DNA from: Porticoccaceae bacterium
GTDB lineage: Bacteria; Pseudomonadota; Gammaproteobacteria; Pseudomonadales; Porticoccaceae
NCBI GenBank assembly: GCA_018654575.1
Contig: JABILI010000096.1
Coordinates: forward strand, 1-64,000
Direction of reading: 5' to 3'
Length of the DNA: 64,000 nucleotides
Position 1 is the first letter of the stretch, and each line of letters opens with the position of its first letter. Below the pieces are notes generated by a model, which worked only from the letters and a program-made list of their open reading frames with translations, ran no database searches and was not told the origin of the DNA. This document shows positions 1 to 64,000 of this stretch, piece after piece. Both the position numbers and the translations under genes were made by a program.

Positions 1-1944
1 ATTTACCTGAACCAGGTTGGGTGCTCTAAAGGCAGTCTGTATTGAACCGCGCAGTAACAACCAATCAGTGGCATTCCAACCAACGGCAAACTTACCAACT
101 GTAGCCGATCCAGCATCAGAAATATCCTCATGGCGAACCGCAAACTGGGCATCGATTGTCTCTGTTACTGGTATCTGAAATTCCGCAAAGATAGAGGTTG
201 TATCCTTACTTCCACGTGAATCTGTAGTCGGACTAGAACCCAACACATCAGACACAAACGGAAACTCTGATCCGTTTTGAGCAACGTACTTTATAGTACC
301 GTCTAATCTTGGATCTCTATCATCAGAGTAAGTCTCTTCGCGATATTCAAACCCAAGCAACATGCCGACAGGACCTGCTGGTAGTGAAAATACATCGTTG
401 TTGCTCGTCTTGAAATCAAAAGAGGTTAACTCACTTGCATCATTTCGGTAAACATCGACCAATGCACGTTCAATATTATCTGCATTAATAGAGAAAATAT
501 TGAAAGCCGCTTCTGTAGAGTCAGCTAAGGCTTCAGTCAGCAAGTTATTAGAGATACGGTTCTCGGTGAGGTCATCAGTGGTTGCTTTAGAGTGGAGAAA
601 CGCCGTCTCCCAGTCCCAATCACCACGAGTACCCCTTAAACCAACAAGAAAGCGAGTGGTTTCTTTGTCAGCATGAACAATTCGTCCATATTTGGGGTTA
701 CGCATACCATCAAGCTTGATCGCACCGACGCCCGCTAGAGGATTTGTACCATCTTGGACTAACTGGTTGGTATAGTAATAGTCCGCGCCAATAGAGATAG
801 GTGCAGACGAAGATGTTCCAGCTGGTTCAATATGTCGTAGTGACGAAGAGCTGTAATAACCAATCTCAGTAAAAAGCTCAATATCATCATTCATCATGTG
901 ATTAAAGGTCGCGAAAATATTTTTCCGTTCGACCGCACTTCGAAAATCACGATATAACCCTGGGTTTAGGTAGTAATTATCAGAGGTTGTATCAGGTACC
1001 AAGCAGGTTCCATACCCAGTATCGAGCGCTTTAGACCCTGCACACTTAGCATCGTCACTTGGTAAAATCTGCATCTCACCACTGGAGTCTGTAAAACTGT
1101 TTTTGCCAGATTGATCTAATTGAGCGTACTGGTAAGAATAAAGATTTCTAAAAGCCGTACTGGTCTTCCAGGGAGAGTCGTCTGGTAGAAATGGACGATG
1201 GTCTCCAGCACCCCAGCGTTCATCTTCAGTTGCCTTAATACTGTCACGATCGTAGTAATCAACAAGAACCGTTAGATGGGAGTCGCCGTCATTGAAGGCC
1301 TTACCAAACTTAGCGCTAAAGGTTAAATCTTCGGCTTCAAAGTGATCAAAGCCAGTTAGCTTAGTGCTAAAACTAAAGCCTTCATAGTCAGTATCTATTA
1401 CATTATTAATGACCCCGGCTACTGCGTCTGCACCATAAATTGCAGATGCACCGTCTTTCAGAACCTCTACCCTTTTCATACCTGACGTAGGAATCAAGTT
1501 AGAGTTAACGCTTAGCGTTGGAACGTAATCACCACCAAGAAGCTCTGTTTGGTAACCTGCAGCATTGACCAATCGTCGGCCATTAAGAAGAACCAGTGTA
1601 TTACCCACACCCATGTTTCTTAGGTTATAAGATCCAATGTCACCACGTACAGAGTTAACTCCGCCGGAGAAAGCCTCTGCCTCAGTGAAGTAGTTAATGC
1701 CCATTTCAGACATATTTTCTAACAACTCTTCACCTGAATCTAATCCAAGAGCGTCAATGTCGTCTGCTGAAATAATACTTACTGGTAGAGCCGTATTAAT
1801 TGTTGCGCCCTTGATCTGCGAGCCTACAACCACTACCTCTTCCAATTGCTTTTCTTCTTGACCCATAGTAACCATGCTTGCAGTTATTGCGCCTAAAACA
1901 GCAACCGTTTTAATAGCAACTGACATATGACTTAACTTAAACAT
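1..1944 (-). CDS. TonB-dependent receptor, 5' portion (truncated by window edge)
   Basis: Outer-membrane, TonB-energised importer or receptor. The ATG at 1944 opens a continuous frame of 648 codons that runs off the left edge, so the C-terminal part of the barrel is missing. The N-terminus has a signal-peptide-like hydrophobic stretch, a TonB-box-like segment (EEVVVVGS) and a plug domain with typical text (ISADDIDALG, VLLNGRRL, VEVLKDGASAIYGADAVAGV). The long tail is rich in aromatic and Asp/Ser beta-strand signatures (LLGFEYREE, FRAPNLVQVN). It is transcribed away from the two-component system that starts at 2342, and tandem direct repeats lie between them. The substrate cannot be read from the sequence. 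The family call is secure. Confidence 0.93.
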   Translation of the reverse strand, partial: MFKLSHMSVAIKTVAVLGAITASMVTMGQEEKQLEEVVVVGSQIKGATINTALPVSIISADDIDALGLDSGEELLENMSEMGINYFTEAEAFSGGVNSVRGDIGSYNLRNMGVGNTLVLLNGRRLVNAAGYQTELLGGDYVPTLSVNSNLIPTSGMKRVEVLKDGASAIYGADAVAGVINNVIDTDYEGFSFSTKLTGFDHFEAEDLTFSAKFGKAFNDGDSHLTVLVDYYDRDSIKATEDERWGAGDHRPFLPDDSPWKTSTAFRNLYSYQYAQLDQSGKNSFTDSSGEMQILPSDDAKCAGSKALDTGYGTCLVPDTTSDNYYLNPGLYRDFRSAVERKNIFATFNHMMNDDIELFTEIGYYSSSSLRHIEPAGTSSSAPISIGADYYYTNQLVQDGTNPLAGVGAIKLDGMRNPKYGRIVHADKETTRFLVGLRGTRGDWDWETAFLHSKATTDDLTENRISNNLLTEALADSTEAAFNIFSINADNIERALVDVYRNDASELTSFDFKTSNNDVFSLPAGPVGMLLGFEYREETYSDDRDPRLDGTIKYVAQNGSEFPFVSDVLGSSPTTDSRGSKDTTSIFAEFQIPVTETIDAQFAVRHEDISDAGSATVGKFAVGWNATDWLLLRGSIQTAFRAPNLVQVN

Positions 1945-2045
1945 ACCCGATCTCCCCTTAGTTTTAATTTCCCACACCATAAATTGAATATTATTTCTAT
2001 GGCTTAGAGAATACATGCACTTTAGACATCAAGAACATAAACATA

Positions 2046-2084
2046 TTGTTCTAAGTTGTTAACGAGTTGTTAACGGTGTTTAAA
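2046..2084. promoter_or_regulatory. Tandem direct repeats, candidate response-regulator binding site
   Basis: GTTGTTAACG occurs twice in a row (2055-2064 and 2066-2075), 11 bp apart. Weaker copies flank it (TTGTTCTAA from 2046, GTGTTTAAA from 2076). Head-to-tail repeats spaced about one helical turn are the usual target of OmpR/PhoB-family regulators, and such a regulator is encoded at 2342. The rest of the 1945-2341 gap holds the divergent promoters, and I see no other gene in it. The assignment is inference. Confidence 0.5.
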
Positions 2085-2341
2085 GCGAGGTGAATGCTTT
2101 TCCTTTTTCATGTGCTTGAATCGCTGCACGCGCCACAGTGTGCACCTGACAAGAGCCCAACTCACCCTGTGAAAATCTACTTCGATTCCCCAGAGTAGCC
2201 TAGGAAGACTGAGGCTAGTCTTTCTTGCCAACCTATACCCCTTGATTTAGACTAAAAATAAGTCATCAAGTATGGGCCGACCAGCTAAAGCTGACATTGC
2301 TCATCTAACAGTGCTAGACATAGTGGGCGATCGTGGGGTTT

Positions 2342-3073
2342 ATGGAAGCGAAAAAGCAATCTGCAGTACTTATTGTCGAAGACGAACCCGCTAGCCTTAA
2401 CTTGCTAGCCAGCTACTTTACGGCAGAAAACTATTTAGTCTATAAGGCCAATTCTAGCGCTCAAGCTGAAAAACTCTTTTCTGAGAAAGTGATCGACATT
2501 ATATTAATGGATATCAAAATCCCAGGGAAAACAGGTCTTGAATTAACTCGCGAGTTTCGCAGCCGGTCAGGGGTGGGGATTATCTTAGTCACCCAAAAGA
2601 ATGACGACATAGATAAGATAGTGGGCTTGGAATTGGGCGCCGATGATTATGTCACCAAACCGTACAACCCTCGAGAGCTTACAGTCAGAGTTAGAAATCT
2701 TTTAGATCGTGTTAAATATAGGTCTAGCACTGGCAATAATAATTTTGGCGACGTCAAAACAGTCCAATTCGGTGATTGGACTCTACATATAGGTAAGCGA
2801 GCCTTACATAATAGTGATGGGAATGAAGCTCGCTTGACTGAGGGAGAGTTTCAGTTGATCTCAACGCTTATTCAGCATGCTGGCTATGTGCTTAATCGAG
2901 ATCAGATTATGAATCAAATGAAGCACCGTGATTGGTTTCCTACCGATAGAACAATAGACGTCATGATCGCAAGAATAAGGAAAAAACTCGGTGACGATCG
3001 TACTCACCCGAAATTTATAAATACTGCACACGGCACCGGTTATATTTTCGTTGCAGATGTAGCCTACAACTAA
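2342..3073 (+). CDS. OmpR/TorR-family response regulator
   Basis: DNA-binding output of a phosphorelay. The receiver domain occupies about residues 8-120, with acidic pocket (IVEDEP), phospho-acceptor Asp57 (IILMDIKIP) and the conserved Lys in ADDYVTKP. A winged-helix trans_reg_C domain follows (about 145-240; TIDVMIARIRKKLG, TAHGTGYIF). The sequence reads closest to TorR/ArcA. An in-frame GTG lies nine bases upstream at 2333; I prefer the ATG because it begins the family's normal N-terminus, although neither start has a strong ribosome site. The hybrid kinase follows after 15 bp, so the two are co-transcribed. The direct repeats at 2046-2084 are a plausible target. Confidence 0.93.
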   Translation: MEAKKQSAVLIVEDEPASLNLLASYFTAENYLVYKANSSAQAEKLFSEKVIDIILMDIKIPGKTGLELTREFRSRSGVGIILVTQKNDDIDKIVGLELGADDYVTKPYNPRELTVRVRNLLDRVKYRSSTGNNNFGDVKTVQFGDWTLHIGKRALHNSDGNEARLTEGEFQLISTLIQHAGYVLNRDQIMNQMKHRDWFPTDRTIDVMIARIRKKLGDDRTHPKFINTAHGTGYIFVADVAYN

Positions 3074-3088
3074 AAATATTATAGAGAG

Positions 3089-5389
3089 ATGCCAAATTAT
3101 AAAATTCCACTCAGAAAAAGCCTTTCCTACCGGCAAACTAAAGCCGCAGTTATAGCCGCGTTTTTAATCGGTATCATCTTAAGTAGTGGGCAGATCTATC
3201 TTGATTATTTTTCTCAAAAAGGAGAGCTCAATGAGCTCATCGATGATGTATTAATTACCGCTAATCGGGCTGCCTTTCACGCAGCTTACAATCTCGATAG
3301 CAATGGAGCGGAACAAGTAAGTGAAGGCTTAGTGAGCAATGTGTCTATTGTTTCTGCAGCCATTTATGATGATCGTGGAGGTCTTCTTGGATCAGCGGAG
3401 AAACCCTCAACCTCCCAGAGCACGCCCTTCAAACGCTGGCTTTTCGGAAAGCCTCAGACTATCGAACAACTTCTACTTGATCCTGTTATTTATCCCCAGT
3501 CCGTCGGTCAATTGTTAGTCGTAGTAGATCCGACGTTGGCAGCAGATACATTTATTAGACGATCAGCTGTAGTGTTCTCGTCGGGCATTTTGCGGAATTT
3601 TGCGCTGACTATCTGCCTGATATCATTATTTTATTTTACATTTACTCGATCAATACTGAGGGCCAGCCAGCCGATACAGCAGGGCCTTACCGAACAGCGA
3701 ATTCCCATGCCAGAGAACCACCAAGACGACGAAATCGGGATCCTTATTGGGGCTTTTAATGACCACCTTGCGATTATCCGCACGCAGCATCAACAAATTA
3801 AAGACAGTCATGAAAACCTCGAGAAAATGGTTGAAGATCGCACTAAAGAGCTTGAGGTAGAACGACAAATAGCCATTGATGCCAGTCAGGCAAAAACAGA
3901 ATTTCTGGCCATAATGAGCCATGAAATACGAACGCCGATGAACGGTATACTCGGAATGTCTGAACTCCTAAAACACAACCCACGACACCGAGATAAGGCT
4001 GAGTATGTTGATGCCATCTATGATTCTAGTAAATCACTTTTAGTAATGATGAGCTCTGCACTGGATTATGCTAAATACGAGCAAGGCATTTTTGAGCTGG
4101 AGTCTATTTCCTTTAATTTACATGGACTGATACACGGCGTTATATTTTCTGTTAATGCAACGGCTGAAAAGAGAGGCATTAACCTCTATGAAATTATTGC
4201 TGATGATGTACCTCCAATGGTTTGTGGCGACCCAGAAAAATTGCGCCAGGTATTTCTAAACCTTCTTAATAACGCCCTGAAATTCACTGAAAGAGGCTCT
4301 ATTACGCTGACCGTCGAGCGTTGCGATAGCAATAATGAAGATACTATTGATCTAAGATTTTCGGTGATTGATACAGGCATCGGTATCGCTGATCAGTCAC
4401 AGGCTCAGATTTTCGATCCATACAGCCAAGAAAATAGTACGGTTGCCCGACGTTATGGGGGTGCGGGCTTGGGCTTAGCTATTTGCAAGGAGATTATAGA
4501 GAAGCAAGGCGGCAGCATTGCTTTCACCAGTGAAAAAGGTATTGGCAGTACATTCTGGTTCGATTTAAATTTCAGTGCTGGCGACCCGACTAAATTCGAG
4601 CAGACCACAGTCCCAGTGACAATCCAAACTAAGCGTAAATCATTAAATATTCTTGCTGTTGACGACGTCGAAATTAATAGGAAACTACTTAAAGGCCAGC
4701 TGGAACAAAAGTCTTGGCGAACATTCCTGGCTGGAAATGGTCAAGAAGCCCTCGATATTCTGTATAGCGAAAAGATAGACTTAGTACTTATGGATATACA
4801 TATGCCTGTAATGGACGGCATAGAAACGACAAAACGGATACGAGAGATGCCAGAATATGATCAAATGAAGATTATTGGCAGCTGCGCAATTCTTAGCGCG
4901 GAAATGCATGAAAGATGCCTAACTGCGGGCATGAATACGGTAGTCGAAAAACCCTTAGACATGAACAAACTTTCAACCTCTATCGCACACTTGTTTCCGG
5001 AAATTCAAGGTGGTACTCATAAGACACAGGCTGTTAATGACAATGAATTTATTGCAATGAATATTCTGCAAGACCACTGTGCAACGCTCGGCGCAGAAAA
5101 AGTTCGTTGCCTCTATGAGGAAGCTGAGGCTTCAGCTGCTCAGCTAGTAAGTCAGATTTGTGAGGCCTCGCTAGATGATTACCCATTAATTAATGGATCT
5201 GCCCACGCTTTAGCCGGACTCTGTTCAAACTTTGGATTTATAGCCTTAGGTGATAGCGCCGGCCAACTTGAGCAGAGAGACGTAAATAGTAAAAATTATG
5301 CCGCGCAATCGCAGGCTAATATTCAACAGCTAGCTGAATTCTGTGACCACACCTTTTTATACTTGCCCAATGTTATCTCTAAACTCTAA
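3089..5389 (+). CDS. Hybrid sensor histidine kinase (HisKA-HATPase-REC-Hpt)
   Basis: Inner-membrane tripartite sensor kinase of 766 residues. Order: TM1 about 17-36, a periplasmic sensor loop about 40-155, TM2 about 160-186, a HAMP-like/coiled-coil linker, HisKA with His278 (SHEIRTPMNG), a HATPase with N-box (NLLNNALKF) and G-boxes (DTGIGI, GGAGLGLAI), a receiver with Asp569 (LVLMDIHMPVMDG), and a C-terminal Hpt with His706 (GSAHALAGL). This is the TorS/ArcB architecture and implies a His-Asp-His-Asp relay to the regulator encoded just upstream. The periplasmic loop is short, so the ligand may be presented by a partner. The gene for a periplasmic binding protein overlaps its 3' end. Confidence 0.94.
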   Translation: MPNYKIPLRKSLSYRQTKAAVIAAFLIGIILSSGQIYLDYFSQKGELNELIDDVLITANRAAFHAAYNLDSNGAEQVSEGLVSNVSIVSAAIYDDRGGLLGSAEKPSTSQSTPFKRWLFGKPQTIEQLLLDPVIYPQSVGQLLVVVDPTLAADTFIRRSAVVFSSGILRNFALTICLISLFYFTFTRSILRASQPIQQGLTEQRIPMPENHQDDEIGILIGAFNDHLAIIRTQHQQIKDSHENLEKMVEDRTKELEVERQIAIDASQAKTEFLAIMSHEIRTPMNGILGMSELLKHNPRHRDKAEYVDAIYDSSKSLLVMMSSALDYAKYEQGIFELESISFNLHGLIHGVIFSVNATAEKRGINLYEIIADDVPPMVCGDPEKLRQVFLNLLNNALKFTERGSITLTVERCDSNNEDTIDLRFSVIDTGIGIADQSQAQIFDPYSQENSTVARRYGGAGLGLAICKEIIEKQGGSIAFTSEKGIGSTFWFDLNFSAGDPTKFEQTTVPVTIQTKRKSLNILAVDDVEINRKLLKGQLEQKSWRTFLAGNGQEALDILYSEKIDLVLMDIHMPVMDGIETTKRIREMPEYDQMKIIGSCAILSAEMHERCLTAGMNTVVEKPLDMNKLSTSIAHLFPEIQGGTHKTQAVNDNEFIAMNILQDHCATLGAEKVRCLYEEAEASAAQLVSQICEASLDDYPLINGSAHALAGLCSNFGFIALGDSAGQLEQRDVNSKNYAAQSQANIQQLAEFCDHTFLYLPNVISKL

Positions 5390-6194
5390 GCCAAAGGTAA
5401 GCCATCAGGCACTCTTGGCGTTTATGCTAATAGTCATGTTGTCCATGGCCATTAAGGCTGATGAACCGCCTATATTACTGCTGGCCGAAGCCTCTCCCTT
5501 TACCCTAAAAGCTGATAATACTGGCAATGGAGGAGAAGCCTCCGCCTTTATCGAGCGATTACTGAACGATTCTCAGCTGGACTATCAGTTGAGGTTTGAA
5601 CCATGGAAACGGGCTTACCTAAAAGCCCAAACTAGCACTAATGTGCTTATCTACCCCATAGCAAGAGGTGCAAGCAGAGAAGAGCAGTTCCAGTGGATAG
5701 GGCAATTAATACCGGTAACTTATTATCTGTTCCGCCTAACAGCGAGAACTGATATTAGTATCAACAGTTTAGAAGATGCAAAAAAATGGAGGATCGGGGT
5801 GGTCAATGAGCATATTCACCATCAGCACCTAAAAGATAGGGGCTTCACGAATTTCCAGCCCGTGAACAGTAATTATCAAAATGTACAAAAAGCGCTACTC
5901 GGCCGCATCGAGTTATTCCCCATGAGTGATGGCGGGATGATGCAGCTTTGCAGTCGAGGCGATATAAACTGTTCATCCTTTAAGCCCGTATTAAAACTTG
6001 ATGGTATTTCCAATGGTTTATATCTGGCGGCCAGTAATGACTCTGATGAAGTCATGATCGAAAAGTTGATCATTAGCTACCAGAGTTTGGTGAACAGTGG
6101 TCAACATGAAAAAATTCTTCGGCAACGCTTACTACGTATTGAGGAATTCAATCAACGTTGGCCTAATGTATCTCTGGCGGTTGATCTAGAATAA
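5370..6194 (+). CDS. Periplasmic solute-binding-like protein (SBP_bac_3 type)
   Basis: About 274 residues, with an N-terminal signal peptide (hydrophobic stretch LLAFMLIVMLSMAIKA) and a body typical of family 3 amino-acid-binding-like proteins (FEPWKRAYLKA, LIYPIARGASREEQF, WRIGVVNEHIHHQ). No ABC permease or ATPase follows. The ATG at 5370 overlaps the kinase stop by 20 bp; an in-frame GTG at 5343 would extend it, but the ATG gives the better signal peptide. Translational coupling to the kinase suggests a sensory accessory role rather than transport, which is inference by analogy to TorT/TorS. Confidence 0.8.
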   Translation: MLSLNSKPKVSHQALLAFMLIVMLSMAIKADEPPILLLAEASPFTLKADNTGNGGEASAFIERLLNDSQLDYQLRFEPWKRAYLKAQTSTNVLIYPIARGASREEQFQWIGQLIPVTYYLFRLTARTDISINSLEDAKKWRIGVVNEHIHHQHLKDRGFTNFQPVNSNYQNVQKALLGRIELFPMSDGGMMQLCSRGDINCSSFKPVLKLDGISNGLYLAASNDSDEVMIEKLIISYQSLVNSGQHEKILRQRLLRIEEFNQRWPNVSLAVDLE

Positions 6195-6310
6195 TCCTAA
6201 CATCCGATACAGACCTCCGCATTAAGCAACTACAAAAATCAGAAGCATGTTTTTTGAACCCGCTTTATTGTTGCTTCGCATTCCCGCCTTTGAGGCTCTA
6301 CTTTGAACTA

Positions 6311-7096
6311 CTAATCGTAAAAGTCACTAACTGTTTCTTGGGCTATCTTTTGTAAAAACTGCCTGTCTTCGTCTGCAACGGCATCAAAATAATTATAATT
6401 TAAACCTATCGGTGAGCTTTTAAATATTGATGCAAACACTACGTTAGCCGCTAAATATGTGCCTAGTAAACTAGGGTGAGTTCCATCAAAATCTTTGTGT
6501 AACTTAATGTCTGGTTGCTGCTGATATGCTTTTTTAAAGGCAAGACCTACAGGTACAACAAGTACCTTATTGTCATTCCCTGCTTTTCGGTAGGTATCTT
6601 CCACAACATTAATCATCTCTGGATAATACGCTTTATGGGGCTTCACATAGGCATGGGTCATATACAGTGCAGCCTCGCCTCCGCTGTCTCTGATTTCTTT
6701 AATCATTCTCTTGGCTTCGCGATAAAATCGGCGTCTAGACTTTTCTGAAAGAGGTTCTGAACTACCGCCTTGTAAAATAACAAGCTCAAAGTTTTTCTTT
6801 ACACCAATATTTTGAGAATCCAAAAGATGGTCAAGATCGTGATGCTTTAATTTTGAACCGCCGATAGTCGAAGATTTATATTTAAATAAATCTGCTCTTT
6901 CTGGAAATTTTTCTTCTGCCATTCTACGTACATGGTTATGTAAACTGTCGTTGTAGTAAAGATAACTATTGCCAACAAATAAAACTCTATTTAGCTCTAA
7001 ATTATCCAAAGCTTTGACTGTAGGACCATCGAGCGCATAAGCAATAGTCGATAAAGATAAAATAGCCCACATTATCTGAGAGATACATTTTTTCAT
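6311..7096 (-). CDS. Exported SGNH-like hydrolase (DUF4886-like)
   Basis: 261 residues from the ATG at 7096, with an N-terminal signal peptide (MKKCISQ followed by a hydrophobic segment ending near AYA). It shows SGNH/GDSL-type signatures: FVGNSY with a candidate nucleophile Ser44, LQGGSSEP, and a C-terminal DGTHPSLLGTYLAA block supplying the Asp-His pair. It resembles DUF4886 proteins, whose substrates are mostly unknown. An alternative GTG at 7114 would add six hydrophobic residues before the charged n-region and is less likely. It is convergent with the signalling genes and 36 bp downstream of the thiolase start-to-stop operon on the same strand, so it may be a tail gene. Confidence 0.75.
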   Translation of the reverse strand: MKKCISQIMWAILSLSTIAYALDGPTVKALDNLELNRVLFVGNSYLYYNDSLHNHVRRMAEEKFPERADLFKYKSSTIGGSKLKHHDLDHLLDSQNIGVKKNFELVILQGGSSEPLSEKSRRRFYREAKRMIKEIRDSGGEAALYMTHAYVKPHKAYYPEMINVVEDTYRKAGNDNKVLVVPVGLAFKKAYQQQPDIKLHKDFDGTHPSLLGTYLAANVVFASIFKSSPIGLNYNYFDAVADEDRQFLQKIAQETVSDFYD

Positions 7097-7132
7097 AAGA
7101 ACTACCACAACCAAAATAAGGGAAATTTTAAA

Positions 7133-8335
7133 CTACAGACATTCGATCAAAATTGCAGTGCCACTGCCAGCAGCACCACTGGCGGCGACAATACCTGTCT
7201 TGAGCTGCCTGCGCTCTAGCTCATCTATCAAGGTGCCCATCATAATCCCACCAGTAGCACCCATGGGATGACCCAAGGCAATACAACCACCATTAACATT
7301 TAACTTTTCATCACTAATACTTAAATCGCGCTGGCATTTAATACTCGTTGCAGCAAAGGCTTCATGGAGTTCAAACAGATCTATATCTGATGAATTGAGA
7401 CCTTGTTTTCTCATTAATGTGGCGGTGGCTTTTGCACAACCTGAAACCACTTCTAACGGATCATCACATACCGTAGCAACCGCAACAATTCTGGCGCGCG
7501 CTGGTTGACCTAACTTTTCTGACAGGGGCCCATCGCCAATTAAGATAAGAGACGCCGCATCGGCCATCGCGGGAGAATTTCCGGCCGTGTGAACATGGTT
7601 AATACTCTCTAATTGGGGATGCTCTTGGCGCTGCAGTGCGTCAACACCTAGAGCTCCTATATCAGCAAAATAGGGTTCCAATGCAGCCAGTTCATCCATA
7701 GAGGTTTCCTCCCTAATGCATTCGTCAGCGCTGACCATAATGTCTTTAACGGGATTGAAAACAGGGATAATAGAGGTAAACCATCCTTGATCTCTGGCAT
7801 GAGCTGCGCGTTGCTGGCTGTTGAAGGCAACCCCATCGACCTGCTGTCGACTCATACCAAAAAGGGACGCGATGAGATCAGCCCCACTACCCATCATCAG
7901 CATGCGATGACGTAAAGCCTGCACCGAATCTGAGAATAGGGTTGCCTTATCGGACAACATAGGCACACGAGACATCATTTCTATACCGCCGGCTATGGTG
8001 CATTGCGCTTGCCCTGTCATCACTTTCATTGCGGCGATATTTATGGCATCGATCCCCGACGAACAGTAACGGTTGACCGTTAAGCCAGGAACCTCGTCAG
8101 GCCATCCGGCAAAAAGCAATGATGCTTTTGCTATATTACCGCCTTGTTCACCTACCTGTGTTACGCAACCGAGCACCACGTCCTCAACCTGATTTTTATC
8201 CAAATGAGTGCGCTGCTCAAGAGCATCATAAAGTACTTTTAACAGCTCAAACGGAGTTAAGTCTGTTAATCCGCCGTCGGATTTTGCCTTACCCCTGGGC
8301 GTTCTGATCGCATCATAAATAAAGGCCTGTTTCAC
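7133..8335 (-). CDS. Thiolase-family protein with Ser in place of second catalytic Cys
   Basis: Acetyl-CoA acyltransferase fold, 400 residues, normal length. Nucleophile Cys91 (VNRYCSSGID), His356 (IALGHPMGATG) and the HEAFA box are present. The C-terminal motif that normally carries the proton-transfer Cys (C-x-G/A-G-G-x-G) reads AASGAAGSG, with Ser386 at the Cys position (codon AGT, one base from TGT). The product may therefore be a slow, degradative-only or altered thiolase. Its start overlaps the preceding gene's stop by 4 bp, so it is the last gene of the NMO-ligase-thiolase operon. Confidence 0.9.
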   Translation of the reverse strand: MKQAFIYDAIRTPRGKAKSDGGLTDLTPFELLKVLYDALEQRTHLDKNQVEDVVLGCVTQVGEQGGNIAKASLLFAGWPDEVPGLTVNRYCSSGIDAINIAAMKVMTGQAQCTIAGGIEMMSRVPMLSDKATLFSDSVQALRHRMLMMGSGADLIASLFGMSRQQVDGVAFNSQQRAAHARDQGWFTSIIPVFNPVKDIMVSADECIREETSMDELAALEPYFADIGALGVDALQRQEHPQLESINHVHTAGNSPAMADAASLILIGDGPLSEKLGQPARARIVAVATVCDDPLEVVSGCAKATATLMRKQGLNSSDIDLFELHEAFAATSIKCQRDLSISDEKLNVNGGCIALGHPMGATGGIMMGTLIDELERRQLKTGIVAASGAAGSGTAILIECL

Positions 8336-9567
8336 TGGTCAACGCCCACTATAAAACTCACGCAGGTAGTTGTGCTGCCACCCAGATTAAAAGTAGCCAT
8401 GTTCTTTGCACCAGCAATTTGATAATCACCCGCCCGACCTGTCACTTGCTTTGCACAGTCTAGTAGCATTCGCACGCCTGTAGCACCAACCGGATGACCT
8501 AATCCAAGTAGTCCTCCACTAGGGTTGATCGGAAAATCACCGTCCATCCCAATGCGACCCTCTTCGATCGCTTTCCAGCTCTCACCAGGTGCTGTAAGGC
8601 CAATATGATCTATTGCCATATATTCAGTAATAGAAAAACAATCGTGTGTCTCTAAACCGTCAAGATCTGTAATACTAGCAAAGCCTGCTCGCCCCAAAGC
8701 GTCGGTCATGATTTGATTAACATGGGGAAATATAAAGGGATTGCCGGCGCTTAACTTTAATTTACTGGCCAAACTAATCGGCGCTGATCTATGTCCCCAG
8801 CCCTTAATCGTAGGAATGTCTTCAAGCTTCACATTATGTTCAGCAGCATAGTTCTTGGCAGCCTTTTCGCTGGCTAGAAAAATACAGGCGGCGCCATCAG
8901 TAATTTGGCCACAATCCATTTTCCGAATCTTGCCTTCAATTACTGGATTGTGCTGATCATCATCGCTATAACTTTGTGGTGGAAAGTCCCAATTTCGTGT
9001 TTGAGCATTCGGGTTACGACGACCATTATCAAAGTTTATCTTTGAAATAGATTTTAAATAATCACAGTTAATACCGTGACGCGCATCGTATTCATCAATT
9101 ATTTCACTGAACATATAGGGCCAGGGATATTCACAGTCGTTTGCCTCTCTGCCCTTCCATGTTGCAGCCCCAAGGTGTTCAGCACCCGTTTGGCCATTTA
9201 CATTGCGCATAAATTCAAGGCCCAAAACACAGGCTAAATCATAATGCCCACTTTCTATGTCCCTCATCGCGCTTAGGATGGCAATCGATCCTGAGGCACA
9301 AGCAGCTTCATGCCGGCTAGTGGGTATCGAGGATAATTCAGGGTGCGCCTCGGCAAAGAACCCACCAATTAGACCCTGTCCAGTAAATAAATCGCCAACA
9401 AAATTACCCACATGACCAACCTCGATTTGCTCAGGGTTAATACCCGTTGAGGTCAAAGCCTGATCGAGAGACTCTCGAAACATATCGTAAATAGTGCGGC
9501 CTTCTCGCGCCCAGTTGCGAGCAAAGTCGGTTTGGGATCCTCCCAAAACATAGATTGGTGCATTCAT
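8332..9567 (-). CDS. SCP-x-type thiolase (acetyl-CoA acetyltransferase family)
   Basis: 411 residues of the lipid-transfer/SCP2-thiolase type. Candidate nucleophile is Cys90 (HEAACASGS), with ETHDCFSITEY and the C-terminal GLGHPVGATG histidine block. Such enzymes usually cleave branched or bulky 3-oxoacyl-CoA esters such as sterol or aromatic side chains. It sits between the acyl-CoA ligase (11 bp upstream) and the second thiolase (4-bp overlap downstream), which places it in a CoA-dependent side-chain degradation operon. The specific substrate is not visible. Confidence 0.88.
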   Translation of the reverse strand: MNAPIYVLGGSQTDFARNWAREGRTIYDMFRESLDQALTSTGINPEQIEVGHVGNFVGDLFTGQGLIGGFFAEAHPELSSIPTSRHEAACASGSIAILSAMRDIESGHYDLACVLGLEFMRNVNGQTGAEHLGAATWKGREANDCEYPWPYMFSEIIDEYDARHGINCDYLKSISKINFDNGRRNPNAQTRNWDFPPQSYSDDDQHNPVIEGKIRKMDCGQITDGAACIFLASEKAAKNYAAEHNVKLEDIPTIKGWGHRSAPISLASKLKLSAGNPFIFPHVNQIMTDALGRAGFASITDLDGLETHDCFSITEYMAIDHIGLTAPGESWKAIEEGRIGMDGDFPINPSGGLLGLGHPVGATGVRMLLDCAKQVTGRAGDYQIAGAKNMATFNLGGSTTTCVSFIVGVDQ

Positions 9568-9578
9568 TACTTAAACTC

Positions 9579-11252
9579 CTAATGTCTTTGACTAACTAGC
9601 TCTTCCAATATGAAACGCTGAACCTTGCCAAGAGGATTTCTAGGTAAACTTTCGAAAAATTCGATACGTTCTGGCAACTTAAATTTGACCAACCCCTGAT
9701 CAAGCAGAAAATTAGCTATATCCTGTAAATTTAGGTCATCGGTCTCTGGGTTGACCACCACACAGGCGCATACTTTTTCACCCATTAGATCATCTTGATA
9801 AGCGCAGACCGCCGATTCAACTGACGATGGCAGCCCCTCAAGTAAGACATCTATTTCTACCGGTGATATTTTCATGCCACCGCGATTGATAATATCTTTG
9901 CAACGCCCTGCAATGCGATAGAACAACGGAGGCTCGCCACACAACTCAACCAAGTCACCGGTATGGAAATAGCCATCGTTACTAAAAAGGTCCGAGTTAT
10001 CAGTGCCTAAGTACCCATCAAAGACTGTTGCACCGCCAAAGAGTAGTTCACCGACCTTGCCTGATTCAACAATGACCTGTCCGGTCTCTGTGTCGACCAC
10101 CTTGCTTAACAAAGCGCCATTGGCGTAGGAATCAAAGCGATCAATACCGCACCCCAATCTCGGAAACATAGTCGCCCTAACCTCAGGTTCAGCTGTATGT
10201 AACGGCGTGCAAAACAGACTAATACCCTCATTAGACCCATAAAAGTTGATGACCTCTAGATCATATTGTTGCTTGAAAACCTGGATCATCCACGGCGCAA
10301 GAGGAGCCGAACCAGAACCGATCGAGCGCAAATGAGAGAAATCAAACTGGTTCCACATCTCAGGTGATTTGGCGAGCTGATTTAATAACGCAGGTGGTGT
10401 GATGGTAAAGGTGATTTTTTCATCCTGTAACTGCGCCAAATAAAGTGCCGGATCTAAGGGGTGATGTAAAATAATAGTGCATCCCAGCAATAACGCTGGA
10501 AACAAAAAACCGCCGATTGATGCCATATTGACTAAAGGAAAAATATTCAGAAACCGGTCCCCGGCCTGATAATCTCCAGCCTCGGCGCAAGATCGAGCCG
10601 TCGCAAACCACATGTTATGAGATCTTGGTACACCTTTTGGTGTTCCCGTGGTACCCGATGTCCAGGAGATAGTCAGAATATCATCAGCGTCTGAGGAATG
10701 AGCTCTCTGGTAATTACTGAGTTGTTTGTCGCTGCCTGGATGATTTTCTGTGGTAAAAATTAGATCAGCGCCAAAAACTAATAGTTGAACATTATCTTGC
10801 GTAATAGTCGCGGCATTTTGAGCCAAGTCTAGAGCGCCAAAATGACCTACGGTAATTATTGCGACGGGTGAAATAGTTGAGCAGATACGATGTAGTTCAT
10901 GACTGCCATATTGCACAGGGACGGGTGACATGATCGCACCAATCTTACTGAACGCCATATAACAAATGACAAGCTCGACAATATTAGGCAGTTGCACAAT
11001 AACTCTATCTTCGGCGCCAATGCCTTTATTCAAAAGATCGCAGGAAACTTGGGTGCTCGCAGCATGAAGTTCAGCATAGCTGAGACGACGAGGCTCATCT
11101 CCTGTTAGCTCCTTGCGGTTTGGTTGGTCAGCAACCGCCAGCAGATCTGGATTCTCTCTCGCTTGTAATTCTAACTGGCCATGCAAGGTGATATCACCCC
11201 ACCACCCTTGCTGGCGATAATCATCAATCCGCTGTTGAGAAGACGTCTTCAT
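9579..11252 (-). CDS. AMP-dependent acyl/aryl-CoA ligase
   Basis: ANL-superfamily adenylating enzyme of 557 residues. It has the P-loop-like SWTSGTTGTPKGVPRSHN (about residues 195-212), FYGSNEG, the YFHTGDL hinge aspartate, and the C-terminal catalytic Lys context (PRNPLGKVQRF). It activates a carboxylic acid to acyl-AMP and then acyl-CoA; the overall text resembles EntE- and cyclohexanecarboxylate-CoA-ligase-like proteins. The start codon overlaps the stop of the nitronate monooxygenase gene (ATGA-type, 4 bp). Thiolases follow, so its product is probably shortened by thiolysis. Confidence 0.9.
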   Translation of the reverse strand: MKTSSQQRIDDYRQQGWWGDITLHGQLELQARENPDLLAVADQPNRKELTGDEPRRLSYAELHAASTQVSCDLLNKGIGAEDRVIVQLPNIVELVICYMAFSKIGAIMSPVPVQYGSHELHRICSTISPVAIITVGHFGALDLAQNAATITQDNVQLLVFGADLIFTTENHPGSDKQLSNYQRAHSSDADDILTISWTSGTTGTPKGVPRSHNMWFATARSCAEAGDYQAGDRFLNIFPLVNMASIGGFLFPALLLGCTIILHHPLDPALYLAQLQDEKITFTITPPALLNQLAKSPEMWNQFDFSHLRSIGSGSAPLAPWMIQVFKQQYDLEVINFYGSNEGISLFCTPLHTAEPEVRATMFPRLGCGIDRFDSYANGALLSKVVDTETGQVIVESGKVGELLFGGATVFDGYLGTDNSDLFSNDGYFHTGDLVELCGEPPLFYRIAGRCKDIINRGGMKISPVEIDVLLEGLPSSVESAVCAYQDDLMGEKVCACVVVNPETDDLNLQDIANFLLDQGLVKFKLPERIEFFESLPRNPLGKVQRFILEELVSQRH

Positions 11253-12154
11253 AAGCAGGCCCTGTATTCATGGCCCAGCTGCTCTACCACTTCGGCAATT
11301 GACTGTAATCTCTCACTGGAGCCCACAGCTTGTCCGGCAGCCCATAGGTCCCGCCAACGCTTTACATCGTCAGCAGCTGCAAGAAAATCAATCGCGCCAG
11401 GCGGAGGCATATTATCAACATCATATCCCCCTTTAATTAAACTGTCCTTGAGCCAATTGGCTTTAACACCGGTAATTGAGTCTGAGGAGATTATATCTGA
11501 ACCACTGGCCTCTATGACCATCGCCTTATAGCCATCCTGGGCAAGAGACTCCTCTGTGGGTATGAAGCGAGTGCCCATATAGACATAATCTGCACCAAGA
11601 ACCTGGGCAGCTCTTATAGCCCTACCATTGCCAATAGCGCCTGAAAGAATTATCTCTCCCTCAAAAAATTGCCTTACCTCATCAATAAATGCAAAGGGTG
11701 ACAATTGCCCAGTATGACCGCCTGCACCAGCGCAAACCAATGCTAAACCGTCCACACCTGCTGCTGCCGCACGACGAGCAAAATCGATGGTGGTGACATC
11801 GGCATACACCTTACCTCCATACGCATGCACAGCCTCAACCGCTTCCGCAGGGCTACCTAGCGCGGTAATAACAATAGGTGCACAGTATTTTATGGCCAGT
11901 TGTAAATCATTATGCCGACGCGGATTTGAGCGGTGCATCACCAAATTTAAAGCCCAGGGGGCTGCTTGCGGAGAGTCTGCAAGCTCATCAGTAATGATCG
12001 TTAGCCACTGATCTAGAGTTTCGATCGTCCTGGCATTCGGGGAAGGAAATGATCCGATAATACCGGCTCGGCAACTAGCTATAACCATTTCAGGCCCAGA
12101 CAATAAAAACATCGGCGCCTGAATCACTGGCAAACGAAGATTGGTAAATGACAT
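11249..12154 (-). CDS. Nitronate monooxygenase-family flavoprotein
   Basis: 301-residue FMN-dependent TIM barrel of the 2-nitropropane dioxygenase/NMO family. It begins with the family N-terminus (LPVIQAPMFLLSGPEMV) and has the flavin and active-site blocks AGAGGHTG, LSGAIGNGRAI and LGADYVYMGTRFI. In this operon context it may instead act as an enoyl-reductase-like or detoxifying flavoprotein; family members are functionally broad. It is the first gene of the 12154-7133 operon and diverges from the dioxygenase gene at 12340, sharing a 185-bp control region. Confidence 0.88.
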   Translation of the reverse strand: MSFTNLRLPVIQAPMFLLSGPEMVIASCRAGIIGSFPSPNARTIETLDQWLTIITDELADSPQAAPWALNLVMHRSNPRRHNDLQLAIKYCAPIVITALGSPAEAVEAVHAYGGKVYADVTTIDFARRAAAAGVDGLALVCAGAGGHTGQLSPFAFIDEVRQFFEGEIILSGAIGNGRAIRAAQVLGADYVYMGTRFIPTEESLAQDGYKAMVIEASGSDIISSDSITGVKANWLKDSLIKGGYDVDNMPPPGAIDFLAAADDVKRWRDLWAAGQAVGSSERLQSIAEVVEQLGHEYRACL

Positions 12155-12270
12155 TAGTGTTTATCCATATACTGGAGCCTTACTTTTATAATTAGACCAG
12201 TCAATGTCCAAATATTAACCAACTGCTCAGGTGCTGGCAAATATCCTATCTAACATCCGACTAAAATAGA

Positions 12271-12288
12271 GTAACATACTTGCATAAA
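12271..12288. promoter_or_regulatory. Candidate operator shared with 15440-15458
   Basis: The segment GTAACATACTTGCATAAA lies between the divergent NMO and dioxygenase genes. It matches 13 of 18 positions with a segment in front of the methyltransferase gene (around 15440). Both flank the HxlR regulator's neighbourhood, so it could be the regulator's target. The motif is short and the evidence is weak. Confidence 0.25.
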
Positions 12289-12339
12289 TAGACCATTGTG
12301 AGGCATAGTTGGATCAGAGACCAGTTAAGGCTAAACATT

Positions 12340-13845
12340 ATGAGCAGCAGTTTCTTTGAGATTACCGAAAAATGTATCGGATCTTCACAGCAATTCGATA
12401 ATACTCAAGATTGGATTTATGAGTTAGATAACCCCTATCTTCATGGTGCCTATGCACCAACTACGGATGAAATTGTAGTTAATGAATTGGAGGTTGTCGG
12501 TGAACTACCGGATGATTTATTTGGCGCGTTTTATCGCAATGGTCCGAATCCTGTTTTTAAACCGAAAAATCTCTACCACCCTTTTGACGGCGACGGCATG
12601 GTCCATGCCGTTTATATCAGAGACGGCAAAGCCTCATACCGTAATAGCTATATTCATACCGCAGCTCTTCAGCATGAGTTAGCAGAGCACAAGGCAGTAT
12701 GGCCGGGTGTTATGGGACCTTTTGATTTTTCTCTGCCGGACTTTCCCATTAAAGATACCGGTAATACCGATGTTATTGTTTTTAACGGCAAACTCATACC
12801 TACTTGGTATAATGCTGGCGTCCCCTATGAGATGAATCCCCTCACCTTAGAAAATCAAGGTGTGTTCGATGTTAAAGGTCGTACTCGACGGAACATGTCA
12901 GCCCATAGTCATGTGGATTGGAATACCGGTGAGTTAATTTTTATGGATTATGGTGATGAAGCACCCTTTATGACGTACGGTGTTGCTAATCCAGATGGAA
13001 CACTTCGTCATGAAGTAGAGATAGATTTACCTGGGCCAAGATTACCTCACGATATAGGTTTCAGCGCCAACTACACCATCCTCCATGACCTGCCTTTTTT
13101 TCATGATCTAGATGTTTTGCGTAACCATAATATGCGTGTACTGCATTTCCATCGTGATATTCCAACCCGCTTTGGCATCATCCCGCGTTATGGACAAACC
13201 ACCGACGTGCGCTGGTTTGAATGTGAGCCCTGCTTTATTTTGCACGTGTCCAATTGCTGGGAAGAAGGCGATTGGGTTGTCATGGATGGCTGCCGATCGA
13301 CCAATCCTATGCCTACCGCAACAAATGAAGATGGCGCATTGTCACATATGCTTGCCTATATGCGGTTGGAGGCCAACAACTACCGGTGGCGATTCAATCT
13401 TGTCACCGGAGAGGTTAGAGAAAGCGATATCGATGATTTAAATACAGAGTTCAATAAAATCAACCAAATCTACAATGGTGTTAAATCAAAATATGCCTAT
13501 CATCAGCGCATTCCACTGCTAGAGGAAGGCGGCCATACACTGCGTTTCAATGGCGTGGTGAAATATAATAATGATACCGGTCAATCCACTCAATGGGACT
13601 ATGGGGATGGCGTTTATGGCAGTGAGACCCCGTTTGCTCCGGTTAAGGGTGCTAATCGAGAGAGTGCAGAGGATCATGGCTACATAATATCTCTAGTTAC
13701 TGATAGCCACACTTGGACATCGGAACTGCATATATTGGATGCCCAAGATATTGCACAAGGCCCTATCGCGCGAATAAAAATGCCTCATAGAGTGCCCCTT
13801 GGATTCCATGCATGGTGGAGTCGTGGCGAGGATCTTTGGAAATAA
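12340..13845 (+). CDS. Carotenoid/lignostilbene-type dioxygenase
   Basis: Non-haem iron(II) dioxygenase of the RPE65/carotenoid-cleavage family, which splits a conjugated C=C bond into two carbonyls. The 501-residue frame keeps the four histidine iron ligands in family context: His189 (NMSAHSHVDW), His237 (LPHDIGFS), His302 (ILHVSNCWEEG) and His490 (LGFHAWW). FYRNGPNP and FDGDGMVHA near the N-terminus are also typical. The ATG at 12340 has an AAGG upstream; a GTG at 12298 would add 14 residues with no family support. No signal peptide, so cytosolic. It is followed 6 bp later by the HxlR regulator. Neighbouring ligase and thiolases suggest stilbenoid or apocarotenoid cleavage products as their substrates (inference). 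Confidence 0.92.
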   Translation: MSSSFFEITEKCIGSSQQFDNTQDWIYELDNPYLHGAYAPTTDEIVVNELEVVGELPDDLFGAFYRNGPNPVFKPKNLYHPFDGDGMVHAVYIRDGKASYRNSYIHTAALQHELAEHKAVWPGVMGPFDFSLPDFPIKDTGNTDVIVFNGKLIPTWYNAGVPYEMNPLTLENQGVFDVKGRTRRNMSAHSHVDWNTGELIFMDYGDEAPFMTYGVANPDGTLRHEVEIDLPGPRLPHDIGFSANYTILHDLPFFHDLDVLRNHNMRVLHFHRDIPTRFGIIPRYGQTTDVRWFECEPCFILHVSNCWEEGDWVVMDGCRSTNPMPTATNEDGALSHMLAYMRLEANNYRWRFNLVTGEVRESDIDDLNTEFNKINQIYNGVKSKYAYHQRIPLLEEGGHTLRFNGVVKYNNDTGQSTQWDYGDGVYGSETPFAPVKGANRESAEDHGYIISLVTDSHTWTSELHILDAQDIAQGPIARIKMPHRVPLGFHAWWSRGEDLWK

Positions 13846-13851
13846 GGCCCA

Positions 13852-14784
13852 ATGAGCACTGCCCTTATGAAAAATACACTAAGCACTAGAGCTAGTTCAA
13901 TAAATCGTGCTCTTGATGAAATTGGGGACAAATGGTGTCTTTTAATTATTCAAGAGGTGCTTTGGGGAATTAACACCTTCACTGATATGTTGTCGGCAAC
14001 TGGCGCCTCTCGTGGAGTGTTAAGCAACAGACTAAACTGGCTTCTATCCATTGACTGTTTGCGAAAAAATCAAAGCAACCCCAAACGCCCCACCTATCAC
14101 ATGACCAAAAAATCGATTGAGCTATACCATAACGGTCTTATGGCGATGAACTGGGAGCGTAAGTATTTCACCACACCAGAATTGGACTCCGTAGAGCTGA
14201 TCCATAACGTCTGCGGAAAAGTCTTTTGGCCTATTATGCAATGTAATGACTGCAATCAAGACGTTGGCTGTAAAGATGTGTCCTTCATACCAGGCCCAGG
14301 TGCGGGCAAAGATCAGCGGGCGACTAAGACACGGCGGCGTTCTGCCAGTGCCCCTCAGCGCAATGGGGTAGGCAAGAATCTTTACAGAAATCTTATTAAT
14401 TTATTGGGCGATAGATGGACTGCAAACCTCATCGCTTTAGCTTTTCACGGACTAAAACGATTCGATGATTTCCTCAAAGAACTGCCCGTTGCCACTAATA
14501 TTCTTTCCGACAGACTAAAGCTGTTGGTCAATGAAGGTATATTTTACCAACAGGCCTATCAATCTAGCCCCTTACGTTATGAGTATCACCTGACTGACAA
14601 GGGAATAGATCTTTTCCCGTATTTTATAACGCTTTTAAATTGGGGCGATAAGTGGTGCCAAACGGGAAAAGGAGAGCCGATGTTGGTCAAACATCGCCCC
14701 TGTGGTACAAACTTAAAGGCCGAGGTGCGCTGTGATCAATGTGGTGAAAATCTTATCGCAACACAAGTTAAATTCAATCTATAA
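13852..14784 (+). CDS. Tandem double HxlR-type regulator with Cys motifs
   Basis: 310 residues containing two HxlR/DUF24 winged-helix domains in one chain. The first (about 15-100) reads ALDEIGDKWCLLIIQEVLWG and FTDMLSATGASRGVLSNRL. The second (about 180-265) reads LINLLGDRWTANLIALAFHG and FDDFLKELPVATNILSDRL. Each is followed by a similar cysteine motif (HNVCG with MQCNDCNQ; HRPCG with VRCDQCGENL) that looks like a small metal ribbon. HxlR proteins normally have one such domain and work as dimers, so this is probably an internal pseudo-dimer. It is co-transcribed with the dioxygenase, whose locus it probably controls. It overlaps the convergent methyltransferase by 6 bp. Confidence 0.88.
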   Translation: MSTALMKNTLSTRASSINRALDEIGDKWCLLIIQEVLWGINTFTDMLSATGASRGVLSNRLNWLLSIDCLRKNQSNPKRPTYHMTKKSIELYHNGLMAMNWERKYFTTPELDSVELIHNVCGKVFWPIMQCNDCNQDVGCKDVSFIPGPGAGKDQRATKTRRRSASAPQRNGVGKNLYRNLINLLGDRWTANLIALAFHGLKRFDDFLKELPVATNILSDRLKLLVNEGIFYQQAYQSSPLRYEYHLTDKGIDLFPYFITLLNWGDKWCQTGKGEPMLVKHRPCGTNLKAEVRCDQCGENLIATQVKFNL

Positions 14785-15396
14785 GACCGCTGTTCCCCAA
14801 TAATTGTAACCTGCAAATTTGGGTGTGCTAGGTAAGTACATTTCATCCATCGTCTGTATCTGAAAACCCGCAGACCGAATTAATTCAGGGATATTTCTAT
14901 TTAAATGGCAACCACCGGCAATCTTTCCCCAAAAAGGATCTATGCGGCTCTGCCACTTTGATACGTTGGCATCTGGTGCAAGTCCGTGCTCACAGAATAT
15001 AAGCTTACCGCCAGGTTTCAAAACTCGGAGCATTTCCTTATTGGCACTCAAAACATCAGGAATAGTGCACATGGTATAGGTGACTAAGACCGTATCTACA
15101 TAGTTATTAGGCAGCGCCATCTCTTCTGCACCACTCAGCATAAAGTCAACGGGCAAGTTATATTCATCGGCAACCTTTTTTGCCATGGCATTAAGCTCTG
15201 GAGATGGGTCAAGCCCAATAACTTCTTCAACTTTGGATCGATCATAAAACGGAATATTGAGCCCAGATCCTATACCAACCTCTAAGATTACCCCTGAAGC
15301 CTGAGGGACAACCTTTTGTCGTTGGTAATTGATTGGTTTTGATCCGCAAGCGCAGTTCAAAAAACTCGGCAAGATGTACTTATCGTATAAGCTCAT
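14779..15396 (-). CDS. Class I SAM-dependent methyltransferase
   Basis: 205-residue Rossmann methyltransferase of the Methyltransf_11/UbiE-like type. Motif I is LEVGIGSGLNIPFY (about 36-49), motif II VIGLDPSPEL, and the post-motif LKPGGKLIFCEHG is present. No membrane segment or specific substrate signature is visible. It is convergent with the HxlR gene (6-bp overlap), and the segment in front of it shares a short motif with the dioxygenase promoter region. Close homologues often act on small or lipid-like molecules; the substrate is unknown. Confidence 0.85.
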   Translation of the reverse strand: MSLYDKYILPSFLNCACGSKPINYQRQKVVPQASGVILEVGIGSGLNIPFYDRSKVEEVIGLDPSPELNAMAKKVADEYNLPVDFMLSGAEEMALPNNYVDTVLVTYTMCTIPDVLSANKEMLRVLKPGGKLIFCEHGLAPDANVSKWQSRIDPFWGKIAGGCHLNRNIPELIRSAGFQIQTMDEMYLPSTPKFAGYNYWGTAVL

Positions 15397-15439
15397 TTGG
15401 TCGACCCTTTTTTAGATTACCTATCATCAGTTTAGATCA

Positions 15440-15458
15440 GTTGCATACTTACGCAAAA
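15440..15458. promoter_or_regulatory. Dyad TTGC-N8-GCAA upstream of methyltransferase
   Basis: GTTGCATACTTACGCAAAA lies 44 bp upstream of the methyltransferase start. The core is an inverted TTGC/GCAA pair and it matches the segment at 12271-12288. It is a candidate operator for the tandem HxlR regulator, by inference. Confidence 0.3.
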
Positions 15459-15499
15459 ACTTCCTAGGCACAACCTTAAGCACCGGATCATTCCATCTA

Positions 15500-15679
15500 T
15501 TAACTAAGTTTAGCGGAACAATAATGAGATAAGAACTGCTGGCGTGAAGGCAATTTAGACACAGCCTGCTGAACCGACATACTAATATTCTTAAGAATCC
15601 CTTCTAGCTCGTCATCGCTCATCATATCAACGATCGGATGATAATGCTCAGGCATCAACCCTAGACACAATATCGATCC
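15500..15679 (-). pseudogene. C-terminal remnant of a flavin-dependent tryptophan halogenase
   Basis: In the 412-bp gap between the methyltransferase and Lrp genes, the minus strand has a short open stretch (59 codons, TAA at 15500-15502) with no start and an in-frame TAG immediately upstream (15680-15682). It reads LCLGLMPEHYHPIVDMMSDD, continues LEGILKNI, and ends LPSRQQFLSHYCSA. This matches the conserved C-terminal tail of the tryptophan-halogenase family (GQG-x-P-x-x-YHPL, then a MPSHxxFIxxYC ending). No recognisable halogenase N-terminus precedes it. I read it as a decayed end of a lost gene. The rest of the gap contains only putative promoters. Confidence 0.6.
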
Positions 15680-15808
15680 CTAAAGCTCCATATCTAGTCT
15701 GTTTTTGCTCTATTGCAAGGGTGCAGATCGCAATGCCGATAATGAGGGGAGCCGTTTAAAAACATGGGTCAGCACAATTGCTCATTAAAGAAGCTTGAGC
15801 ATTATTCG

Positions 15809-16285
15809 TCAGAATGACGTAATAGGTAGCTCAGTTTTATATTTAACCTGCTTTAAGGCAAAGCTAGATTGGATATTTGAAACACCCTCAATGGTAGATA
15901 GCTTTTTCACAATAAACGTCTCTAAAGTAGCAATGTCACGCACTAATAAACGGATTAAATAATCACTATTGCCGGTCATTAGGTAGCATTCCATGACCTC
16001 AGGATAGCGCTGCATCTGCGCCTCAAAACTTTCTAGCGCTCTTTCTACCTGTCGCTCTAAGGTTATCTGGATAAAGACATTAATTAATAAACCGACACTG
16101 CTCGGTCTCACCAAGGCGACATATCGATCAATGATACCTCGCTGTTCCAACGAGCGAACTCGGCTTAAACAGGGTGACGGCGACAATCCAACGCGACCTG
16201 CCAAATCGACATTGGATAATTTCCCTGATTGCTGTAATTCACGTAAAATTCTTAAATCTATGGTATCTATCTTATTATTCGGCAT
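15809..16285 (-). CDS. Lrp/AsnC-family transcriptional regulator
   Basis: 158 residues: an N-terminal AsnC helix-turn-helix (IDTIDLRILRELQQSGKLSN, GRVGLSPSPCLSRVRSLEQRG) and a C-terminal RAM ligand-binding domain (MECYLMTGNSDYLIRLL). It starts 129 bp from the divergent AceE-type gene, with a dyad at 16305-16333 between them. In Pseudomonas putida an Lrp regulator (MdeR) is likewise paired with an AceE-like E1 (MdeB) for 2-oxobutyrate from methionine. That analogy makes this regulator a likely local activator, but no methionine gamma-lyase gene is nearby. Confidence 0.9.
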   Translation of the reverse strand: MPNNKIDTIDLRILRELQQSGKLSNVDLAGRVGLSPSPCLSRVRSLEQRGIIDRYVALVRPSSVGLLINVFIQITLERQVERALESFEAQMQRYPEVMECYLMTGNSDYLIRLLVRDIATLETFIVKKLSTIEGVSNIQSSFALKQVKYKTELPITSF

Positions 16286-16304
16286 ATTATGCTGCCTTTG
16301 TAGT

Positions 16305-16333
16305 CTCTATATGATCATTTATGCCTTATAGAG
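16305..16333. promoter_or_regulatory. Inverted repeat CTCTATA-N15-TATAGAG (candidate Lrp operator)
   Basis: Perfect 7-bp arms at 16305-16311 and 16327-16333 lie in the 129-bp divergent region between the Lrp gene and the AceE-type gene. Position and symmetry fit an autoregulatory Lrp-family site. Confidence 0.5.
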
Positions 16334-16414
16334 TCTCATATTAGCGCTATAACGGCAACACATGCTAAAGAATCTTCCTTACAATCTGACTTTCTTGACC
16401 ATGAATACAACCTT

Positions 16415-19114
16415 ATGAAGCTTTCAAACTACGGCATTAAATTGATCGATAGTGACCCTACCGAAACTAAAGAATGGATCGATTCCATATCGGCCGTTAC
16501 TTCAGTGCAAGGGGTTGAGCGGGCTCAATTTCTAATTCGGCAGCTTGAGGAGGTAATTAGGAATAGTGGATTTACGGCAAGCGGGCAACCATTTTCAGCT
16601 TATCGTAACTCTATCCCATTGGAGCAACAAGGGTCCTATCCAGGTAATTTAGAGCTGGAAGAACGAATTACCGCGATTACCCGATGGAATGCGTTGGCGA
16701 TGGTCATGCGTGCCAACAGAGCCTATGGCGGGCTTGGTGGCCATATTGCTAGTTATGCCTCTGCCGCCGAGATTTTTGAAACCGGATTTAATCATTTCTT
16801 TCGCGCCCAAACTGATGATTTTGGCGGCGATTTAGTTTACTTTCAGCCCCATTCTGCACCTGGGGTTTATGCTAGGGCCTTTTTAGAAGGTCGCCTAGAT
16901 GAAGAGCAACTTTCAAACTATCGACAAGAAGTCGCTGGCAACGGGCTTTGCTCTTATCCTCACCCGTATTTAATGCCTGATTTTTGGCAATTTCCAACAG
17001 GGTCAATGGGGATTGGTCCAATCAGCGCCGTCTATCAAGCCCGCTATATGCGTTACCTTGAAGGCCGCGGCTTAGCAGAAACAGCAGAACGTCATGTGTG
17101 GGGTGTTTTTGGTGACGGAGAAATGGATGAGCCTGAGTCCATTAGTGGCTTGACCCTTGCCTCACGGGAAGGGCTTGATAATCTTACCTTTATTGTCAAT
17201 TGTAATCTGCAAAGACTAGACGGCCCGGTGCGTGGCAACGGGCAAATTATTCAGGAACTAGAAAGCCTATTTATCGGCGCTGGCTGGAACGTCATTAAAG
17301 TCCTTTGGGGTTCTGAATGGGACAGCCTTTTTGCCCACGATACTAATCAAGTTTTACTGCGCCGCTTTGCGGAAACCGTCGACGGTGAATATCAAGATTT
17401 AGGCTCTAAAGATGGAGACTACAATCGCGCTAAATTCTTTGACGCCGACCCAGACACCAAAGACCTTGTTGCCCACATGACTGATGCCGAAATCAACAAA
17501 TTAAAACGTGGCGGCCATGACCTACGTAAGTTACATGCAGCCTTTTCTGCAGCGAAAGCTCATAAAGGCACTCCTACGGTTATATTGGCCAAGACTAAAA
17601 AAGGCTTTGGCATGGGCGGTGCAGGGGAAAGCCGCATGTCCTCTCATCAAGCCAAAACTATTGATATGACGTCGTTAACCGCTTTTCGAGATCGGTTTTC
17701 ACTACCCCTGAGCGACAATGATCTTGAATCTCTAAACTTTTATAAGCCGCCCGACGATAGTGAAGAGATGATTTATATGCGTGCACGTCGCCAAGCTCTT
17801 GGAGGGCATATCCCATCACGCAAAGCGACGCAGAAAGTCGACTCAAGCAATGATAACGAAGCCCTGTTGATCCCGCAGATTAATCAGTATGCAAAGTTCG
17901 CGCTGCATGCTGATAAAAAATCTATGTCTACCACAATGGCTGCCGTTCGCATGCTCGGGGCCCTGTTAAAAGACAAGTCTCTAGGTCCCAAAATTGTTCC
18001 CATCGTGGCCGATGAAGCAAGAACTTTTGGGATGGATAACCTGTTTCGGCAAATAGGTATTTATGCCCCTCTTGGCCAACTTTATACACCGGAAGATTCT
18101 GAGTCCATGATGTTTTATAAGGAATCAAAAAATGGTCAGCTATTGGAGGAAGGGATCAATGAAGCCGGTGCCATTTCATCTTGGGCAGCAGCTGCAACCT
18201 CATACTCTGTGCATGACACTCCCACCTTACCTTTTTATATTTACTACTCGATGTTTGGATTTCAACGTGTTGGCGACCTAATCTGGGCCGCCGCCGATCA
18301 GCGTGCTAGAGGCTTTTTATTAGGTGCCACTGCAGGCCGCACAACACTCTCAGGTGAAGGTTTACAACATCAAGATGGCAGCAGTCACATCGTCGCTTCG
18401 ACTGTTCCGAATTGCCGAGCTTATGATCCTGCCTATGCCTATGAGCTAGCATTGATTATGGATCATGGAATGCGCCAGATGATGGAGCGAAACGTCGACG
18501 AGTTTTATTACATCACAGTGATGAATGAGAATTATGCTCAACCCAACATGCCTAAAGGTATAGAGGACGACGTCTTACGAGGTCTCTACCAGGTGGGGAC
18601 CCGAGGTGGCAAGGAAACTGACATAAGGGTTCGCCTAATCGGCTCCGGCACGATACTTAATGAAGTCATTGCCGCCGCCGACAGCCTGCTTAATGATTTT
18701 AATATCGCTAGTGATATTTTTAGTGCGACTAGCTTTACTGAACTGGAACGTGAGGCTCGAGCTATAGAACGAACGAACCGTCGTTCACCCAGCAAGACTC
18801 CAAAAATCAGTCATGTCCAGGCCTGTTTACCCGGAGATCTTCCTATTATTGCTGCGACAGATTATGTTCGAGCATTACCTCAATTAATCGCCCCCTATTT
18901 AGAGGGGCGCCTCGTAGCCCTAGGGACTGACGGCTTTGGCCGCAGTGACAAACGAGCCGTACTCCGTAAATTCTTTGAAGTAGATAGTAAAAGTATTGCT
19001 ATCGCTGCTATTGAAGCACTTGCTAGAGCGGGAATGATCGAATATTCAGAGCTAACAGCCGCCTTAAAAAAATATGAAATAGATGGAGATACGCCGGCGC
19101 CATGGACGATTTGA
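16415..19114 (+). CDS. aceE: Homodimeric 2-oxoacid (pyruvate) dehydrogenase E1, AceE type
   Basis: Thiamine-diphosphate-dependent E1 of 899 residues, normal for AceE. The TPP motif GDGEMDEPESISGL is followed by FIVNCNLQRLDGPVRGNG; YSMFGFQRVGDL, GRTTLSGEGLQHQDGSSH and VTDGFGRSD-like text (ALGTDGFGRSD) are also present. It oxidatively decarboxylates pyruvate or a close 2-oxoacid and passes the acyl group to a lipoyl E2. No E2 (aceF) or lpd follows, unlike a standard pdh operon. Together with a divergent Lrp regulator this suggests a paralogue, such as a 2-oxobutyrate dehydrogenase like MdeB. The symbol records the family, not proven pyruvate specificity. Confidence 0.9.
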   Translation: MKLSNYGIKLIDSDPTETKEWIDSISAVTSVQGVERAQFLIRQLEEVIRNSGFTASGQPFSAYRNSIPLEQQGSYPGNLELEERITAITRWNALAMVMRANRAYGGLGGHIASYASAAEIFETGFNHFFRAQTDDFGGDLVYFQPHSAPGVYARAFLEGRLDEEQLSNYRQEVAGNGLCSYPHPYLMPDFWQFPTGSMGIGPISAVYQARYMRYLEGRGLAETAERHVWGVFGDGEMDEPESISGLTLASREGLDNLTFIVNCNLQRLDGPVRGNGQIIQELESLFIGAGWNVIKVLWGSEWDSLFAHDTNQVLLRRFAETVDGEYQDLGSKDGDYNRAKFFDADPDTKDLVAHMTDAEINKLKRGGHDLRKLHAAFSAAKAHKGTPTVILAKTKKGFGMGGAGESRMSSHQAKTIDMTSLTAFRDRFSLPLSDNDLESLNFYKPPDDSEEMIYMRARRQALGGHIPSRKATQKVDSSNDNEALLIPQINQYAKFALHADKKSMSTTMAAVRMLGALLKDKSLGPKIVPIVADEARTFGMDNLFRQIGIYAPLGQLYTPEDSESMMFYKESKNGQLLEEGINEAGAISSWAAAATSYSVHDTPTLPFYIYYSMFGFQRVGDLIWAAADQRARGFLLGATAGRTTLSGEGLQHQDGSSHIVASTVPNCRAYDPAYAYELALIMDHGMRQMMERNVDEFYYITVMNENYAQPNMPKGIEDDVLRGLYQVGTRGGKETDIRVRLIGSGTILNEVIAAADSLLNDFNIASDIFSATSFTELEREARAIERTNRRSPSKTPKISHVQACLPGDLPIIAATDYVRALPQLIAPYLEGRLVALGTDGFGRSDKRAVLRKFFEVDSKSIAIAAIEALARAGMIEYSELTAALKKYEIDGDTPAPWTI

Positions 19115-19253
19115 GTTGCCTTTACCTATAGCTCTAGCCCAATAGCGACATCGCATCCCCGTTATATGGCTCTATACCTGGTGGGCAATTTTCCCTATAC
19201 TTCGCGCCCCATCTATCCCCACTTCAGGATACCTCTTTAGATAGGATTGATTC

Positions 19254-20027
19254 ATGGCCAAGGTAATAACAGCAACAGTGACCGACGTGCACCACTGGAA
19301 CGAGACTTTGTTTAGCTTTAAAACAACTCGCGATGCGGGCTTTAGGTTTAAGAATGGCCATTTCGTGATGATCGGCCTCGAGCATGAAGGCAAACCCTTA
19401 ATGCGTGCTTATAGTATCGTCAGTGCCAACTACGAAGATGAATTGGAATTTTTTAGCATTAAGGTGGCAAACGGACCTCTAACATCAAAACTGCAGCACC
19501 TAAGTGTTGGCGATGAAGTGTTGATTGGTAACAAACCTACCGGAACTCTGGTCACTGACCACATGCTACCGGGGAAAAATCTCTACTTAGTTGGTACAGG
19601 AACTGGCTTAGCGCCTTTCTTAAGTATTATAAAGGACCCAGAGATTTACGATCAATTCGACACTATTATTCTCGCCCATGGAGTGCGCTATATCTCTGAA
19701 TTGGCCTACAGCGACTATATTCAGCACGAGCTAACTGGACATAAATACTTTGGTGACTTAGTGACGCAAAAGCTAAGGTACTATCCGCTGGTCACCCGAG
19801 AACCTTTTAAAAATAATGGACGTATAACCGAGATGATGACATGCGGTAAATTATTTCTCGATCTCGACTTGCCCTTGCCCAATAAAAAAGATGACCGCTT
19901 TATGTTGTGCGGAAGCCCCGGCATGCTCAAAGACATGAGGGCTATTTTAGAGGCTCGCGGCTTTTCTGAGACACGCGGTGGAGAAATGGGCGAATATGTT
20001 ATTGAGCGCGCATTCGTCGATAGATAA
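19254..20027 (+). CDS. fpr: Ferredoxin/flavodoxin-NADP+ reductase
   Basis: 257-residue bacterial FNR. FAD-binding block RAYSIVSANY, the NADP-binding block LVGTGTGLAPFLSI, the LCGSPGML motif and the subclass-typical C-terminus (GEMGEYVIERAFVDR) are all visible. It transfers electrons between NADPH and ferredoxin or flavodoxin in the cytosol and is often part of oxidative-stress or Fe-S supply. It is a stand-alone gene ending at the strong terminator at 20054-20083. The gene upstream is in the same direction, 139 bp away. Confidence 0.95.
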   Translation: MAKVITATVTDVHHWNETLFSFKTTRDAGFRFKNGHFVMIGLEHEGKPLMRAYSIVSANYEDELEFFSIKVANGPLTSKLQHLSVGDEVLIGNKPTGTLVTDHMLPGKNLYLVGTGTGLAPFLSIIKDPEIYDQFDTIILAHGVRYISELAYSDYIQHELTGHKYFGDLVTQKLRYYPLVTREPFKNNGRITEMMTCGKLFLDLDLPLPNKKDDRFMLCGSPGMLKDMRAILEARGFSETRGGEMGEYVIERAFVDR

Positions 20028-20053
20028 GGGACATTTGACTTTCTCTAAGACAA

Positions 20054-20083
20054 AAAAACGGCCACTTTTTTGTGGCCGTTTTT
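20054..20083. terminator. Rho-independent bidirectional terminator
   Basis: Perfect stem AAAAACGGCCAC / GTGGCCGTTTTT around a T-rich 6-nt loop lies between the convergent fpr and azurin genes. A-run and T-run flanks let it work on both strands. Confidence 0.92.
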
Positions 20084-20097
20084 AGTTTTATCTGTAT

Positions 20098-20550
20098 TTA
20101 CGGGATAACCGTCAATGCACCGCGCATGCTGTACGAATGTCCGGGAAAAGAACAGAAGAAAGTATAAGCACCGCCACTCGTTAAACCTGCAGTGGAGAAC
20201 GTTACACTAGTACTCTCGCCTCCTCCGATTACAGACGATGCAGCCAAAACTCTTGCATCGCCTGGCGTGACATAATTACTGACCAACCCAGCACTCATAC
20301 CTTCAGTAGCGAGTGTCTGTACATCAGCATCAGCAGATAACACCCAATTATGGCCCATGATATTTGCCGGCAATTTGCCGCTGTGCTTAAGATTAACCGT
20401 TATCGACTCACAGCTCTTCTCAACCTCCATATCTGGTGTGCTGAATTTAAGATAATCGCCAACCTCAACATCAAAACTACAGGCTGCCTGAGACAGGCTA
20501 GTAAATAACACGGCACCAACCAAAATAAAAAAATTCGTGATTTGCTTCAT
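20098..20550 (-). CDS. azu: Azurin (periplasmic type I copper protein)
   Basis: 150-residue cupredoxin with a signal peptide cleaved near SQA-AC. The copper ligands His67 (IMGHNWV), Cys133, His138 and Met142 (FFCSFPGHSYSMRG) and the azurin disulfide pair Cys24/Cys47 are all in place. It carries electrons in the periplasm between cytochromes or dehydrogenases. It may serve periplasmic oxidoreductases such as the Tat-exported molybdenum enzyme at 26-28 kb (inference). It ends against the shared terminator. Confidence 0.95.
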   Translation of the reverse strand: MKQITNFFILVGAVLFTSLSQAACSFDVEVGDYLKFSTPDMEVEKSCESITVNLKHSGKLPANIMGHNWVLSADADVQTLATEGMSAGLVSNYVTPGDARVLAASSVIGGGESTSVTFSTAGLTSGGAYTFFCSFPGHSYSMRGALTVIP

Positions 20551-20647
20551 AAAGACTCCATTGTAAAGTTTAACGAACGATGTAATTGTAACTTACGAAT
20601 TCCAAAAGTAATTGGATGAACACTATTTTTTTAAAATATAGTCTCCT

Positions 20648-22825
20648 TTATTCCGTTCTTATTACCGGCAGCTCTTGGAAACCCATGTTGAAAAGTGTAA
20701 AGCTGAATTTGTCTGCGTACTGCTGGATAATTTTCGATACTGGGGTTCCTGATCCATGTCCTGCATTAGTCTCAATTCGAATTAACGCGGGGGATTGACC
20801 TGCGTTTTTCTCTTGTAGTTGCGCAGCAAATTTAAACGAATGAGCTGGGACAACCCTATCGTCATGATCTCCTGTGGTGACTAAAGTTGCTGGATATTCT
20901 GTTCCTTGATTAACATTATGTACTGGAGAATAACCTTTCAGATATTCGAACATCTCTAGACTTTGATCTGAAGTGCCATAGTCGTAAGCCCATCCCGCAC
21001 CCGCTGTGAAAGTATGGTACCGCAACATATCCATGACCCCGACGCCTGGAAGAGCAACTCTCATCAAATCAGGTCTTTGAGTCATCACGGCCCCAACTAA
21101 AAGGCCACCATTAGATCGTCCGTTAATAGCCAAATAATCACTAGAGGTATAGCCATCTTCGATGAGATACTCGGCGGCGGCGATAAAGTCATCAAACACA
21201 TTTTGTTTGTTACGTTGGGTTCCGGCATCGTGCCAATGCTTGCCATACTCACCTCCGCCACGCAAGTTCGGAACCGCATAAACACCACCTTGCTCTAACC
21301 AAAATGCGTTGGTAATGCTGAATGAAGGTGTCAGACTTATGTTAAAACCACCATAGCCATATAGGATGGTTGGGTTTTTACCATTTAAAACCAAACCCTT
21401 TTTATGGGTAATCATCATTGGGATCTGGACGCCATCCTTTGAGGTATAAAAGTGCTGTGATGAAATATAATCTTCACTAGCAAACGCAGCGCCTGATACT
21501 TTAAATACTGTAGATACGTTTTCCTTTAAGTCGAGCTCAAAAATGGTGGGTGGCGTACTGTAATTAGTGAAAGAATAATACAGCTTGGTATCGTCTTTAT
21601 TGCCTGCAATGGCGCTTGCGCTTCCTAGACCAGGTAATTTAATCTCTCTAAGCCGTTTACCTTGGTCGTCATACTGATAAATCTTTGAGAGCGCATCAAC
21701 CATGTATTCTGCAAAGAAGTATCCGCCACCAGCTGATGCCAAAAGCACATGCTCAGTCTCAGCGATGAAGTCTTTCCAGTTTTCAGGCGCAGGGTTCGCT
21801 GCATCAACTGTCACCACTCGCTGGTTCGGTGCGTCTCGATCGGTCACTACATAGAGCTTAGATCCAATATTATCGAGGACATAGGTTTCTGAACTAGTGT
21901 CGCCTACAATCGTCACCAGCGGTGAATCAGGTTCGCTCAAATCTTTCAGATAAAGATCGTTGCCAGATGTGGACACTGCGCCTGAAATCACCAAATATCG
22001 ACCATCCTCGGTAACATCTCCACCGACATAGCGGCGTTTCTGGTCAGGCGTTTCGCCAAAAATAATCTGGTCTTGTTGCTGGGCAGTCCCCAGCTTATGG
22101 TAATAAAGCTTATGCTGATCTGTTTTTGCAGAGAGCTCACTACCCTCAGGTTTATCATAGCTTGAATAAAAGAATCCATCTTGCCCATTCCAGGCAATAC
22201 CAGAAAATTTCACATCAACAATAGGGTCTTCTAGTCGCTTTTTAGTCTCCGCGTCGATGATAATAACTTTTCGCCAGTCACTACCTGCTTCTGAAATAGA
22301 ATAGGCTACCAGCGAGCCATCATGAGAGAAGCTCAGTGTCGATAAAGAGGTGGTTCCCTCTTCACTAAAGGTATTGGGATCTAGAAATACTTCGGCTTCA
22401 CCATTGTCTGCAAAGCGATATACAATATATTGATTCTGCAATCCTGAGTTTTTATAGAAATAAGTGTAATTCCCTTCTTTAAAAGGGGCGCCTACTTTTT
22501 CATAGTCCCATAAAGTTTCTAAACGTTTTTTAACATCCTCTCGATAGGGAATCTTATTTAAATAACCAAAAGTGACTTCGTTTTGTGCTGCCACCCAAAC
22601 CTCAGTCTCTGAGCTCATATCATCTTCTAACCAGCGGTATGGATCAGCAACAGGCGTATCGAAATAGCGATCAACAACCTCTCCCTTACGCGTTTCTGGA
22701 TACACACTAACATCTGTCTGCTGCTTATTATTATTTGCCTGACGATCCCCCTGCTCCAGGCAAGCAATCAACGAAAAGCTAAGACACATAATGCCGACCA
22801 GCGGCATTTTCGTAAATACAGTCAT
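20648..22825 (-). CDS. Prolyl oligopeptidase family serine peptidase (S9A), lipoprotein
   Basis: 725 residues with a lipoprotein signal ending LIAC, so probably exported and lipid-anchored. The N-terminal half begins DPYRWLED and forms the beta-propeller; the C-terminal alpha/beta hydrolase domain has nucleophile Ser571 ([10 protein letters not shown]), the Asp near 655 ([12 protein letters not shown]) and His690 (NAGHGSG). It cleaves short proline-containing peptides. It is divergent from the M16 peptidase gene and shares with it a 305-bp control region containing a 16-bp palindrome. Confidence 0.94.
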
Positions 22826-22950
22826 ATTTAGTCCTTTGTAATGTAGGTAGATCGGAAATAAGAGGCTGCCCCGTATACCCTCAAGTATAAAGGATGAAAG
22901 CGAACGACTTTGAATATTTATTATGTCCGTTAGAGGTACACACCAGTTAA

Positions 22951-22966
22951 GGAATAACTATATTCC
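22951..22966. promoter_or_regulatory. Palindrome GGAATA-N4-TATTCC between peptidase genes
   Basis: GGAATAACTATATTCC lies in the 305-bp divergent intergenic region (22826-23130) between the S9 and M16 peptidase genes. A dyad there is a candidate operator controlling both. No gene is visible in the rest of the gap. Confidence 0.35.
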
Positions 22967-23130
22967 TATTAATATTTACATGTCTCGTAAAAAATGAAAT
23001 TATTCTTGTAATTTTACTGCTTGGCATCAAGAATGCTGTACGAAAACTCGGTTTAAAATATTTGAGTCGTTTAGAATTCCCCTAAAAAGTTGATTATAAC
23101 TAGCATAAATAATGTCTCAAGAGAGCTAAC

Positions 23131-25983
23131 ATGAAAACATGGTCCATTTTACTTATCGTCATCTGTTTGTCGGCTTGCCAAGATAACCAAAACTCAATCG
23201 ATGATACAGAATCAGTCCCTAGTATCGGAGGCATCGAATTCGTTGAGGAAGTCGTTGGCGAGAATGGCAAAACCATTATCCCTTATCAAAAGTTCATCTT
23301 AGATAACGGTTTAACCCTAATCTTGCATTCAGATAATTCAGACCCCTTAGTTCACGTCGACATAACCTATCATGTGGGTTCAGGAAGAGAGGATTTGGGC
23401 AAGTCTGGATTTGCGCACTTTTTCGAACATATGATGTTCCAGGGATCAGAAAACGTCGACGACGAGCAGCACTTTAAGTTAGTCACCGAGGCCGGCGGAA
23501 CAATGAATGGGACAACCAATACTGATCGCACTAACTATTTTCAAACAGTGCCAGCGAATCAATTAGAAAAGATGCTCTGGCTCGAAGCCGACCGAATGGG
23601 CTTTTTAGTCGATGCAGTCACTCAAGAAAAATTTGAGGTGCAACGTGAAACCGTTAAGAACGAGCGCGGTCAGCGCGTCGACAACCAGCCTTATGGTCGC
23701 CTTAACGAACGGGTGATTGAAGCTCTTTATCCTGCTGGCCACCCCTATTCCTGGCCCGTAATTGGTTATATGGATGATTTAAATCGAGGTAATTTGAACG
23801 ATTTAAAAGCTTTCTTCCTACGGTGGTATGGGCCCAACAATGCGACACTGACCATTGGTGGGGACATCAATGTTTCCGAGACACTGGAACTGGTTAAAAA
23901 ATACTTCGGCTCAATTCCCCGGAGCCCTGAAGTGGGTATGCCCGAAAAGCCAGAATTTGAGATTTCTGAAGATCGTTATATCTCTATGGAAGATAACGTT
24001 CACCTGCCTCTTATTTACATGACCTATCCGACTGTTTCACTCCGCCATGAAGACGAGGCGCCTCTGGATGTGCTGTCCAGTATATTGGGTGGGGGAAAGA
24101 CCTCTTTACTGTATAAAAATTTAGTCAAAACTCAATTCGCGGTGCAGGCTCAAGTTAGTCACCCCTGCGCTGAGCTGAGCTGCACGTTTGATTTATTGGC
24201 CCTACCCCATCCCGCTGCTGGTAAATCTCTCGCTGATATTGAAAAAGTTATCCGCGACACCTTGGTAGAATTTGAACAGAGAGGTGTTGAAGACGATGAT
24301 TTACTCAAGGTTAAAGCTGAAATGGAAGCCTCTTTTGTATTTGGCCTGCAAAGTGTATCGGGTAAGGTCAGTCAGCTAGCCGCCAATCAGACCTTCTCAA
24401 ACAATCCTAATTACATTGCACAAGACATTGCCCGCTACAATAATGTAACCAAGGAAGATGTAATGCGTGTCTTTAAAAAATACATTAAAGATCAGCATGG
24501 CGTAATAATGAGCGTAGTGCCCACCGGACAACTAAGCTCCATAGCGGCAAAAGACAGCTTTGTGCCTGGGCCAAGAAACGCTGGCAACGAATCCTCCACC
24601 TCTGCAGACGATGTTGCTGTGCGTAAAGGAGTCGATGACTTTGATCGAAGTCTAATTCCCGTTGCCGGTGCTAACAAAGCCGTCGATATTCCTGAGATGT
24701 GGCAGCATAGCTTTGATAATGGCATATCCATTCTGGGCGCTCAAAGCGTTGAAACCCCTACTACGTCAGTGCTACTAAAAATTCCTGCTGGTCATTACTA
24801 CACCACCAAGAATAAAGCAGGAACCGCTGGCTTAGTTGTCAGCATGTTTAGAGAATCAACCACGGAACGAAGTGCCGAAGATATGAGTAAAGCTCTTCAA
24901 AAGCTTGGCAGTTCAGTTTACATTTCTGCCGGTAACCGCTATCTAAATATTAATATTAGTTCACTGACTAAAAATCTAGATGCAACCTTATCGTTGGTTA
25001 ACGAACAACTCAGAGCTCCAGCATTTTTGGAAAGTGAATTCGAACGGGTAAAAAATAATGCTATTCAGGGCGCTTTGAATAATAAAAAAGATGCTGGTTA
25101 TTTAGCATCAACAGCCTATAGGCAGCTACTTAATGCGGACAATATTGCAGCTATGCCGAGTTCTGGTAGTGAAGAGTCGTTGACCAATATATCTCTGGAA
25201 GATGTTAAAGCGTTTTATCAACAACAGGTGAAGCCCTTTGGTGGTCAGTTAATTGCGGTCTCAGACTTAGGTCAGGCTGAACTCACTAAATCACTCTCCA
25301 TTTTAGAAAACTGGCAAGGAAAAGGTGCAGGCCTGCAGTTATCTCTTCCAGAAGGTAACGGTAAAATGGGTGCTATTTATCTAGTTAATAAAGATGATGC
25401 CGCTCAATCGGTTATTCGCATTGGAAAGCGCTCAATGACCCAAGATATTACCGGTGAGTACTACAAGTCATCACTTATGAATTTCGCGCTTGGTGGGGCC
25501 TTTAATAGTCGCATTAATTTAAATCTACGAGAAGATAAAGGCTACACCTATGGCGCTCGATCCTATTTTAATGGAGGTAAGTTGTCTGGTTATTACACCG
25601 CGACCGCAGAGGTGCGCGCGGATGCTACGGATAAATCTATTGTCGAATTCATTAATGAGATCAAAGACTATTCTGAACGTGGAATTACCGACGAAGAGTT
25701 GATGTTTATGCGTAACTCAATCAATCAAAAAGACGCTCTAAAATATGAAACGCCCAGAGCAAAACTTGGTTTCTTGGCGCAGATTTTAGAGCACGACCTG
25801 ACACCAGACTTTGTTAATCAGCGCTCTGAAATCGTAGCCAATATCACTAAAGCTGAGATCAATGTGCTCGCCAAAAAGCATCTCGCCGTTGACGATATGT
25901 TAATGGTTGTTGTTGGTGATGCAAAGACCCTGCGACCTCAGCTTGAGGCCCTAGGGTATGAAGTGTTCGATTATCAAATCTAG
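23131..25983 (+). CDS. M16 family zinc metallopeptidase, lipoprotein
   Basis: 950-residue pitrilysin/M16 peptidase with a lipoprotein signal (lipobox LSAC, residues 13-16). The inverted zinc motif HFFEH (His96, Glu99, His100) and the downstream Glu in ETVKNERGQR form the active N-terminal half. The C-terminal half repeats the fold without the zinc motif (NLREDKGYTYGARS), as expected of two-half M16 proteins. It probably degrades peptides at the cell envelope. Start chosen at the ATG preceded by AAGAGAG. A terminator follows at 26003. Confidence 0.94.
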   Translation: MKTWSILLIVICLSACQDNQNSIDDTESVPSIGGIEFVEEVVGENGKTIIPYQKFILDNGLTLILHSDNSDPLVHVDITYHVGSGREDLGKSGFAHFFEHMMFQGSENVDDEQHFKLVTEAGGTMNGTTNTDRTNYFQTVPANQLEKMLWLEADRMGFLVDAVTQEKFEVQRETVKNERGQRVDNQPYGRLNERVIEALYPAGHPYSWPVIGYMDDLNRGNLNDLKAFFLRWYGPNNATLTIGGDINVSETLELVKKYFGSIPRSPEVGMPEKPEFEISEDRYISMEDNVHLPLIYMTYPTVSLRHEDEAPLDVLSSILGGGKTSLLYKNLVKTQFAVQAQVSHPCAELSCTFDLLALPHPAAGKSLADIEKVIRDTLVEFEQRGVEDDDLLKVKAEMEASFVFGLQSVSGKVSQLAANQTFSNNPNYIAQDIARYNNVTKEDVMRVFKKYIKDQHGVIMSVVPTGQLSSIAAKDSFVPGPRNAGNESSTSADDVAVRKGVDDFDRSLIPVAGANKAVDIPEMWQHSFDNGISILGAQSVETPTTSVLLKIPAGHYYTTKNKAGTAGLVVSMFRESTTERSAEDMSKALQKLGSSVYISAGNRYLNINISSLTKNLDATLSLVNEQLRAPAFLESEFERVKNNAIQGALNNKKDAGYLASTAYRQLLNADNIAAMPSSGSEESLTNISLEDVKAFYQQQVKPFGGQLIAVSDLGQAELTKSLSILENWQGKGAGLQLSLPEGNGKMGAIYLVNKDDAAQSVIRIGKRSMTQDITGEYYKSSLMNFALGGAFNSRINLNLREDKGYTYGARSYFNGGKLSGYYTATAEVRADATDKSIVEFINEIKDYSERGITDEELMFMRNSINQKDALKYETPRAKLGFLAQILEHDLTPDFVNQRSEIVANITKAEINVLAKKHLAVDDMLMVVVGDAKTLRPQLEALGYEVFDYQI

Positions 25984-26002
25984 ATGTGAGTAAACTAATG
26001 TG

Positions 26003-26029
26003 AGGGACTAGTCTGCTCTAGTCCCTTTT
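26003..26029 (+). terminator. Rho-independent terminator after M16 gene
   Basis: Stem AGGGACTAG / CTAGTCCCT with a 6-nt loop, followed by TTTT, 20 bp after the M16 stop. Confidence 0.85.
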
Positions 26030-26125
26030 GATCTTGCTATGAACCCTTGCAGCTGTCGCATTCCCCTTTCAGTCATTAGAATCCGTAGAAGTCCTAAATA
26101 GATCCAAACAGTTTTCCCTTGGTGC

Positions 26126-28309
26126 CTAAACCTTTGTTCCAAGTGGTAATTTATGTCGAGCCTTACCTGATTGAGAAAACAACGCATTGGAAACCGCAGG
26201 TGCAATAACAGGCGTCGCCGGCTCGCCAACGCCAGTTGGAGGCTCAGTGGAGGCTACAATATGCACCTGAACCTCAGGCATATCTCTCATTCGTACCACG
26301 TTATGAGTATCAAAATTACTTTCAGCCACAGCGCCATTATTGATGGTGATCTCACTCATTAAGGCAGGCGATAATCCATAACCTATACCCCCCTCCATTT
26401 GTGCCCTAATGATATCTGGATTGATCGCCACCCCGCAGTCAACAGCACAAACAACCCTATCGACTTTGTATTGACCTTTGTCATCGACAACGAGTTCAGC
26501 AACCTGAGCAACATAGGACCCAAACGATTTGTGAATTGCCACTCCCCGTGAGCGATTAGCTGGCAAAGCGCTACCCCAACCTGATTTCTCGATCGCCAGA
26601 TCCAGTACGGCCTTGTAACGAGGATCATCACTTAAATGGGCGCGGCGGAACGCTAATGGATCTTGACCCGCTGCTGCTGCCAGTTCATCCATAAATACTT
26701 CCGTCGAATAGGCGGTATGCGTTGATCCCACGCTGCGCCACCACAATACAGGTACCTGAGATTCAACCGTTTTGAGTTGCACTTCAAAATTAGGGATGTT
26801 GTAAGGCAAGCTGGTTGCACCCTCCACCGATGAGCTATCAATGCCATCTGTAATAAAAGCGGCATAGACAGAGCCAGACATAATCGACTGTCCAATTATT
26901 TTATGCTGCCAGGCAATAATCTTACCGTTGCTATCTAAACCAGCCCTTAATTTATGGAAATACATAGGCCGAAAATAACCTGCATTAGTATCATCTTCGC
27001 GGGTCCAGACGAGTTTGATGGGTACTGGCTGACCGTTCTCTTTCGCTATGTGAGCTGTTTCAACAACATAATCAGAATTCTTGTTTGCCCGCCGTCCAAA
27101 ACTACCTCCAGCAAACAAGGTGTTTACCTTAACGTTGCCTGGTAATGTCCACAAGGCCGCCGCAATACCCAGCTGGTCCCCTGTGGGTGACTGCGATCCG
27201 TTCCAAACCTCAACGCCATCATCCGTAATCTGAACAACACAATTCATAGGCTCCATGGTGGCATGGGCTAGGTAGGGAAACTCGTAGTCTGCTTCAACGA
27301 TCTTAACCGCACGTTTGAATGCCTCGTCCAAATTTCCGCTAGTATGGGCTATCAGCCCATCACCCTCACCAACCTTTCGATAACGCTGCATGAGTTGCGC
27401 CGAACTTTCGGTCATCGCTTCACTGTAATCCCATTCAATGATCAGCGCGTCACGGCCTTTTTTAGCATTCCAAAATGTATCGGCAATCACAGCTACCCCA
27501 GTAGGAATCTCTACGACATTCACCACTCCTTTTACCGCTTTGGCTTTCTTGTCAGAAAAAGACTTAACTTTGGTGCCAAACCGTGGCGGGTGCGCAACCA
27601 CCGCTGTGAGCATGCCGGGTAGTTTTATATCTTGGGTGAAAATGGCGGTACCATCGGTTTTTCCTAGATCTTTACGAGGCAGGTGATCTAAACCAATTAA
27701 TGTGAAGTCTTTAGGGTCTTTTAAATTTACTTCCTTAGGCACTGCTTGGTTACTTGCAGCCTCTGCCAACTCGCCAAAATTAGCCGACACACCGCTTTTA
27801 TGCGACACAATGCCTTTGCTTACGGTTATTTCACTCACCGGAACACCCCATTGTTGCGCCGCTGCAGCCACCAACATATAGCGCGCACTAGCCCCAGCTT
27901 CCCGCATTTGCATGTAGGAGTTAGCGATTGCGGTACTGCCGCCTGTGCCTTGCGTACCCCAGCTTCCATTGGCGTACAATTTCCGATTAGCGGGTGCTGC
28001 CTCAGAAACGATTTGCCCCCAATCGGCATCCATTTCTTCAGCCGCAATGGTCGCAAGGCCGGTGAAGGTACCTTGGCCAAACTCAATGTGCTTAATAATA
28101 ATGGTCACGGTATTGTCTGGGCTAATACGCACAAAAGCATTTGCCATAAGCTCTCCCTCGGCAACATCGGGAGTAAATCCAGCGGCAACACAGCCCGGCA
28201 ACATCATAGCGAGAGTAAACCCAGCACCTAAGGTGACAGTCTTTTTGAAGAAAACCCGGCGGGAAATCGATACGGCATCGGCGATCTTTGGTTCTTTTGT
28301 ATATCTCAT
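26126..28309 (-). CDS. Molybdopterin-binding large subunit, IorB type, Tat-exported
   Basis: 727-residue xanthine-oxidase-family molybdenum subunit of the isoquinoline 1-oxidoreductase/aldehyde dehydrogenase type. The N-terminus carries a twin-arginine signal (SRRVFFKKTVTLGAG then LPGC). Conserved molybdenum-site text includes TMEPMNC, GGSFGRRANK, WWRSVGSTH and the terminal GVGEPATPVIAPA with its active-site Glu. It hydroxylates N-heterocycles or aldehydes using water, with electrons leaving to a periplasmic acceptor. The 2Fe-2S subunit is encoded immediately upstream (3-bp gap). No FAD subunit or cytochrome gene is adjacent; azurin, 6 kb away, is a speculative acceptor. Confidence 0.92.
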   Translation of the reverse strand: MRYTKEPKIADAVSISRRVFFKKTVTLGAGFTLAMMLPGCVAAGFTPDVAEGELMANAFVRISPDNTVTIIIKHIEFGQGTFTGLATIAAEEMDADWGQIVSEAAPANRKLYANGSWGTQGTGGSTAIANSYMQMREAGASARYMLVAAAAQQWGVPVSEITVSKGIVSHKSGVSANFGELAEAASNQAVPKEVNLKDPKDFTLIGLDHLPRKDLGKTDGTAIFTQDIKLPGMLTAVVAHPPRFGTKVKSFSDKKAKAVKGVVNVVEIPTGVAVIADTFWNAKKGRDALIIEWDYSEAMTESSAQLMQRYRKVGEGDGLIAHTSGNLDEAFKRAVKIVEADYEFPYLAHATMEPMNCVVQITDDGVEVWNGSQSPTGDQLGIAAALWTLPGNVKVNTLFAGGSFGRRANKNSDYVVETAHIAKENGQPVPIKLVWTREDDTNAGYFRPMYFHKLRAGLDSNGKIIAWQHKIIGQSIMSGSVYAAFITDGIDSSSVEGATSLPYNIPNFEVQLKTVESQVPVLWWRSVGSTHTAYSTEVFMDELAAAAGQDPLAFRRAHLSDDPRYKAVLDLAIEKSGWGSALPANRSRGVAIHKSFGSYVAQVAELVVDDKGQYKVDRVVCAVDCGVAINPDIIRAQMEGGIGYGLSPALMSEITINNGAVAESNFDTHNVVRMRDMPEVQVHIVASTEPPTGVGEPATPVIAPAVSNALFSQSGKARHKLPLGTKV

Positions 28310-28312
28310 GAC

Positions 28313-28783
28313 TCAGATCTCCTTGACGCTAATAGTGTGCGACGCATATTTCACCGCATTACGTATTCGCGTGTAGGTCGCACATCGACAAATATTGCCC
28401 GACAAAGCCGTATCAATATCAGCATCGTTGGGTGTAGGGTTCTTTTTCAACAAGGCGGTTGCCGACATGATTTGTCCCGATTGGCAATACCCACACTGCA
28501 CCACCGCTAATTCATCCCAGGCGGCTTGAATCGCTTTGACTTCCCTTGAATCCAACCCTTCGATAGTCGTGATCTCTTGATCACCTATGGAGCCTATTTG
28601 CATAACACAGGAGCGCACCGCCTCACCATTTAAGTGTACGGTGCATGCACCGCAACTGGCAATACCGCAGCCAAATTTGGTGCCAGTCATTTCAACGTGG
28701 TCTCTAATGGCCCACAGTAAAGGAGTATCAGGTTCGGCGTCGACACTATAGTTTTCACCATTGATCTTTAGCGAGATGGCCAT
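28313..28783 (-). CDS. (2Fe-2S) subunit, IorA type
   Basis: 156-residue small subunit of a molybdenum hydroxylase with two 2Fe-2S clusters: plant-type CGIASCGACTVHL and the C-terminal CGYCQSGQ with NICRCATY. It hands electrons from the molybdenum centre of the large subunit encoded next. The ATG at 28783 has AGGA 8 nt upstream; an ATG six bases earlier (28789) lies too close to that ribosome site. It lacks its own signal, so it is probably co-exported with the Tat-signal-bearing large subunit. Confidence 0.93.
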   Translation of the reverse strand: MAISLKINGENYSVDAEPDTPLLWAIRDHVEMTGTKFGCGIASCGACTVHLNGEAVRSCVMQIGSIGDQEITTIEGLDSREVKAIQAAWDELAVVQCGYCQSGQIMSATALLKKNPTPNDADIDTALSGNICRCATYTRIRNAVKYASHTISVKEI

Positions 28784-28898
28784 AAACATATTCCTATTTA
28801 ACTAAATTACATTACTTGAGGCTTATTTAAATAAATTGCCACACTTAAATCAATAATTTTTAACGGATATTAGTTCTCTAGCATAGTTTTGAGTGACC

Positions 28899-29843
28899 TT
28901 AGATCGCCTTAAGATAATCCAGTGCACCGCTGACCGCAGCGACCTGTGCGATGATGCAGTTTTCATCATCGACGCTGGGACTGTCTGGATAAACTTCAGT
29001 GGTGGTCACAAAAGATGCGTCGGTAAACCCCGCGCACAACCCAAGACCTTTGATAGGATAATTAATCACTCCACGCTGTTCTGCCTTAGCACCAATTAAA
29101 TAGTTATTTTCATCTGATGGCGCTATATGAGTTACCCGTTCAACCGCATCAATGATTGCTTTTTGAAACTCTGGTACCGGATTTTCGCTATCACCTACAC
29201 CATAAAAACCATCGGGGATTTCCCACAACTCTTGTTCAACAGCATCGCGGGCTTCTAGAGCTGGCCTAAATTCAGAGTTGTCAGTGTCGGTTGTCTCATG
29301 CAGATCAAGGTGGGCAAGCATAGAAATATTAAGGCCTCTAATATAGCTCATAATACAGCTTGCCTCTTCTACCGACGTACCAGATTTAAACGAGCGATTA
29401 GGGTCAATAGCGTTAGGGTTCCAGCGGTTAATCGTTTCATATCCCCAGGGACTAATGCAGGGGGCAACTATAAAGTTATAGCTATCTACATAGGATGCCA
29501 GCGTGGTCTCGACGAACCTTAGCGCTCCTTGAACACCACTGGTCTCATAACCATGCACACCACCTGTAATGAATACTGTGGGTTTGCCATCTTGCCAGTT
29601 TTTCGTTTTAACCACCCACAAGGTATAGGTATCTGGGTCATAAGACAGCGCGCCATATTGCTCGACAATAAGTAAGTCTGACAAATCTTGCCCTATCGCC
29701 TCTACCTTAGTCACTACCTGTTGCTGGTAGGAGCGTTTAATTGTTTGCTGGCTTAGCCAAGACGCTTTTTCTTCATTCCTCCATGGTTTGCCGGGGGTGC
29801 CAATCTCATAATTCTGCTGTGATGCCATGTTTTCCTTATCCAT
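28899..29843 (-). CDS. M14-family (succinylglutamate desuccinylase-like) metallocarboxypeptidase
   Basis: 314 residues with M14-type signatures: GGVHGYETSG (His and Glu zinc ligands), DPNRSF, AHLDLHETTD (third zinc ligand) and TTTEVYPDS with the likely catalytic Glu. No signal peptide. It is expected to remove a C-terminal residue or deacylate an amino-acid derivative. The ATG at 29843 abuts the stop of the isoaspartyl peptidase gene and has GGAGG upstream, so the two are translationally coupled and probably act on the same peptide pool. Confidence 0.83.
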   Translation of the reverse strand: MDKENMASQQNYEIGTPGKPWRNEEKASWLSQQTIKRSYQQQVVTKVEAIGQDLSDLLIVEQYGALSYDPDTYTLWVVKTKNWQDGKPTVFITGGVHGYETSGVQGALRFVETTLASYVDSYNFIVAPCISPWGYETINRWNPNAIDPNRSFKSGTSVEEASCIMSYIRGLNISMLAHLDLHETTDTDNSEFRPALEARDAVEQELWEIPDGFYGVGDSENPVPEFQKAIIDAVERVTHIAPSDENNYLIGAKAEQRGVINYPIKGLGLCAGFTDASFVTTTEVYPDSPSVDDENCIIAQVAAVSGALDYLKAI

Positions 29844-30917
29844 TTAGTCCTCCTTAAAGATCTTCACCACTAGCTCACCGTGTTTGTTTATTGAAGCACG
29901 GTACATCCCCAACGAATTAAACGAGAAAGCTACGTTGGCATCCTTATCAACACCAACAACACCGCCAGATGCGCCCATCTTTACTAATTTATTCTGGACC
30001 ACTTCATCCTGTGCCTTCTGCAGGGATATGCCTTTGTACGCCATACGTGCGCAAATGTCATGGGCCACCGCAGCACGAATAAAATACTCGCCATGACCAG
30101 TAGCTGAAATACCACAGGACTCATTATCTGCATAGGTACCGGCACCAATAATGGGCGCATCTCCAACCCTTCCAAAGCGTTTATTGGTCATGCCTCCAGT
30201 AGAGGTTCCAGCAGCAATGTCACCGTTTTGGTCAATAGCCACTGCGCCCACAGTACCTAGTTTTTTTTCGTCAAATTGATACTTTAATAACAGAGAATTA
30301 GATAGTTCTGGCAACTGTGCTACTGACTGTTCTTTGGCAATAATGCGCTCCAACTGCAGACGTCGACGCTCGGTTTTGAAATAACTATTTGAAACCAAGT
30401 CAAAACCCTGCTGCTGGGCAAACACCTCAGCTCCTGCCCCCACAAGCATGACATGGGATGAGTGATCTAGCACCGCATTAGCCAGTGTAATGGGGCTTTT
30501 AATCCGCGTTAGTGCAGCAACAGCACCCGCATTAAGCGTGCGCCCCTCCATAATAGATGCATCTAACTCAATATTCCCTTCATGGTTAAAAACGGCCCCA
30601 TGACCCGCATTAAATAAGGGCGAACCCTCCATAAGGGTAATCGTTGCGATCACGGCATCTCGACTGGATCCGCCTGCCGTTAAAACCCGATGACCAGCGA
30701 GAGTCGCTGAAGACAATATTGCTCGATACTCGATTTCCATTTCAGGACCCATCAAGTCGCGCCTAATTGTTCCTGCACCTCCATGGATAGCTATAGCGAC
30801 AGGGGTTTTCTCGACAGCTGTGGCAACGTTTGACATAGAGATTACCAAAATCAAGACTAGATGCCATGGTGATAGTATTCGCCAAGAAGATAGCCGCAAT
30901 CTCGCTAATGTCTTCAT
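29844..30917 (-). CDS. iaaA: Isoaspartyl peptidase / plant-type L-asparaginase
   Basis: Ntn-hydrolase precursor of about 357 residues that self-cleaves before a Thr in the GTVGAVAIDQNG motif; AIHGGAGTIRR near the mature N-terminus and GVGDAPIIGAGTYAD-like text are typical. It hydrolyses isoaspartyl dipeptides and asparagine. A signal peptide (hydrophobic stretch ending ATA) points to the periplasm. The ATG at 30917 has AAGGA 9 nt upstream and gives a normal signal peptide; an upstream in-frame start at 30956 adds an unsupported leader. Confidence 0.93.
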   Translation of the reverse strand: MKTLARLRLSSWRILSPWHLVLILVISMSNVATAVEKTPVAIAIHGGAGTIRRDLMGPEMEIEYRAILSSATLAGHRVLTAGGSSRDAVIATITLMEGSPLFNAGHGAVFNHEGNIELDASIMEGRTLNAGAVAALTRIKSPITLANAVLDHSSHVMLVGAGAEVFAQQQGFDLVSNSYFKTERRRLQLERIIAKEQSVAQLPELSNSLLLKYQFDEKKLGTVGAVAIDQNGDIAAGTSTGGMTNKRFGRVGDAPIIGAGTYADNESCGISATGHGEYFIRAAVAHDICARMAYKGISLQKAQDEVVQNKLVKMGASGGVVGVDKDANVAFSFNSLGMYRASINKHGELVVKIFKED

Positions 30918-31118
30918 TACACAAGTTCCTTTTGGACAAATCATACCACTAACCACATTTCAATGATTTTGATAGTCTGTGCTAAAAGTATTTCATATAA
31001 CGAGGATGACAATATTAAACCTGAAGATACTGAGGTTCATTGTAATACGCTCATCTCTGCCACGGTTGATCTGCCTCTTTAGCGACGCGAGTAACGAACC
31101 ATAAATGAAGTGCTTAGA

Positions 31119-31769
31119 TTAGACGATTGAGTTATTGAATAACCAAGGTGCGACTTTTCGATGCCGTTCTTCAAACCGCATTATTGTATCTCGATGGCCT
31201 AGAGTCAGGCTTATGACATCGGAACCTTCTAATAATTGCTCTCGTTGAGGGGGGTCAATATCGAACGGTAGGTCTGTCCCGTCGGGTAAAAGTATGCTTT
31301 GACGTTCAAGATTTATTTGCAGTTCATACCCCTCATTAGTATCTATCTGATCGAATAGGCTAGAAACACGTTCGCTAGACAACTGAATAGGTAAAACGCC
31401 ATTTTTAAAACAATTATTGTAAAAAATATCGGCGAAACTAGGTGCAATAACTACTTTTATACCAAAATCACGGATGGCCCATGGCGCATGTTCTCGGCTA
31501 GACCCACAACCAAAGTTATCTCCGGCAACCAATATGCTGCCTCCTTTATAACGAGGTAGGTTTAAAACAAAATCGGGGTTAATTGTGCGTGTAGAAGTAT
31601 CGGTATTGATATCACCCTCATCTAAATACCGTAATCCGTCAAATAGCCAATCCCCATAACCGGTTTTTCGAATCGATTTCAAATATTGTTTAGGTAACAT
31701 CACATCAGTATCGATGTTAGCTCTGTTGAATGGGATCACCAATCCTCGATGTGTCTTAAATGCTTCCAT
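31119..31769 (-). CDS. leuD: 3-isopropylmalate dehydratase-type small subunit (LeuD-like)
   Basis: 216-residue swivelling domain of the aconitase superfamily ([36 protein letters not shown]). It pairs with the large subunit encoded 6 bp upstream to form a hydro-lyase. The expected neighbours leuA and leuB are absent; the operon instead starts with a cysteine amidohydrolase. This context fits a catabolic hydratase of the same family, such as maleate or citraconate hydratase, as well as it fits leucine biosynthesis. The symbol marks homology only. Confidence 0.88.
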
Positions 31770-31775
31770 AATAAT

Positions 31776-33191
31776 TTATATAATCTCTCTAATATCAATA
31801 AAATGTCCGGCCAGAGCTGCTGCGGCTGCCATTTGCGGGCTTACTAAATGAGTACGACTACCATGTCCCTGTCTACCTTCAAAATTGCGGTTTGAGGTTG
31901 ATGCGCAATGTTCACCAGGTAATGATTTATCAGAATTAATAGCCACACACATAGAACATCCTGGGTCTCGCCATTCAAACCCTGCATCAAGAAGTACTTT
32001 ATCTAAACCTTCATCTTCAGCCTGTTGTTTGACCAACCCAGATCCGGGAACCACCATAGCCTGTTTTATGCTTGCGGCAATGTGCTTCCCTTTTACTATC
32101 TCAGCAACGCTGCGGATATCTTCAATACGTGAATTAGTGCAGGAACCAACAAATATGCGGTCTAATTGAACATCCGTTATTTTTTGCCCAGCGGTCAAGC
32201 CCATATAGTTTAGCGCTTGAAAATAATCTTCACGTGCATCAAGTGTTTCCTGTTGGGACGGATCTGGCACTGTGCCATCGATTGGAATCACCATTTCAGG
32301 CGAAGTACCCCAGCTAACATGAGGCGAAATATCTGCAGCGTTAAATTCATAGATCGCATCAAATTTAGCACCTACATCACTGTGTAAATTTTCCCAAGAT
32401 CTGCACGCCTGACGCTCTAAATCACCTTTGGGCGAATGAGCTCGTCCCCGTATATAGTCGAATGTCACTTCATCATAAGCTATCATCCCAACTCGAGAAC
32501 CGGCCTCAATAGCCATATTACAAATAGTCATCCTACCTTCCATCGACAACGCTCTGATGGTAGAACCGGCAAATTCAGTCGCCATTCCAGTCGCACCAGC
32601 TGTTCCTATCTTGCCGATGATATAAAGAATCATATCCTTGGCGCTAACCCCTCTTGGAAGATCTCCTTCGACATTAATCAGCATGTTGCCAAACTTTTTT
32701 TGCGCTAAACATTGTGTTGCAAGAACATGCTCAACATCGGAGGTGCCTATGCCTTGCGCAAGACATGCAAAGGCTCCATGAGTCGAGGTATGAGAGTCAC
32801 CGCAGACCAAGGTCATGCCCGGCAGTGTCAATCCTTGCTCGGGCCCAATGACATGAACTATACCCTGACGAATATCATTGAGCTTATACTCCCTGATTCC
32901 AAATTCAGCGCAATTGCTATCAAGCGCTAATATTTGAATTCTAGAGACGGCGTCTTTAACCCCCTCCATTCCGGTTTGGCGTTGGGTTGTAGGCACGTTG
33001 TGGTCAGGTGTTGCAACGCATGAATCAACCCTCCATGGTTTTCGATTGTTTTCACGTAATCCTTCAAATGCCTGTGCAGATGTAACTTCATGGAGGATAT
33101 GTCTATCTATATAAAGAAGAGAGGTACCATCCTTCATTTCAGTCACCTCGTGCATATCCCATAATTTGTCATAAAGCGTTTTAGGTTTCAT
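31776..33191 (-). CDS. leuC: 3-isopropylmalate dehydratase-type large subunit (LeuC-like)
   Basis: 471 residues, closely similar throughout to bacterial LeuC. The [4Fe-4S] cysteines are Cys351 (FVGSCTNSR), Cys412 and Cys415 ([11 protein letters not shown]); [12 protein letters not shown] and [12 protein letters not shown] are also present. Adds or removes water on a dicarboxylic acid. No other leucine genes are in the window. It lies 20 bp after a cysteine amidohydrolase of the maleamate/carbamoylsarcosine amidase class, which raises the possibility of a maleate-type substrate. Sequence alone does not separate the two roles. Confidence 0.9.
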
Positions 33192-33211
33192 CTTAAGCGC
33201 TCCAATAATGC

Positions 33212-33814
33212 CTATTGATCGGTTAACAAACGTAGTCGAACCAATAAATCTGATAGCAAGACAACATCTGCATACTTTTTATTAAGGTCATATAAGCTAG
33301 CCTCATGAGCCGTCTGACCTCTATCACCACAGGCTTCTTTGGGAATGAGTACTGGATAGTTGTGCTGAAGGCCATCAACTACAGTTGCTCTGACGCAACC
33401 ACTAGTGGTTAATCCGGTCACCACTAATGAGTCCGTACCGCAGGCCATAAGTTGGTTGGACAAGTCAGTTCCAAAGAAAGCGCTAGCCCATTGTTTCTCA
33501 ATCAAGGGTTCGCTGGCACGCCGCTCGAGTGCAGCATCAACCTTAACCCAATGAGAATTTGGCTTTAGACAATCCAAGTCAGGTAATTTTTGCCGAAAGA
33601 CAGTGGCCTGGTTTTTATGGTGGTAAACTACTGTAGTAAAGAAAATCGGTAGTCTTTGTCGGCGAAACTCCGCAAGTAACATCTTATTAGCAATCACCAC
33701 CTCTGGGCAGGCTGTGCCCAGGGCACAATCTGGATCTGTGAATCCATTCACCACATCCACAACAATGAGAGCTGGCTTTGAGCCCAAGTTAAGTGTCCTA
33801 GAAGTTAGAGCCAT
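33212..33814 (-). CDS. Isochorismatase-family cysteine amidohydrolase (maleamate/N-carbamoylsarcosine amidase-like)
   Basis: 200 residues with the Asp20-Lys107-Cys140 triad ([36 protein letters not shown]). The N-terminal VNGFTDP-x-x-x-LG pattern is characteristic of N-carbamoylsarcosine and maleamate amidases rather than true isochorismatases. It would release ammonia from an amide or carbamoyl acid in the cytosol. First gene of an operon with the LeuCD-like hydro-lyase. A maleamate-to-maleate-to-malate route would explain the pairing (inference from the nicotinate/gentisate pathways). Confidence 0.86.
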
Positions 33815-34091
33815 AACCCTTACTCTGCTAACAGCGTGAAGCTATACAAACCTGACAAAATACGACTAAGATCAAGAACTAGAGAGCCTGTTATGGGCTT
33901 AGGCAGAATTAATATTCCTCTTAACAATCTGTAAGTATTCAAGCTTTCTTCTCCCTTTAGTCACCCATGTAGCAGGCCGCTGCGCTATTACTCAATTAGG
34001 ACCCACCTCGTTTACTAAGATCAGCTAAGAGACATTAAAGACGTCTTATGCGGTTGTTTTTTAGCTGTGGATACTAGTTTTACTGTAGCTT

Positions 34092-35615
34092 TTAAAGATT
34101 ACGTAGCTCTCGTTTCAACACTTTGCCCGTAGCATTACGAGGCAACGCAGCGACAAATTCAAACGATTTAGGCGTTTTATAACCAGCCAGAACTTCCCGA
34201 CAATAACTATTTAAATCTTCAGTGTCGACACTGTGGTTGTCCCCTAATACCACATAGGCCTTTACCGATTCGCCCCAATATTGATCCGGCACGCCAATGA
34301 TGGCAGCGTCGGCAATAGCGGGATGGTCATAAAGAACTTCTTCGATCTCCCTAGGGTAGATATTGACCCCACCTGAGATAATCATGTCCATCTTTCGGTC
34401 AATCAGATAAACAAAACCTTCGTCATCAAGCCGAGCTAGATCTCCAGCTGAAAACCAACCGTCTAACATAGCGTTGACGGATAAGGTATTGCCCCAGTAG
34501 CCTGAAAAAAGGTAAGGAGAACGGCTATATAATTCCCCGACCTCGCCTGGCTGCACCGGCAGTCCTTCTTTAGTCAGAACCTTAGTCTCGGTGCAGGCAA
34601 ATCCAAGACCGACACAACGCTCCTTTCTCAATTGATCAGCAGGGCGTAAATTGCAGACAATTCCTGCCTCAGTTGACCCATAAGTCTCGTGTAATATTCC
34701 AGGCCCAAAATAACCAACCACTTTCTTTTTTAGTGCCTGAGGCAGAGCCGATGCATTAGAAATTATGGTCTTGATCCGGTTAGATTTTAAGTCCGCAAGT
34801 TGTTTAGCGGGTAGATCAAAGATAGCCTGAAAATGCGTGGGAACCATAAATACATTGGTTATATCCAATTCTTTTAGTTTCTTTAGTGTACTGGCAGCCT
34901 CAAACTTCGGGGAAATTTCGCAATATCCTCCAAAGAAAAGTGCAGCAATAGCAAATGAGAATCCAGCTCCATGAAATAAAGGCGCCACAGCCAACGTCCG
35001 ATCATCTGGTGTATAACAACCATATTCTGATGCCATGCCAAGAAAGGTTAATACCCGAGATCGGTGCGATAACATAACACCCTTCGGTTTTCCTGTAGTT
35101 CCAGCGGTATAAACAAGAGCGAAAATATCGGTCTCTGCAAGATGGCCAATCTGATAGTCGGCGCTAGACTGGGTCAACCACTCCTCATAGTTATCGCCTA
35201 TCACTACCAACTCTTTCACGTTAGGCAATTGGGAAAGATCTATTTGAGGTCTTGCTGACGGATGCACAAAAATCATTGATGCATCGCAATCATCACAAAT
35301 ATACTTAATCTCAGTAGACGTTAACTTTGGATTCAATGTAACCACAATAAGGCCAGCTTGAGCGATACCTATGGCGAGCTCAGGATATTCTATACAATTA
35401 GGCGCAATAAGGGCGACTCTATCGCCCTTAACAAGACCAGCAATATTTCGGACACCATTGGACACTCTGTTGATGCGTTTCGCCAGATCGCCATAGTTCA
35501 GACTGCGCGCTCCCTCACCCAAGGCAACTTTATTAGGCTTGTGTTGGGCCGCACATCTAACGCCATAACCAATATCTAAGGCGAGGTAGGCTTGATTGTC
35601 GAACTTATCCTTCAT
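34092..35615 (-). CDS. AMP-dependent acyl-CoA ligase (FadD-like)
   Basis: 507-residue ANL ligase. ALVYTAGTTGKPKGVMLSHR, ETYGSTEAG, GWFSAGDLARLDDEGF and the terminal LPRNATGKVLKREL carry the adenylation and thioesterification motifs. The substrate class is unresolved (medium or aromatic acid). It starts 40 bp after the amidohydrolase gene on the same strand, so the two form an operon. A 277-bp gap separates it from the amidase-LeuCD operon. Confidence 0.9.
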   Translation of the reverse strand: MKDKFDNQAYLALDIGYGVRCAAQHKPNKVALGEGARSLNYGDLAKRINRVSNGVRNIAGLVKGDRVALIAPNCIEYPELAIGIAQAGLIVVTLNPKLTSTEIKYICDDCDASMIFVHPSARPQIDLSQLPNVKELVVIGDNYEEWLTQSSADYQIGHLAETDIFALVYTAGTTGKPKGVMLSHRSRVLTFLGMASEYGCYTPDDRTLAVAPLFHGAGFSFAIAALFFGGYCEISPKFEAASTLKKLKELDITNVFMVPTHFQAIFDLPAKQLADLKSNRIKTIISNASALPQALKKKVVGYFGPGILHETYGSTEAGIVCNLRPADQLRKERCVGLGFACTETKVLTKEGLPVQPGEVGELYSRSPYLFSGYWGNTLSVNAMLDGWFSAGDLARLDDEGFVYLIDRKMDMIISGGVNIYPREIEEVLYDHPAIADAAIIGVPDQYWGESVKAYVVLGDNHSVDTEDLNSYCREVLAGYKTPKSFEFVAALPRNATGKVLKRELRNL

Positions 35616-35655
35616 CCTTTAACTCTCACTATATTGAAGACGAGCATCAATATTT

Positions 35656-36507
35656 TTATAATTTAAAAATGCGTTTGGCATTAGTATGGAGAAATTTCTC
35701 CATCACGGGTTCCGATATGCCCAACTGTTTAATCTCATCCATTGCTCGCTCTGGGCTGATCACAGGCCAATCAGTTCCAAATAAAACTTTGTCTTGGCCA
35801 TATGTTTTTAAATAATGAACAAATGAATCAGGCCAGTACTTGGGGGCGTAAGCATCAGATCCTATATAAACATTCTCATGCTTCCATGCCATGGATATCA
35901 TTTCATCTGTCCAAGGGATCCCAATATGAATTCCGATCAACTTAAGCTCTGGAAAGTCGATGGCAACCTGATCAAGGGTAATCGGACGACCCACACTAGG
36001 CAGACGTCTTTCACGCGAATACACCAAGTTATGGCCTACTTGCATCATGATAGGGATATCAAGCTCACAGCACTTGGCATAATAAGGGTAATATTTGGCG
36101 TGATCCGGAGCCAACTCTATCCAGTGTGGGTACAAATGTGCCCCAACAAAACCTAATTCACGAACTGCATGCTCAAGCTCACGAACACCATCCATGCCAC
36201 GATAGGGATCTATCCCTGCCAAGCCAGAGAAGCGATCAGGGTATTTTTTGCAAACAGAAGCCACTTGCTCATAAGGAATTTCAAAAGATCCGCGCATTCT
36301 CTGATCGCCTGCGCGAACAGCAATTAATAATGAACGATCAATACCAGCTCGATCCTTCATGCCGATATAATTTTCGATGGATACGCCCTTTCTCCACTCT
36401 GCGGGGAAACGTATTTGCTCCAAAAAATGCTCATCGAGTCCAGTTTGCCCATTGCTGACTTCATACTCAGTAAACAAGTTACAAACCGTATCTATCGCCA
36501 TCATCAT
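35656..36507 (-). CDS. Amidohydrolase-family (ACMSD-like) protein lacking the N-terminal HxH
   Basis: 283-residue TIM-barrel protein of the amidohydrolase_2/COG2159 class, which contains decarboxylases and hydrolases. GAHLYPHW, MMQVGHN, IGIHIGIPWTDEM and LFGTDWPVISPERAM match the family. The N-terminal metal motif, normally D-x-H-x-H, reads IDTVCNLFT, so the two histidines are absent; members like this may bind one metal differently or use other chemistry. AGAGG precedes the ATG at 36507. Its upstream region carries the shared 33-bp element. It heads the operon with the acyl-CoA ligase. Confidence 0.82.
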   Translation of the reverse strand: MMMAIDTVCNLFTEYEVSNGQTGLDEHFLEQIRFPAEWRKGVSIENYIGMKDRAGIDRSLLIAVRAGDQRMRGSFEIPYEQVASVCKKYPDRFSGLAGIDPYRGMDGVRELEHAVRELGFVGAHLYPHWIELAPDHAKYYPYYAKCCELDIPIMMQVGHNLVYSRERRLPSVGRPITLDQVAIDFPELKLIGIHIGIPWTDEMISMAWKHENVYIGSDAYAPKYWPDSFVHYLKTYGQDKVLFGTDWPVISPERAMDEIKQLGISEPVMEKFLHTNAKRIFKL

Positions 36508-36611
36508 ACTGACCTCTTGGACCTAAAAATTCTACAGGTAATACAAATTTGCTATACATCTAAAATGTCCCAGCAAAAAAGATATAAGAAAACATCAAAA
36601 ACTACCTATTG

Positions 36612-36657
36612 CTCTTACACAGACTGCCTCTCAATAGAGATCTATTGTAAGAGAGGC
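36612..36657. repeat. Overlapping inverted repeats upstream of amidohydrolase gene
   Basis: Two nested dyads share sequence. CTCTTAC (36612-36618) pairs with GTAAGAG (36647-36653). GCCTCTCAATAG (36626-36637) pairs with CTATTG...GAGAGGC (36642-36657) with a 3-nt bulge. The pairings are mutually exclusive. They lie about 105-150 bp upstream of the amidohydrolase start and could be an operator or an RNA switch. Confidence 0.4.
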
Positions 36658-36684
36658 CGTAAAAGATTGTCAATATAATATATA

Positions 36685-36717
36685 TATATGTTTATATTTT
36701 TCATATAGCTGAATTAT
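36685..36717 (+). promoter_or_regulatory. Recurrent 33-bp AT-rich element, copy A
   Basis: Dyad TATATG-N11-CATATA followed by a TGAATTAT tail. It is identical at 30 of 33 positions to the copy at 42421-42453 (reverse strand) and at 26 of 33 to the copy at 46558-46590. It lies in the 549-bp gap (36508-37056) between the divergent amidohydrolase and membrane-protein operons. Confidence 0.65.
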
Positions 36718-36921
36718 TGTATTACATTTATGTTACGATTATCCTGCTAAAAATACTTAGATTCTAGCTAATCAATCGTCTTTTTAGCGGATAAAAGACC
36801 TCTTAAATAGGGTTTGTTAATAATAGATGGAAGAGCTGGTTGGTATAACTACATGTATGAATTGAGGCCTGATAGCTAGATAATGCTTGGGCCAAAGACT
36901 ATTTCTCAAAGATACGACGCG

Positions 36922-36957
36922 TTGACAGTTTATTTATTTTGATTATCCTATGATAAA
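36922..36957 (+). promoter_or_regulatory. Promoter with overlapping TTATC-N4-GATAA operator
   Basis: TTGACA at 36922-36927, a 16-nt spacer, then TATCCT at 36944-36949 form a sigma-70-like promoter for the membrane protein-UbiD operon. The dyad TTATCCTATGATAA (36943-36956) covers the -10 and matches the 16-bp motif found at 46665, 50567 and 53550. This suggests repression by the GntR regulator encoded at 53601. Confidence 0.55.
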
Positions 36958-37056
36958 TAATAGCTTTCACAGAGTACTGACCAGCTTAACAGTATGTATT
37001 AGCGCGCCCTATCTTGGAGGGTATTTCGGGATTTAAATCAGCAGGAGGAGAGCCAC

Positions 37057-37728
37057 TTGCACATTAATTTTCATAACTTTATCGCCTTTATCCATGTTTT
37101 CTTGTTCGTATTTGCAATTGGAGGAGATATTGCGGTCCACTATATTGGCCAGTACCTCACCCAAGATAAGCTAAGCCTAGCGGAGAGACTGCGCGTACGC
37201 CAAATGAGGTTTATTGTTGATATGTCAGCGCGCACAGCCTTAGTGCTTTTGCTGCCCTTAGGATTTACCCTAGCGCAAGCATACGGTTCACCTATTTCAG
37301 GTAACGGATTAGCAACATTGTGGGTGGCCGCCATCCTATGGTTGGTATTGGTCTGGCTTGTCCACTTTAATAAAGGTACTCCATTAGGTGATAGATTAGG
37401 TAAATTGGACATTGGAATTCGATATGTAGTCATGCTTTCTATGACGTCCTTTGGCGGATACTGCCTGATCACAGGTGGCCCTATAGCAAGTACTTGGCTC
37501 GCCATTAAAATTGTGTTGTTTGCCGTCATATTGCTAAATGGTGTCTGGATACGTCAGATTGCTCGAGGCTGGCCCGGTGCTTTCGCTTTGGTTGAAGCGG
37601 GCGGGCAAGACGCTGTCCGCGGTGAGGTATTGATTAAAGAGCTACAGACTAAAACAAATCGAGCCGCTTTGTGTATCTGGGTTTTGGTTGTTTTGATGGC
37701 CTTTTTTGGTGAAGTTAAACCCTACTAG
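37057..37728 (+). CDS. Small integral membrane protein, unknown function
   Basis: 223 residues with about five or six hydrophobic segments (for example HNFIAFIHVFLFVFAIGG, TALVLLLPLGFTLA, LATLWVAAILWLVLVWLV, IKIVLFAVILLNGVWI, AALCIWVLVVLMAFFG). The start is a TTG at 37057, chosen because a strong AGGAGGAG lies 6-7 nt upstream and the family-like MHINFHNFIAF N-terminus follows. I do not recognise a characterised family. It lies 70 bp upstream of the UbiD gene, so it may be a transport or membrane partner of that pathway. Confidence 0.8.
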   Translation: MHINFHNFIAFIHVFLFVFAIGGDIAVHYIGQYLTQDKLSLAERLRVRQMRFIVDMSARTALVLLLPLGFTLAQAYGSPISGNGLATLWVAAILWLVLVWLVHFNKGTPLGDRLGKLDIGIRYVVMLSMTSFGGYCLITGGPIASTWLAIKIVLFAVILLNGVWIRQIARGWPGAFALVEAGGQDAVRGEVLIKELQTKTNRAALCIWVLVVLMAFFGEVKPY

Positions 37729-37798
37729 AGACGTTATGTTGTTGCACAAGGCTCATCCAAATAACCTCTCCTAACAGTAGTCTTATGGAGTCTCACTA

Positions 37799-39313
37799 AT
37801 GACAGATGCAATCGATAATCCTGCTACTAAAGCCCCAGTTGGCCCCTATGAATCCCTGCGAGACTATATCGATGCAATAGACGGCTGTGGCCAAGCTCTG
37901 CATATAAGTGGACTCGATCAAGATGCCTATGAAGCAACGGGCTTTATGTACAGGCTTATTGATAAACTAGGATGGGCCGACGCTCCTGCTGTAATATTTA
38001 AAAATATTAAGATTAATGGTCAGTGGCATGAAGGTCCTGTCATTGCCAATCAATATGGTCGTTGGCAATTCGAAGGGCTCGCTTTCGGGGTAGATCCAGC
38101 AAATGACGAACAAAGTGAAGTTTATCAAAATGTATTAGCTAAACTTGAAAGCCTAGCCACAACAGATAAACAATGGCAGGAAATAGAACCTATTGAAGTA
38201 AGCCCTGAAGATGCTCCTTGCAAACAAGTCGTTGTGCTCGGAGATGACATCAACATCCTTGACTTTCCTTTTATACAAACGAACCCTGCAGATGGAGGTT
38301 CCTATATAAATACGGGTAGTGTAATACTCGAAGATCCTGAGCGAGGCCGTAATGTTGGCACCTACAGATGCCAAATCAAAGGCCCTCGAAAGATTGCCAT
38401 TAACCCAGAAAAAAATCAGCATGGGTGGACGTTCTTAATGGATATGAAGGCCCGAGGTGAGACCTCTGCCAAGGCCGCAATCGTGTTAGGTGCTGATCCA
38501 GTGACTTTTGCCATGAGTAGCTCCAAAACCACCCGCCTTGGCCAAGACGAACTCTTTGTTGCTGGTGGCTTTATAGGCAAGGCTCTAGACGTGGTTCAAT
38601 GCGAAACGAATACCATAAAAGTACCTGCAAATGTTGAAATGGTAATCGAAGGAGAAATCCCTTTCGATTTTGAACCCGAGGGCCCATTTGGCGAGATGTA
38701 TGGTTATATAGGCGAACATAAAGAAGAGAATTTTTACATGCATGTCACTGCAGTGACTCATCGAAAAAAACCAATCTTTGTAAACCAATTTACAGGTGTC
38801 ACTAGGAGCTTCCTTACTTCTCCAATGGAAGTTACCACTAATCTTGCCATGAAGAAGTTGTTCCCTAATATTGTAGGTATACATCTTCCACTGCAAACGC
38901 CTGGCTATTGCTTTATTAGTATTAAAAAGGAAACGCCGGGAGATGCCATAACCATTGGGCGCAATATAACGACTTCATTGAAGATAGCTAAGATTGCTAT
39001 TGTCGTTGACGAAGATGTGAATATACATAACGCTATTGAAGTTATGCACGCTGTTGGAGCTCGGTGGCAACCTTATCCAGCTAGTGAGATTATTGAAAAA
39101 GCGGGCGCTATGGGGGGAGATCCAAGCGCGCCAACACGCGGAGTTGGCAGCCGTATCGTAGTGGATGCAACACGCCAGTTACCTGAGGAAGGTGGCCCGA
39201 AACAATATTCTCTTATGAATCGAGCTTGCTTAACTAAGGAATTCCCAGATATTTTTGAGTTCATTGACGAGAAATGGTCAGAAACCATTGACTCATGGAA
39301 TCCTAAGAAATAA
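37799..39313 (+). CDS. UbiD-family prenylated-FMN decarboxylase
   Basis: 504-residue UbiD-like (de)carboxylase acting on aromatic, heteroaromatic or alpha,beta-unsaturated acids. The catalytic Glu-Arg-Glu network is present as Arg190 (GTYRCQIKG), Glu294 and Glu299 (EPEGPFGEMYGY). The spacing is the same as Arg173/Glu277/Glu282 of fungal Fdc1. It needs prenylated FMN made by UbiX, and no ubiX-like flavin prenyltransferase gene is in the window. It is second in the operon after the membrane protein, under the TTATC-N4-GATAA site. It is more likely catabolic than ubiquinone-biosynthetic given the surroundings. Confidence 0.93.
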   Translation: MTDAIDNPATKAPVGPYESLRDYIDAIDGCGQALHISGLDQDAYEATGFMYRLIDKLGWADAPAVIFKNIKINGQWHEGPVIANQYGRWQFEGLAFGVDPANDEQSEVYQNVLAKLESLATTDKQWQEIEPIEVSPEDAPCKQVVVLGDDINILDFPFIQTNPADGGSYINTGSVILEDPERGRNVGTYRCQIKGPRKIAINPEKNQHGWTFLMDMKARGETSAKAAIVLGADPVTFAMSSSKTTRLGQDELFVAGGFIGKALDVVQCETNTIKVPANVEMVIEGEIPFDFEPEGPFGEMYGYIGEHKEENFYMHVTAVTHRKKPIFVNQFTGVTRSFLTSPMEVTTNLAMKKLFPNIVGIHLPLQTPGYCFISIKKETPGDAITIGRNITTSLKIAKIAIVVDEDVNIHNAIEVMHAVGARWQPYPASEIIEKAGAMGGDPSAPTRGVGSRIVVDATRQLPEEGGPKQYSLMNRACLTKEFPDIFEFIDEKWSETIDSWNPKK

Positions 39314-39343
39314 TCAGATCTCGACCCATAATAGCTCTCAGAG

Positions 39344-40138
39344 CTAACCTCGAATGAAATCAATAATTACGCCAACCCAAGTCTCAGGCTCATCACGAAT
39401 GACATATGAGGTACCGCCCTCAATCTCAACTATGGCGAAATCCGGCCTAAGCTGGACGAGACGATCAGCCACGAAGTGAAGAATGTCTCCCGTATTAGTG
39501 ACTACCAAAGTAGGCGCTCTAACCGCTTTGATCGCGTCGGTCATGTCATAACTAAAGGCAGCATGGTGCGCATACCAGTGTTTCTCGCCAGCCCAAAGTG
39601 TATGTAAAGCAGCCATATGGGAGGACTCTAGAGTTGAAACACCTCTAGACATCTTTTCTATAAGACCCCACAGATCAGAAAGGTGAGATCCATCTGCCTT
39701 CGCACTAAAATCCATATGTGGCCTGGCCAATCTCTCCTCACGCTCTTCCGTGGTGTACCAAGGAAGCCCATGTATCACTAGCCTCTCTACTCGGTCGGGG
39801 CTAGCGTACGCCATTTGGCAGGCCATTGAAGCTCCCGTGTGATGGCCAATAACTATCGCTTTATCTATGCTTAAGTGATCTAACAACTGCTTAAGGACAT
39901 CCGCATATTCAGGAATGCTAGGAGGCTCAGTCGTGCCCTCAGATAGTCCATACCCTGGCATGTCTGGCGCAATCACCTGAAACCCTGCGTCAATCAACAA
40001 CGGGATTACATATAGAAATTGCAGTGCCGACTGAGGGTCTTGATGCACCAACAATAAGGGCTTGCCTTGCCCTCCGATCCGATAGTGTACTTGACCCATA
40101 GAGGTGTCTGCGTATGCTTTTCGTATTTCATGCCCCAT
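39344..40138 (-). CDS. Alpha/beta hydrolase
   Basis: 264-residue alpha/beta-hydrolase fold: oxyanion text LLVHQDPQSALQF, nucleophile elbow IGHHTGAS and VVTNTGDILHFVADR near the acid residue. The elbow reads G-H-H-T-G, so the usual Ser is not at the canonical centre position; His or Thr occupies it, which deserves attention. The C-terminal region lacks an obvious GG-H-x-x His motif (IEGGTSYVIRDEPE). It ends the operon with the BBE-type oxidase (55 bp) and AllA. Length is close to that of the N-formylmaleamate deformylase NicD, but the altered elbow makes a standard hydrolase role uncertain. Confidence 0.83.
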   Translation of the reverse strand: MGHEIRKAYADTSMGQVHYRIGGQGKPLLLVHQDPQSALQFLYVIPLLIDAGFQVIAPDMPGYGLSEGTTEPPSIPEYADVLKQLLDHLSIDKAIVIGHHTGASMACQMAYASPDRVERLVIHGLPWYTTEEREERLARPHMDFSAKADGSHLSDLWGLIEKMSRGVSTLESSHMAALHTLWAGEKHWYAHHAAFSYDMTDAIKAVRAPTLVVTNTGDILHFVADRLVQLRPDFAIVEIEGGTSYVIRDEPETWVGVIIDFIRG

Positions 40139-40193
40139 CTTTTTAACCTCTTTTTACGCTATACCTCTAGTTACGAAGAGCTATCCAAAAACT

Positions 40194-41675
40194 CTAAACC
40201 GTCGGCTTAATATTGCCATTTGACTGGAAAAAATTCTTTGGATCATACTTGTTCTTTATCTGCACTAATCGAGGATAATTATGGCCATAACTTACTGCCA
40301 CTTCCTCTTGGGTTTCGTCCATCATCTCATTGATGTAAAACCTATTTGAAACGTAGGGAGCAAGTGCATCCCAATAATCTTTTCCCCACTTAATATTTTT
40401 GGCTGTCAGAGCAGGATCTACCCAACTTCCACCCAACTCTAAATCCCATTTAGCGCCGCGGTGTGGCCACGCTGTAGCATCAGGCGCAACATCATCAACT
40501 GCTCCGCCAAATCGGATGAGACGCATAGTATTGTGCCTGCCAGGTGAGTGATTCCATCGGTCCATCATCACATCAATTAAGTCCGAGTCGTACTCATCCA
40601 TTGTGCGCCCGCGAATGTAGTAATTAGTACCATGGGGATTGCCGGCATCCAACAATGTCTGCTGCCTGAGGAATGATTTAGGCTTTATTAGATCAGCCAC
40701 CGGGTTACCTAACGTGCGGTATGATTTTAAAACCTTTTCACCTTCTTTTGGCGAACCCATATATTGAAAGCCCGCCATTAAAAAAGGAGTTCCTGTAGGC
40801 GACATGCTCATCGCAGCACTCATATTAAGTTCTCGAGGGGCTTCTAAAGAATAATCGAAGTAACGGTTATACATGTCTTTCGCGTCATCCATTGCATAAA
40901 CCACTACACCAGAGAGAATTTGAGGATCCAGTTTATGCATACGGTATGTGTAGGATGTCACAATTCCAAAATTACCACCGCCTCCACGAACAGCCCAAAA
41001 TAAATCTGTATTTTCAGTGTCACTCGCGGTGCGGAGCTTGCCATCTGCTGTTACGATTTGAACGGATAGCAAATTATCAATCGTCAATCCCATTTTTCGC
41101 ATATTGATGCCTATACCTCCACCCAGTGTTAGACCGGATATGCCAGTATGTGAAACAACACCAGCAGGGACAACCATGCCGTGAGCCTGCGTGCCCCGGT
41201 CAAGTTCTCGTAAAAGTACACCTGGTTCACCAACTGCCGTCATGGTTGTAGGGTCTGCGGAAAGGTTGCTCATCTTTGACAGATCAATCAATAAAGTGTC
41301 ATTTTCAACCGCTTTCCCACTGATACCATGGCCGCCTCCTCTTACCGTAACCAATAGGTCGTGGCTCCTTGCGAAATTAACCGCATTAATGACATCATCA
41401 GAGTCAATACATTGAGCGATCAGGGCTGGTAGCTTATCATCAGACAATCCGTTCCATAACGTCCGCTCTTGGTGATAATGAGGTGTCGATTTTAATAACA
41501 ATTTTCTCTGTAGGCTTTTAGCGAAATCAGCCACTTCCGATCGCTTAAGAGTAACTATATTCCCAGTTCGAGACATGCACGAGACTTCTGCCGGAATATT
41601 TGCAGCCCCGGAAAAGGGTATATAAGCTGTAGCTAAAGCACCTGCAGTTGTTTTAATAAAATCTCTTCTTTTCAT
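40194..41675 (-). CDS. FAD-linked oxidase, berberine-bridge-enzyme type, Tat-exported
   Basis: 493 residues. N-terminal twin-arginine signal (MKRRDFIKTTAGALA). FAD-binding_4 domain with covalent-FAD His116 (VTVRGGGHGISG) and the GLTLGGGIGINMRKMG loop; the C-terminal BBE motif NYPRLVQIKNKYDPKNFF is intact. The second flavin attachment Cys of bicovalent members is Val174 here (AGVVSHTG), so attachment is probably monocovalent. It oxidises an alcohol, sugar or amine in the periplasm using oxygen or another acceptor. Middle gene of the AllA-oxidase-hydrolase set. Confidence 0.9.
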   Translation of the reverse strand: MKRRDFIKTTAGALATAYIPFSGAANIPAEVSCMSRTGNIVTLKRSEVADFAKSLQRKLLLKSTPHYHQERTLWNGLSDDKLPALIAQCIDSDDVINAVNFARSHDLLVTVRGGGHGISGKAVENDTLLIDLSKMSNLSADPTTMTAVGEPGVLLRELDRGTQAHGMVVPAGVVSHTGISGLTLGGGIGINMRKMGLTIDNLLSVQIVTADGKLRTASDTENTDLFWAVRGGGGNFGIVTSYTYRMHKLDPQILSGVVVYAMDDAKDMYNRYFDYSLEAPRELNMSAAMSMSPTGTPFLMAGFQYMGSPKEGEKVLKSYRTLGNPVADLIKPKSFLRQQTLLDAGNPHGTNYYIRGRTMDEYDSDLIDVMMDRWNHSPGRHNTMRLIRFGGAVDDVAPDATAWPHRGAKWDLELGGSWVDPALTAKNIKWGKDYWDALAPYVSNRFYINEMMDETQEEVAVSYGHNYPRLVQIKNKYDPKNFFQSNGNIKPTV

Positions 41676-41714
41676 AGCCCTAAGTTCTCTCTATTGCTAA
41701 CGTGCATTTAAATA

Positions 41715-41732
41715 TTAGGTAAGATCACCTAA
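41715..41732. promoter_or_regulatory. Palindrome TTAGGT-N6-ACCTAA upstream of FAD oxidase
   Basis: Perfect 6-bp arms at 41715-41720 and 41727-41732 lie in the 87-bp gap between the AllA and BBE-type oxidase genes. It is a candidate operator or processing hairpin. It differs from the other repeated motifs. Confidence 0.35.
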
Positions 41733-41762
41733 AATGGCGAACATAAAAACTTATATACTGAG

Positions 41763-42323
41763 CTAAAGTTCTAGTGCTATGTTAACCCCAAATCGGGCGC
41801 CCATATCACGCTTTTCTAGATCGGGGCTGACCGCTTCATTACCAATAACATTGTCAATTTCAAGCCCATTTGTTGCCTCTGAACGAAGAATAGTCAACAC
41901 ATCAGTATCATCTAACAATACAAACGGAAATTCATGCCAAGTCCCAATATTGAGCATGAATCCAGCAGTGCCGTCGAACAAAAAAGCACGGGCGTCATCT
42001 AAATTAGGCAACTCAGTTTCTGTAGGAGGTGACAACAACATTATGAACGGCTTAGCACCTAAAGATACAAATGTTTGAGTGTGCTTATGATGCCTTTCCA
42101 TGTATTCAGCGACTAATGGCCGTCGCTGAACAGTACAAACTGGAATCTCTGTTGTTTCATCAGATATGAACTCACCGAGACGTCGAACTTGTACAGTGCC
42201 GTTATACAGGTTTATTGGCAACGGTTTAACATTTTCATTACGCCCCAGTACCACACCAAAAGGCGCAAGGGCTTCTGGAGTCGCAGTCTCGACCTTAACA
42301 GTCTTAATTTCTATATTTTTCAC
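41763..42323 (-). CDS. allA: Ureidoglycolate lyase (AllA family)
   Basis: 186-residue cupin-like enzyme with AllA text: EYMERHHKHTQTFVSLGAKP, FIMLLSP, ARAFLFDGTAGFMLNIGTWH and ATPEALAPFGVVL at the N-terminus. Known members convert ureidoglycolate to glyoxylate and urea at the end of allantoin/purine breakdown. The start is a GTG at 42323 with AAAGGTAG just upstream. The 33-bp element copy B lies about 100 bp upstream. Two PuuE-like genes and an NCS1 permease in the same region strengthen a ureide connection. The true substrate could be an analogue. Confidence 0.85.
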   Translation of the reverse strand: MKNIEIKTVKVETATPEALAPFGVVLGRNENVKPLPINLYNGTVQVRRLGEFISDETTEIPVCTVQRRPLVAEYMERHHKHTQTFVSLGAKPFIMLLSPPTETELPNLDDARAFLFDGTAGFMLNIGTWHEFPFVLLDDTDVLTILRSEATNGLEIDNVIGNEAVSPDLEKRDMGARFGVNIALEL

Positions 42324-42420
42324 AAAGCTACCTTTAAAATTAAATATGGATTGGTTGTTACGCTAATTCTCAAGCATTCCGTTGAATTATTTCGAGAGAA
42401 TAATAACACAAAGTAGACGC

Positions 42421-42453
42421 ATAATTCACTTATATGAAAGATATAAACATATA
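42421..42453 (-). promoter_or_regulatory. Recurrent 33-bp AT-rich element, copy B
   Basis: Reverse-strand copy with TATATG-N11-CATATA and a TGAATTAT tail, 30 of 33 positions identical to 36685-36717. It lies in the 159-bp gap between the (2Fe-2S) subunit gene end and the AllA start, so it would control the AllA operon. Confidence 0.65.
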
Positions 42454-42482
42454 CGTGATTAATGTTTGATTTGGATCAAGCT

Positions 42483-42983
42483 CTATTTTTTCTCTGGATA
42501 CATGCGCACACAGGCTTCAGTAACGGATCGTTTTATACTTTGGTAACCCGTACATCGGCATAAATTACCTGCCAACGCTACCTCCATATCTTTGGTGCTA
42601 GGATTATGGTTATCCTGAATTAGCTCTAGTGAACTAAGTACTATGCCAGGTGCACAGTATCCACATTGCAAACCTGCCTCATCCCAAAATGCTTGCTGGA
42701 TTGGATGCATACTCCCATCATCATCCGCTAAACCTTCAATGGTTGTTATCTCCGCCCTAGAAAGTGTTGCTGCCATGGTTATACATGACTTAGCTACCTT
42801 CCCATCGATCATCACAGTACAGGCTCCACAATGACCTGTTTTGCATCCTAAATGGGTTCCTTTTTTACCAAGGTCATCCCTTAGTACATCCAATAAAGTT
42901 CTGCTCGGCAGCACATCTAGTTCATGGAACTGCCCATCAACGCGCAACTGGATTAATGCACTGATATCTAATAGATCTTCCAT
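42483..42983 (-). CDS. (2Fe-2S) small subunit of CoxS/xanthine-dehydrogenase type
   Basis: 166 residues with both iron-sulfur motifs: CKTGHCGACTVMIDGK and CGYCAPG with NLCRCTGYQSI. Transfers electrons from the molybdenum centre towards the FAD subunit. It is the third gene of a large-medium-small operon that reads 46278 to 42483. Cytosolic (no signal), unlike the Tat-exported IorAB pair at 26-28 kb. Confidence 0.94.
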   Translation of the reverse strand: MEDLLDISALIQLRVDGQFHELDVLPSRTLLDVLRDDLGKKGTHLGCKTGHCGACTVMIDGKVAKSCITMAATLSRAEITTIEGLADDDGSMHPIQQAFWDEAGLQCGYCAPGIVLSSLELIQDNHNPSTKDMEVALAGNLCRCTGYQSIKRSVTEACVRMYPEKK

Positions 42984-42996
42984 TCACCTATACCTC

Positions 42997-43878
42997 TTAA
43001 CCTTTACTCGATGAGTTATTCAATTTACCCAGCGCCATTTCAGTTGCTCGACGAGCAGCGACACCTGCCATCGCCTTGCGCCAAACGCCATCCCCCTGCT
43101 GATCACTAAGTGGTTCACCGATAGCATCGCTGCATGTTTTTTGTATCGCCAGGCCTACTTCTGAAGAGTAAGGACCGCCTAAATAGCTATCTAAATTCCC
43201 AGATACTACAACGACTTTTTCAGTCGCAGCACCAATAGCCACACGAATCGATTTTATGTTCTCACCGTCAAGTTGAATCACCACTGCGGCATTCGCAGAA
43301 CCGTAGGCTCCGGCACTATTCTTTAACTTGTAGTAGCCCCAGAGAGTAGTCGGAGACATCGGTTTAACCAAAATTTTTGTTAATATCGATGAAGTTCCAA
43401 GACCATGGTTTGAGAGGTCTTGAAGCTCAGATAATGACATCCGCTGTGACCCCTTCTCACTCAACAACTCTACTTCCGCTTCTAAAGCTAAGAGCGCAGG
43501 CGCAACATCATAGAGAGGGTGCATCGCAACAATATTTCCGCCAATAGTCCCTCGATTATGCACCTGCATACCGCCACCTATCTGTTTTGCGGCATAGGCT
43601 AACAAGGGTAATCTTTCGACAATTTCCTCTACATTCTGAATATCGCGATGAACTGTTAAGGGCCCTATGGATACTTCATCAGTCTCAGCACTTACGCCTC
43701 TTAGAGCATCAATACCTCCGATATCCACATAGACATCGGGCATCATTACGCCATAATTAATATAAGGCATAATCTCTTGCCCCCCAGCAATTATTACTGC
43801 ACCGCTACTTAGACTGGCCAGCAATTCTGATGCCTGTTCCAGATTGCGAGGTCTTGCGTACATCGGGTGAAGGCTCAT
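42997..43878 (-). CDS. FAD-binding medium subunit of CoxM/xanthine-dehydrogenase type
   Basis: 293 residues of the molybdopterin dehydrogenase FAD family. AGGQEIMPYINYG forms the first FAD motif, and GGGMQVHNRGTIGGNIV the second. The C-terminal CO_deh_flav domain follows. It accepts electrons from the 2Fe-2S subunit and passes them to NAD+ or a quinone-like acceptor. Its ATG directly follows the TAA of the large-subunit gene (coupled), and the small-subunit gene is 13 bp downstream. Confidence 0.94.
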   Translation of the reverse strand: MSLHPMYARPRNLEQASELLASLSSGAVIIAGGQEIMPYINYGVMMPDVYVDIGGIDALRGVSAETDEVSIGPLTVHRDIQNVEEIVERLPLLAYAAKQIGGGMQVHNRGTIGGNIVAMHPLYDVAPALLALEAEVELLSEKGSQRMSLSELQDLSNHGLGTSSILTKILVKPMSPTTLWGYYKLKNSAGAYGSANAAVVIQLDGENIKSIRVAIGAATEKVVVVSGNLDSYLGGPYSSEVGLAIQKTCSDAIGEPLSDQQGDGVWRKAMAGVAARRATEMALGKLNNSSSKG

Positions 43879-46278
43879 TTACTTAACCCCCTCAGAATTA
43901 TTTGCGTTTTGAATCGCCGACCACACACGTGAAGGTGTTAGAGGCATTTCGTGTATTACAACTTCGAGGGGCTCCAGTGCATTATTCACAGCATTAACCA
44001 GAGCCGCGGCCGAGCCACCGACCCCTGCTTCACCCGCACCTTTTAATCCCAGATAGTTATCAGGGTTGGGGGAGTCATGGTGCGCCATACCTACCAAAGG
44101 CATATCAGCCATTCGAAGCATGACATAATCTTTAAAGGACTTCGTCAACTGAACGCCATTGGCGTCGTATTGAACATCCTCAGTGAGTGCTCCACCTAAA
44201 CCCATAGCAAAAGCTCCGCAAACCTGCCCTTCAACAAGGATGGGATTAATAACCTTGCCGCAATCATGGGCCGCAGCAAGACTTAATAAATCAATTTTCC
44301 CAGTTTCTGTGTCTACTTCACACACAACAACATAAACTGCATTAGAATAACTAGGATAAGGGTTAATGCGACCATTCTCATCGGGGAGATGACTAATCCC
44401 GGGGGGCTTAAATGTTCTCGTCGCTTCTAGCGGCGGGTCAATACACATAGCGACATCATAGGCTCGAGTGTAAGAGGCATAGCAAACTTCTGCGAATGTT
44501 ACTGTGGCATCCCCATTATCGCTTGAAGAGAAAACGCCCTCTGATAGGCTAAGAGTATCGATTTCTACCTCAAGGAGTGCGGCTGCAACTGCATTTATCT
44601 TATCTCGTACATCCTTAGCAGCCAGAGCTGCAGAACCTCCTCCGACAATAGTACTTCGACCTGAATAGTTGCCAAAACCATAAGGAGACGAATTAGTGTC
44701 ACCTTGTAAAACTTCTATCCTATCCATGTCTATGCCAAGCTCATCAGCAACAATCTGAGCAATTGCAGTGCCATTATGAGTTCCTGGGCTAGTAATACCC
44801 GTTAGCACTCGAACTGTCCCATCAGGACCAACCCGCACAGAACTAGAGTCATACCCGGCCACCATTGTCCCGGGAATCGTTCCACCCTCAGGTGTCAACT
44901 CAAAAGCCATACCAATTCCGATATGGCGTCCCTCAGCAAGTGCTGCTTTTTGCTTATCCTTCCAATCCTCGTAACCAATAGTTTCAAGCGCTTTTAGAAG
45001 CACACCGCCATAATCACCTGAATCATAAACAAGTCCCGTAGGGCTAGGATAAGGAAATTGCTCCTTCGTAATAAAATTTTTCAACCTTAAATCAATCGGA
45101 GAAATTCCAAATTGGCGAGCCGCATTATCCATTGCCAGTTCTAAAGCTATAGCAGTAGATTCCTTGCCGTAGCCCCTGGCAGCATTCCAAGAAGGCTTAT
45201 TCGTCGTCACAGCATTCATGTGTACGTCGATATTCTCAACTTTGTAAGGACCAGGCATTGTCAAACCAGTCAAAAAAGCCATGCCCCAACCAGGACAAGC
45301 CGAAGGGGCTCCGATATTCGCCAAAAAATGGTCTCGCAACCCAGTCATGTTGCCGTCAGAATCAAACGCCATCTCCACCTTGTGCTGCTGCTCTCGTGCA
45401 CCTATAAGAAGACATTCCTCTCTGTTTTCCACCCACTTAACAGGCCGGCGAATCAGCTTAGTCATCAGACAAATTAACGGCTCTTCTGGATGACCATGCA
45501 TTTTCAGACCAAATGCCCCGCCAATGGTAGAAGCTATAATACGGATTTTGTTTTCATTCATCCGCAAAGTCTCTGCCAACACTAATCGTAATGGATGAGG
45601 ATTCTGACAGGTGCCGTAAAGAGTAATACTCTCAGTATCATGCTCCCATACTGCGTTGTAACAGCGAGTCTCCATGGGTTGACTTGAAAAGCGATGAATT
45701 TTCACATCAGTTGTTACAATTTTATCAGCCTGATCAAAAGCAGCTTGAGTGTCACCATTCATAAATGGGACATATATTAAGACATTATCATCCCATTCAG
45801 GGACAACTGAACGCGCGCCTTTTGCTATGGCTTTTTCAGCATCAACAACGGGTTCTTTTGGCGTGTAATCTACTTGAATACGTGATGCTGCATACCTTGC
45901 TGTACGCTCATCTTCCGCAATTACAATTGCTACTGGCTGCCCATAACACCAAGCTTCATCAACTGCCATAATAGGAAGCCGAGTAGACTTACCACCAAAT
46001 ATTGCAGGGTTTAGATGATCCGTGATCCCATTGGTGTGCTCAAAAACATCACGACCACAAAGTGCTAGATGAACCCCTGATATCTTTTTAGCGCCGGACA
46101 AGTCGACACTATTAATTTTCGCTGCTGCGTGGGGACTGCGAAGAATATAGGCATAAAGCTGCCCTTCAAAGGAGTAGTCATTGGTGTATTTAGCCTTGCC
46201 GATTAGTGGGGCTCTAGCCTCTTTTGCACGGACAGACTTACCAACGTAACTTTCTGAGGGCTTTTTGCCTTTTGTCAT
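43879..46278 (-). CDS. Molybdopterin large subunit of CoxL/xanthine-dehydrogenase type
   Basis: 799-residue molybdenum hydroxylase subunit, form-II-like. Conserved text includes GKAKYTNDYSFEGQLYAYIL, TIGGAFGLKMHGHPEE, ARGYGKEST (in place of the CO-dehydrogenase AYRCSFR loop) and the terminal LKGAGEAGVGGSAAALVNAV with its active-site Glu. It therefore hydroxylates a heterocycle or aldehyde rather than CO. The ATG at 46278 has GAGGAG 8 nt upstream; a GTG nine bases earlier is in frame but overlaps that site. It heads a three-gene operon. No maturation genes (XdhC/CoxF type) are present in the window. Confidence 0.94.
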   Translation of the reverse strand: MTKGKKPSESYVGKSVRAKEARAPLIGKAKYTNDYSFEGQLYAYILRSPHAAAKINSVDLSGAKKISGVHLALCGRDVFEHTNGITDHLNPAIFGGKSTRLPIMAVDEAWCYGQPVAIVIAEDERTARYAASRIQVDYTPKEPVVDAEKAIAKGARSVVPEWDDNVLIYVPFMNGDTQAAFDQADKIVTTDVKIHRFSSQPMETRCYNAVWEHDTESITLYGTCQNPHPLRLVLAETLRMNENKIRIIASTIGGAFGLKMHGHPEEPLICLMTKLIRRPVKWVENREECLLIGAREQQHKVEMAFDSDGNMTGLRDHFLANIGAPSACPGWGMAFLTGLTMPGPYKVENIDVHMNAVTTNKPSWNAARGYGKESTAIALELAMDNAARQFGISPIDLRLKNFITKEQFPYPSPTGLVYDSGDYGGVLLKALETIGYEDWKDKQKAALAEGRHIGIGMAFELTPEGGTIPGTMVAGYDSSSVRVGPDGTVRVLTGITSPGTHNGTAIAQIVADELGIDMDRIEVLQGDTNSSPYGFGNYSGRSTIVGGGSAALAAKDVRDKINAVAAALLEVEIDTLSLSEGVFSSSDNGDATVTFAEVCYASYTRAYDVAMCIDPPLEATRTFKPPGISHLPDENGRINPYPSYSNAVYVVVCEVDTETGKIDLLSLAAAHDCGKVINPILVEGQVCGAFAMGLGGALTEDVQYDANGVQLTKSFKDYVMLRMADMPLVGMAHHDSPNPDNYLGLKGAGEAGVGGSAAALVNAVNNALEPLEVVIHEMPLTPSRVWSAIQNANNSEGVK

Positions 46279-46557
46279 ATTTTTCACTCCTCGCTATAAA
46301 GCACCCTAAAAACGGTAACCCAATTCAACTTTAAGTGTACTTATATTCCTTTTACTCTCAGCGACTACCACTGTCGGCATAGTCGTGATTATCGCAATAC
46401 ACAAAGATGAGAAATAGGTAAAACCCGCCTCTCTAATAAGGGAATGTTTTCTTCATCATTAGGCTCACCGATAAAGCGAATTAGCATATGTGCTGTCTTC
46501 GAAAATATCTTCAAGTATTGTAAAGTAGCGCTTAAAAGAATGTCAAACTATTCTACA

Positions 46558-46590
46558 TACATGGTAATATAATTCATATACTTGAATTAT
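46558..46590 (+). promoter_or_regulatory. Recurrent 33-bp AT-rich element, copy C
   Basis: TACATG-N11-CATATA followed by a TTGAATTAT tail, 26 of 33 positions identical to copy A. It lies in the 488-bp gap between the divergent molybdenum-hydroxylase operon and the double-cupin operon. Confidence 0.55.
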
Positions 46591-46664
46591 GTTATTAGGA
46601 AGGGTTACTCGCATAGTTCTTAAGCTATATTTAAATGCTCCTTACCAGTCAACTTGATATATTG

Positions 46665-46680
46665 TTTATCGTTTGATAAC
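46665..46680. promoter_or_regulatory. 16-bp dyad, GntR-type operator candidate 2
   Basis: TTTATCGTTTGATAAC, with inverted TTATC/GATAA arms, lies immediately after a TTGATA (46654-46659) that could be a -35 element, about 85-100 bp upstream of the double-cupin start. It matches the dyads at 36943, 50567 and 53550. Confidence 0.5.
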
Positions 46681-46766
46681 TTGAAATTGAAGCAAGAAAG
46701 AAATTTTAAATGCTATAAATAAGACCCAAAAAGGCACCACAGGATCTAGGAATGGAGATTAAAGTA

Positions 46767-47729
46767 ATGAAGCACCAACTTTACATATTAATGCTGACTA
46801 TCTCGATGAGTGTAAGTTATGTCTCTGCTAATGAAGTAGAAGATTGGGATGCTATAAGTTTTATTGATGTCAATGCCATGGATTGGGATGAGACGTGGTC
46901 AGGTCTGAAGGGTACGAGCAAAGGTAAGAAACTATACTCAAATGATCAGGGTGGTTTTATGCTCTATCTAGATCATGACCACGGTTGGGACTCGCTGAAC
47001 AAGTCACGTCATTTTCATGATTTCCATGAGTGGGGTTATGTCTTAGGGGGCAATTTCTTAATCTATGAGTTTGTCAACGGACTCCAAAAAAACGGATCAC
47101 TTTACAATATGAAGGCCGGCACTTGGATGAGCCGCCCACCCTATAGCATTCATGGACATCGCGCAGATGCTATGAAGCACCAACGCGTCACTCCAGGGGC
47201 TGTGCAACTAGCATTTTCGGAAGGGGGGAAAAGTTACAGCTTGGACCCTACTAATAAATGGTATAGCCCAAACTGGAAAACAGTGCCTCAATTTACCAGC
47301 GCCCATTTTCAAGACACTGCCACACCCCAAACGATGGAGTGGGAAGATGACGATAAGCTTCTAGGTGCGAGCGTTAAATGGCTAAGCGATGATATAGAAG
47401 ATGGGTTTAGAGCGAAGATTATGTACGTACCACCAGGTTGGGAGCATGCAGATGGAGCGCAAACAAGTTATTTCGAAAAAGCCCAACAATTCTATTATGT
47501 GCTATTTGGTGATTTAACAGTACTTACTCAGGACAATCCCGAAAGCACCTTCAAAAGTACGACCGTGTCCAAAGACTTCTTCATCAACAGGCCCCCAAAA
47601 AGTCTTTGGACTTGGGGTGAAGGATCTCTGTCAAGAAAAGGAGCCATGTGGCTAGAGGTCACCTACGCTCAAGGCGCTCGCACAGGTAATGGCCCCATCG
47701 AAAAACCCATAATTCTTCCAGGAAAATAG
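46767..47729 (+). CDS. Secreted double-cupin protein
   Basis: About 320 residues with a clear signal peptide (MKHQLYILMLTISMSVSYVSA). Two cupin halves follow: the first has HFHDFHEWGYVLGG and PYSIHGHRAD, the second PGWEHADGAQTS, YYVLFGDLTV and INRPPKSLW. The histidines could bind a metal, so a periplasmic dioxygenase, isomerase or binding role is possible; no characterised homologue is obvious to me. The ATG at 46767 has GGAG 8 nt upstream and gives a compact signal peptide; an ATG at 46752 would add five residues. It is 13 bp from the permease gene, so the two are co-expressed. Confidence 0.8.
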   Translation: MKHQLYILMLTISMSVSYVSANEVEDWDAISFIDVNAMDWDETWSGLKGTSKGKKLYSNDQGGFMLYLDHDHGWDSLNKSRHFHDFHEWGYVLGGNFLIYEFVNGLQKNGSLYNMKAGTWMSRPPYSIHGHRADAMKHQRVTPGAVQLAFSEGGKSYSLDPTNKWYSPNWKTVPQFTSAHFQDTATPQTMEWEDDDKLLGASVKWLSDDIEDGFRAKIMYVPPGWEHADGAQTSYFEKAQQFYYVLFGDLTVLTQDNPESTFKSTTVSKDFFINRPPKSLWTWGEGSLSRKGAMWLEVTYAQGARTGNGPIEKPIILPGK

Positions 47730-47742
47730 GAGTAAATGACGT

Positions 47743-49074
47743 ATGTTTGATAGATTAAAAGCATGGTGGAAATTTGATGCCGAAGCGGAACAAGCAAGTC
47801 CAGATAATCCGTTGACGCCTTTAACCAGCGATCAACGACGGGATGCAATTCCCCTGCTGACGATGGCTTTTGGATGGGGGTTCTTAATCACTGGATTGAT
47901 CGTTGGCGGAGCTCTTGGTGCAGGCGTCACTTTTTGGCCTGATTTGATCTACGTGTCATTTCTCGGCAATATTGCAAACTTTGTCATAGGTGCCCTAGTT
48001 GGGTACATCGGTTATAAAACTGCTTGTAACAGCGGACTCTTATACCGGTTTGTATATGGCGAGATCGGAGCCTATTTCCCTGTACTTTTTCTCGCGTTAG
48101 TTCTTATCTGCTGGCAAGGGATTGTTGTTGGTGCTTTTGGTTTTGCCTGGGCTCAAAGTTTTGATAGCCCTGCTTTTTACTTGGTGGCACTATTTGCAGG
48201 CGCCCTCTTTACGTGGACAACCTACTATGGTGTTCGCGGTTTGGAGCTCGTTAGTACTCCGTCAGTTGTTATTTTAATTATAGTGGGCGTCTATGCCGCC
48301 TACACCCAAGTTTCACAAGCAGGTGGAATACAAGAATTCCTCGCGCTATCAGAAACCACTGCAGCGAGTAATCCTATTAGCAATATGGACGCTATCAATA
48401 TAGTCATTGGATCATGGATCGTCGGCGCTATTGTTATGCCAGAATATACTCGCTTTGCAAAAAACGCATGGGTAGCTCTGGCAATTCCGTTTATTGTGAT
48501 GATTATCGCTCAATGGTTTCTGCAAATTATTGGCTCTGCTGGCGGCATTGTTTCTGGACAATATGACTTCACCACCTATATGCGCCTGCAGGGTGTGTTT
48601 ATTGCAGGCTTAGGCCTCATTGGGATGAGTATGGCACTCTGGACTACTGGAGATGCCAACCTCTATCTTCCCGTCATTCAAACATCCAGTCTTCTGCGAA
48701 GACCTCAGAAAGTTATGACAGTGATTTGCGGAGTACTCGGCACGATTGTTGGTCTAGTGATTTACCAGCACTTTATACAATTTATCGATAAACTCGCGAT
48801 CCTACTTCCGCCTCTGATAGGACCCGTGATCGCTCATTTCTACATCGTGAAGAAGCGCAATTTCAATGTGGATAAATTGGATGATCAGCCTAAATGGAAT
48901 GTCGCTGCTTTGCTTGCTTATGCGATTGGAGCCAGCAGTAAGTGGTGGCTAGTACAGGATTTAATTGTTTCTTCACTTGCGGGCCTACTGGTCTCTATTA
49001 TTGCTTACCTGGTTCTATATTACGGCGCTTCAGTGTTGCGAGGGAAGCCTGGGCATTCAAGCCTTTCTGATTGA
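47743..49074 (+). CDS. NCS1-family cytosine/purine permease
   Basis: 443-residue inner-membrane transporter with about 12 hydrophobic segments, resembling CodB/cytosine-purine permeases (MAFGWGFLITGLIVGGALGAG; NIVIGSWIVGAIVMPEYTRFA; WTTGDANLYLPV). Members carry nucleobases, allantoin, hydantoins or related ring compounds with a cation. Together with AllA and PuuE-like genes this supports uptake of a nitrogen heterocycle or ureide. It is followed by a strong bidirectional terminator. Confidence 0.88.
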   Translation: MFDRLKAWWKFDAEAEQASPDNPLTPLTSDQRRDAIPLLTMAFGWGFLITGLIVGGALGAGVTFWPDLIYVSFLGNIANFVIGALVGYIGYKTACNSGLLYRFVYGEIGAYFPVLFLALVLICWQGIVVGAFGFAWAQSFDSPAFYLVALFAGALFTWTTYYGVRGLELVSTPSVVILIIVGVYAAYTQVSQAGGIQEFLALSETTAASNPISNMDAINIVIGSWIVGAIVMPEYTRFAKNAWVALAIPFIVMIIAQWFLQIIGSAGGIVSGQYDFTTYMRLQGVFIAGLGLIGMSMALWTTGDANLYLPVIQTSSLLRRPQKVMTVICGVLGTIVGLVIYQHFIQFIDKLAILLPPLIGPVIAHFYIVKKRNFNVDKLDDQPKWNVAALLAYAIGASSKWWLVQDLIVSSLAGLLVSIIAYLVLYYGASVLRGKPGHSSLSD

Positions 49075-49107
49075 TAGTGGGCTCTCGATGATCATTGAGC
49101 GATGAGG

Positions 49108-49151
49108 AAAAAATGCCTAGACGAAGAACAACATTCGTCTAGGCATTTTTT
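49108..49151. terminator. Bidirectional Rho-independent terminator
   Basis: An 18-bp perfect stem, AAAAAATGCCTAGACGAA against its complement, with an 8-nt loop and A/T runs on both sides. It lies between the convergent permease and MFS genes. Confidence 0.95.
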
Positions 49152-49153
49152 TG

Positions 49154-50521
49154 CTACACCGATAAATCAATTCTAACCGCGACTTCAGTTCTGTATGACT
49201 TCAATCCTCGCCAAAGAATTAACGCGGCCAAGATACTAGAGCTAACCGCCATCAGAGACACCGAATTGACTAACTTTAGCTCATCTTGAAAAACGTAATT
49301 TGTTAGCACCGCAGTAATAGACGGTGATAATCCGATGCCGATGACATTGAGCAGAAAGAAATAACATCCAGACACTACCCCTCGCAAACGGTTTGGTGTG
49401 ACCTGCTGTAAAGCTGCAGCGGCAGAACCAAAACCTAAGCATGAAAATAAAACTAGAGGACAGAAGACCATAAATAATGAGGACAGGGAGCCCATAAGAG
49501 GCAACAACAAAGCAAAAGGAATACCGCAGAGTGCGGCCACGATACCAACTCTCATACCATTATCCAGATAACCTGATTTGAGTAGTCGATCAGACATAAA
49601 CCCGCCTGCCAAGAGCCCCATGGTTCCAAATGTCAAAACTATTATCCCGATTGATGCACCAGCTTCGCCAACGGGCAAGCCAAAACTTCGCACTAAGATA
49701 TGCGGCCCCCAGACGAACAACACGTTTGAAGATACGCCCAATAGGGCGAAGCCGAAAAAATGAGCCATATAGACTTTCCAGCGCTGGCCAATGTAAGCAA
49801 ACGCCTCCTTTAACGTCACCGCCTCATGGCCACCTTCGGTATTACTTAACTTTTGTTCGCGACGCTCAGGCTCTCTGACCGTGTACATGAGTGCGGCAAC
49901 CAACAATCCCGGGAGGCCAACGATGAAAAAAGGAGCCTGCCAAGATCTTATTGTGCCGATGATAGGAAGAACAATCTCTGGAGAACTGGTAACACTCTGT
50001 ACTACTAAGCCTCCCACGATCAACGCTAGACCAACACCGACAAATGCGCCTGCGGTATATACACTTAGCGCCCTGCCAAGTTTTTTTGGTGGAAATAAAT
50101 CTGCAATCATAGAATAAGCTGCAGGCGATAGCGCCGCCTCACCGACACCGACACCAATACGAGCCACGAACAAAGACCCAAATCCTCGCGCCATACCACA
50201 TAGGGCGGTCATACAACTCCACAGAGTGATACCGGCGACGATCAAATTTCTACGATTAACTCGATCGGCCAATCGGCCAATAGGAATACCCAGAAAGGTG
50301 TAAAAAATAACAAAAGCAAATCCTATTAAGAGGCTAACCCCAGTGTCACTTAAATTGAAATCTTGCTTAATCGGCTCAATCAAAAGAGTTAGAATAAAAC
50401 GATCAACAAAAGAAAAAGTATAGGCTACAAAAAGTAAGCCCACGGTATACCAAGCAGCCGATTCAGAAGGCCAGGAGGAATTTTTTTGATCTCCGCTGAC
50501 CGGAGTACTACTAAGATTCAT
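49154..50521 (-). CDS. MFS transporter
   Basis: 455 residues with 12 predicted membrane helices. It has the MFS loop motif GRLADRVNRRNLI between TM2 and TM3, and R-x-G-V-GVGEAALSPAAYSM typical of the spinster-like/hexuronate-type importers. Probably takes up an organic anion. The dyad operator at 50567-50582 lies just upstream, so it likely belongs to the GntR regulon. Convergent with the NCS1 gene. Confidence 0.9.
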   Translation of the reverse strand: MNLSSTPVSGDQKNSSWPSESAAWYTVGLLFVAYTFSFVDRFILTLLIEPIKQDFNLSDTGVSLLIGFAFVIFYTFLGIPIGRLADRVNRRNLIVAGITLWSCMTALCGMARGFGSLFVARIGVGVGEAALSPAAYSMIADLFPPKKLGRALSVYTAGAFVGVGLALIVGGLVVQSVTSSPEIVLPIIGTIRSWQAPFFIVGLPGLLVAALMYTVREPERREQKLSNTEGGHEAVTLKEAFAYIGQRWKVYMAHFFGFALLGVSSNVLFVWGPHILVRSFGLPVGEAGASIGIIVLTFGTMGLLAGGFMSDRLLKSGYLDNGMRVGIVAALCGIPFALLLPLMGSLSSLFMVFCPLVLFSCLGFGSAAAALQQVTPNRLRGVVSGCYFFLLNVIGIGLSPSITAVLTNYVFQDELKLVNSVSLMAVSSSILAALILWRGLKSYRTEVAVRIDLSV

Positions 50522-50566
50522 TTAAGTGCCTCTTTAAGATAAAATGTGAAAAATAAATTATTTTAA

Positions 50567-50582
50567 TTGATCGAATGATAAA
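50567..50582. promoter_or_regulatory. 16-bp dyad, GntR-type operator candidate 3
   Basis: TTGATCGAATGATAAA (13 of 16 identical to 53550-53565) lies 46 bp upstream of the MFS start in the 344-bp divergent gap 50522-50865. It could also serve the rightward amidohydrolase operon. The remaining gap has no convincing gene; the 73-codon frame at 50661-50882 is not supported. Confidence 0.5.
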
Positions 50583-50865
50583 TTAAACTGTACACTTAAT
50601 AAAACCCTTTAGCAAATTGCCGCTGACTACTATAATTTCTTAAGCGATGATGATATTTAGGTGCAAATAAATAGAATGATACTCGCAGAAAAAGAGTCTT
50701 ATATGGCTCAAAGGTTGCTTTCGTTGAAGGCCAGTCGCCAACGTTTGTTGCCGGCTGAACCATCAAAATCTGAGAAACACCCCGTTTTCTTTAAGACCAA
50801 CATTGATTTAGATATCTGTACAAGAAGGAGCGCCGCGAACGCTCAAAATCTCTTCTGGAGCCACC

Positions 50866-51543
50866 ATGGAAATAACCACTAAAACTGCAAAAGAAATCTA
50901 CTTTGATCTAAAAAACAATCCCAACCGCGCACGATTCGGCTTTGGGAATAAAGCTGTATTGGTCAATATCGACCCTCAGAAAGCCTACACTGCAACAGAT
51001 GAATTTATCACGGCTTATGAAACCGATCCTAAACAGTTGGACTACATTAATAAACTGTCAGACCGATTTAGACAGCTTGGCTGGCCCGTTGTGTGGACTC
51101 ATGTTGCCTATATGGAGTCAGCTGAAGATGCGGGCGTATGGGGTACTCGCACAGACACTGAGAATTCCCTTCAGAATATTAAATTTAACTCTCGCCGAAG
51201 CGAATTTGATGACCGACTCGACATAGACCCAGTGAAAGACGTTATATATTTAAAAAAGATGCCGTCGGCTTTCTTTGAGACTCAATTACAATCCTTATTA
51301 GTATGGCATCAGGTTGACACGGTAATTCTGACTGGAGGTTCTACGTCCGGCTGCATCCGGGCGACTTCGGTAGATAGTTTATCCCGAGGCTACCGAACTA
51401 TAGTTCCCGAAGAAGCTGTCGCTGACAAACATGAGAGCTATCATTACGCCAATTTAACTGATCTGTCGCTAAAATACGCTGATGTGCTAGATATTGATGA
51501 AATCTTTACTTGGTTAGAAGAAAGGCTTACGAATAAACAATAA
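50866..51543 (+). CDS. Isochorismatase-family cysteine amidohydrolase
   Basis: 225 residues with the catalytic Asp36 (VNIDPQKAY), Lys130 or 131 (YLKKMPSAFF) and Cys163 (GGSTSGCIRATSVD). Homologues hydrolyse carbamoyl or amide bonds (N-carbamoylsarcosine, ureidoacrylate, biuret-like). GGAG precedes the ATG. It is followed 42 bp later by two PuuE-like genes, so it likely finishes breakdown of the ring-opened ureide and releases CO2 and ammonia. The exact substrate is not determined. Confidence 0.88.
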   Translation: MEITTKTAKEIYFDLKNNPNRARFGFGNKAVLVNIDPQKAYTATDEFITAYETDPKQLDYINKLSDRFRQLGWPVVWTHVAYMESAEDAGVWGTRTDTENSLQNIKFNSRRSEFDDRLDIDPVKDVIYLKKMPSAFFETQLQSLLVWHQVDTVILTGGSTSGCIRATSVDSLSRGYRTIVPEEAVADKHESYHYANLTDLSLKYADVLDIDEIFTWLEERLTNKQ

Positions 51544-51585
51544 AGACTTGAGGGCAATCTCTCGATATTAGCGAAAGGGTAAAAA

Positions 51586-52530
51586 ATGAAACAAGATCTA
51601 GGTTTTTATGATTATTGGCCCTATGAGAACCGACCTAAAATTCAATGGCCTGGGGGAGCTAAACTAGCATTTTGGGTGGCGCCTAACATTGAGTATTACG
51701 AGCTTGACCCGCCTCAAAATTCCTTCCGAAAAGCTTGGCCTCAACCAACACCAGCTGTTGCTGGATATTCTATACGCGATTATGGGAATCGAGTTGGCCA
51801 CTCTCGCCAGATGGAATTATTAGATAAATACGGTATTCGAGGGTCAGTCAGTCTCTCAACGGCACTCTGTGATCATCATCCGGAAATCATTAAACAGTGC
51901 CGCGATCTCAATTGGGAGTTTTTCAGCCACGGTATCTATAACACCCGTTATACCTACGGAATGACAGAAGACCAAGAACGTGAAATGATCAGGGACTCAA
52001 TTAAATCCATATTCAAGCATACAAATCAAAAATGTGCGGGTTACTTAGCGCCAGCTCTATCCCACTCTGAACTAACGCTGGATCTATTTGCCGAGGTAGG
52101 TTCTGAGTTATTTGGTAATGATGCGGGTATTTATACCTGTGATTTATTTCATGACGACCAGCCGACACCGATCCATCTTCGGAGCAATAAGCGATTTGTA
52201 TCTGTACCCTATTCTCTAGAGATGAATGACACCATCGCCTATGTAGCAAATAAGATTGAACCCCGTAGATATGGTCAAATGCTAAAGGACAACTTTGACC
52301 AGCTCTACAAAGAAGGCTCTAATTCTGGAACAGTGATGTGTATACCCACCCACAATTACCAGATTAGTTGCCCACATAGAATGAAGTCATACGAAGAGGC
52401 ATTGGAATATATTACTGGGCACAGCGATGTATGGGTAACCACTGGCCGAGAAATCGCAGAGTATTACTTGGAACATTATTACGATGAGTCCATCCGTGAT
52501 ATCGAGGATAAATTAAGGCAAAAATCATGA
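51586..52530 (+). CDS. Polysaccharide deacetylase-family protein (PuuE/allantoinase-like), copy 1
   Basis: 314-residue NodB-fold protein of the PuuE class, which opens cyclic amides such as allantoin rather than deacetylating sugars. IRDYGNRVGHSRQMELLDKY, SHGIYNTRYTYGM and AGYLAPALSHSE are typical. The family acid/histidine metal pattern is partly replaced, as in other PuuE members. The stop overlaps the start of a paralogue (ATGA), so the two are co-translated and may form one enzyme or act in sequence. Confidence 0.87.
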   Translation: MKQDLGFYDYWPYENRPKIQWPGGAKLAFWVAPNIEYYELDPPQNSFRKAWPQPTPAVAGYSIRDYGNRVGHSRQMELLDKYGIRGSVSLSTALCDHHPEIIKQCRDLNWEFFSHGIYNTRYTYGMTEDQEREMIRDSIKSIFKHTNQKCAGYLAPALSHSELTLDLFAEVGSELFGNDAGIYTCDLFHDDQPTPIHLRSNKRFVSVPYSLEMNDTIAYVANKIEPRRYGQMLKDNFDQLYKEGSNSGTVMCIPTHNYQISCPHRMKSYEEALEYITGHSDVWVTTGREIAEYYLEHYYDESIRDIEDKLRQKS

Positions 52531-53450
52531 CTGCCGATAAAGACTATTTGACCTATCCTCATCGCTCTTACGGCATGGATCACTCTTCATACGAATGGTC
52601 GATGCTTAATGAGCGTGCACCCGTTGCGTGGCCGAATGGCAAAAAGCTAGCCCTGTGGGTGAATATTAACGTTCAATTTTTTCCTTTGGATCAAAAGAGC
52701 ATTCCTTTTCCGGTACCTGGAGGCATGACTATGCCCTATCCGGATCTTCGCCATTACACGCTCCGTGACTATGGCAACCGTGTCGGTATTTATCGTTTCT
52801 TTGACGCTTTAGATAAGTACGGTATTACATCTAGTATCGCCATGAATACTCTTGTTGCTCAACGCTACCCTTATTTACTCAACAAGGTGGTTGAACGAGG
52901 ACATGAAATTCTTTGTCATGGCGAACATATGGACGCTTTACACTATGGCGGTCAGTCCATAGAAGAAGAAGCTGAATTGGTTAAAAGATCATTAGAGGAG
53001 TTACGGACATTAAGCGGTCAAAGCATTAAAGGTTGGATCAGTCCGGCCAAAAATGAAAGCCCCAATACGCCGCAATTATTAGCCGCTAATGGCATTGAAT
53101 ATTTTTGTGACTGGGTGAACGATGACATGCCCTATAGCTTTCACTCTGACCAGGGCGATCTAACCGCTATGCCACTTTCCACTGAACTCGAGGATCGCTT
53201 CATTATTATGAACAACCTGCACTCAGAATCATCCTACAAGGAGCAAGTTATAGACGCTTGTGATTTCCTTCTTGATGAAGCCACCACGCAGGGCGGAAGA
53301 ATATTGGCGCTAAATCTTCACCCGTGGCTGTTGGGGCAACCACATCGCATTCAAACATTAGAGCAAGTGCTAGAATACCTGAGTAATCAGGACGCTATAT
53401 GGTCAGCAAGTCCGATGGAAATTCTTACCGCATTCAAGTCCCAAGCATGA
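52527..53450 (+). CDS. Polysaccharide deacetylase-family protein (PuuE/allantoinase-like), copy 2
   Basis: 307 residues, paralogous to the preceding protein. LRDYGNRVGIYRFFDALDKY, CHGEHMDALHYGGQS and IKGWISPAKNES align with the same blocks. The 4-bp overlap with copy 1 and similar length indicate duplication with divergence; the catalytic block differs (CHGEHMDA versus SHGIYNTR), suggesting distinct substrates or a non-equivalent heterodimer. Last gene before the GntR regulator. Confidence 0.87.
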   Translation: MTADKDYLTYPHRSYGMDHSSYEWSMLNERAPVAWPNGKKLALWVNINVQFFPLDQKSIPFPVPGGMTMPYPDLRHYTLRDYGNRVGIYRFFDALDKYGITSSIAMNTLVAQRYPYLLNKVVERGHEILCHGEHMDALHYGGQSIEEEAELVKRSLEELRTLSGQSIKGWISPAKNESPNTPQLLAANGIEYFCDWVNDDMPYSFHSDQGDLTAMPLSTELEDRFIIMNNLHSESSYKEQVIDACDFLLDEATTQGGRILALNLHPWLLGQPHRIQTLEQVLEYLSNQDAIWSASPMEILTAFKSQA

Positions 53451-53549
53451 CGCTGGATACATTATCTAACACTGTATTTACGCCACAAATAGCCCATCTT
53501 GGAAATAGAAAAATGTAGGCATAGATCATATCTCTGCAATATTTTTCCT

Positions 53550-53565
53550 TTAATCGAACGATGAA
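53550..53565. promoter_or_regulatory. 16-bp dyad, GntR-type operator candidate 4 (autoregulatory)
   Basis: TTAATCGAACGATGAA lies 36-51 bp upstream of the GntR start, just before a TATGAT (-10-like, 53575-53580). A copy at the regulator's own promoter is the best hint that this protein binds the dyad. Confidence 0.55.
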
Positions 53566-53600
53566 TAATTAAGGTATGATTGCGTTAAAGAGCTTCTAAA

Positions 53601-54371
53601 ATGACGATTTCACAACAAAACGATACTAAAAAACACCGGCCGCTGAGTCAGGATGACCCGACGCCTCTATATCACCGACTTTATACCCGTTTAAAGAAAG
53701 ATATTTTAGACGGTACATTGAAGCATGGTAGTCAACTGCCTACCGAGCATGAACTCTCTCAAGTCTTTAGTATTTCGCGTGTCACCGCCATACGAGCGCT
53801 TAACGAACTGGCAGCAGATGGCTTGGTAACTAGGCAGAGAGCTAAAGGCACTCATGTGACGCACAAATACACGCCTAAGCCAGTCAAAGCACCTCTTATA
53901 GGAATGCTTCAAGAAATTGAGTCAATGGCTCGACACTCAGTTGTTAAGGTTATTGAACTCAATGAAACTCGTCCACCGGCAGATGTTAGCGAAGCGTTTA
54001 ATTTAAGCGCTGAAGAAAAGATGCTGAAAATGATCCGTGTGAGGATACGTGACGGAGAGCCTTTTGGTTATTACATAAGCTGGAGCCGCGGATTGGACGA
54101 TACTATTAGCGTAGAAACGATAAAATCAACGCCTCGCCTAGAGATCTTTCGTCAAAATGGTGTTCACATCACTCATGTTAAGCAAATTTTAACAGCAATG
54201 CCTGCCTCAGTAGAGGTTGCAGCTGAACTTCAAGTCGAACCAGGCTTTTCTCTGCTAAAGCTTGTGCGCCAGTCTTTTGACAAGCAGGAGCAACTTGTTG
54301 ATTTTCTTATAGCGCTATATCACCCAGAACGTTTCCAGTATCACATGGATTTGACAGTAGAACCCGAATAG
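53601..54371 (+). CDS. GntR-family (HutC/UTRA) transcriptional regulator
   Basis: 256 residues: an N-terminal GntR winged helix (LYHRLYTRLKKDILDGTLKH, LPTEHELSQVFSISRVTAIR, GTHVTH) and a C-terminal UTRA effector domain (MLKMIRVRIRDGEPFGYYIS, ERFQYHMDLTVEPE). HutC-type members repress catabolic genes until an inducer binds. It lies between the PuuE pair and the TRAP genes. The palindromic motif at its own promoter recurs at three other promoters in the region, so I infer it governs them. Confidence 0.93.
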   Translation: MTISQQNDTKKHRPLSQDDPTPLYHRLYTRLKKDILDGTLKHGSQLPTEHELSQVFSISRVTAIRALNELAADGLVTRQRAKGTHVTHKYTPKPVKAPLIGMLQEIESMARHSVVKVIELNETRPPADVSEAFNLSAEEKMLKMIRVRIRDGEPFGYYISWSRGLDDTISVETIKSTPRLEIFRQNGVHITHVKQILTAMPASVEVAAELQVEPGFSLLKLVRQSFDKQEQLVDFLIALYHPERFQYHMDLTVEPE

Positions 54372-54419
54372 CGGATAGCCACAAGACAAGAGGAAGCTGG
54401 AAGATGAGTCGCTGCTAGT

Positions 54420-55457
54420 ATGAAAACACGGATTAAAAAGTTGCCTTACCTTGCGTGTTTAATCTTTATCGTTTTTGCCACCCCCGTAACGGCTAAACCG
54501 ACAACGCTAAGAGTGGCTAGCTTTATCAGCCCCTTAAGTCCACAAAATGCAGAGGTCATAGCACCCTGGATTCAAGAGCTTAAACGACTAAGTAATAACG
54601 AGTTAGATGTGGACTTCTATCCCGGAGGCAGCCTCGGCAGGCACGGTAATTACCAACTAAAGTTATTACAGGATGGCGTTCATCACGCTTCTCTCATAGT
54701 TCCCGGTTATACGCCTGGACGGTTCCCTGATAATACTATTTTTGAATTACCCTTACTCATGGATGGAACACTTGAGGCGTCCCTAGCCTATTATCGTATG
54801 ATCAAGAATGGCTACTTGCGAGGCTACAAAGATACCAAACTTATCAGTGTCTTTATGAGCCAACCTTACTTTATACACCTTAATACGCCTTACCAAACTC
54901 TTGATGACCTAAAAGGCAAGAAGATACGAGTAGCCGGCTATCTGCAGGCTGAAATTATTCGTCGTCTAGGAGCGACGCCAATAGGTGGCACCCCAGTTAC
55001 GCAAATTAGGGAGAGTATTAATCGAGGTCTTATTGATGGCACCATACTTGGATGGGACTCAATGCATATATTTGGTGTGAAGCATGTGACTCGATACCAT
55101 ATCGAGATTCCGGTTACTTATACACCCATACTGTTCTTAATGAATCTTGAAACCTATGAAAACTTAGACCCTAAATATCAAGCCCTTATAAACCAGTCGA
55201 GCGGTGAAGAAATGGTTAGGCATTTTAGTGCCGTCACAACCGCCTTAGCTAGAAAGACCTACGCAGAAACAAAAGGTAAGGACGAGCAATACTTTATAAC
55301 ATTAGATGAAAAAGAATTGAGTAGATGGCACCAAGCACTTGCGCCTATTGAACAAAGCTGGATCTTAAAAAACCCAGAAGGACAGTGGCGTATGGAAGGA
55401 CTAAAAGAAATACTCACCACCATTCGTCAAGAACTACCTAAAGACAATGACCTATGA
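54420..55457 (+). CDS. dctP: TRAP transporter substrate-binding protein (DctP)
   Basis: 345-residue periplasmic receptor with a signal peptide (hydrophobic segment ending VTAKP). DctP text: GGSLGRHGNYQLKLLQDGVH, LDDLKGKKIRVAGYLQAEII and GTPVTQIRESINRGLIDGTI. The conserved Arg that clamps a carboxylate in this family appears in the KIRVAGY segment. It therefore probably binds an organic acid, which fits a carboxylated substrate. Its stop overlaps the DctQ start. Confidence 0.92.
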   Translation: MKTRIKKLPYLACLIFIVFATPVTAKPTTLRVASFISPLSPQNAEVIAPWIQELKRLSNNELDVDFYPGGSLGRHGNYQLKLLQDGVHHASLIVPGYTPGRFPDNTIFELPLLMDGTLEASLAYYRMIKNGYLRGYKDTKLISVFMSQPYFIHLNTPYQTLDDLKGKKIRVAGYLQAEIIRRLGATPIGGTPVTQIRESINRGLIDGTILGWDSMHIFGVKHVTRYHIEIPVTYTPILFLMNLETYENLDPKYQALINQSSGEEMVRHFSAVTTALARKTYAETKGKDEQYFITLDEKELSRWHQALAPIEQSWILKNPEGQWRMEGLKEILTTIRQELPKDNDL

Positions 55458-55978
55458 TTTTCTCTAATTCTCTGGAAACAACTATTCGAAAAATTGCTCA
55501 GGTAATTGCCTTAGCGGGACTATCATGCCTTTTAATTCAAGCGACTATGATCGTAGTAGATGTATTGCTGCGTTGGGTCTTTAACAGCCCACTGTTTGGC
55601 ATGGAAGACATAAATCAGCTTCTCATAAGCGTTATTCTTGCATCTTTTTTCCCTATTCTTTTAATTGATAGTAAGAACATCACCATAGATGTTCTAGGCG
55701 AAGTGTTGGGTGCAAGAACCAAAGCTTGGCTAGACGTGGTGGGCCAACTCACCACTCTGATTCTTTTTGTTCTTGTAGTCTGGCAACTTACCCTTTTTTC
55801 TATTGAAGTAAATAATCAAACGACCTTGATCTTGCAACTTCCCATCGCACCGACGTGGTGGCTAACAACTGGCCTGATGGGTCTTTGTATTCCAGCCCAA
55901 TTAATAGTGACAGTATCAAAAATTCGAAAAGCGCTCGACCCTAACTATTCCCCAATCATCCCCGACGGAAGTAAATGA
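55454..55978 (+). CDS. dctQ: TRAP transporter small permease (DctQ)
   Basis: 174-residue, four-helix membrane subunit (MIVVDVLLRWVFNSPLFGMED; ILIDSKNITIDVL). It joins the receptor and the large permease. Overlaps of 4 bp on both sides show tight coupling with its neighbours. Confidence 0.92.
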   Translation: MIFSNSLETTIRKIAQVIALAGLSCLLIQATMIVVDVLLRWVFNSPLFGMEDINQLLISVILASFFPILLIDSKNITIDVLGEVLGARTKAWLDVVGQLTTLILFVLVVWQLTLFSIEVNNQTTLILQLPIAPTWWLTTGLMGLCIPAQLIVTVSKIRKALDPNYSPIIPDGSK

Positions 55979-57279
55979 TGGAAGCTATCTCAATCGCTTT
56001 AGTTGGCATCCTAATTATGTTCGCGCTAATCGCATTGCATGTCCCGGTGGGTGTATCACTTGCGGTAACAGGTGTTGGGGTTTTTACCTGGATTGTTGGT
56101 TTCGACGAAGCTGTATCTTTAATTGGAACAGAGTTTTCAGCCACTTTTTCTAATATGGACTACTCTATTATTCCATTCTTCATTGTAATGGGCAGCCTTG
56201 CTAGCACAGCAGGGTTATCTGCTGATTTATTCCGCCTTGCAAATAGCTTCTTAGGCCACAAAAGAGGAGGCCTGGCACTGGCAACGGTGGGCGGTTGCGC
56301 AGCCTTTGGCTCAGTATGCGGCTCTTCATTGGCCACAGTGGCCACCATGACGCGTGTTGCTTTGCCTGAAATGCTAAAACGAGGCTATAAACCTTCTCTA
56401 GCTACCGGAAGTATTGCTGCAGGTGGAGCCTTAGGAACACTGATTCCGCCGTCTTTAATTATTATTCTATATGCCTTACTAACTGACTTAGATACTCGAA
56501 CTCTCATGATTGCGGCCATATTGCCCGCCCTGTTAGCTGTTGTAATGAATGCTTTAACCATTATTGTTATGGTCCGACTAAATCCCAACATTGCCCCCAA
56601 AGGAGAGCCCACTAGCTGGAATGATCGGAGACGAACTCTGGTTAAAAGCTGGCAGATCCTTCTACTCGGCGGAATTGTAGCTGGGGGGATCTATGGTGGG
56701 ATATTTAACATTACTGAAGCGGCGGCGGTAGGAGTAGCCATCGCGTTCATTATGTGTTTTTTTAGAGGCCAACTTACTCAAAATAATCTTCGTGAAATGA
56801 TGCAAGAAACGGCTAGCAACACCGCTATGATTTATATGATGCTTATTGGTGCATCAATTCTTTCATATTTTTTATCCTTATCCCACATGCCTGAATATAC
56901 AGTGGCATGGATCGACGCTATGGATCTACCGGCCTTCGTTGTTGTTCTGGTGCTCTACTTAATGTACTTGGTGTTAGGAAGTATCTTCGAGACTGTTGCT
57001 GCAATGGTTATCACACTGCCCTTTGTTCTGCCCATTGTCACTGGGTTAGGGTATGACCCTGTATGGTGGGGTATTATGATGCTTAGCGTGATAGGTACTG
57101 GCATGAATACTCCGCCAATTGGTATGAACGTTTTTGTGTTATTTGGGATGACAAAAGACATACCGCTAAAAACAATTTTTTCTGGGACACTACCATTTGT
57201 TATCAGTGATGTTATCAAGCTTTTAATACTAACAATGGTTCCCGAGATAACTCTCTGGCTGCCCAGCCTCATAGCCTAG
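55975..57279 (+). CDS. dctM: TRAP transporter large permease (DctM)
   Basis: 434 residues, about 11-12 hydrophobic segments, carrying the DctM repeats (FFIVMGSLASTAGLSADLFR; ALGTLIPPSLIIILYALLTD; GTGMNTPPIGMNVFVLFGMT). Drives sodium-coupled uptake with the DctP and DctQ products. Last gene of the GntR-TRAP set, 35 bp before a convergent flavoprotein gene. Confidence 0.94.
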   Translation: MMEAISIALVGILIMFALIALHVPVGVSLAVTGVGVFTWIVGFDEAVSLIGTEFSATFSNMDYSIIPFFIVMGSLASTAGLSADLFRLANSFLGHKRGGLALATVGGCAAFGSVCGSSLATVATMTRVALPEMLKRGYKPSLATGSIAAGGALGTLIPPSLIIILYALLTDLDTRTLMIAAILPALLAVVMNALTIIVMVRLNPNIAPKGEPTSWNDRRRTLVKSWQILLLGGIVAGGIYGGIFNITEAAAVGVAIAFIMCFFRGQLTQNNLREMMQETASNTAMIYMMLIGASILSYFLSLSHMPEYTVAWIDAMDLPAFVVVLVLYLMYLVLGSIFETVAAMVITLPFVLPIVTGLGYDPVWWGIMMLSVIGTGMNTPPIGMNVFVLFGMTKDIPLKTIFSGTLPFVISDVIKLLILTMVPEITLWLPSLIA

Positions 57280-57314
57280 CAATAGAGCGCGGCGTAGGTC
57301 ATGTGCTAAACATT

Positions 57315-58712
57315 TTACTTAGCAATATCGGCCACCGCAGCACGGCCTGCCAAACGTCCAAAAGTAGTTGCCGTAAGTAGCCCGTTACCCGCCAAATAGC
57401 CTGAAGCGTCAGGCCCGGAAATACCTCTAGCTGCGCCACCCCCTGCATAAAGATTAGGCAATGCTGACCCATCTTCTCGCAAGACACGCGCATGTTCATC
57501 CACTCGTAACCCCCCTTGGGTATGGAAGATCGCTCCCGTAACTTTTACAGCGTAAAAAGGCGCGCACAAAGGCTGCTTTCCTTTAAAGCTTCTCCCAAAT
57601 TCATCATCAGCGTCACTATCGACAAGACCCGTTATGTCCGACAGAGTTTGTGTAAGTTTATCTAGGGGTAGTTTAGTTTGTATACAGATATCTTGAAGGC
57701 TATCGCCATGGCGAACCGCCCCAGCATTAATTGCTTCGTTGTAATCATCAAACTCAAGCATTAAATTATGGCGCTGCTCGTCATAAAATGTCCAAGCGAC
57801 TGAGCCCTCTTGGGATAGTACATCAACAGCCTGCTCCGAATAACCTCGAGCTTCATTAGAGAACCTCTTACCTTGTTGGTTAACCTGAATGCCTCCCTCA
57901 ACGATGCAGGGCCATAAAATGGGAATGCCAAAGCCCTTGGCTAGGCCTGCATGCCCCTGATAGGCACTCATGTCTGCAACAGCTGCACCAAGTGAATCCC
58001 CCCAGAGCACTGCATCTCCTTTATTCCCCGGGTGACCAAAAAACTCTCCACCTTCTATTTCTGGAATATATTGACTTAACATTTTGGGATTCCCTGCAAA
58101 CCCACAACAAGCCAATATAATGGCGCGACAACCCACATCTTCAATACTTTGGTCTGGCCTCTGAAATCGGACCCCATGAACCCGGCCACTGTCATCTGCA
58201 AAAAGATTGGTAACGGTGGCATTGGTTAAAATGGACACCCCCTCTCGCTCAATAGCATTGCTTAAACTTCCCATCAATTCAGCACCAGATCTATTAGGCG
58301 TGCCATGCATTCGCATGATGGAATGTCCTGGGTAAAGAAAGGTATCCACAAGCGTTAGCGGCACACCATAAGTATTTGATAACCATTCAATAGTATTGGC
58401 TGATTCCTGGGCCAGTGCCAACGCCATTTTTTCATCCGTTCGATTATTGGTCTTTGCGCAGATATCTTGTGCAAACTGCACGGCAGAATCAGTGATACTA
58501 GCTGCCCGTTGGGCTGAGGTCCCAGCACCTGGTATCAGGCCTGTTGACATTGCTGTAGTCCCAAGCGCACTGGCATCTCTTTCCAAGATTAAAACTTCAG
58601 CGCCAGCTTCGTGGGCGGCCAAACCAGCACAGAGTCCGCAGGCGCCTGCGCCAATAATGACAACGTCCAATTCAAAACTAAAATTAGCCTCAGATACGCT
58701 AAGAATACTCAT
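57315..58712 (-). CDS. FAD-dependent oxidoreductase, fumarate-reductase-flavoprotein type
   Basis: 465 residues. N-terminal FAD site VVIIGAGACGLCAGLAAHEAG, then MSTGLIPGAGTSAQR, and the C-terminal LPNLYAGGGAARGISGPDASGYLAGNG. Family members reduce fumarate-like double bonds or desaturate ring ketones (for example KstD, urocanate reductase). No signal peptide, so cytosolic. It lies 20 bp downstream of the Tat-exported flavoprotein gene and forms a pair with it. Confidence 0.88.
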   Translation of the reverse strand: MSILSVSEANFSFELDVVIIGAGACGLCAGLAAHEAGAEVLILERDASALGTTAMSTGLIPGAGTSAQRAASITDSAVQFAQDICAKTNNRTDEKMALALAQESANTIEWLSNTYGVPLTLVDTFLYPGHSIMRMHGTPNRSGAELMGSLSNAIEREGVSILTNATVTNLFADDSGRVHGVRFQRPDQSIEDVGCRAIILACCGFAGNPKMLSQYIPEIEGGEFFGHPGNKGDAVLWGDSLGAAVADMSAYQGHAGLAKGFGIPILWPCIVEGGIQVNQQGKRFSNEARGYSEQAVDVLSQEGSVAWTFYDEQRHNLMLEFDDYNEAINAGAVRHGDSLQDICIQTKLPLDKLTQTLSDITGLVDSDADDEFGRSFKGKQPLCAPFYAVKVTGAIFHTQGGLRVDEHARVLREDGSALPNLYAGGGAARGISGPDASGYLAGNGLLTATTFGRLAGRAAVADIAK

Positions 58713-58732
58713 AATTAAAATCTATATAAAAG

Positions 58733-60319
58733 TTAGGTTTCTGTTATCAAACAACTTGCTACTCGACTATCTTGGGACTGCGTATATTGACAGGCATTTC
58801 TGGCAGCAATTCGCCCTAAAGTGATGGCCGGCCCAACGCTCATGCCACTTAAAACTGCAGTCCCCATCATCTGTGCGGAGCCTATAGTTTCACCAGCAGC
58901 ATAAAGTCCATCAATCACTTTTCCGCTGGACTCAACCGCCTGCAATAAATGATTGACGGCAACACCACCATGAGAAATTAAGATGCTTCCGGTTATGGGG
59001 ATACTATAAAAGGGCCCCTCATCAATCGGACTATCTAGCCTCTGCCTATTAAACTTCTCATCAACCCCAGTAACAACTGATCGATTATATTCTGTCACAG
59101 TCTTCACTAGTTGCTGTACTGGAATACCCATCTTTCGCCCAAGCCCTCGAATAGACTGAGCTTTCTTAACAATGCCACTGGAAACTTGACGATCTAACTG
59201 CTGCTGGTCCCAGTCCTTCACACCAATCTCATTATTAATTTTAGATTTTTTATCCAAAATCATGAAATACCCGAAGTCAGTCTGAGCTAAGAATGCTCGC
59301 TCCCTTTCATCCGGATTAATTGCATGTTCATTGACAAATCTTTCACCCTGCTTATTTACCCAAATACCCTGCGGATAGTGTTTCGGTGGAAACATCAGCC
59401 GCCCTCTAGCGCCATCAATTGCACCTGGAAAGGATACGAAATGGCCCATATTAATGAGCTCTGCACCAGCCTGTTGCGCCATAATAAGTCCATCACCCGA
59501 CGCATGGGGGAGGCAAACGACCTTAGATTTCGCAATCTTGGGGTTATATTTCTCTTTCAGAACCTGACTGGCGCCATAACCACCAGTAGTCAGTATTACC
59601 GCTTTGGCCATAAAGTCAGACGCTTTCCCTGAGTCGTCGTCCACAGCGATACCTGTAACTGTCCCTGAGTCATCTTGGAGCAGCTTGGTGACCTTTGCTC
59701 TCAGTAGCAACTTGATGTCTCCCCGATCAATACGCTTCTCCAACTCTGTCCGCAAAGGTCCCAATAAAGAACGCCCATAATCTGGGCCCATATAGGTCCG
59801 AGCTGAACTGTAATGCTCATGATCATCCTCAAAGAAAGGAGATTCTGGTGTAAATTCAACACCAATCTCGGCTAACCAATCAATCATCGCTGCAGCATTT
59901 TCAACTGCAATTTTTAATAATTCAGAGTTGTTGCTGTACTTGCCCATGCGCATAGCATCGCGGTAGTGCAGGGCTGGAGAATCCTCAATACCTTTTTCAA
60001 TCTGTAACTTGCTATCGGCGCCACTGATATGCCCACCTGAAATATTCAACATACCGCCAATAAATGGATTCTTGTCTACAAGTAAAACCCTAACGCCAAG
60101 ATCGGCAGCTTGAATAGCGGCCGGAATGCCCGCATTACCAGCACCTACAATAACAAGATCGGCAATAGGGTTTGATGGTTTTATTGCTGTTTTTATCGAC
60201 TCGAATTCATTAGCTCGCAACGGCCCAGAGTTCATAGCTCCCAAAGTGCCCATGCTAACGCCTAAAGCTACCGTTCTCTTGATCGCTCTTCGACGGTCTA
60301 CGCTTTCTCCTTTAGACAT
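58733..60319 (-). CDS. Tat-exported FAD oxidoreductase, flavocytochrome-c-like
   Basis: 528 residues. A twin-arginine-like signal (RRRAIKRTVALGVSMGTLGA) is followed by the FAD domain (LVIVGAGNAGIPAAIQAADLG) and the fumarate-reductase-like catalytic domain (LLVDKNPFIGGMLNISGGH; GLYAAGETIGSAQMMGTAVL). The ATG at 60319 has GGAGAGG upstream; a TTG at 60325 is less good. No haem motif, so electrons must come from or go to a partner. Exported reductases of this type use periplasmic redox carriers (inference). Confidence 0.87.
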   Translation of the reverse strand: MSKGESVDRRRAIKRTVALGVSMGTLGAMNSGPLRANEFESIKTAIKPSNPIADLVIVGAGNAGIPAAIQAADLGVRVLLVDKNPFIGGMLNISGGHISGADSKLQIEKGIEDSPALHYRDAMRMGKYSNNSELLKIAVENAAAMIDWLAEIGVEFTPESPFFEDDHEHYSSARTYMGPDYGRSLLGPLRTELEKRIDRGDIKLLLRAKVTKLLQDDSGTVTGIAVDDDSGKASDFMAKAVILTTGGYGASQVLKEKYNPKIAKSKVVCLPHASGDGLIMAQQAGAELINMGHFVSFPGAIDGARGRLMFPPKHYPQGIWVNKQGERFVNEHAINPDERERAFLAQTDFGYFMILDKKSKINNEIGVKDWDQQQLDRQVSSGIVKKAQSIRGLGRKMGIPVQQLVKTVTEYNRSVVTGVDEKFNRQRLDSPIDEGPFYSIPITGSILISHGGVAVNHLLQAVESSGKVIDGLYAAGETIGSAQMMGTAVLSGMSVGPAITLGRIAARNACQYTQSQDSRVASCLITET

Positions 60320-60379
60320 TACCAACCTCTCCCAGAGCTAATTATCGGCATTATCTTTTAGATTCATTCTATTTTAGAG

Positions 60380-60420
60380 CCAAAATAAAGCCGGGGCAAC
60401 TAACTATAGCTGCCCCGGCT
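60380..60420 (-). terminator. Terminator of the TonB receptor gene
   Basis: On the minus strand, stem AGCCGGGGCA / TGCCCCGGCT with a 12-nt loop is followed by a T-rich tail. It lies about 25 bp past the receptor's stop. Confidence 0.9.
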
Positions 60421-60444
60421 CGATATACATTGGCTAAGAACGGT

Positions 60445-63081
60445 TTAGAAATTAAACGAAGCTCTTACACCAAATACTCTCTTATCAGGAAGTGACACGG
60501 TCAATACTCGAGGCCCTGCGGCAGTCGCACCACCCCCCATTTCGCCTGAGATTCCTGAAAGGTCCCACATCGCCTGAAGTCCTTTTGACTGCTCATCTTC
60601 AAAACAGTTAGTACAGAACAACTCAAATCGATATGATTCAGTATCTAAGCCTACTCTTAAGTTTAACTTCTGACCCGTACCGGTGTGGGCAAGCATCGCA
60701 TTTGATGCGTACATTTTCCCTGTATAGATCAGATCTGCGCGAGCAAACAATTCGCCAGCTTCAACACCTTTGTTGAAGTCTAGCGATAAGCTACCACTGG
60801 TTTTTGGGTATCTAGAGAACTCGTTCCCTTGAGCCAAAGTGTCATCTCCCAAGAGGTCTTTAGCATCTCCACTTAAGAATTTATTGCCAAGTTCACTATC
60901 ATTCAATGCATAAGTGAAACCTAAGGTCAGGTTTTCGTTCAGCAGCACAGTACCCTCAACTTCCAAACCATTTAGCTCAGCATTACCGCCCTGACTCGTG
61001 ACATTGCCTGTGAGTGTTTGAACCCCATCAACGGTATAATACGCTACAGAAGGGATGTGGACATTGGTAAGATCAGTTGAATAGTACGCTGCTGATACAA
61101 AGCCTCGCCCATCAAGGAAGCTGCGCTTGAGACCGAGTTCCCAGTTCTCAGCAACTTCTTCATCAACCTGAACATCCGCTCCGCCTGTCTGAGCAGCAAT
61201 CTCAGCAAGCTGTGAATCACTTAGCCCAACCAATGATGGATTGAACAAGCCAGGTAGCGTACCTTCAGCATAACTCACATAAATAGTAGTATCTTCGTTA
61301 GGCTTAAAGTCTGCAATAACGCGAGGCATCGTGCTTGTGAATTCGCCACCCGCATTACGCACTTCAGTTGGATCCCAAGCACCTCCACTATAATTATTAC
61401 TACCTTCATAGACGTCATCCTTCTGACGTCGCACTTCAGCACTTATACTCAACTTATCACTTACATCATATGACAAGGTCGCGTATACCGCGCTAGTGTT
61501 TATGTTTGCCCACTGCGTGTTAGAAGAGTTAGACGTTTGCTGGCCATACCATCCACAGCGATCAGCACCCCACGCATTACAAAGAGGTACATTACCTCCC
61601 TCTATTGGATTTCCAGTTCGAATAGGGTCACCATTTGCACCGTCATTTCGAAGTGTATATCCAAACATGGAACCAATGATCTGAGATATATTGTCTATTT
61701 CCATATCACTGTATCCCACAGACCAACGAAGACTTTGATCATCAGAAGAGGATAACCGCACTTCCCAAGAAGAATCTTCCATCGATTGCATTCTAAGATC
61801 CTGTGAATCAGCTGGGTGATTTGCCCAGAACGAACCCCAAATAGCACCACCCTGTCCCGAAAGGTCAAGATCTTCCGTTGCTCGGCGGTCGAGGTCATTG
61901 TGAGAACCGTAGCTATTTTCGTGAGCAGCATAGATAACGTTTAGATTCATGCCGTTATCAAAGTTATAGTCAACGTTCAAGCTAACTTCCTGAGCCTCTC
62001 GCTCCAAGCCGAAGTGGTCTGGTGCTACCATATCAGGGGTATTACGGAGACCATTTGCAAGCGGGAACGTGCCATCAAGGTGGCTGTTTAGCATGGCGAG
62101 GGCTCTAGGGGAGCCCGTATCCATGCCAATGTGCGCAGCCGAAGGCATAGGCACTTCGCCACAAATATAATCCAATGGAACCGTTGGATGACTTAGACCA
62201 TTAACCGGATCATAGGCCAAACGATTAACCATTGCTCCTGGCCGACAATTAGTGTAACCACTGCGATAGTCAAGTGCTGTTGCCGCATCAGGACCATCAT
62301 CATCTTTCCAGGTATGGAAGCGTAATTTTGCAGACAGATTGTCATTTGGGTTAAACGCAAGAGTCAAAGCAAAGTCATCAGTTGACCTGTCACCTAGTCT
62401 TTGACCGGCAACCGCAGCATTATCGTAATGCCCATCGGTTTCATAACTACTTGCTGTCAAACGATAGCCAATACTATCCGTCAATGGTCCATCGAGTGAA
62501 ATACCACGCCGAGACAAGCCATACTGACCGGATGTGACATCAATCCTGCCAGAAAACTCTTCGCCTGGATCTTTAGTGATAATGTTTAAGGCACCAGTGT
62601 AAGTAGAACGTCCAAAGTGCGCCCCTTGAGGTCCTTTAAGTACCTCGATTCGCTCTACACTTTCCATTCCACCAAATTCTGGTCCAATAGTAGGAGCGCC
62701 ATCAATAAAGACACTCGCCGCCTGACGATGCATTAAATCTGTTCGCGGGTTCATGCCTCTGAAAATAAGACGTCTACTTTCGCGACTATTTTTACCCACA
62801 GCATTCTCTGAGTAGAAGAAGCCTGGACTAAAAGAGACAATGTCTTGTAATTCATTTATACCCTTAACCTCAATATCGTGAGAGGTTAGAGCCGTAATAG
62901 TATATGGCGCATCTTGGATTGATTCATCACGCTTTCGTGCAGTTACTGTGATTTCCTCTAACTGCAAACGCTCGTCGTCCTGCGCGTTGGCAACTGATAC
63001 AAATCCAGACCCTGCTGCAATCGTCATAGCCATTAAGAGACTTGCTCTTTTGAACTGTAATTTCATTAACTTATTTTTCAT
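60445..63081 (-). CDS. TonB-dependent receptor
   Basis: 878-residue outer-membrane importer. Signal peptide (ends VANAQ), TonB box (LEEITVTARKRDESIQDAPY), plug domain (FIDGAPTIGPEFGGMESVER; VLKGPQGAHFGRSTYTGALN) and a barrel ending in the aromatic FGVRASFNF. The plug text resembles receptors for aromatic or steroid-like molecules rather than siderophores, but this is weak. It is the likely outer-membrane entry for the catabolic cluster, because a looser TATATG-type element lies upstream at 63276-63308. The terminator follows. Confidence 0.94.
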   Translation of the reverse strand: MKNKLMKLQFKRASLLMAMTIAAGSGFVSVANAQDDERLQLEEITVTARKRDESIQDAPYTITALTSHDIEVKGINELQDIVSFSPGFFYSENAVGKNSRESRRLIFRGMNPRTDLMHRQAASVFIDGAPTIGPEFGGMESVERIEVLKGPQGAHFGRSTYTGALNIITKDPGEEFSGRIDVTSGQYGLSRRGISLDGPLTDSIGYRLTASSYETDGHYDNAAVAGQRLGDRSTDDFALTLAFNPNDNLSAKLRFHTWKDDDGPDAATALDYRSGYTNCRPGAMVNRLAYDPVNGLSHPTVPLDYICGEVPMPSAAHIGMDTGSPRALAMLNSHLDGTFPLANGLRNTPDMVAPDHFGLEREAQEVSLNVDYNFDNGMNLNVIYAAHENSYGSHNDLDRRATEDLDLSGQGGAIWGSFWANHPADSQDLRMQSMEDSSWEVRLSSSDDQSLRWSVGYSDMEIDNISQIIGSMFGYTLRNDGANGDPIRTGNPIEGGNVPLCNAWGADRCGWYGQQTSNSSNTQWANINTSAVYATLSYDVSDKLSISAEVRRQKDDVYEGSNNYSGGAWDPTEVRNAGGEFTSTMPRVIADFKPNEDTTIYVSYAEGTLPGLFNPSLVGLSDSQLAEIAAQTGGADVQVDEEVAENWELGLKRSFLDGRGFVSAAYYSTDLTNVHIPSVAYYTVDGVQTLTGNVTSQGGNAELNGLEVEGTVLLNENLTLGFTYALNDSELGNKFLSGDAKDLLGDDTLAQGNEFSRYPKTSGSLSLDFNKGVEAGELFARADLIYTGKMYASNAMLAHTGTGQKLNLRVGLDTESYRFELFCTNCFEDEQSKGLQAMWDLSGISGEMGGGATAAGPRVLTVSLPDKRVFGVRASFNF

Positions 63082-63184
63082 GTAATTTACCCCTATCTGA
63101 CTGTAAAAAGTATCACCTTATAGATCTACCACACAGCCTTATCTACATTAAACAATCGGCTTTGTTGATACCCGACTCCCCCCA

Positions 63185-63232
63185 ACTCCACACAGGCAAC
63201 CCTCTAAAAAAATAAAATTTTCCTGTTGGAGT
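63185..63232. repeat. Hairpin in the TonB receptor upstream region
   Basis: AACTCCACACAGG (63184-63196) can pair with CCTGTTGGAGT (63222-63232), one bulge, around an A/T-rich loop. It lies about 105-150 bp upstream of the receptor start and could be in its leader RNA. Confidence 0.3.
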
Positions 63233-63275
63233 CTTTTCACTCTAATTCGGATGGTTCACGATGTCAAATAATTCT

Positions 63276-63308
63276 TATACATATTTTATAAATTCATATA
63301 TATGTATA
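63276..63308. promoter_or_regulatory. AT-rich dyad, possible distant copy of the 33-bp element
   Basis: TATACATA (63276-63283) is inverted at TATGTATA (63301-63308). The centre contains TTCATATA as in copies A-C, but the flanks match poorly. It is in the 494-bp divergent gap 63082-63575 between the receptor and cytochrome genes. The rest of that gap holds a tandem TTTATTGACA repeat (63414-63433), which is a possible cytochrome promoter. Confidence 0.3.
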
Positions 63309-63575
63309 ATGTATTTATCTCAACTATTGAAGTAACATCGTTTTAACATCGCTATTATTGCTCTCACTTAATCTGTAATTCGTCTATGTGTTCTTTTACT
63401 ACAGTTACATGAATTTATTGACATTTATTGACATTTAATTAAAGTATTATTATGCAAGTGTAAGCGCTAATAGAAAGGTCGTATGAGAAATTTGGTAGTA
63501 TAGGTAGATCTGTGAAAGGTAACTTAGCTAGACGCTACAGAGAAATTAGCCGTACAAAATTAGAGCGTAGAAACC

Positions 63576-64000
63576 ATGAAGAAAAAATTAACTAATCTCA
63601 TTTTAATAACCGCCGCTTTTTTGGGGGCCTGGACAGTCAATGCCAATCCAGACATAGAAAAGGGCGAAAAGCTATTCCAAATGTGTGCTGCATGCCATGG
63701 GCAGTCGGGTGAAGGAAGTCAGAACCTAAATGCTCCTGCCAGCGCTGGTCAAAGTCAGTGGTATGTCAAACAACAACTCAATAATTTCCGGGCGAGCATT
63801 CGAGGATCTCATCCAGAAGATAGCTACGGTCGTCAAATGATACCAATGGCAACTATCCTAAAAGATGAGCAAGCAGTCATGGATGTCTCAAGCTTTATCG
63901 AGACTCTGCCCTTAACAACACCCAAGACAACACTAACTGCAGATCCTAGCTCGGGAAAGGCTTCTTACGGCATCTGCGCATCCTGCCATGGAACCTCTGG
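63576..64000 (+). CDS. Diheme c-type cytochrome, 5' portion (truncated by window edge)
   Basis: 141 codons are visible and the frame is open at the right edge. Signal peptide (MKKKLTNLILITAAFLGAWT, ending VNAN). First haem site CAACHG near residue 34 and second CASCHG near 136 match the cytochrome c4/c553 two-domain pattern. It shuttles electrons in the periplasm and could be the acceptor for the exported flavoprotein or hydroxylase enzymes (inference). Translation start chosen at the only ATG giving a signal peptide; its ribosome site is weak. Confidence 0.88.
   Translation, partial: MKKKLTNLILITAAFLGAWTVNANPDIEKGEKLFQMCAACHGQSGEGSQNLNAPASAGQSQWYVKQQLNNFRASIRGSHPEDSYGRQMIPMATILKDEQAVMDVSSFIETLPLTTPKTTLTADPSSGKASYGICASCHGTS

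Follow-up and report, generated by a model that had tools for sequence, protein, structure and literature searches.

A 33-bp AT-rich element that recurs in a catabolic gene cluster of a Porticoccaceae bacterium is very probably the operator of a local, autoregulated IclR-family regulator that would co-ordinate the operons of the cluster. This interpretation builds on conservation of the sites, five local occurrences of the core, a site adjoining the iclR gene, the co-occurrence of element and regulator and the spacing of boxes and promoters, features that can be read directly from the DNA. The window analysed here, 64,000 nucleotides long, comprises positions 1-64000 of contig C83 from a genome of 2.42 Mb (97.6% complete).

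Distribution of the element in the genome

Three intergenic copies (30/33, 26/33 and 26/33 identical) had been noticed in the sequence-only reading, and their positions and identities were reproduced exactly. Copy 1 (36685-36717, forward strand) lies between a leftward operon for an amidohydrolase and an AMP-dependent ligase, assigned by Pfam and continuing on to an isochorismatase (34092-36507, reverse strand), and a rightward operon for a small membrane protein and a UbiD-family decarboxylase (37057-39313, forward strand). Copy 2 (42421-42453, reverse strand) separates coxS, encoding a 2Fe-2S subunit, from the operon for an AllA-like protein, a FAD-linked oxidase and an alpha/beta hydrolase (39344-42323, reverse strand), and copy 3 (46558-46590, forward strand) is located upstream of the molybdenum hydroxylase operon coxL, coxM, coxS (42483-46287, reverse strand). 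The copies therefore lie upstream of leftward operons, as had been proposed, with the amendment that copy 1 is flanked by divergent genes and thus may also serve the membrane protein/UbiD operon. No further match to the three copies at 25/33 or better was present in the window, and the sole 24/33 match was on the other strand and overlapped copy 3. Chance had been thought an improbable source of such similarity, and when the intergenic DNA of the window was simulated 397 times with an order-3 Markov model, the best pair reached at most 26/33, compared with a real value of 30/33. When copy 1 was used as a fixed reference in 40 simulations, 23/33 was never exceeded.

The 2.42-Mb genome contains five exact occurrences of the core TTCATATANNTGWATWAT, all of them within 34 kb of contig C83, at 36.7, 42.4, 46.6, 63.3 and 70.8 kb. 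The additional two define site 5 (63278-63310, forward strand), which has a weaker box A and lies upstream of a gene for a TonB-dependent receptor (60445-63081, reverse strand), and site 4 (contig positions 70800-70832, past the window), which is separated by 33 bp from the start of the IclR-family gene downstream of it. A search of the genome for the core with one mismatch returned nothing away from these five sites, matches with two mismatches were few elsewhere and no more numerous than in a reversed control, and a profile search of the genome agreed with this distribution. The element is thus confined to the cluster, and its identification as a common genome-wide repeat was rejected. Also, when viral contigs were scanned for the exact core, the matches listed were only scattered single ones, which we read as chance hits in a very large collection. 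The AT-rich composition is what might be expected of a chance or mobile repeat without function, but such an origin is exceedingly improbable given the simulations, the restriction to one cluster of the genome, the orthologous promoter positions held across genomes and the fixed spacing to the -35 hexamer.

The IclR-family gene and its orthologues

The gene next to site 4 (contig positions 70866-71612, 6.9 kb past the window end) encodes a protein of 248 amino acids. Members of the IclR family are taken here as proteins of about 250 residues with an N-terminal IclR helix-turn-helix and a C-terminal IclR effector domain, and both domains scored over the cut-off (PF09339, 4.3e-13; PF01614, 2.5e-18). 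The best NCBIfam match was to the PcaR/PcaU/PobR group (TIGR02431), with 77.4 bits against a cut-off of 284.75, and the protein therefore resembles this group without being a member of it.

The element is located directly upstream of iclR in all eight close orthologues (56-100% identity). Over its 33 bp, this site is identical in G000, G015, G042 and G432, although protein identity is 87-90%. Of the roughly 50 genus genomes, only G000, G015 and G042 were found to have a close orthologue (87-100%), and strong elements were confined to the same three. No orthologue was detected at E<=1e-35 in any other of the 391 genomes sampled in the order, and the best other match in a class-level sample was 31% identical. 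Seven further genomes encoding UbiD were considered; five of them carry an orthologue (56-90%), and it is missing from the other two. An additional regulator distinct from the GntR protein, not encoded in an obvious place of the window, had been postulated, and the position of iclR beyond the window end, its upstream site in 8/8 orthologues and the co-occurrence of element and regulator in the genus bear this out. The regulator gene itself, the fifth site and the fixed promoter spacing go beyond that reading.

The more distant orthologues (56-63%) in G433, G434, G437 and G438 each have the site just upstream. In all four genomes iclR adjoins the orthologue of the amidohydrolase-ligase operon, the target of copy 1, and in G434, G437 and G438 it stands beside the orthologue of the TonB receptor gene. 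In G433 and G438, a second site separates iclR from the amidohydrolase gene, and a single contig carries both iclR and the UbiD cluster in G433, G437 and G438. Because iclR of the distant genomes sits by the target orthologues, sites included, the sites appear to follow orthologous operons through rearrangement. The element was absent from the coxLMS and UbiD regions of the distant genomes, which counts against the IclR reading. More distant IclR relatives (35%) on roseobacter plasmids sit with acyl-CoA genes, and these neighbourhoods provided no clue to the pathway.

Other candidate binders were considered as well. The GntR protein (53601-54371) was rejected since no copy lies upstream of its gene, and the other IclR genes of the genome were rejected after the loci of five other IclR matches were found to have no comparable site. 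A LacI-family gene (contig positions 71810-72820) adjoins iclR and co-occurs with the element too, which is a counter-point to the IclR assignment; orthologues of it and of a TetR-family gene (74065-74697) are found in the same neighbourhoods of G015, G432, G434, G437, G433 and G438, and that of the LacI gene also in G042. However, in none of these genomes does the element precede lacI or tetR, while it precedes iclR every time. LacI operators usually have a central CG, which the element lacks, and the three-box geometry discussed below has been described for IclR. We consider it improbable that either of these proteins is the binder.

Boxes, promoters and mode of action

The element consists of three boxes in alternating direction, A (TATATG, positions 1-6), B (CATATA, 18-23) and C (TGAATTAT, 26-33). 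Self-complementarity over 23 sites peaked at centres 12.0 (A/B, 0.61) and 22.5 (B/C, 0.72), which are 10.5 bp apart. The TATATG-N11-CATATA dyad described in the sequence-only reading is present, but the better conserved dyad is TTCATATANNTGAA at positions 16-29. In G438, the B/C dyad is preserved through a symmetric change, TTCATGTACATGAA. Copies 1 to 3 have all three boxes. Most sites at iclR and at the receptor gene carry a degenerate box A (G6 to A), which leaves these window copies as the only clear three-box sites and weighs against the reading.

Published IclR consensuses are GKTYCRYW3-4RYGRAMC for group 1 and TGRAACAN1-2TGTTYCA for group 2, and three-box sites of alternating direction, such as that of PcaU, fit both (Suvorova and Gelfand, PMC8222616). 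Counted on these consensuses, the distance from C to G is 8-9 in the group 1 dyad and that from G to C is 12-13 in the group 2 dyad. The element, with 9 from C18 to G27 and 12 from G6 to C18, has the spacing of the published three-box sites. When compared with the group 1 consensus, the inner TTC-RY...GAA agrees and the outer G and C are missing, the latter a point against the reading. Like the operators of PcaU, PobR and HmgR (PMC8222616), the element has three alternating half-sites that form overlapping dyads of group 1 and group 2 type, its targets are catabolic, and the regulator gene lies next to its own site. Unlike those operators, it has the AT-rich TTCATATANNTGAA instead of GTTCGATWATCGMAC, its third box is degenerate at the autoregulatory site, five sites are spread over 34 kb, and the regulator is only distantly related (77 versus 285 bits for TIGR02431). 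In common with the motifs of IclR, KdgR and AllR, it is an AT-rich palindrome whose arms are TTC/GAA and which an IclR-family protein would read, whereas its best dyad combines group 1 spacing with an added box and differs from the published TGRAACAN1-2TGTTYCA. Literature searches for the core sequence together with IclR, or for the cluster, returned nothing relevant. The type of switch is already well known, and the element is newly described here.

At 21 of the 24 sites in all genomes, TTGACA or a hexamer with one change is found 10-11 bp outside box A and is followed after 17-18 bp by TAnnnT; only the three copy 2 sites depart from this pattern. These predicted sigma-70-type promoters (TTGACA-N17/18-TAnnnT) read into the target gene. 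For copy 1, the putative leftward promoter has its -35 hexamer TTGACA at 36668-36673 (reverse strand), 11 bp from box A and conserved in three genomes, and after a spacer of 18 bp its -10 hexamer TACAAT at 36644-36649 (reverse strand). The predicted coxLMS promoter is similar (TTGACA at 46541-46546, 11 bp from box A; TACAAT at 46517-46522, spacer 18; reverse strand), and that of the receptor gene would comprise TTGACA at 63262-63267, 10 bp from box A, and TAGAGT at 63239-63244 (both reverse strand). For copy 2, the promoter is likely on the box C side, with a putative extended -10 element TGtTATTAT (42400-42405, reverse strand) 17 bp after the TGAATT of box C and directed to the AllA operon. 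At site 4, the box C side would act for iclR itself (TATAAA), and at copy 1 it would perhaps do so for the UbiD operon, where a possible, weak extended -10 element TGtTACGAT (36734-36739, forward strand) would place the -35 position inside box C; its TGnTAnnAT is kept in three genomes.

We infer binding, an inducer and activation rather than repression. The three boxes would form two overlapping dyads with centres at 12 (A/B) and 22.5 (B/C), and since these are one helical turn apart, a pair of dimers could bind one face of the DNA. Most likely, at sites 1, 3, 4 and 5 the regulator would recruit or stabilise RNA polymerase when a pathway metabolite is available. On the box C side, at the AllA operon, iclR and perhaps the UbiD operon, overlap of the site with the -35 region suggests direct control and, for iclR, autorepression.

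An activator is more likely than a repressor, and it is the upstream placement of the boxes that favours activation, while the consensus -35 hexamers, unusual for an activator-dependent promoter, leave room for repression. The same regulator and operator might act mainly in repression relieved by a pathway metabolite, as with IclR, AllR and KdgR. Repressors are common among IclR-family proteins, target promoters with a consensus TTGACA and correct spacing could work unaided, and there is overlap with the -35 position at copy 2 and at the iclR site. We nevertheless consider predominant repression less likely, since sites 1, 3, 4 and 5 have all their boxes upstream of the -35 hexamer at a fixed distance, the usual place of an activator, and the -10 hexamers of the target promoters (TAGAGT, TACAAT, TAGTCT) are weak. 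A more tentative idea, which we regard as rather unlikely, is that a single operator serves both directions in differing geometry: on the side of box A it would activate from upstream, 10-11 bp from the -35 hexamer, and on that of box C it would overlap the -35 position. How strong box A is might then decide between activation of a promoter and autoregulation only, and new genes, coxLMS among them following an internal deletion in a TonB receptor gene, might have captured promoters that carry the operator.

Conservation and history of the target operons

Three related genomes keep the element at corresponding positions. G015, a metagenome-assembled genome named Porticoccaceae with a UbiD protein 90% identical, retains copies 1 and 3; G432 (L024, UbiD 78%) retains copies 1, 2 and 3, and G042 copies 2 and 3. 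Site 5 is kept in G015 and G432. In alignments, the element and the adjoining promoter form islands of identity amid otherwise diverged DNA. In G015, which has no copy 2, the intergenic region between coxS and AllA is nearly gone (in L020, the coxS match extends to 8077 and AllA starts at 8103), so that the AllA operon is probably read through from copy 3. Such a natural deletion would fit a role of copy 2 as a promoter.

Some observations on the surrounding sequences can be added. L024 (NZVE01000040.1) is titled Rhodobacteraceae, but the cox and AllA proteins encoded there share 95-99% identity with those of the present Porticoccaceae-type genome; probably the label is wrong or the bin is mixed. 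Four genomes have an identical stretch of about 37 bp (AACTTGATATATTGTTTATCGTTTGATAACTTGAAAT, window positions 46650-46687) in the interval from copy 3 to the cupin/permease operon; the stretch includes TTATC-N4-GATAA and may act as a promoter or operator of its own. Two cupin-like paralogues of the extended cluster (window positions 46752-47729; L021:1641-2633) are each about 50% identical to the orthologues of the other.

The promoter of copy 3 appears to have changed its gene. In G042 it drives a gene resembling that of a TonB receptor (L081:1-1436). G432 retains, in the space from copy 3 to coxL, the first 95 residues of the receptor (96% identical) joined to a short C-terminal end (L024:18545-18829), and in the window a remnant of the receptor gene at 46288-46500, made up of leader and last strand, encodes a short leader ending in ELGYRF. 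Because the receptor gene is present in G042 and remnants of it in G432 and the window, coxLMS seems to have been placed behind the copy 3 promoter by an internal deletion of this gene. G433 and G438 have the coxLMS cluster without the element.

A membrane protein of 223 residues with no Pfam match precedes UbiD in L020, L024, L025, L029 and L030 (65-87% identity), which suggests that the two might form a functional pair. In L025 and L030, which come from distant genomes, the genes for a DUF1838 protein and a metallo-beta-lactamase, located beside iclR in the present genome, sit between the UbiD, AllA and cox genes, and their positions link the two halves of the cluster in one pathway.

With this analysis, an uncharacterised catabolic cluster of marine Porticoccaceae-type bacteria, comprising a molybdenum hydroxylase, a UbiD decarboxylase, an AllA-like protein and a TonB receptor, would gain a regulator with its operator and a regulon of five sites or more. 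It also offers a clean, testable case of an IclR three-box operator. The boundary of the regulon would tell which genes share one pathway and may thereby aid in finding its substrate.
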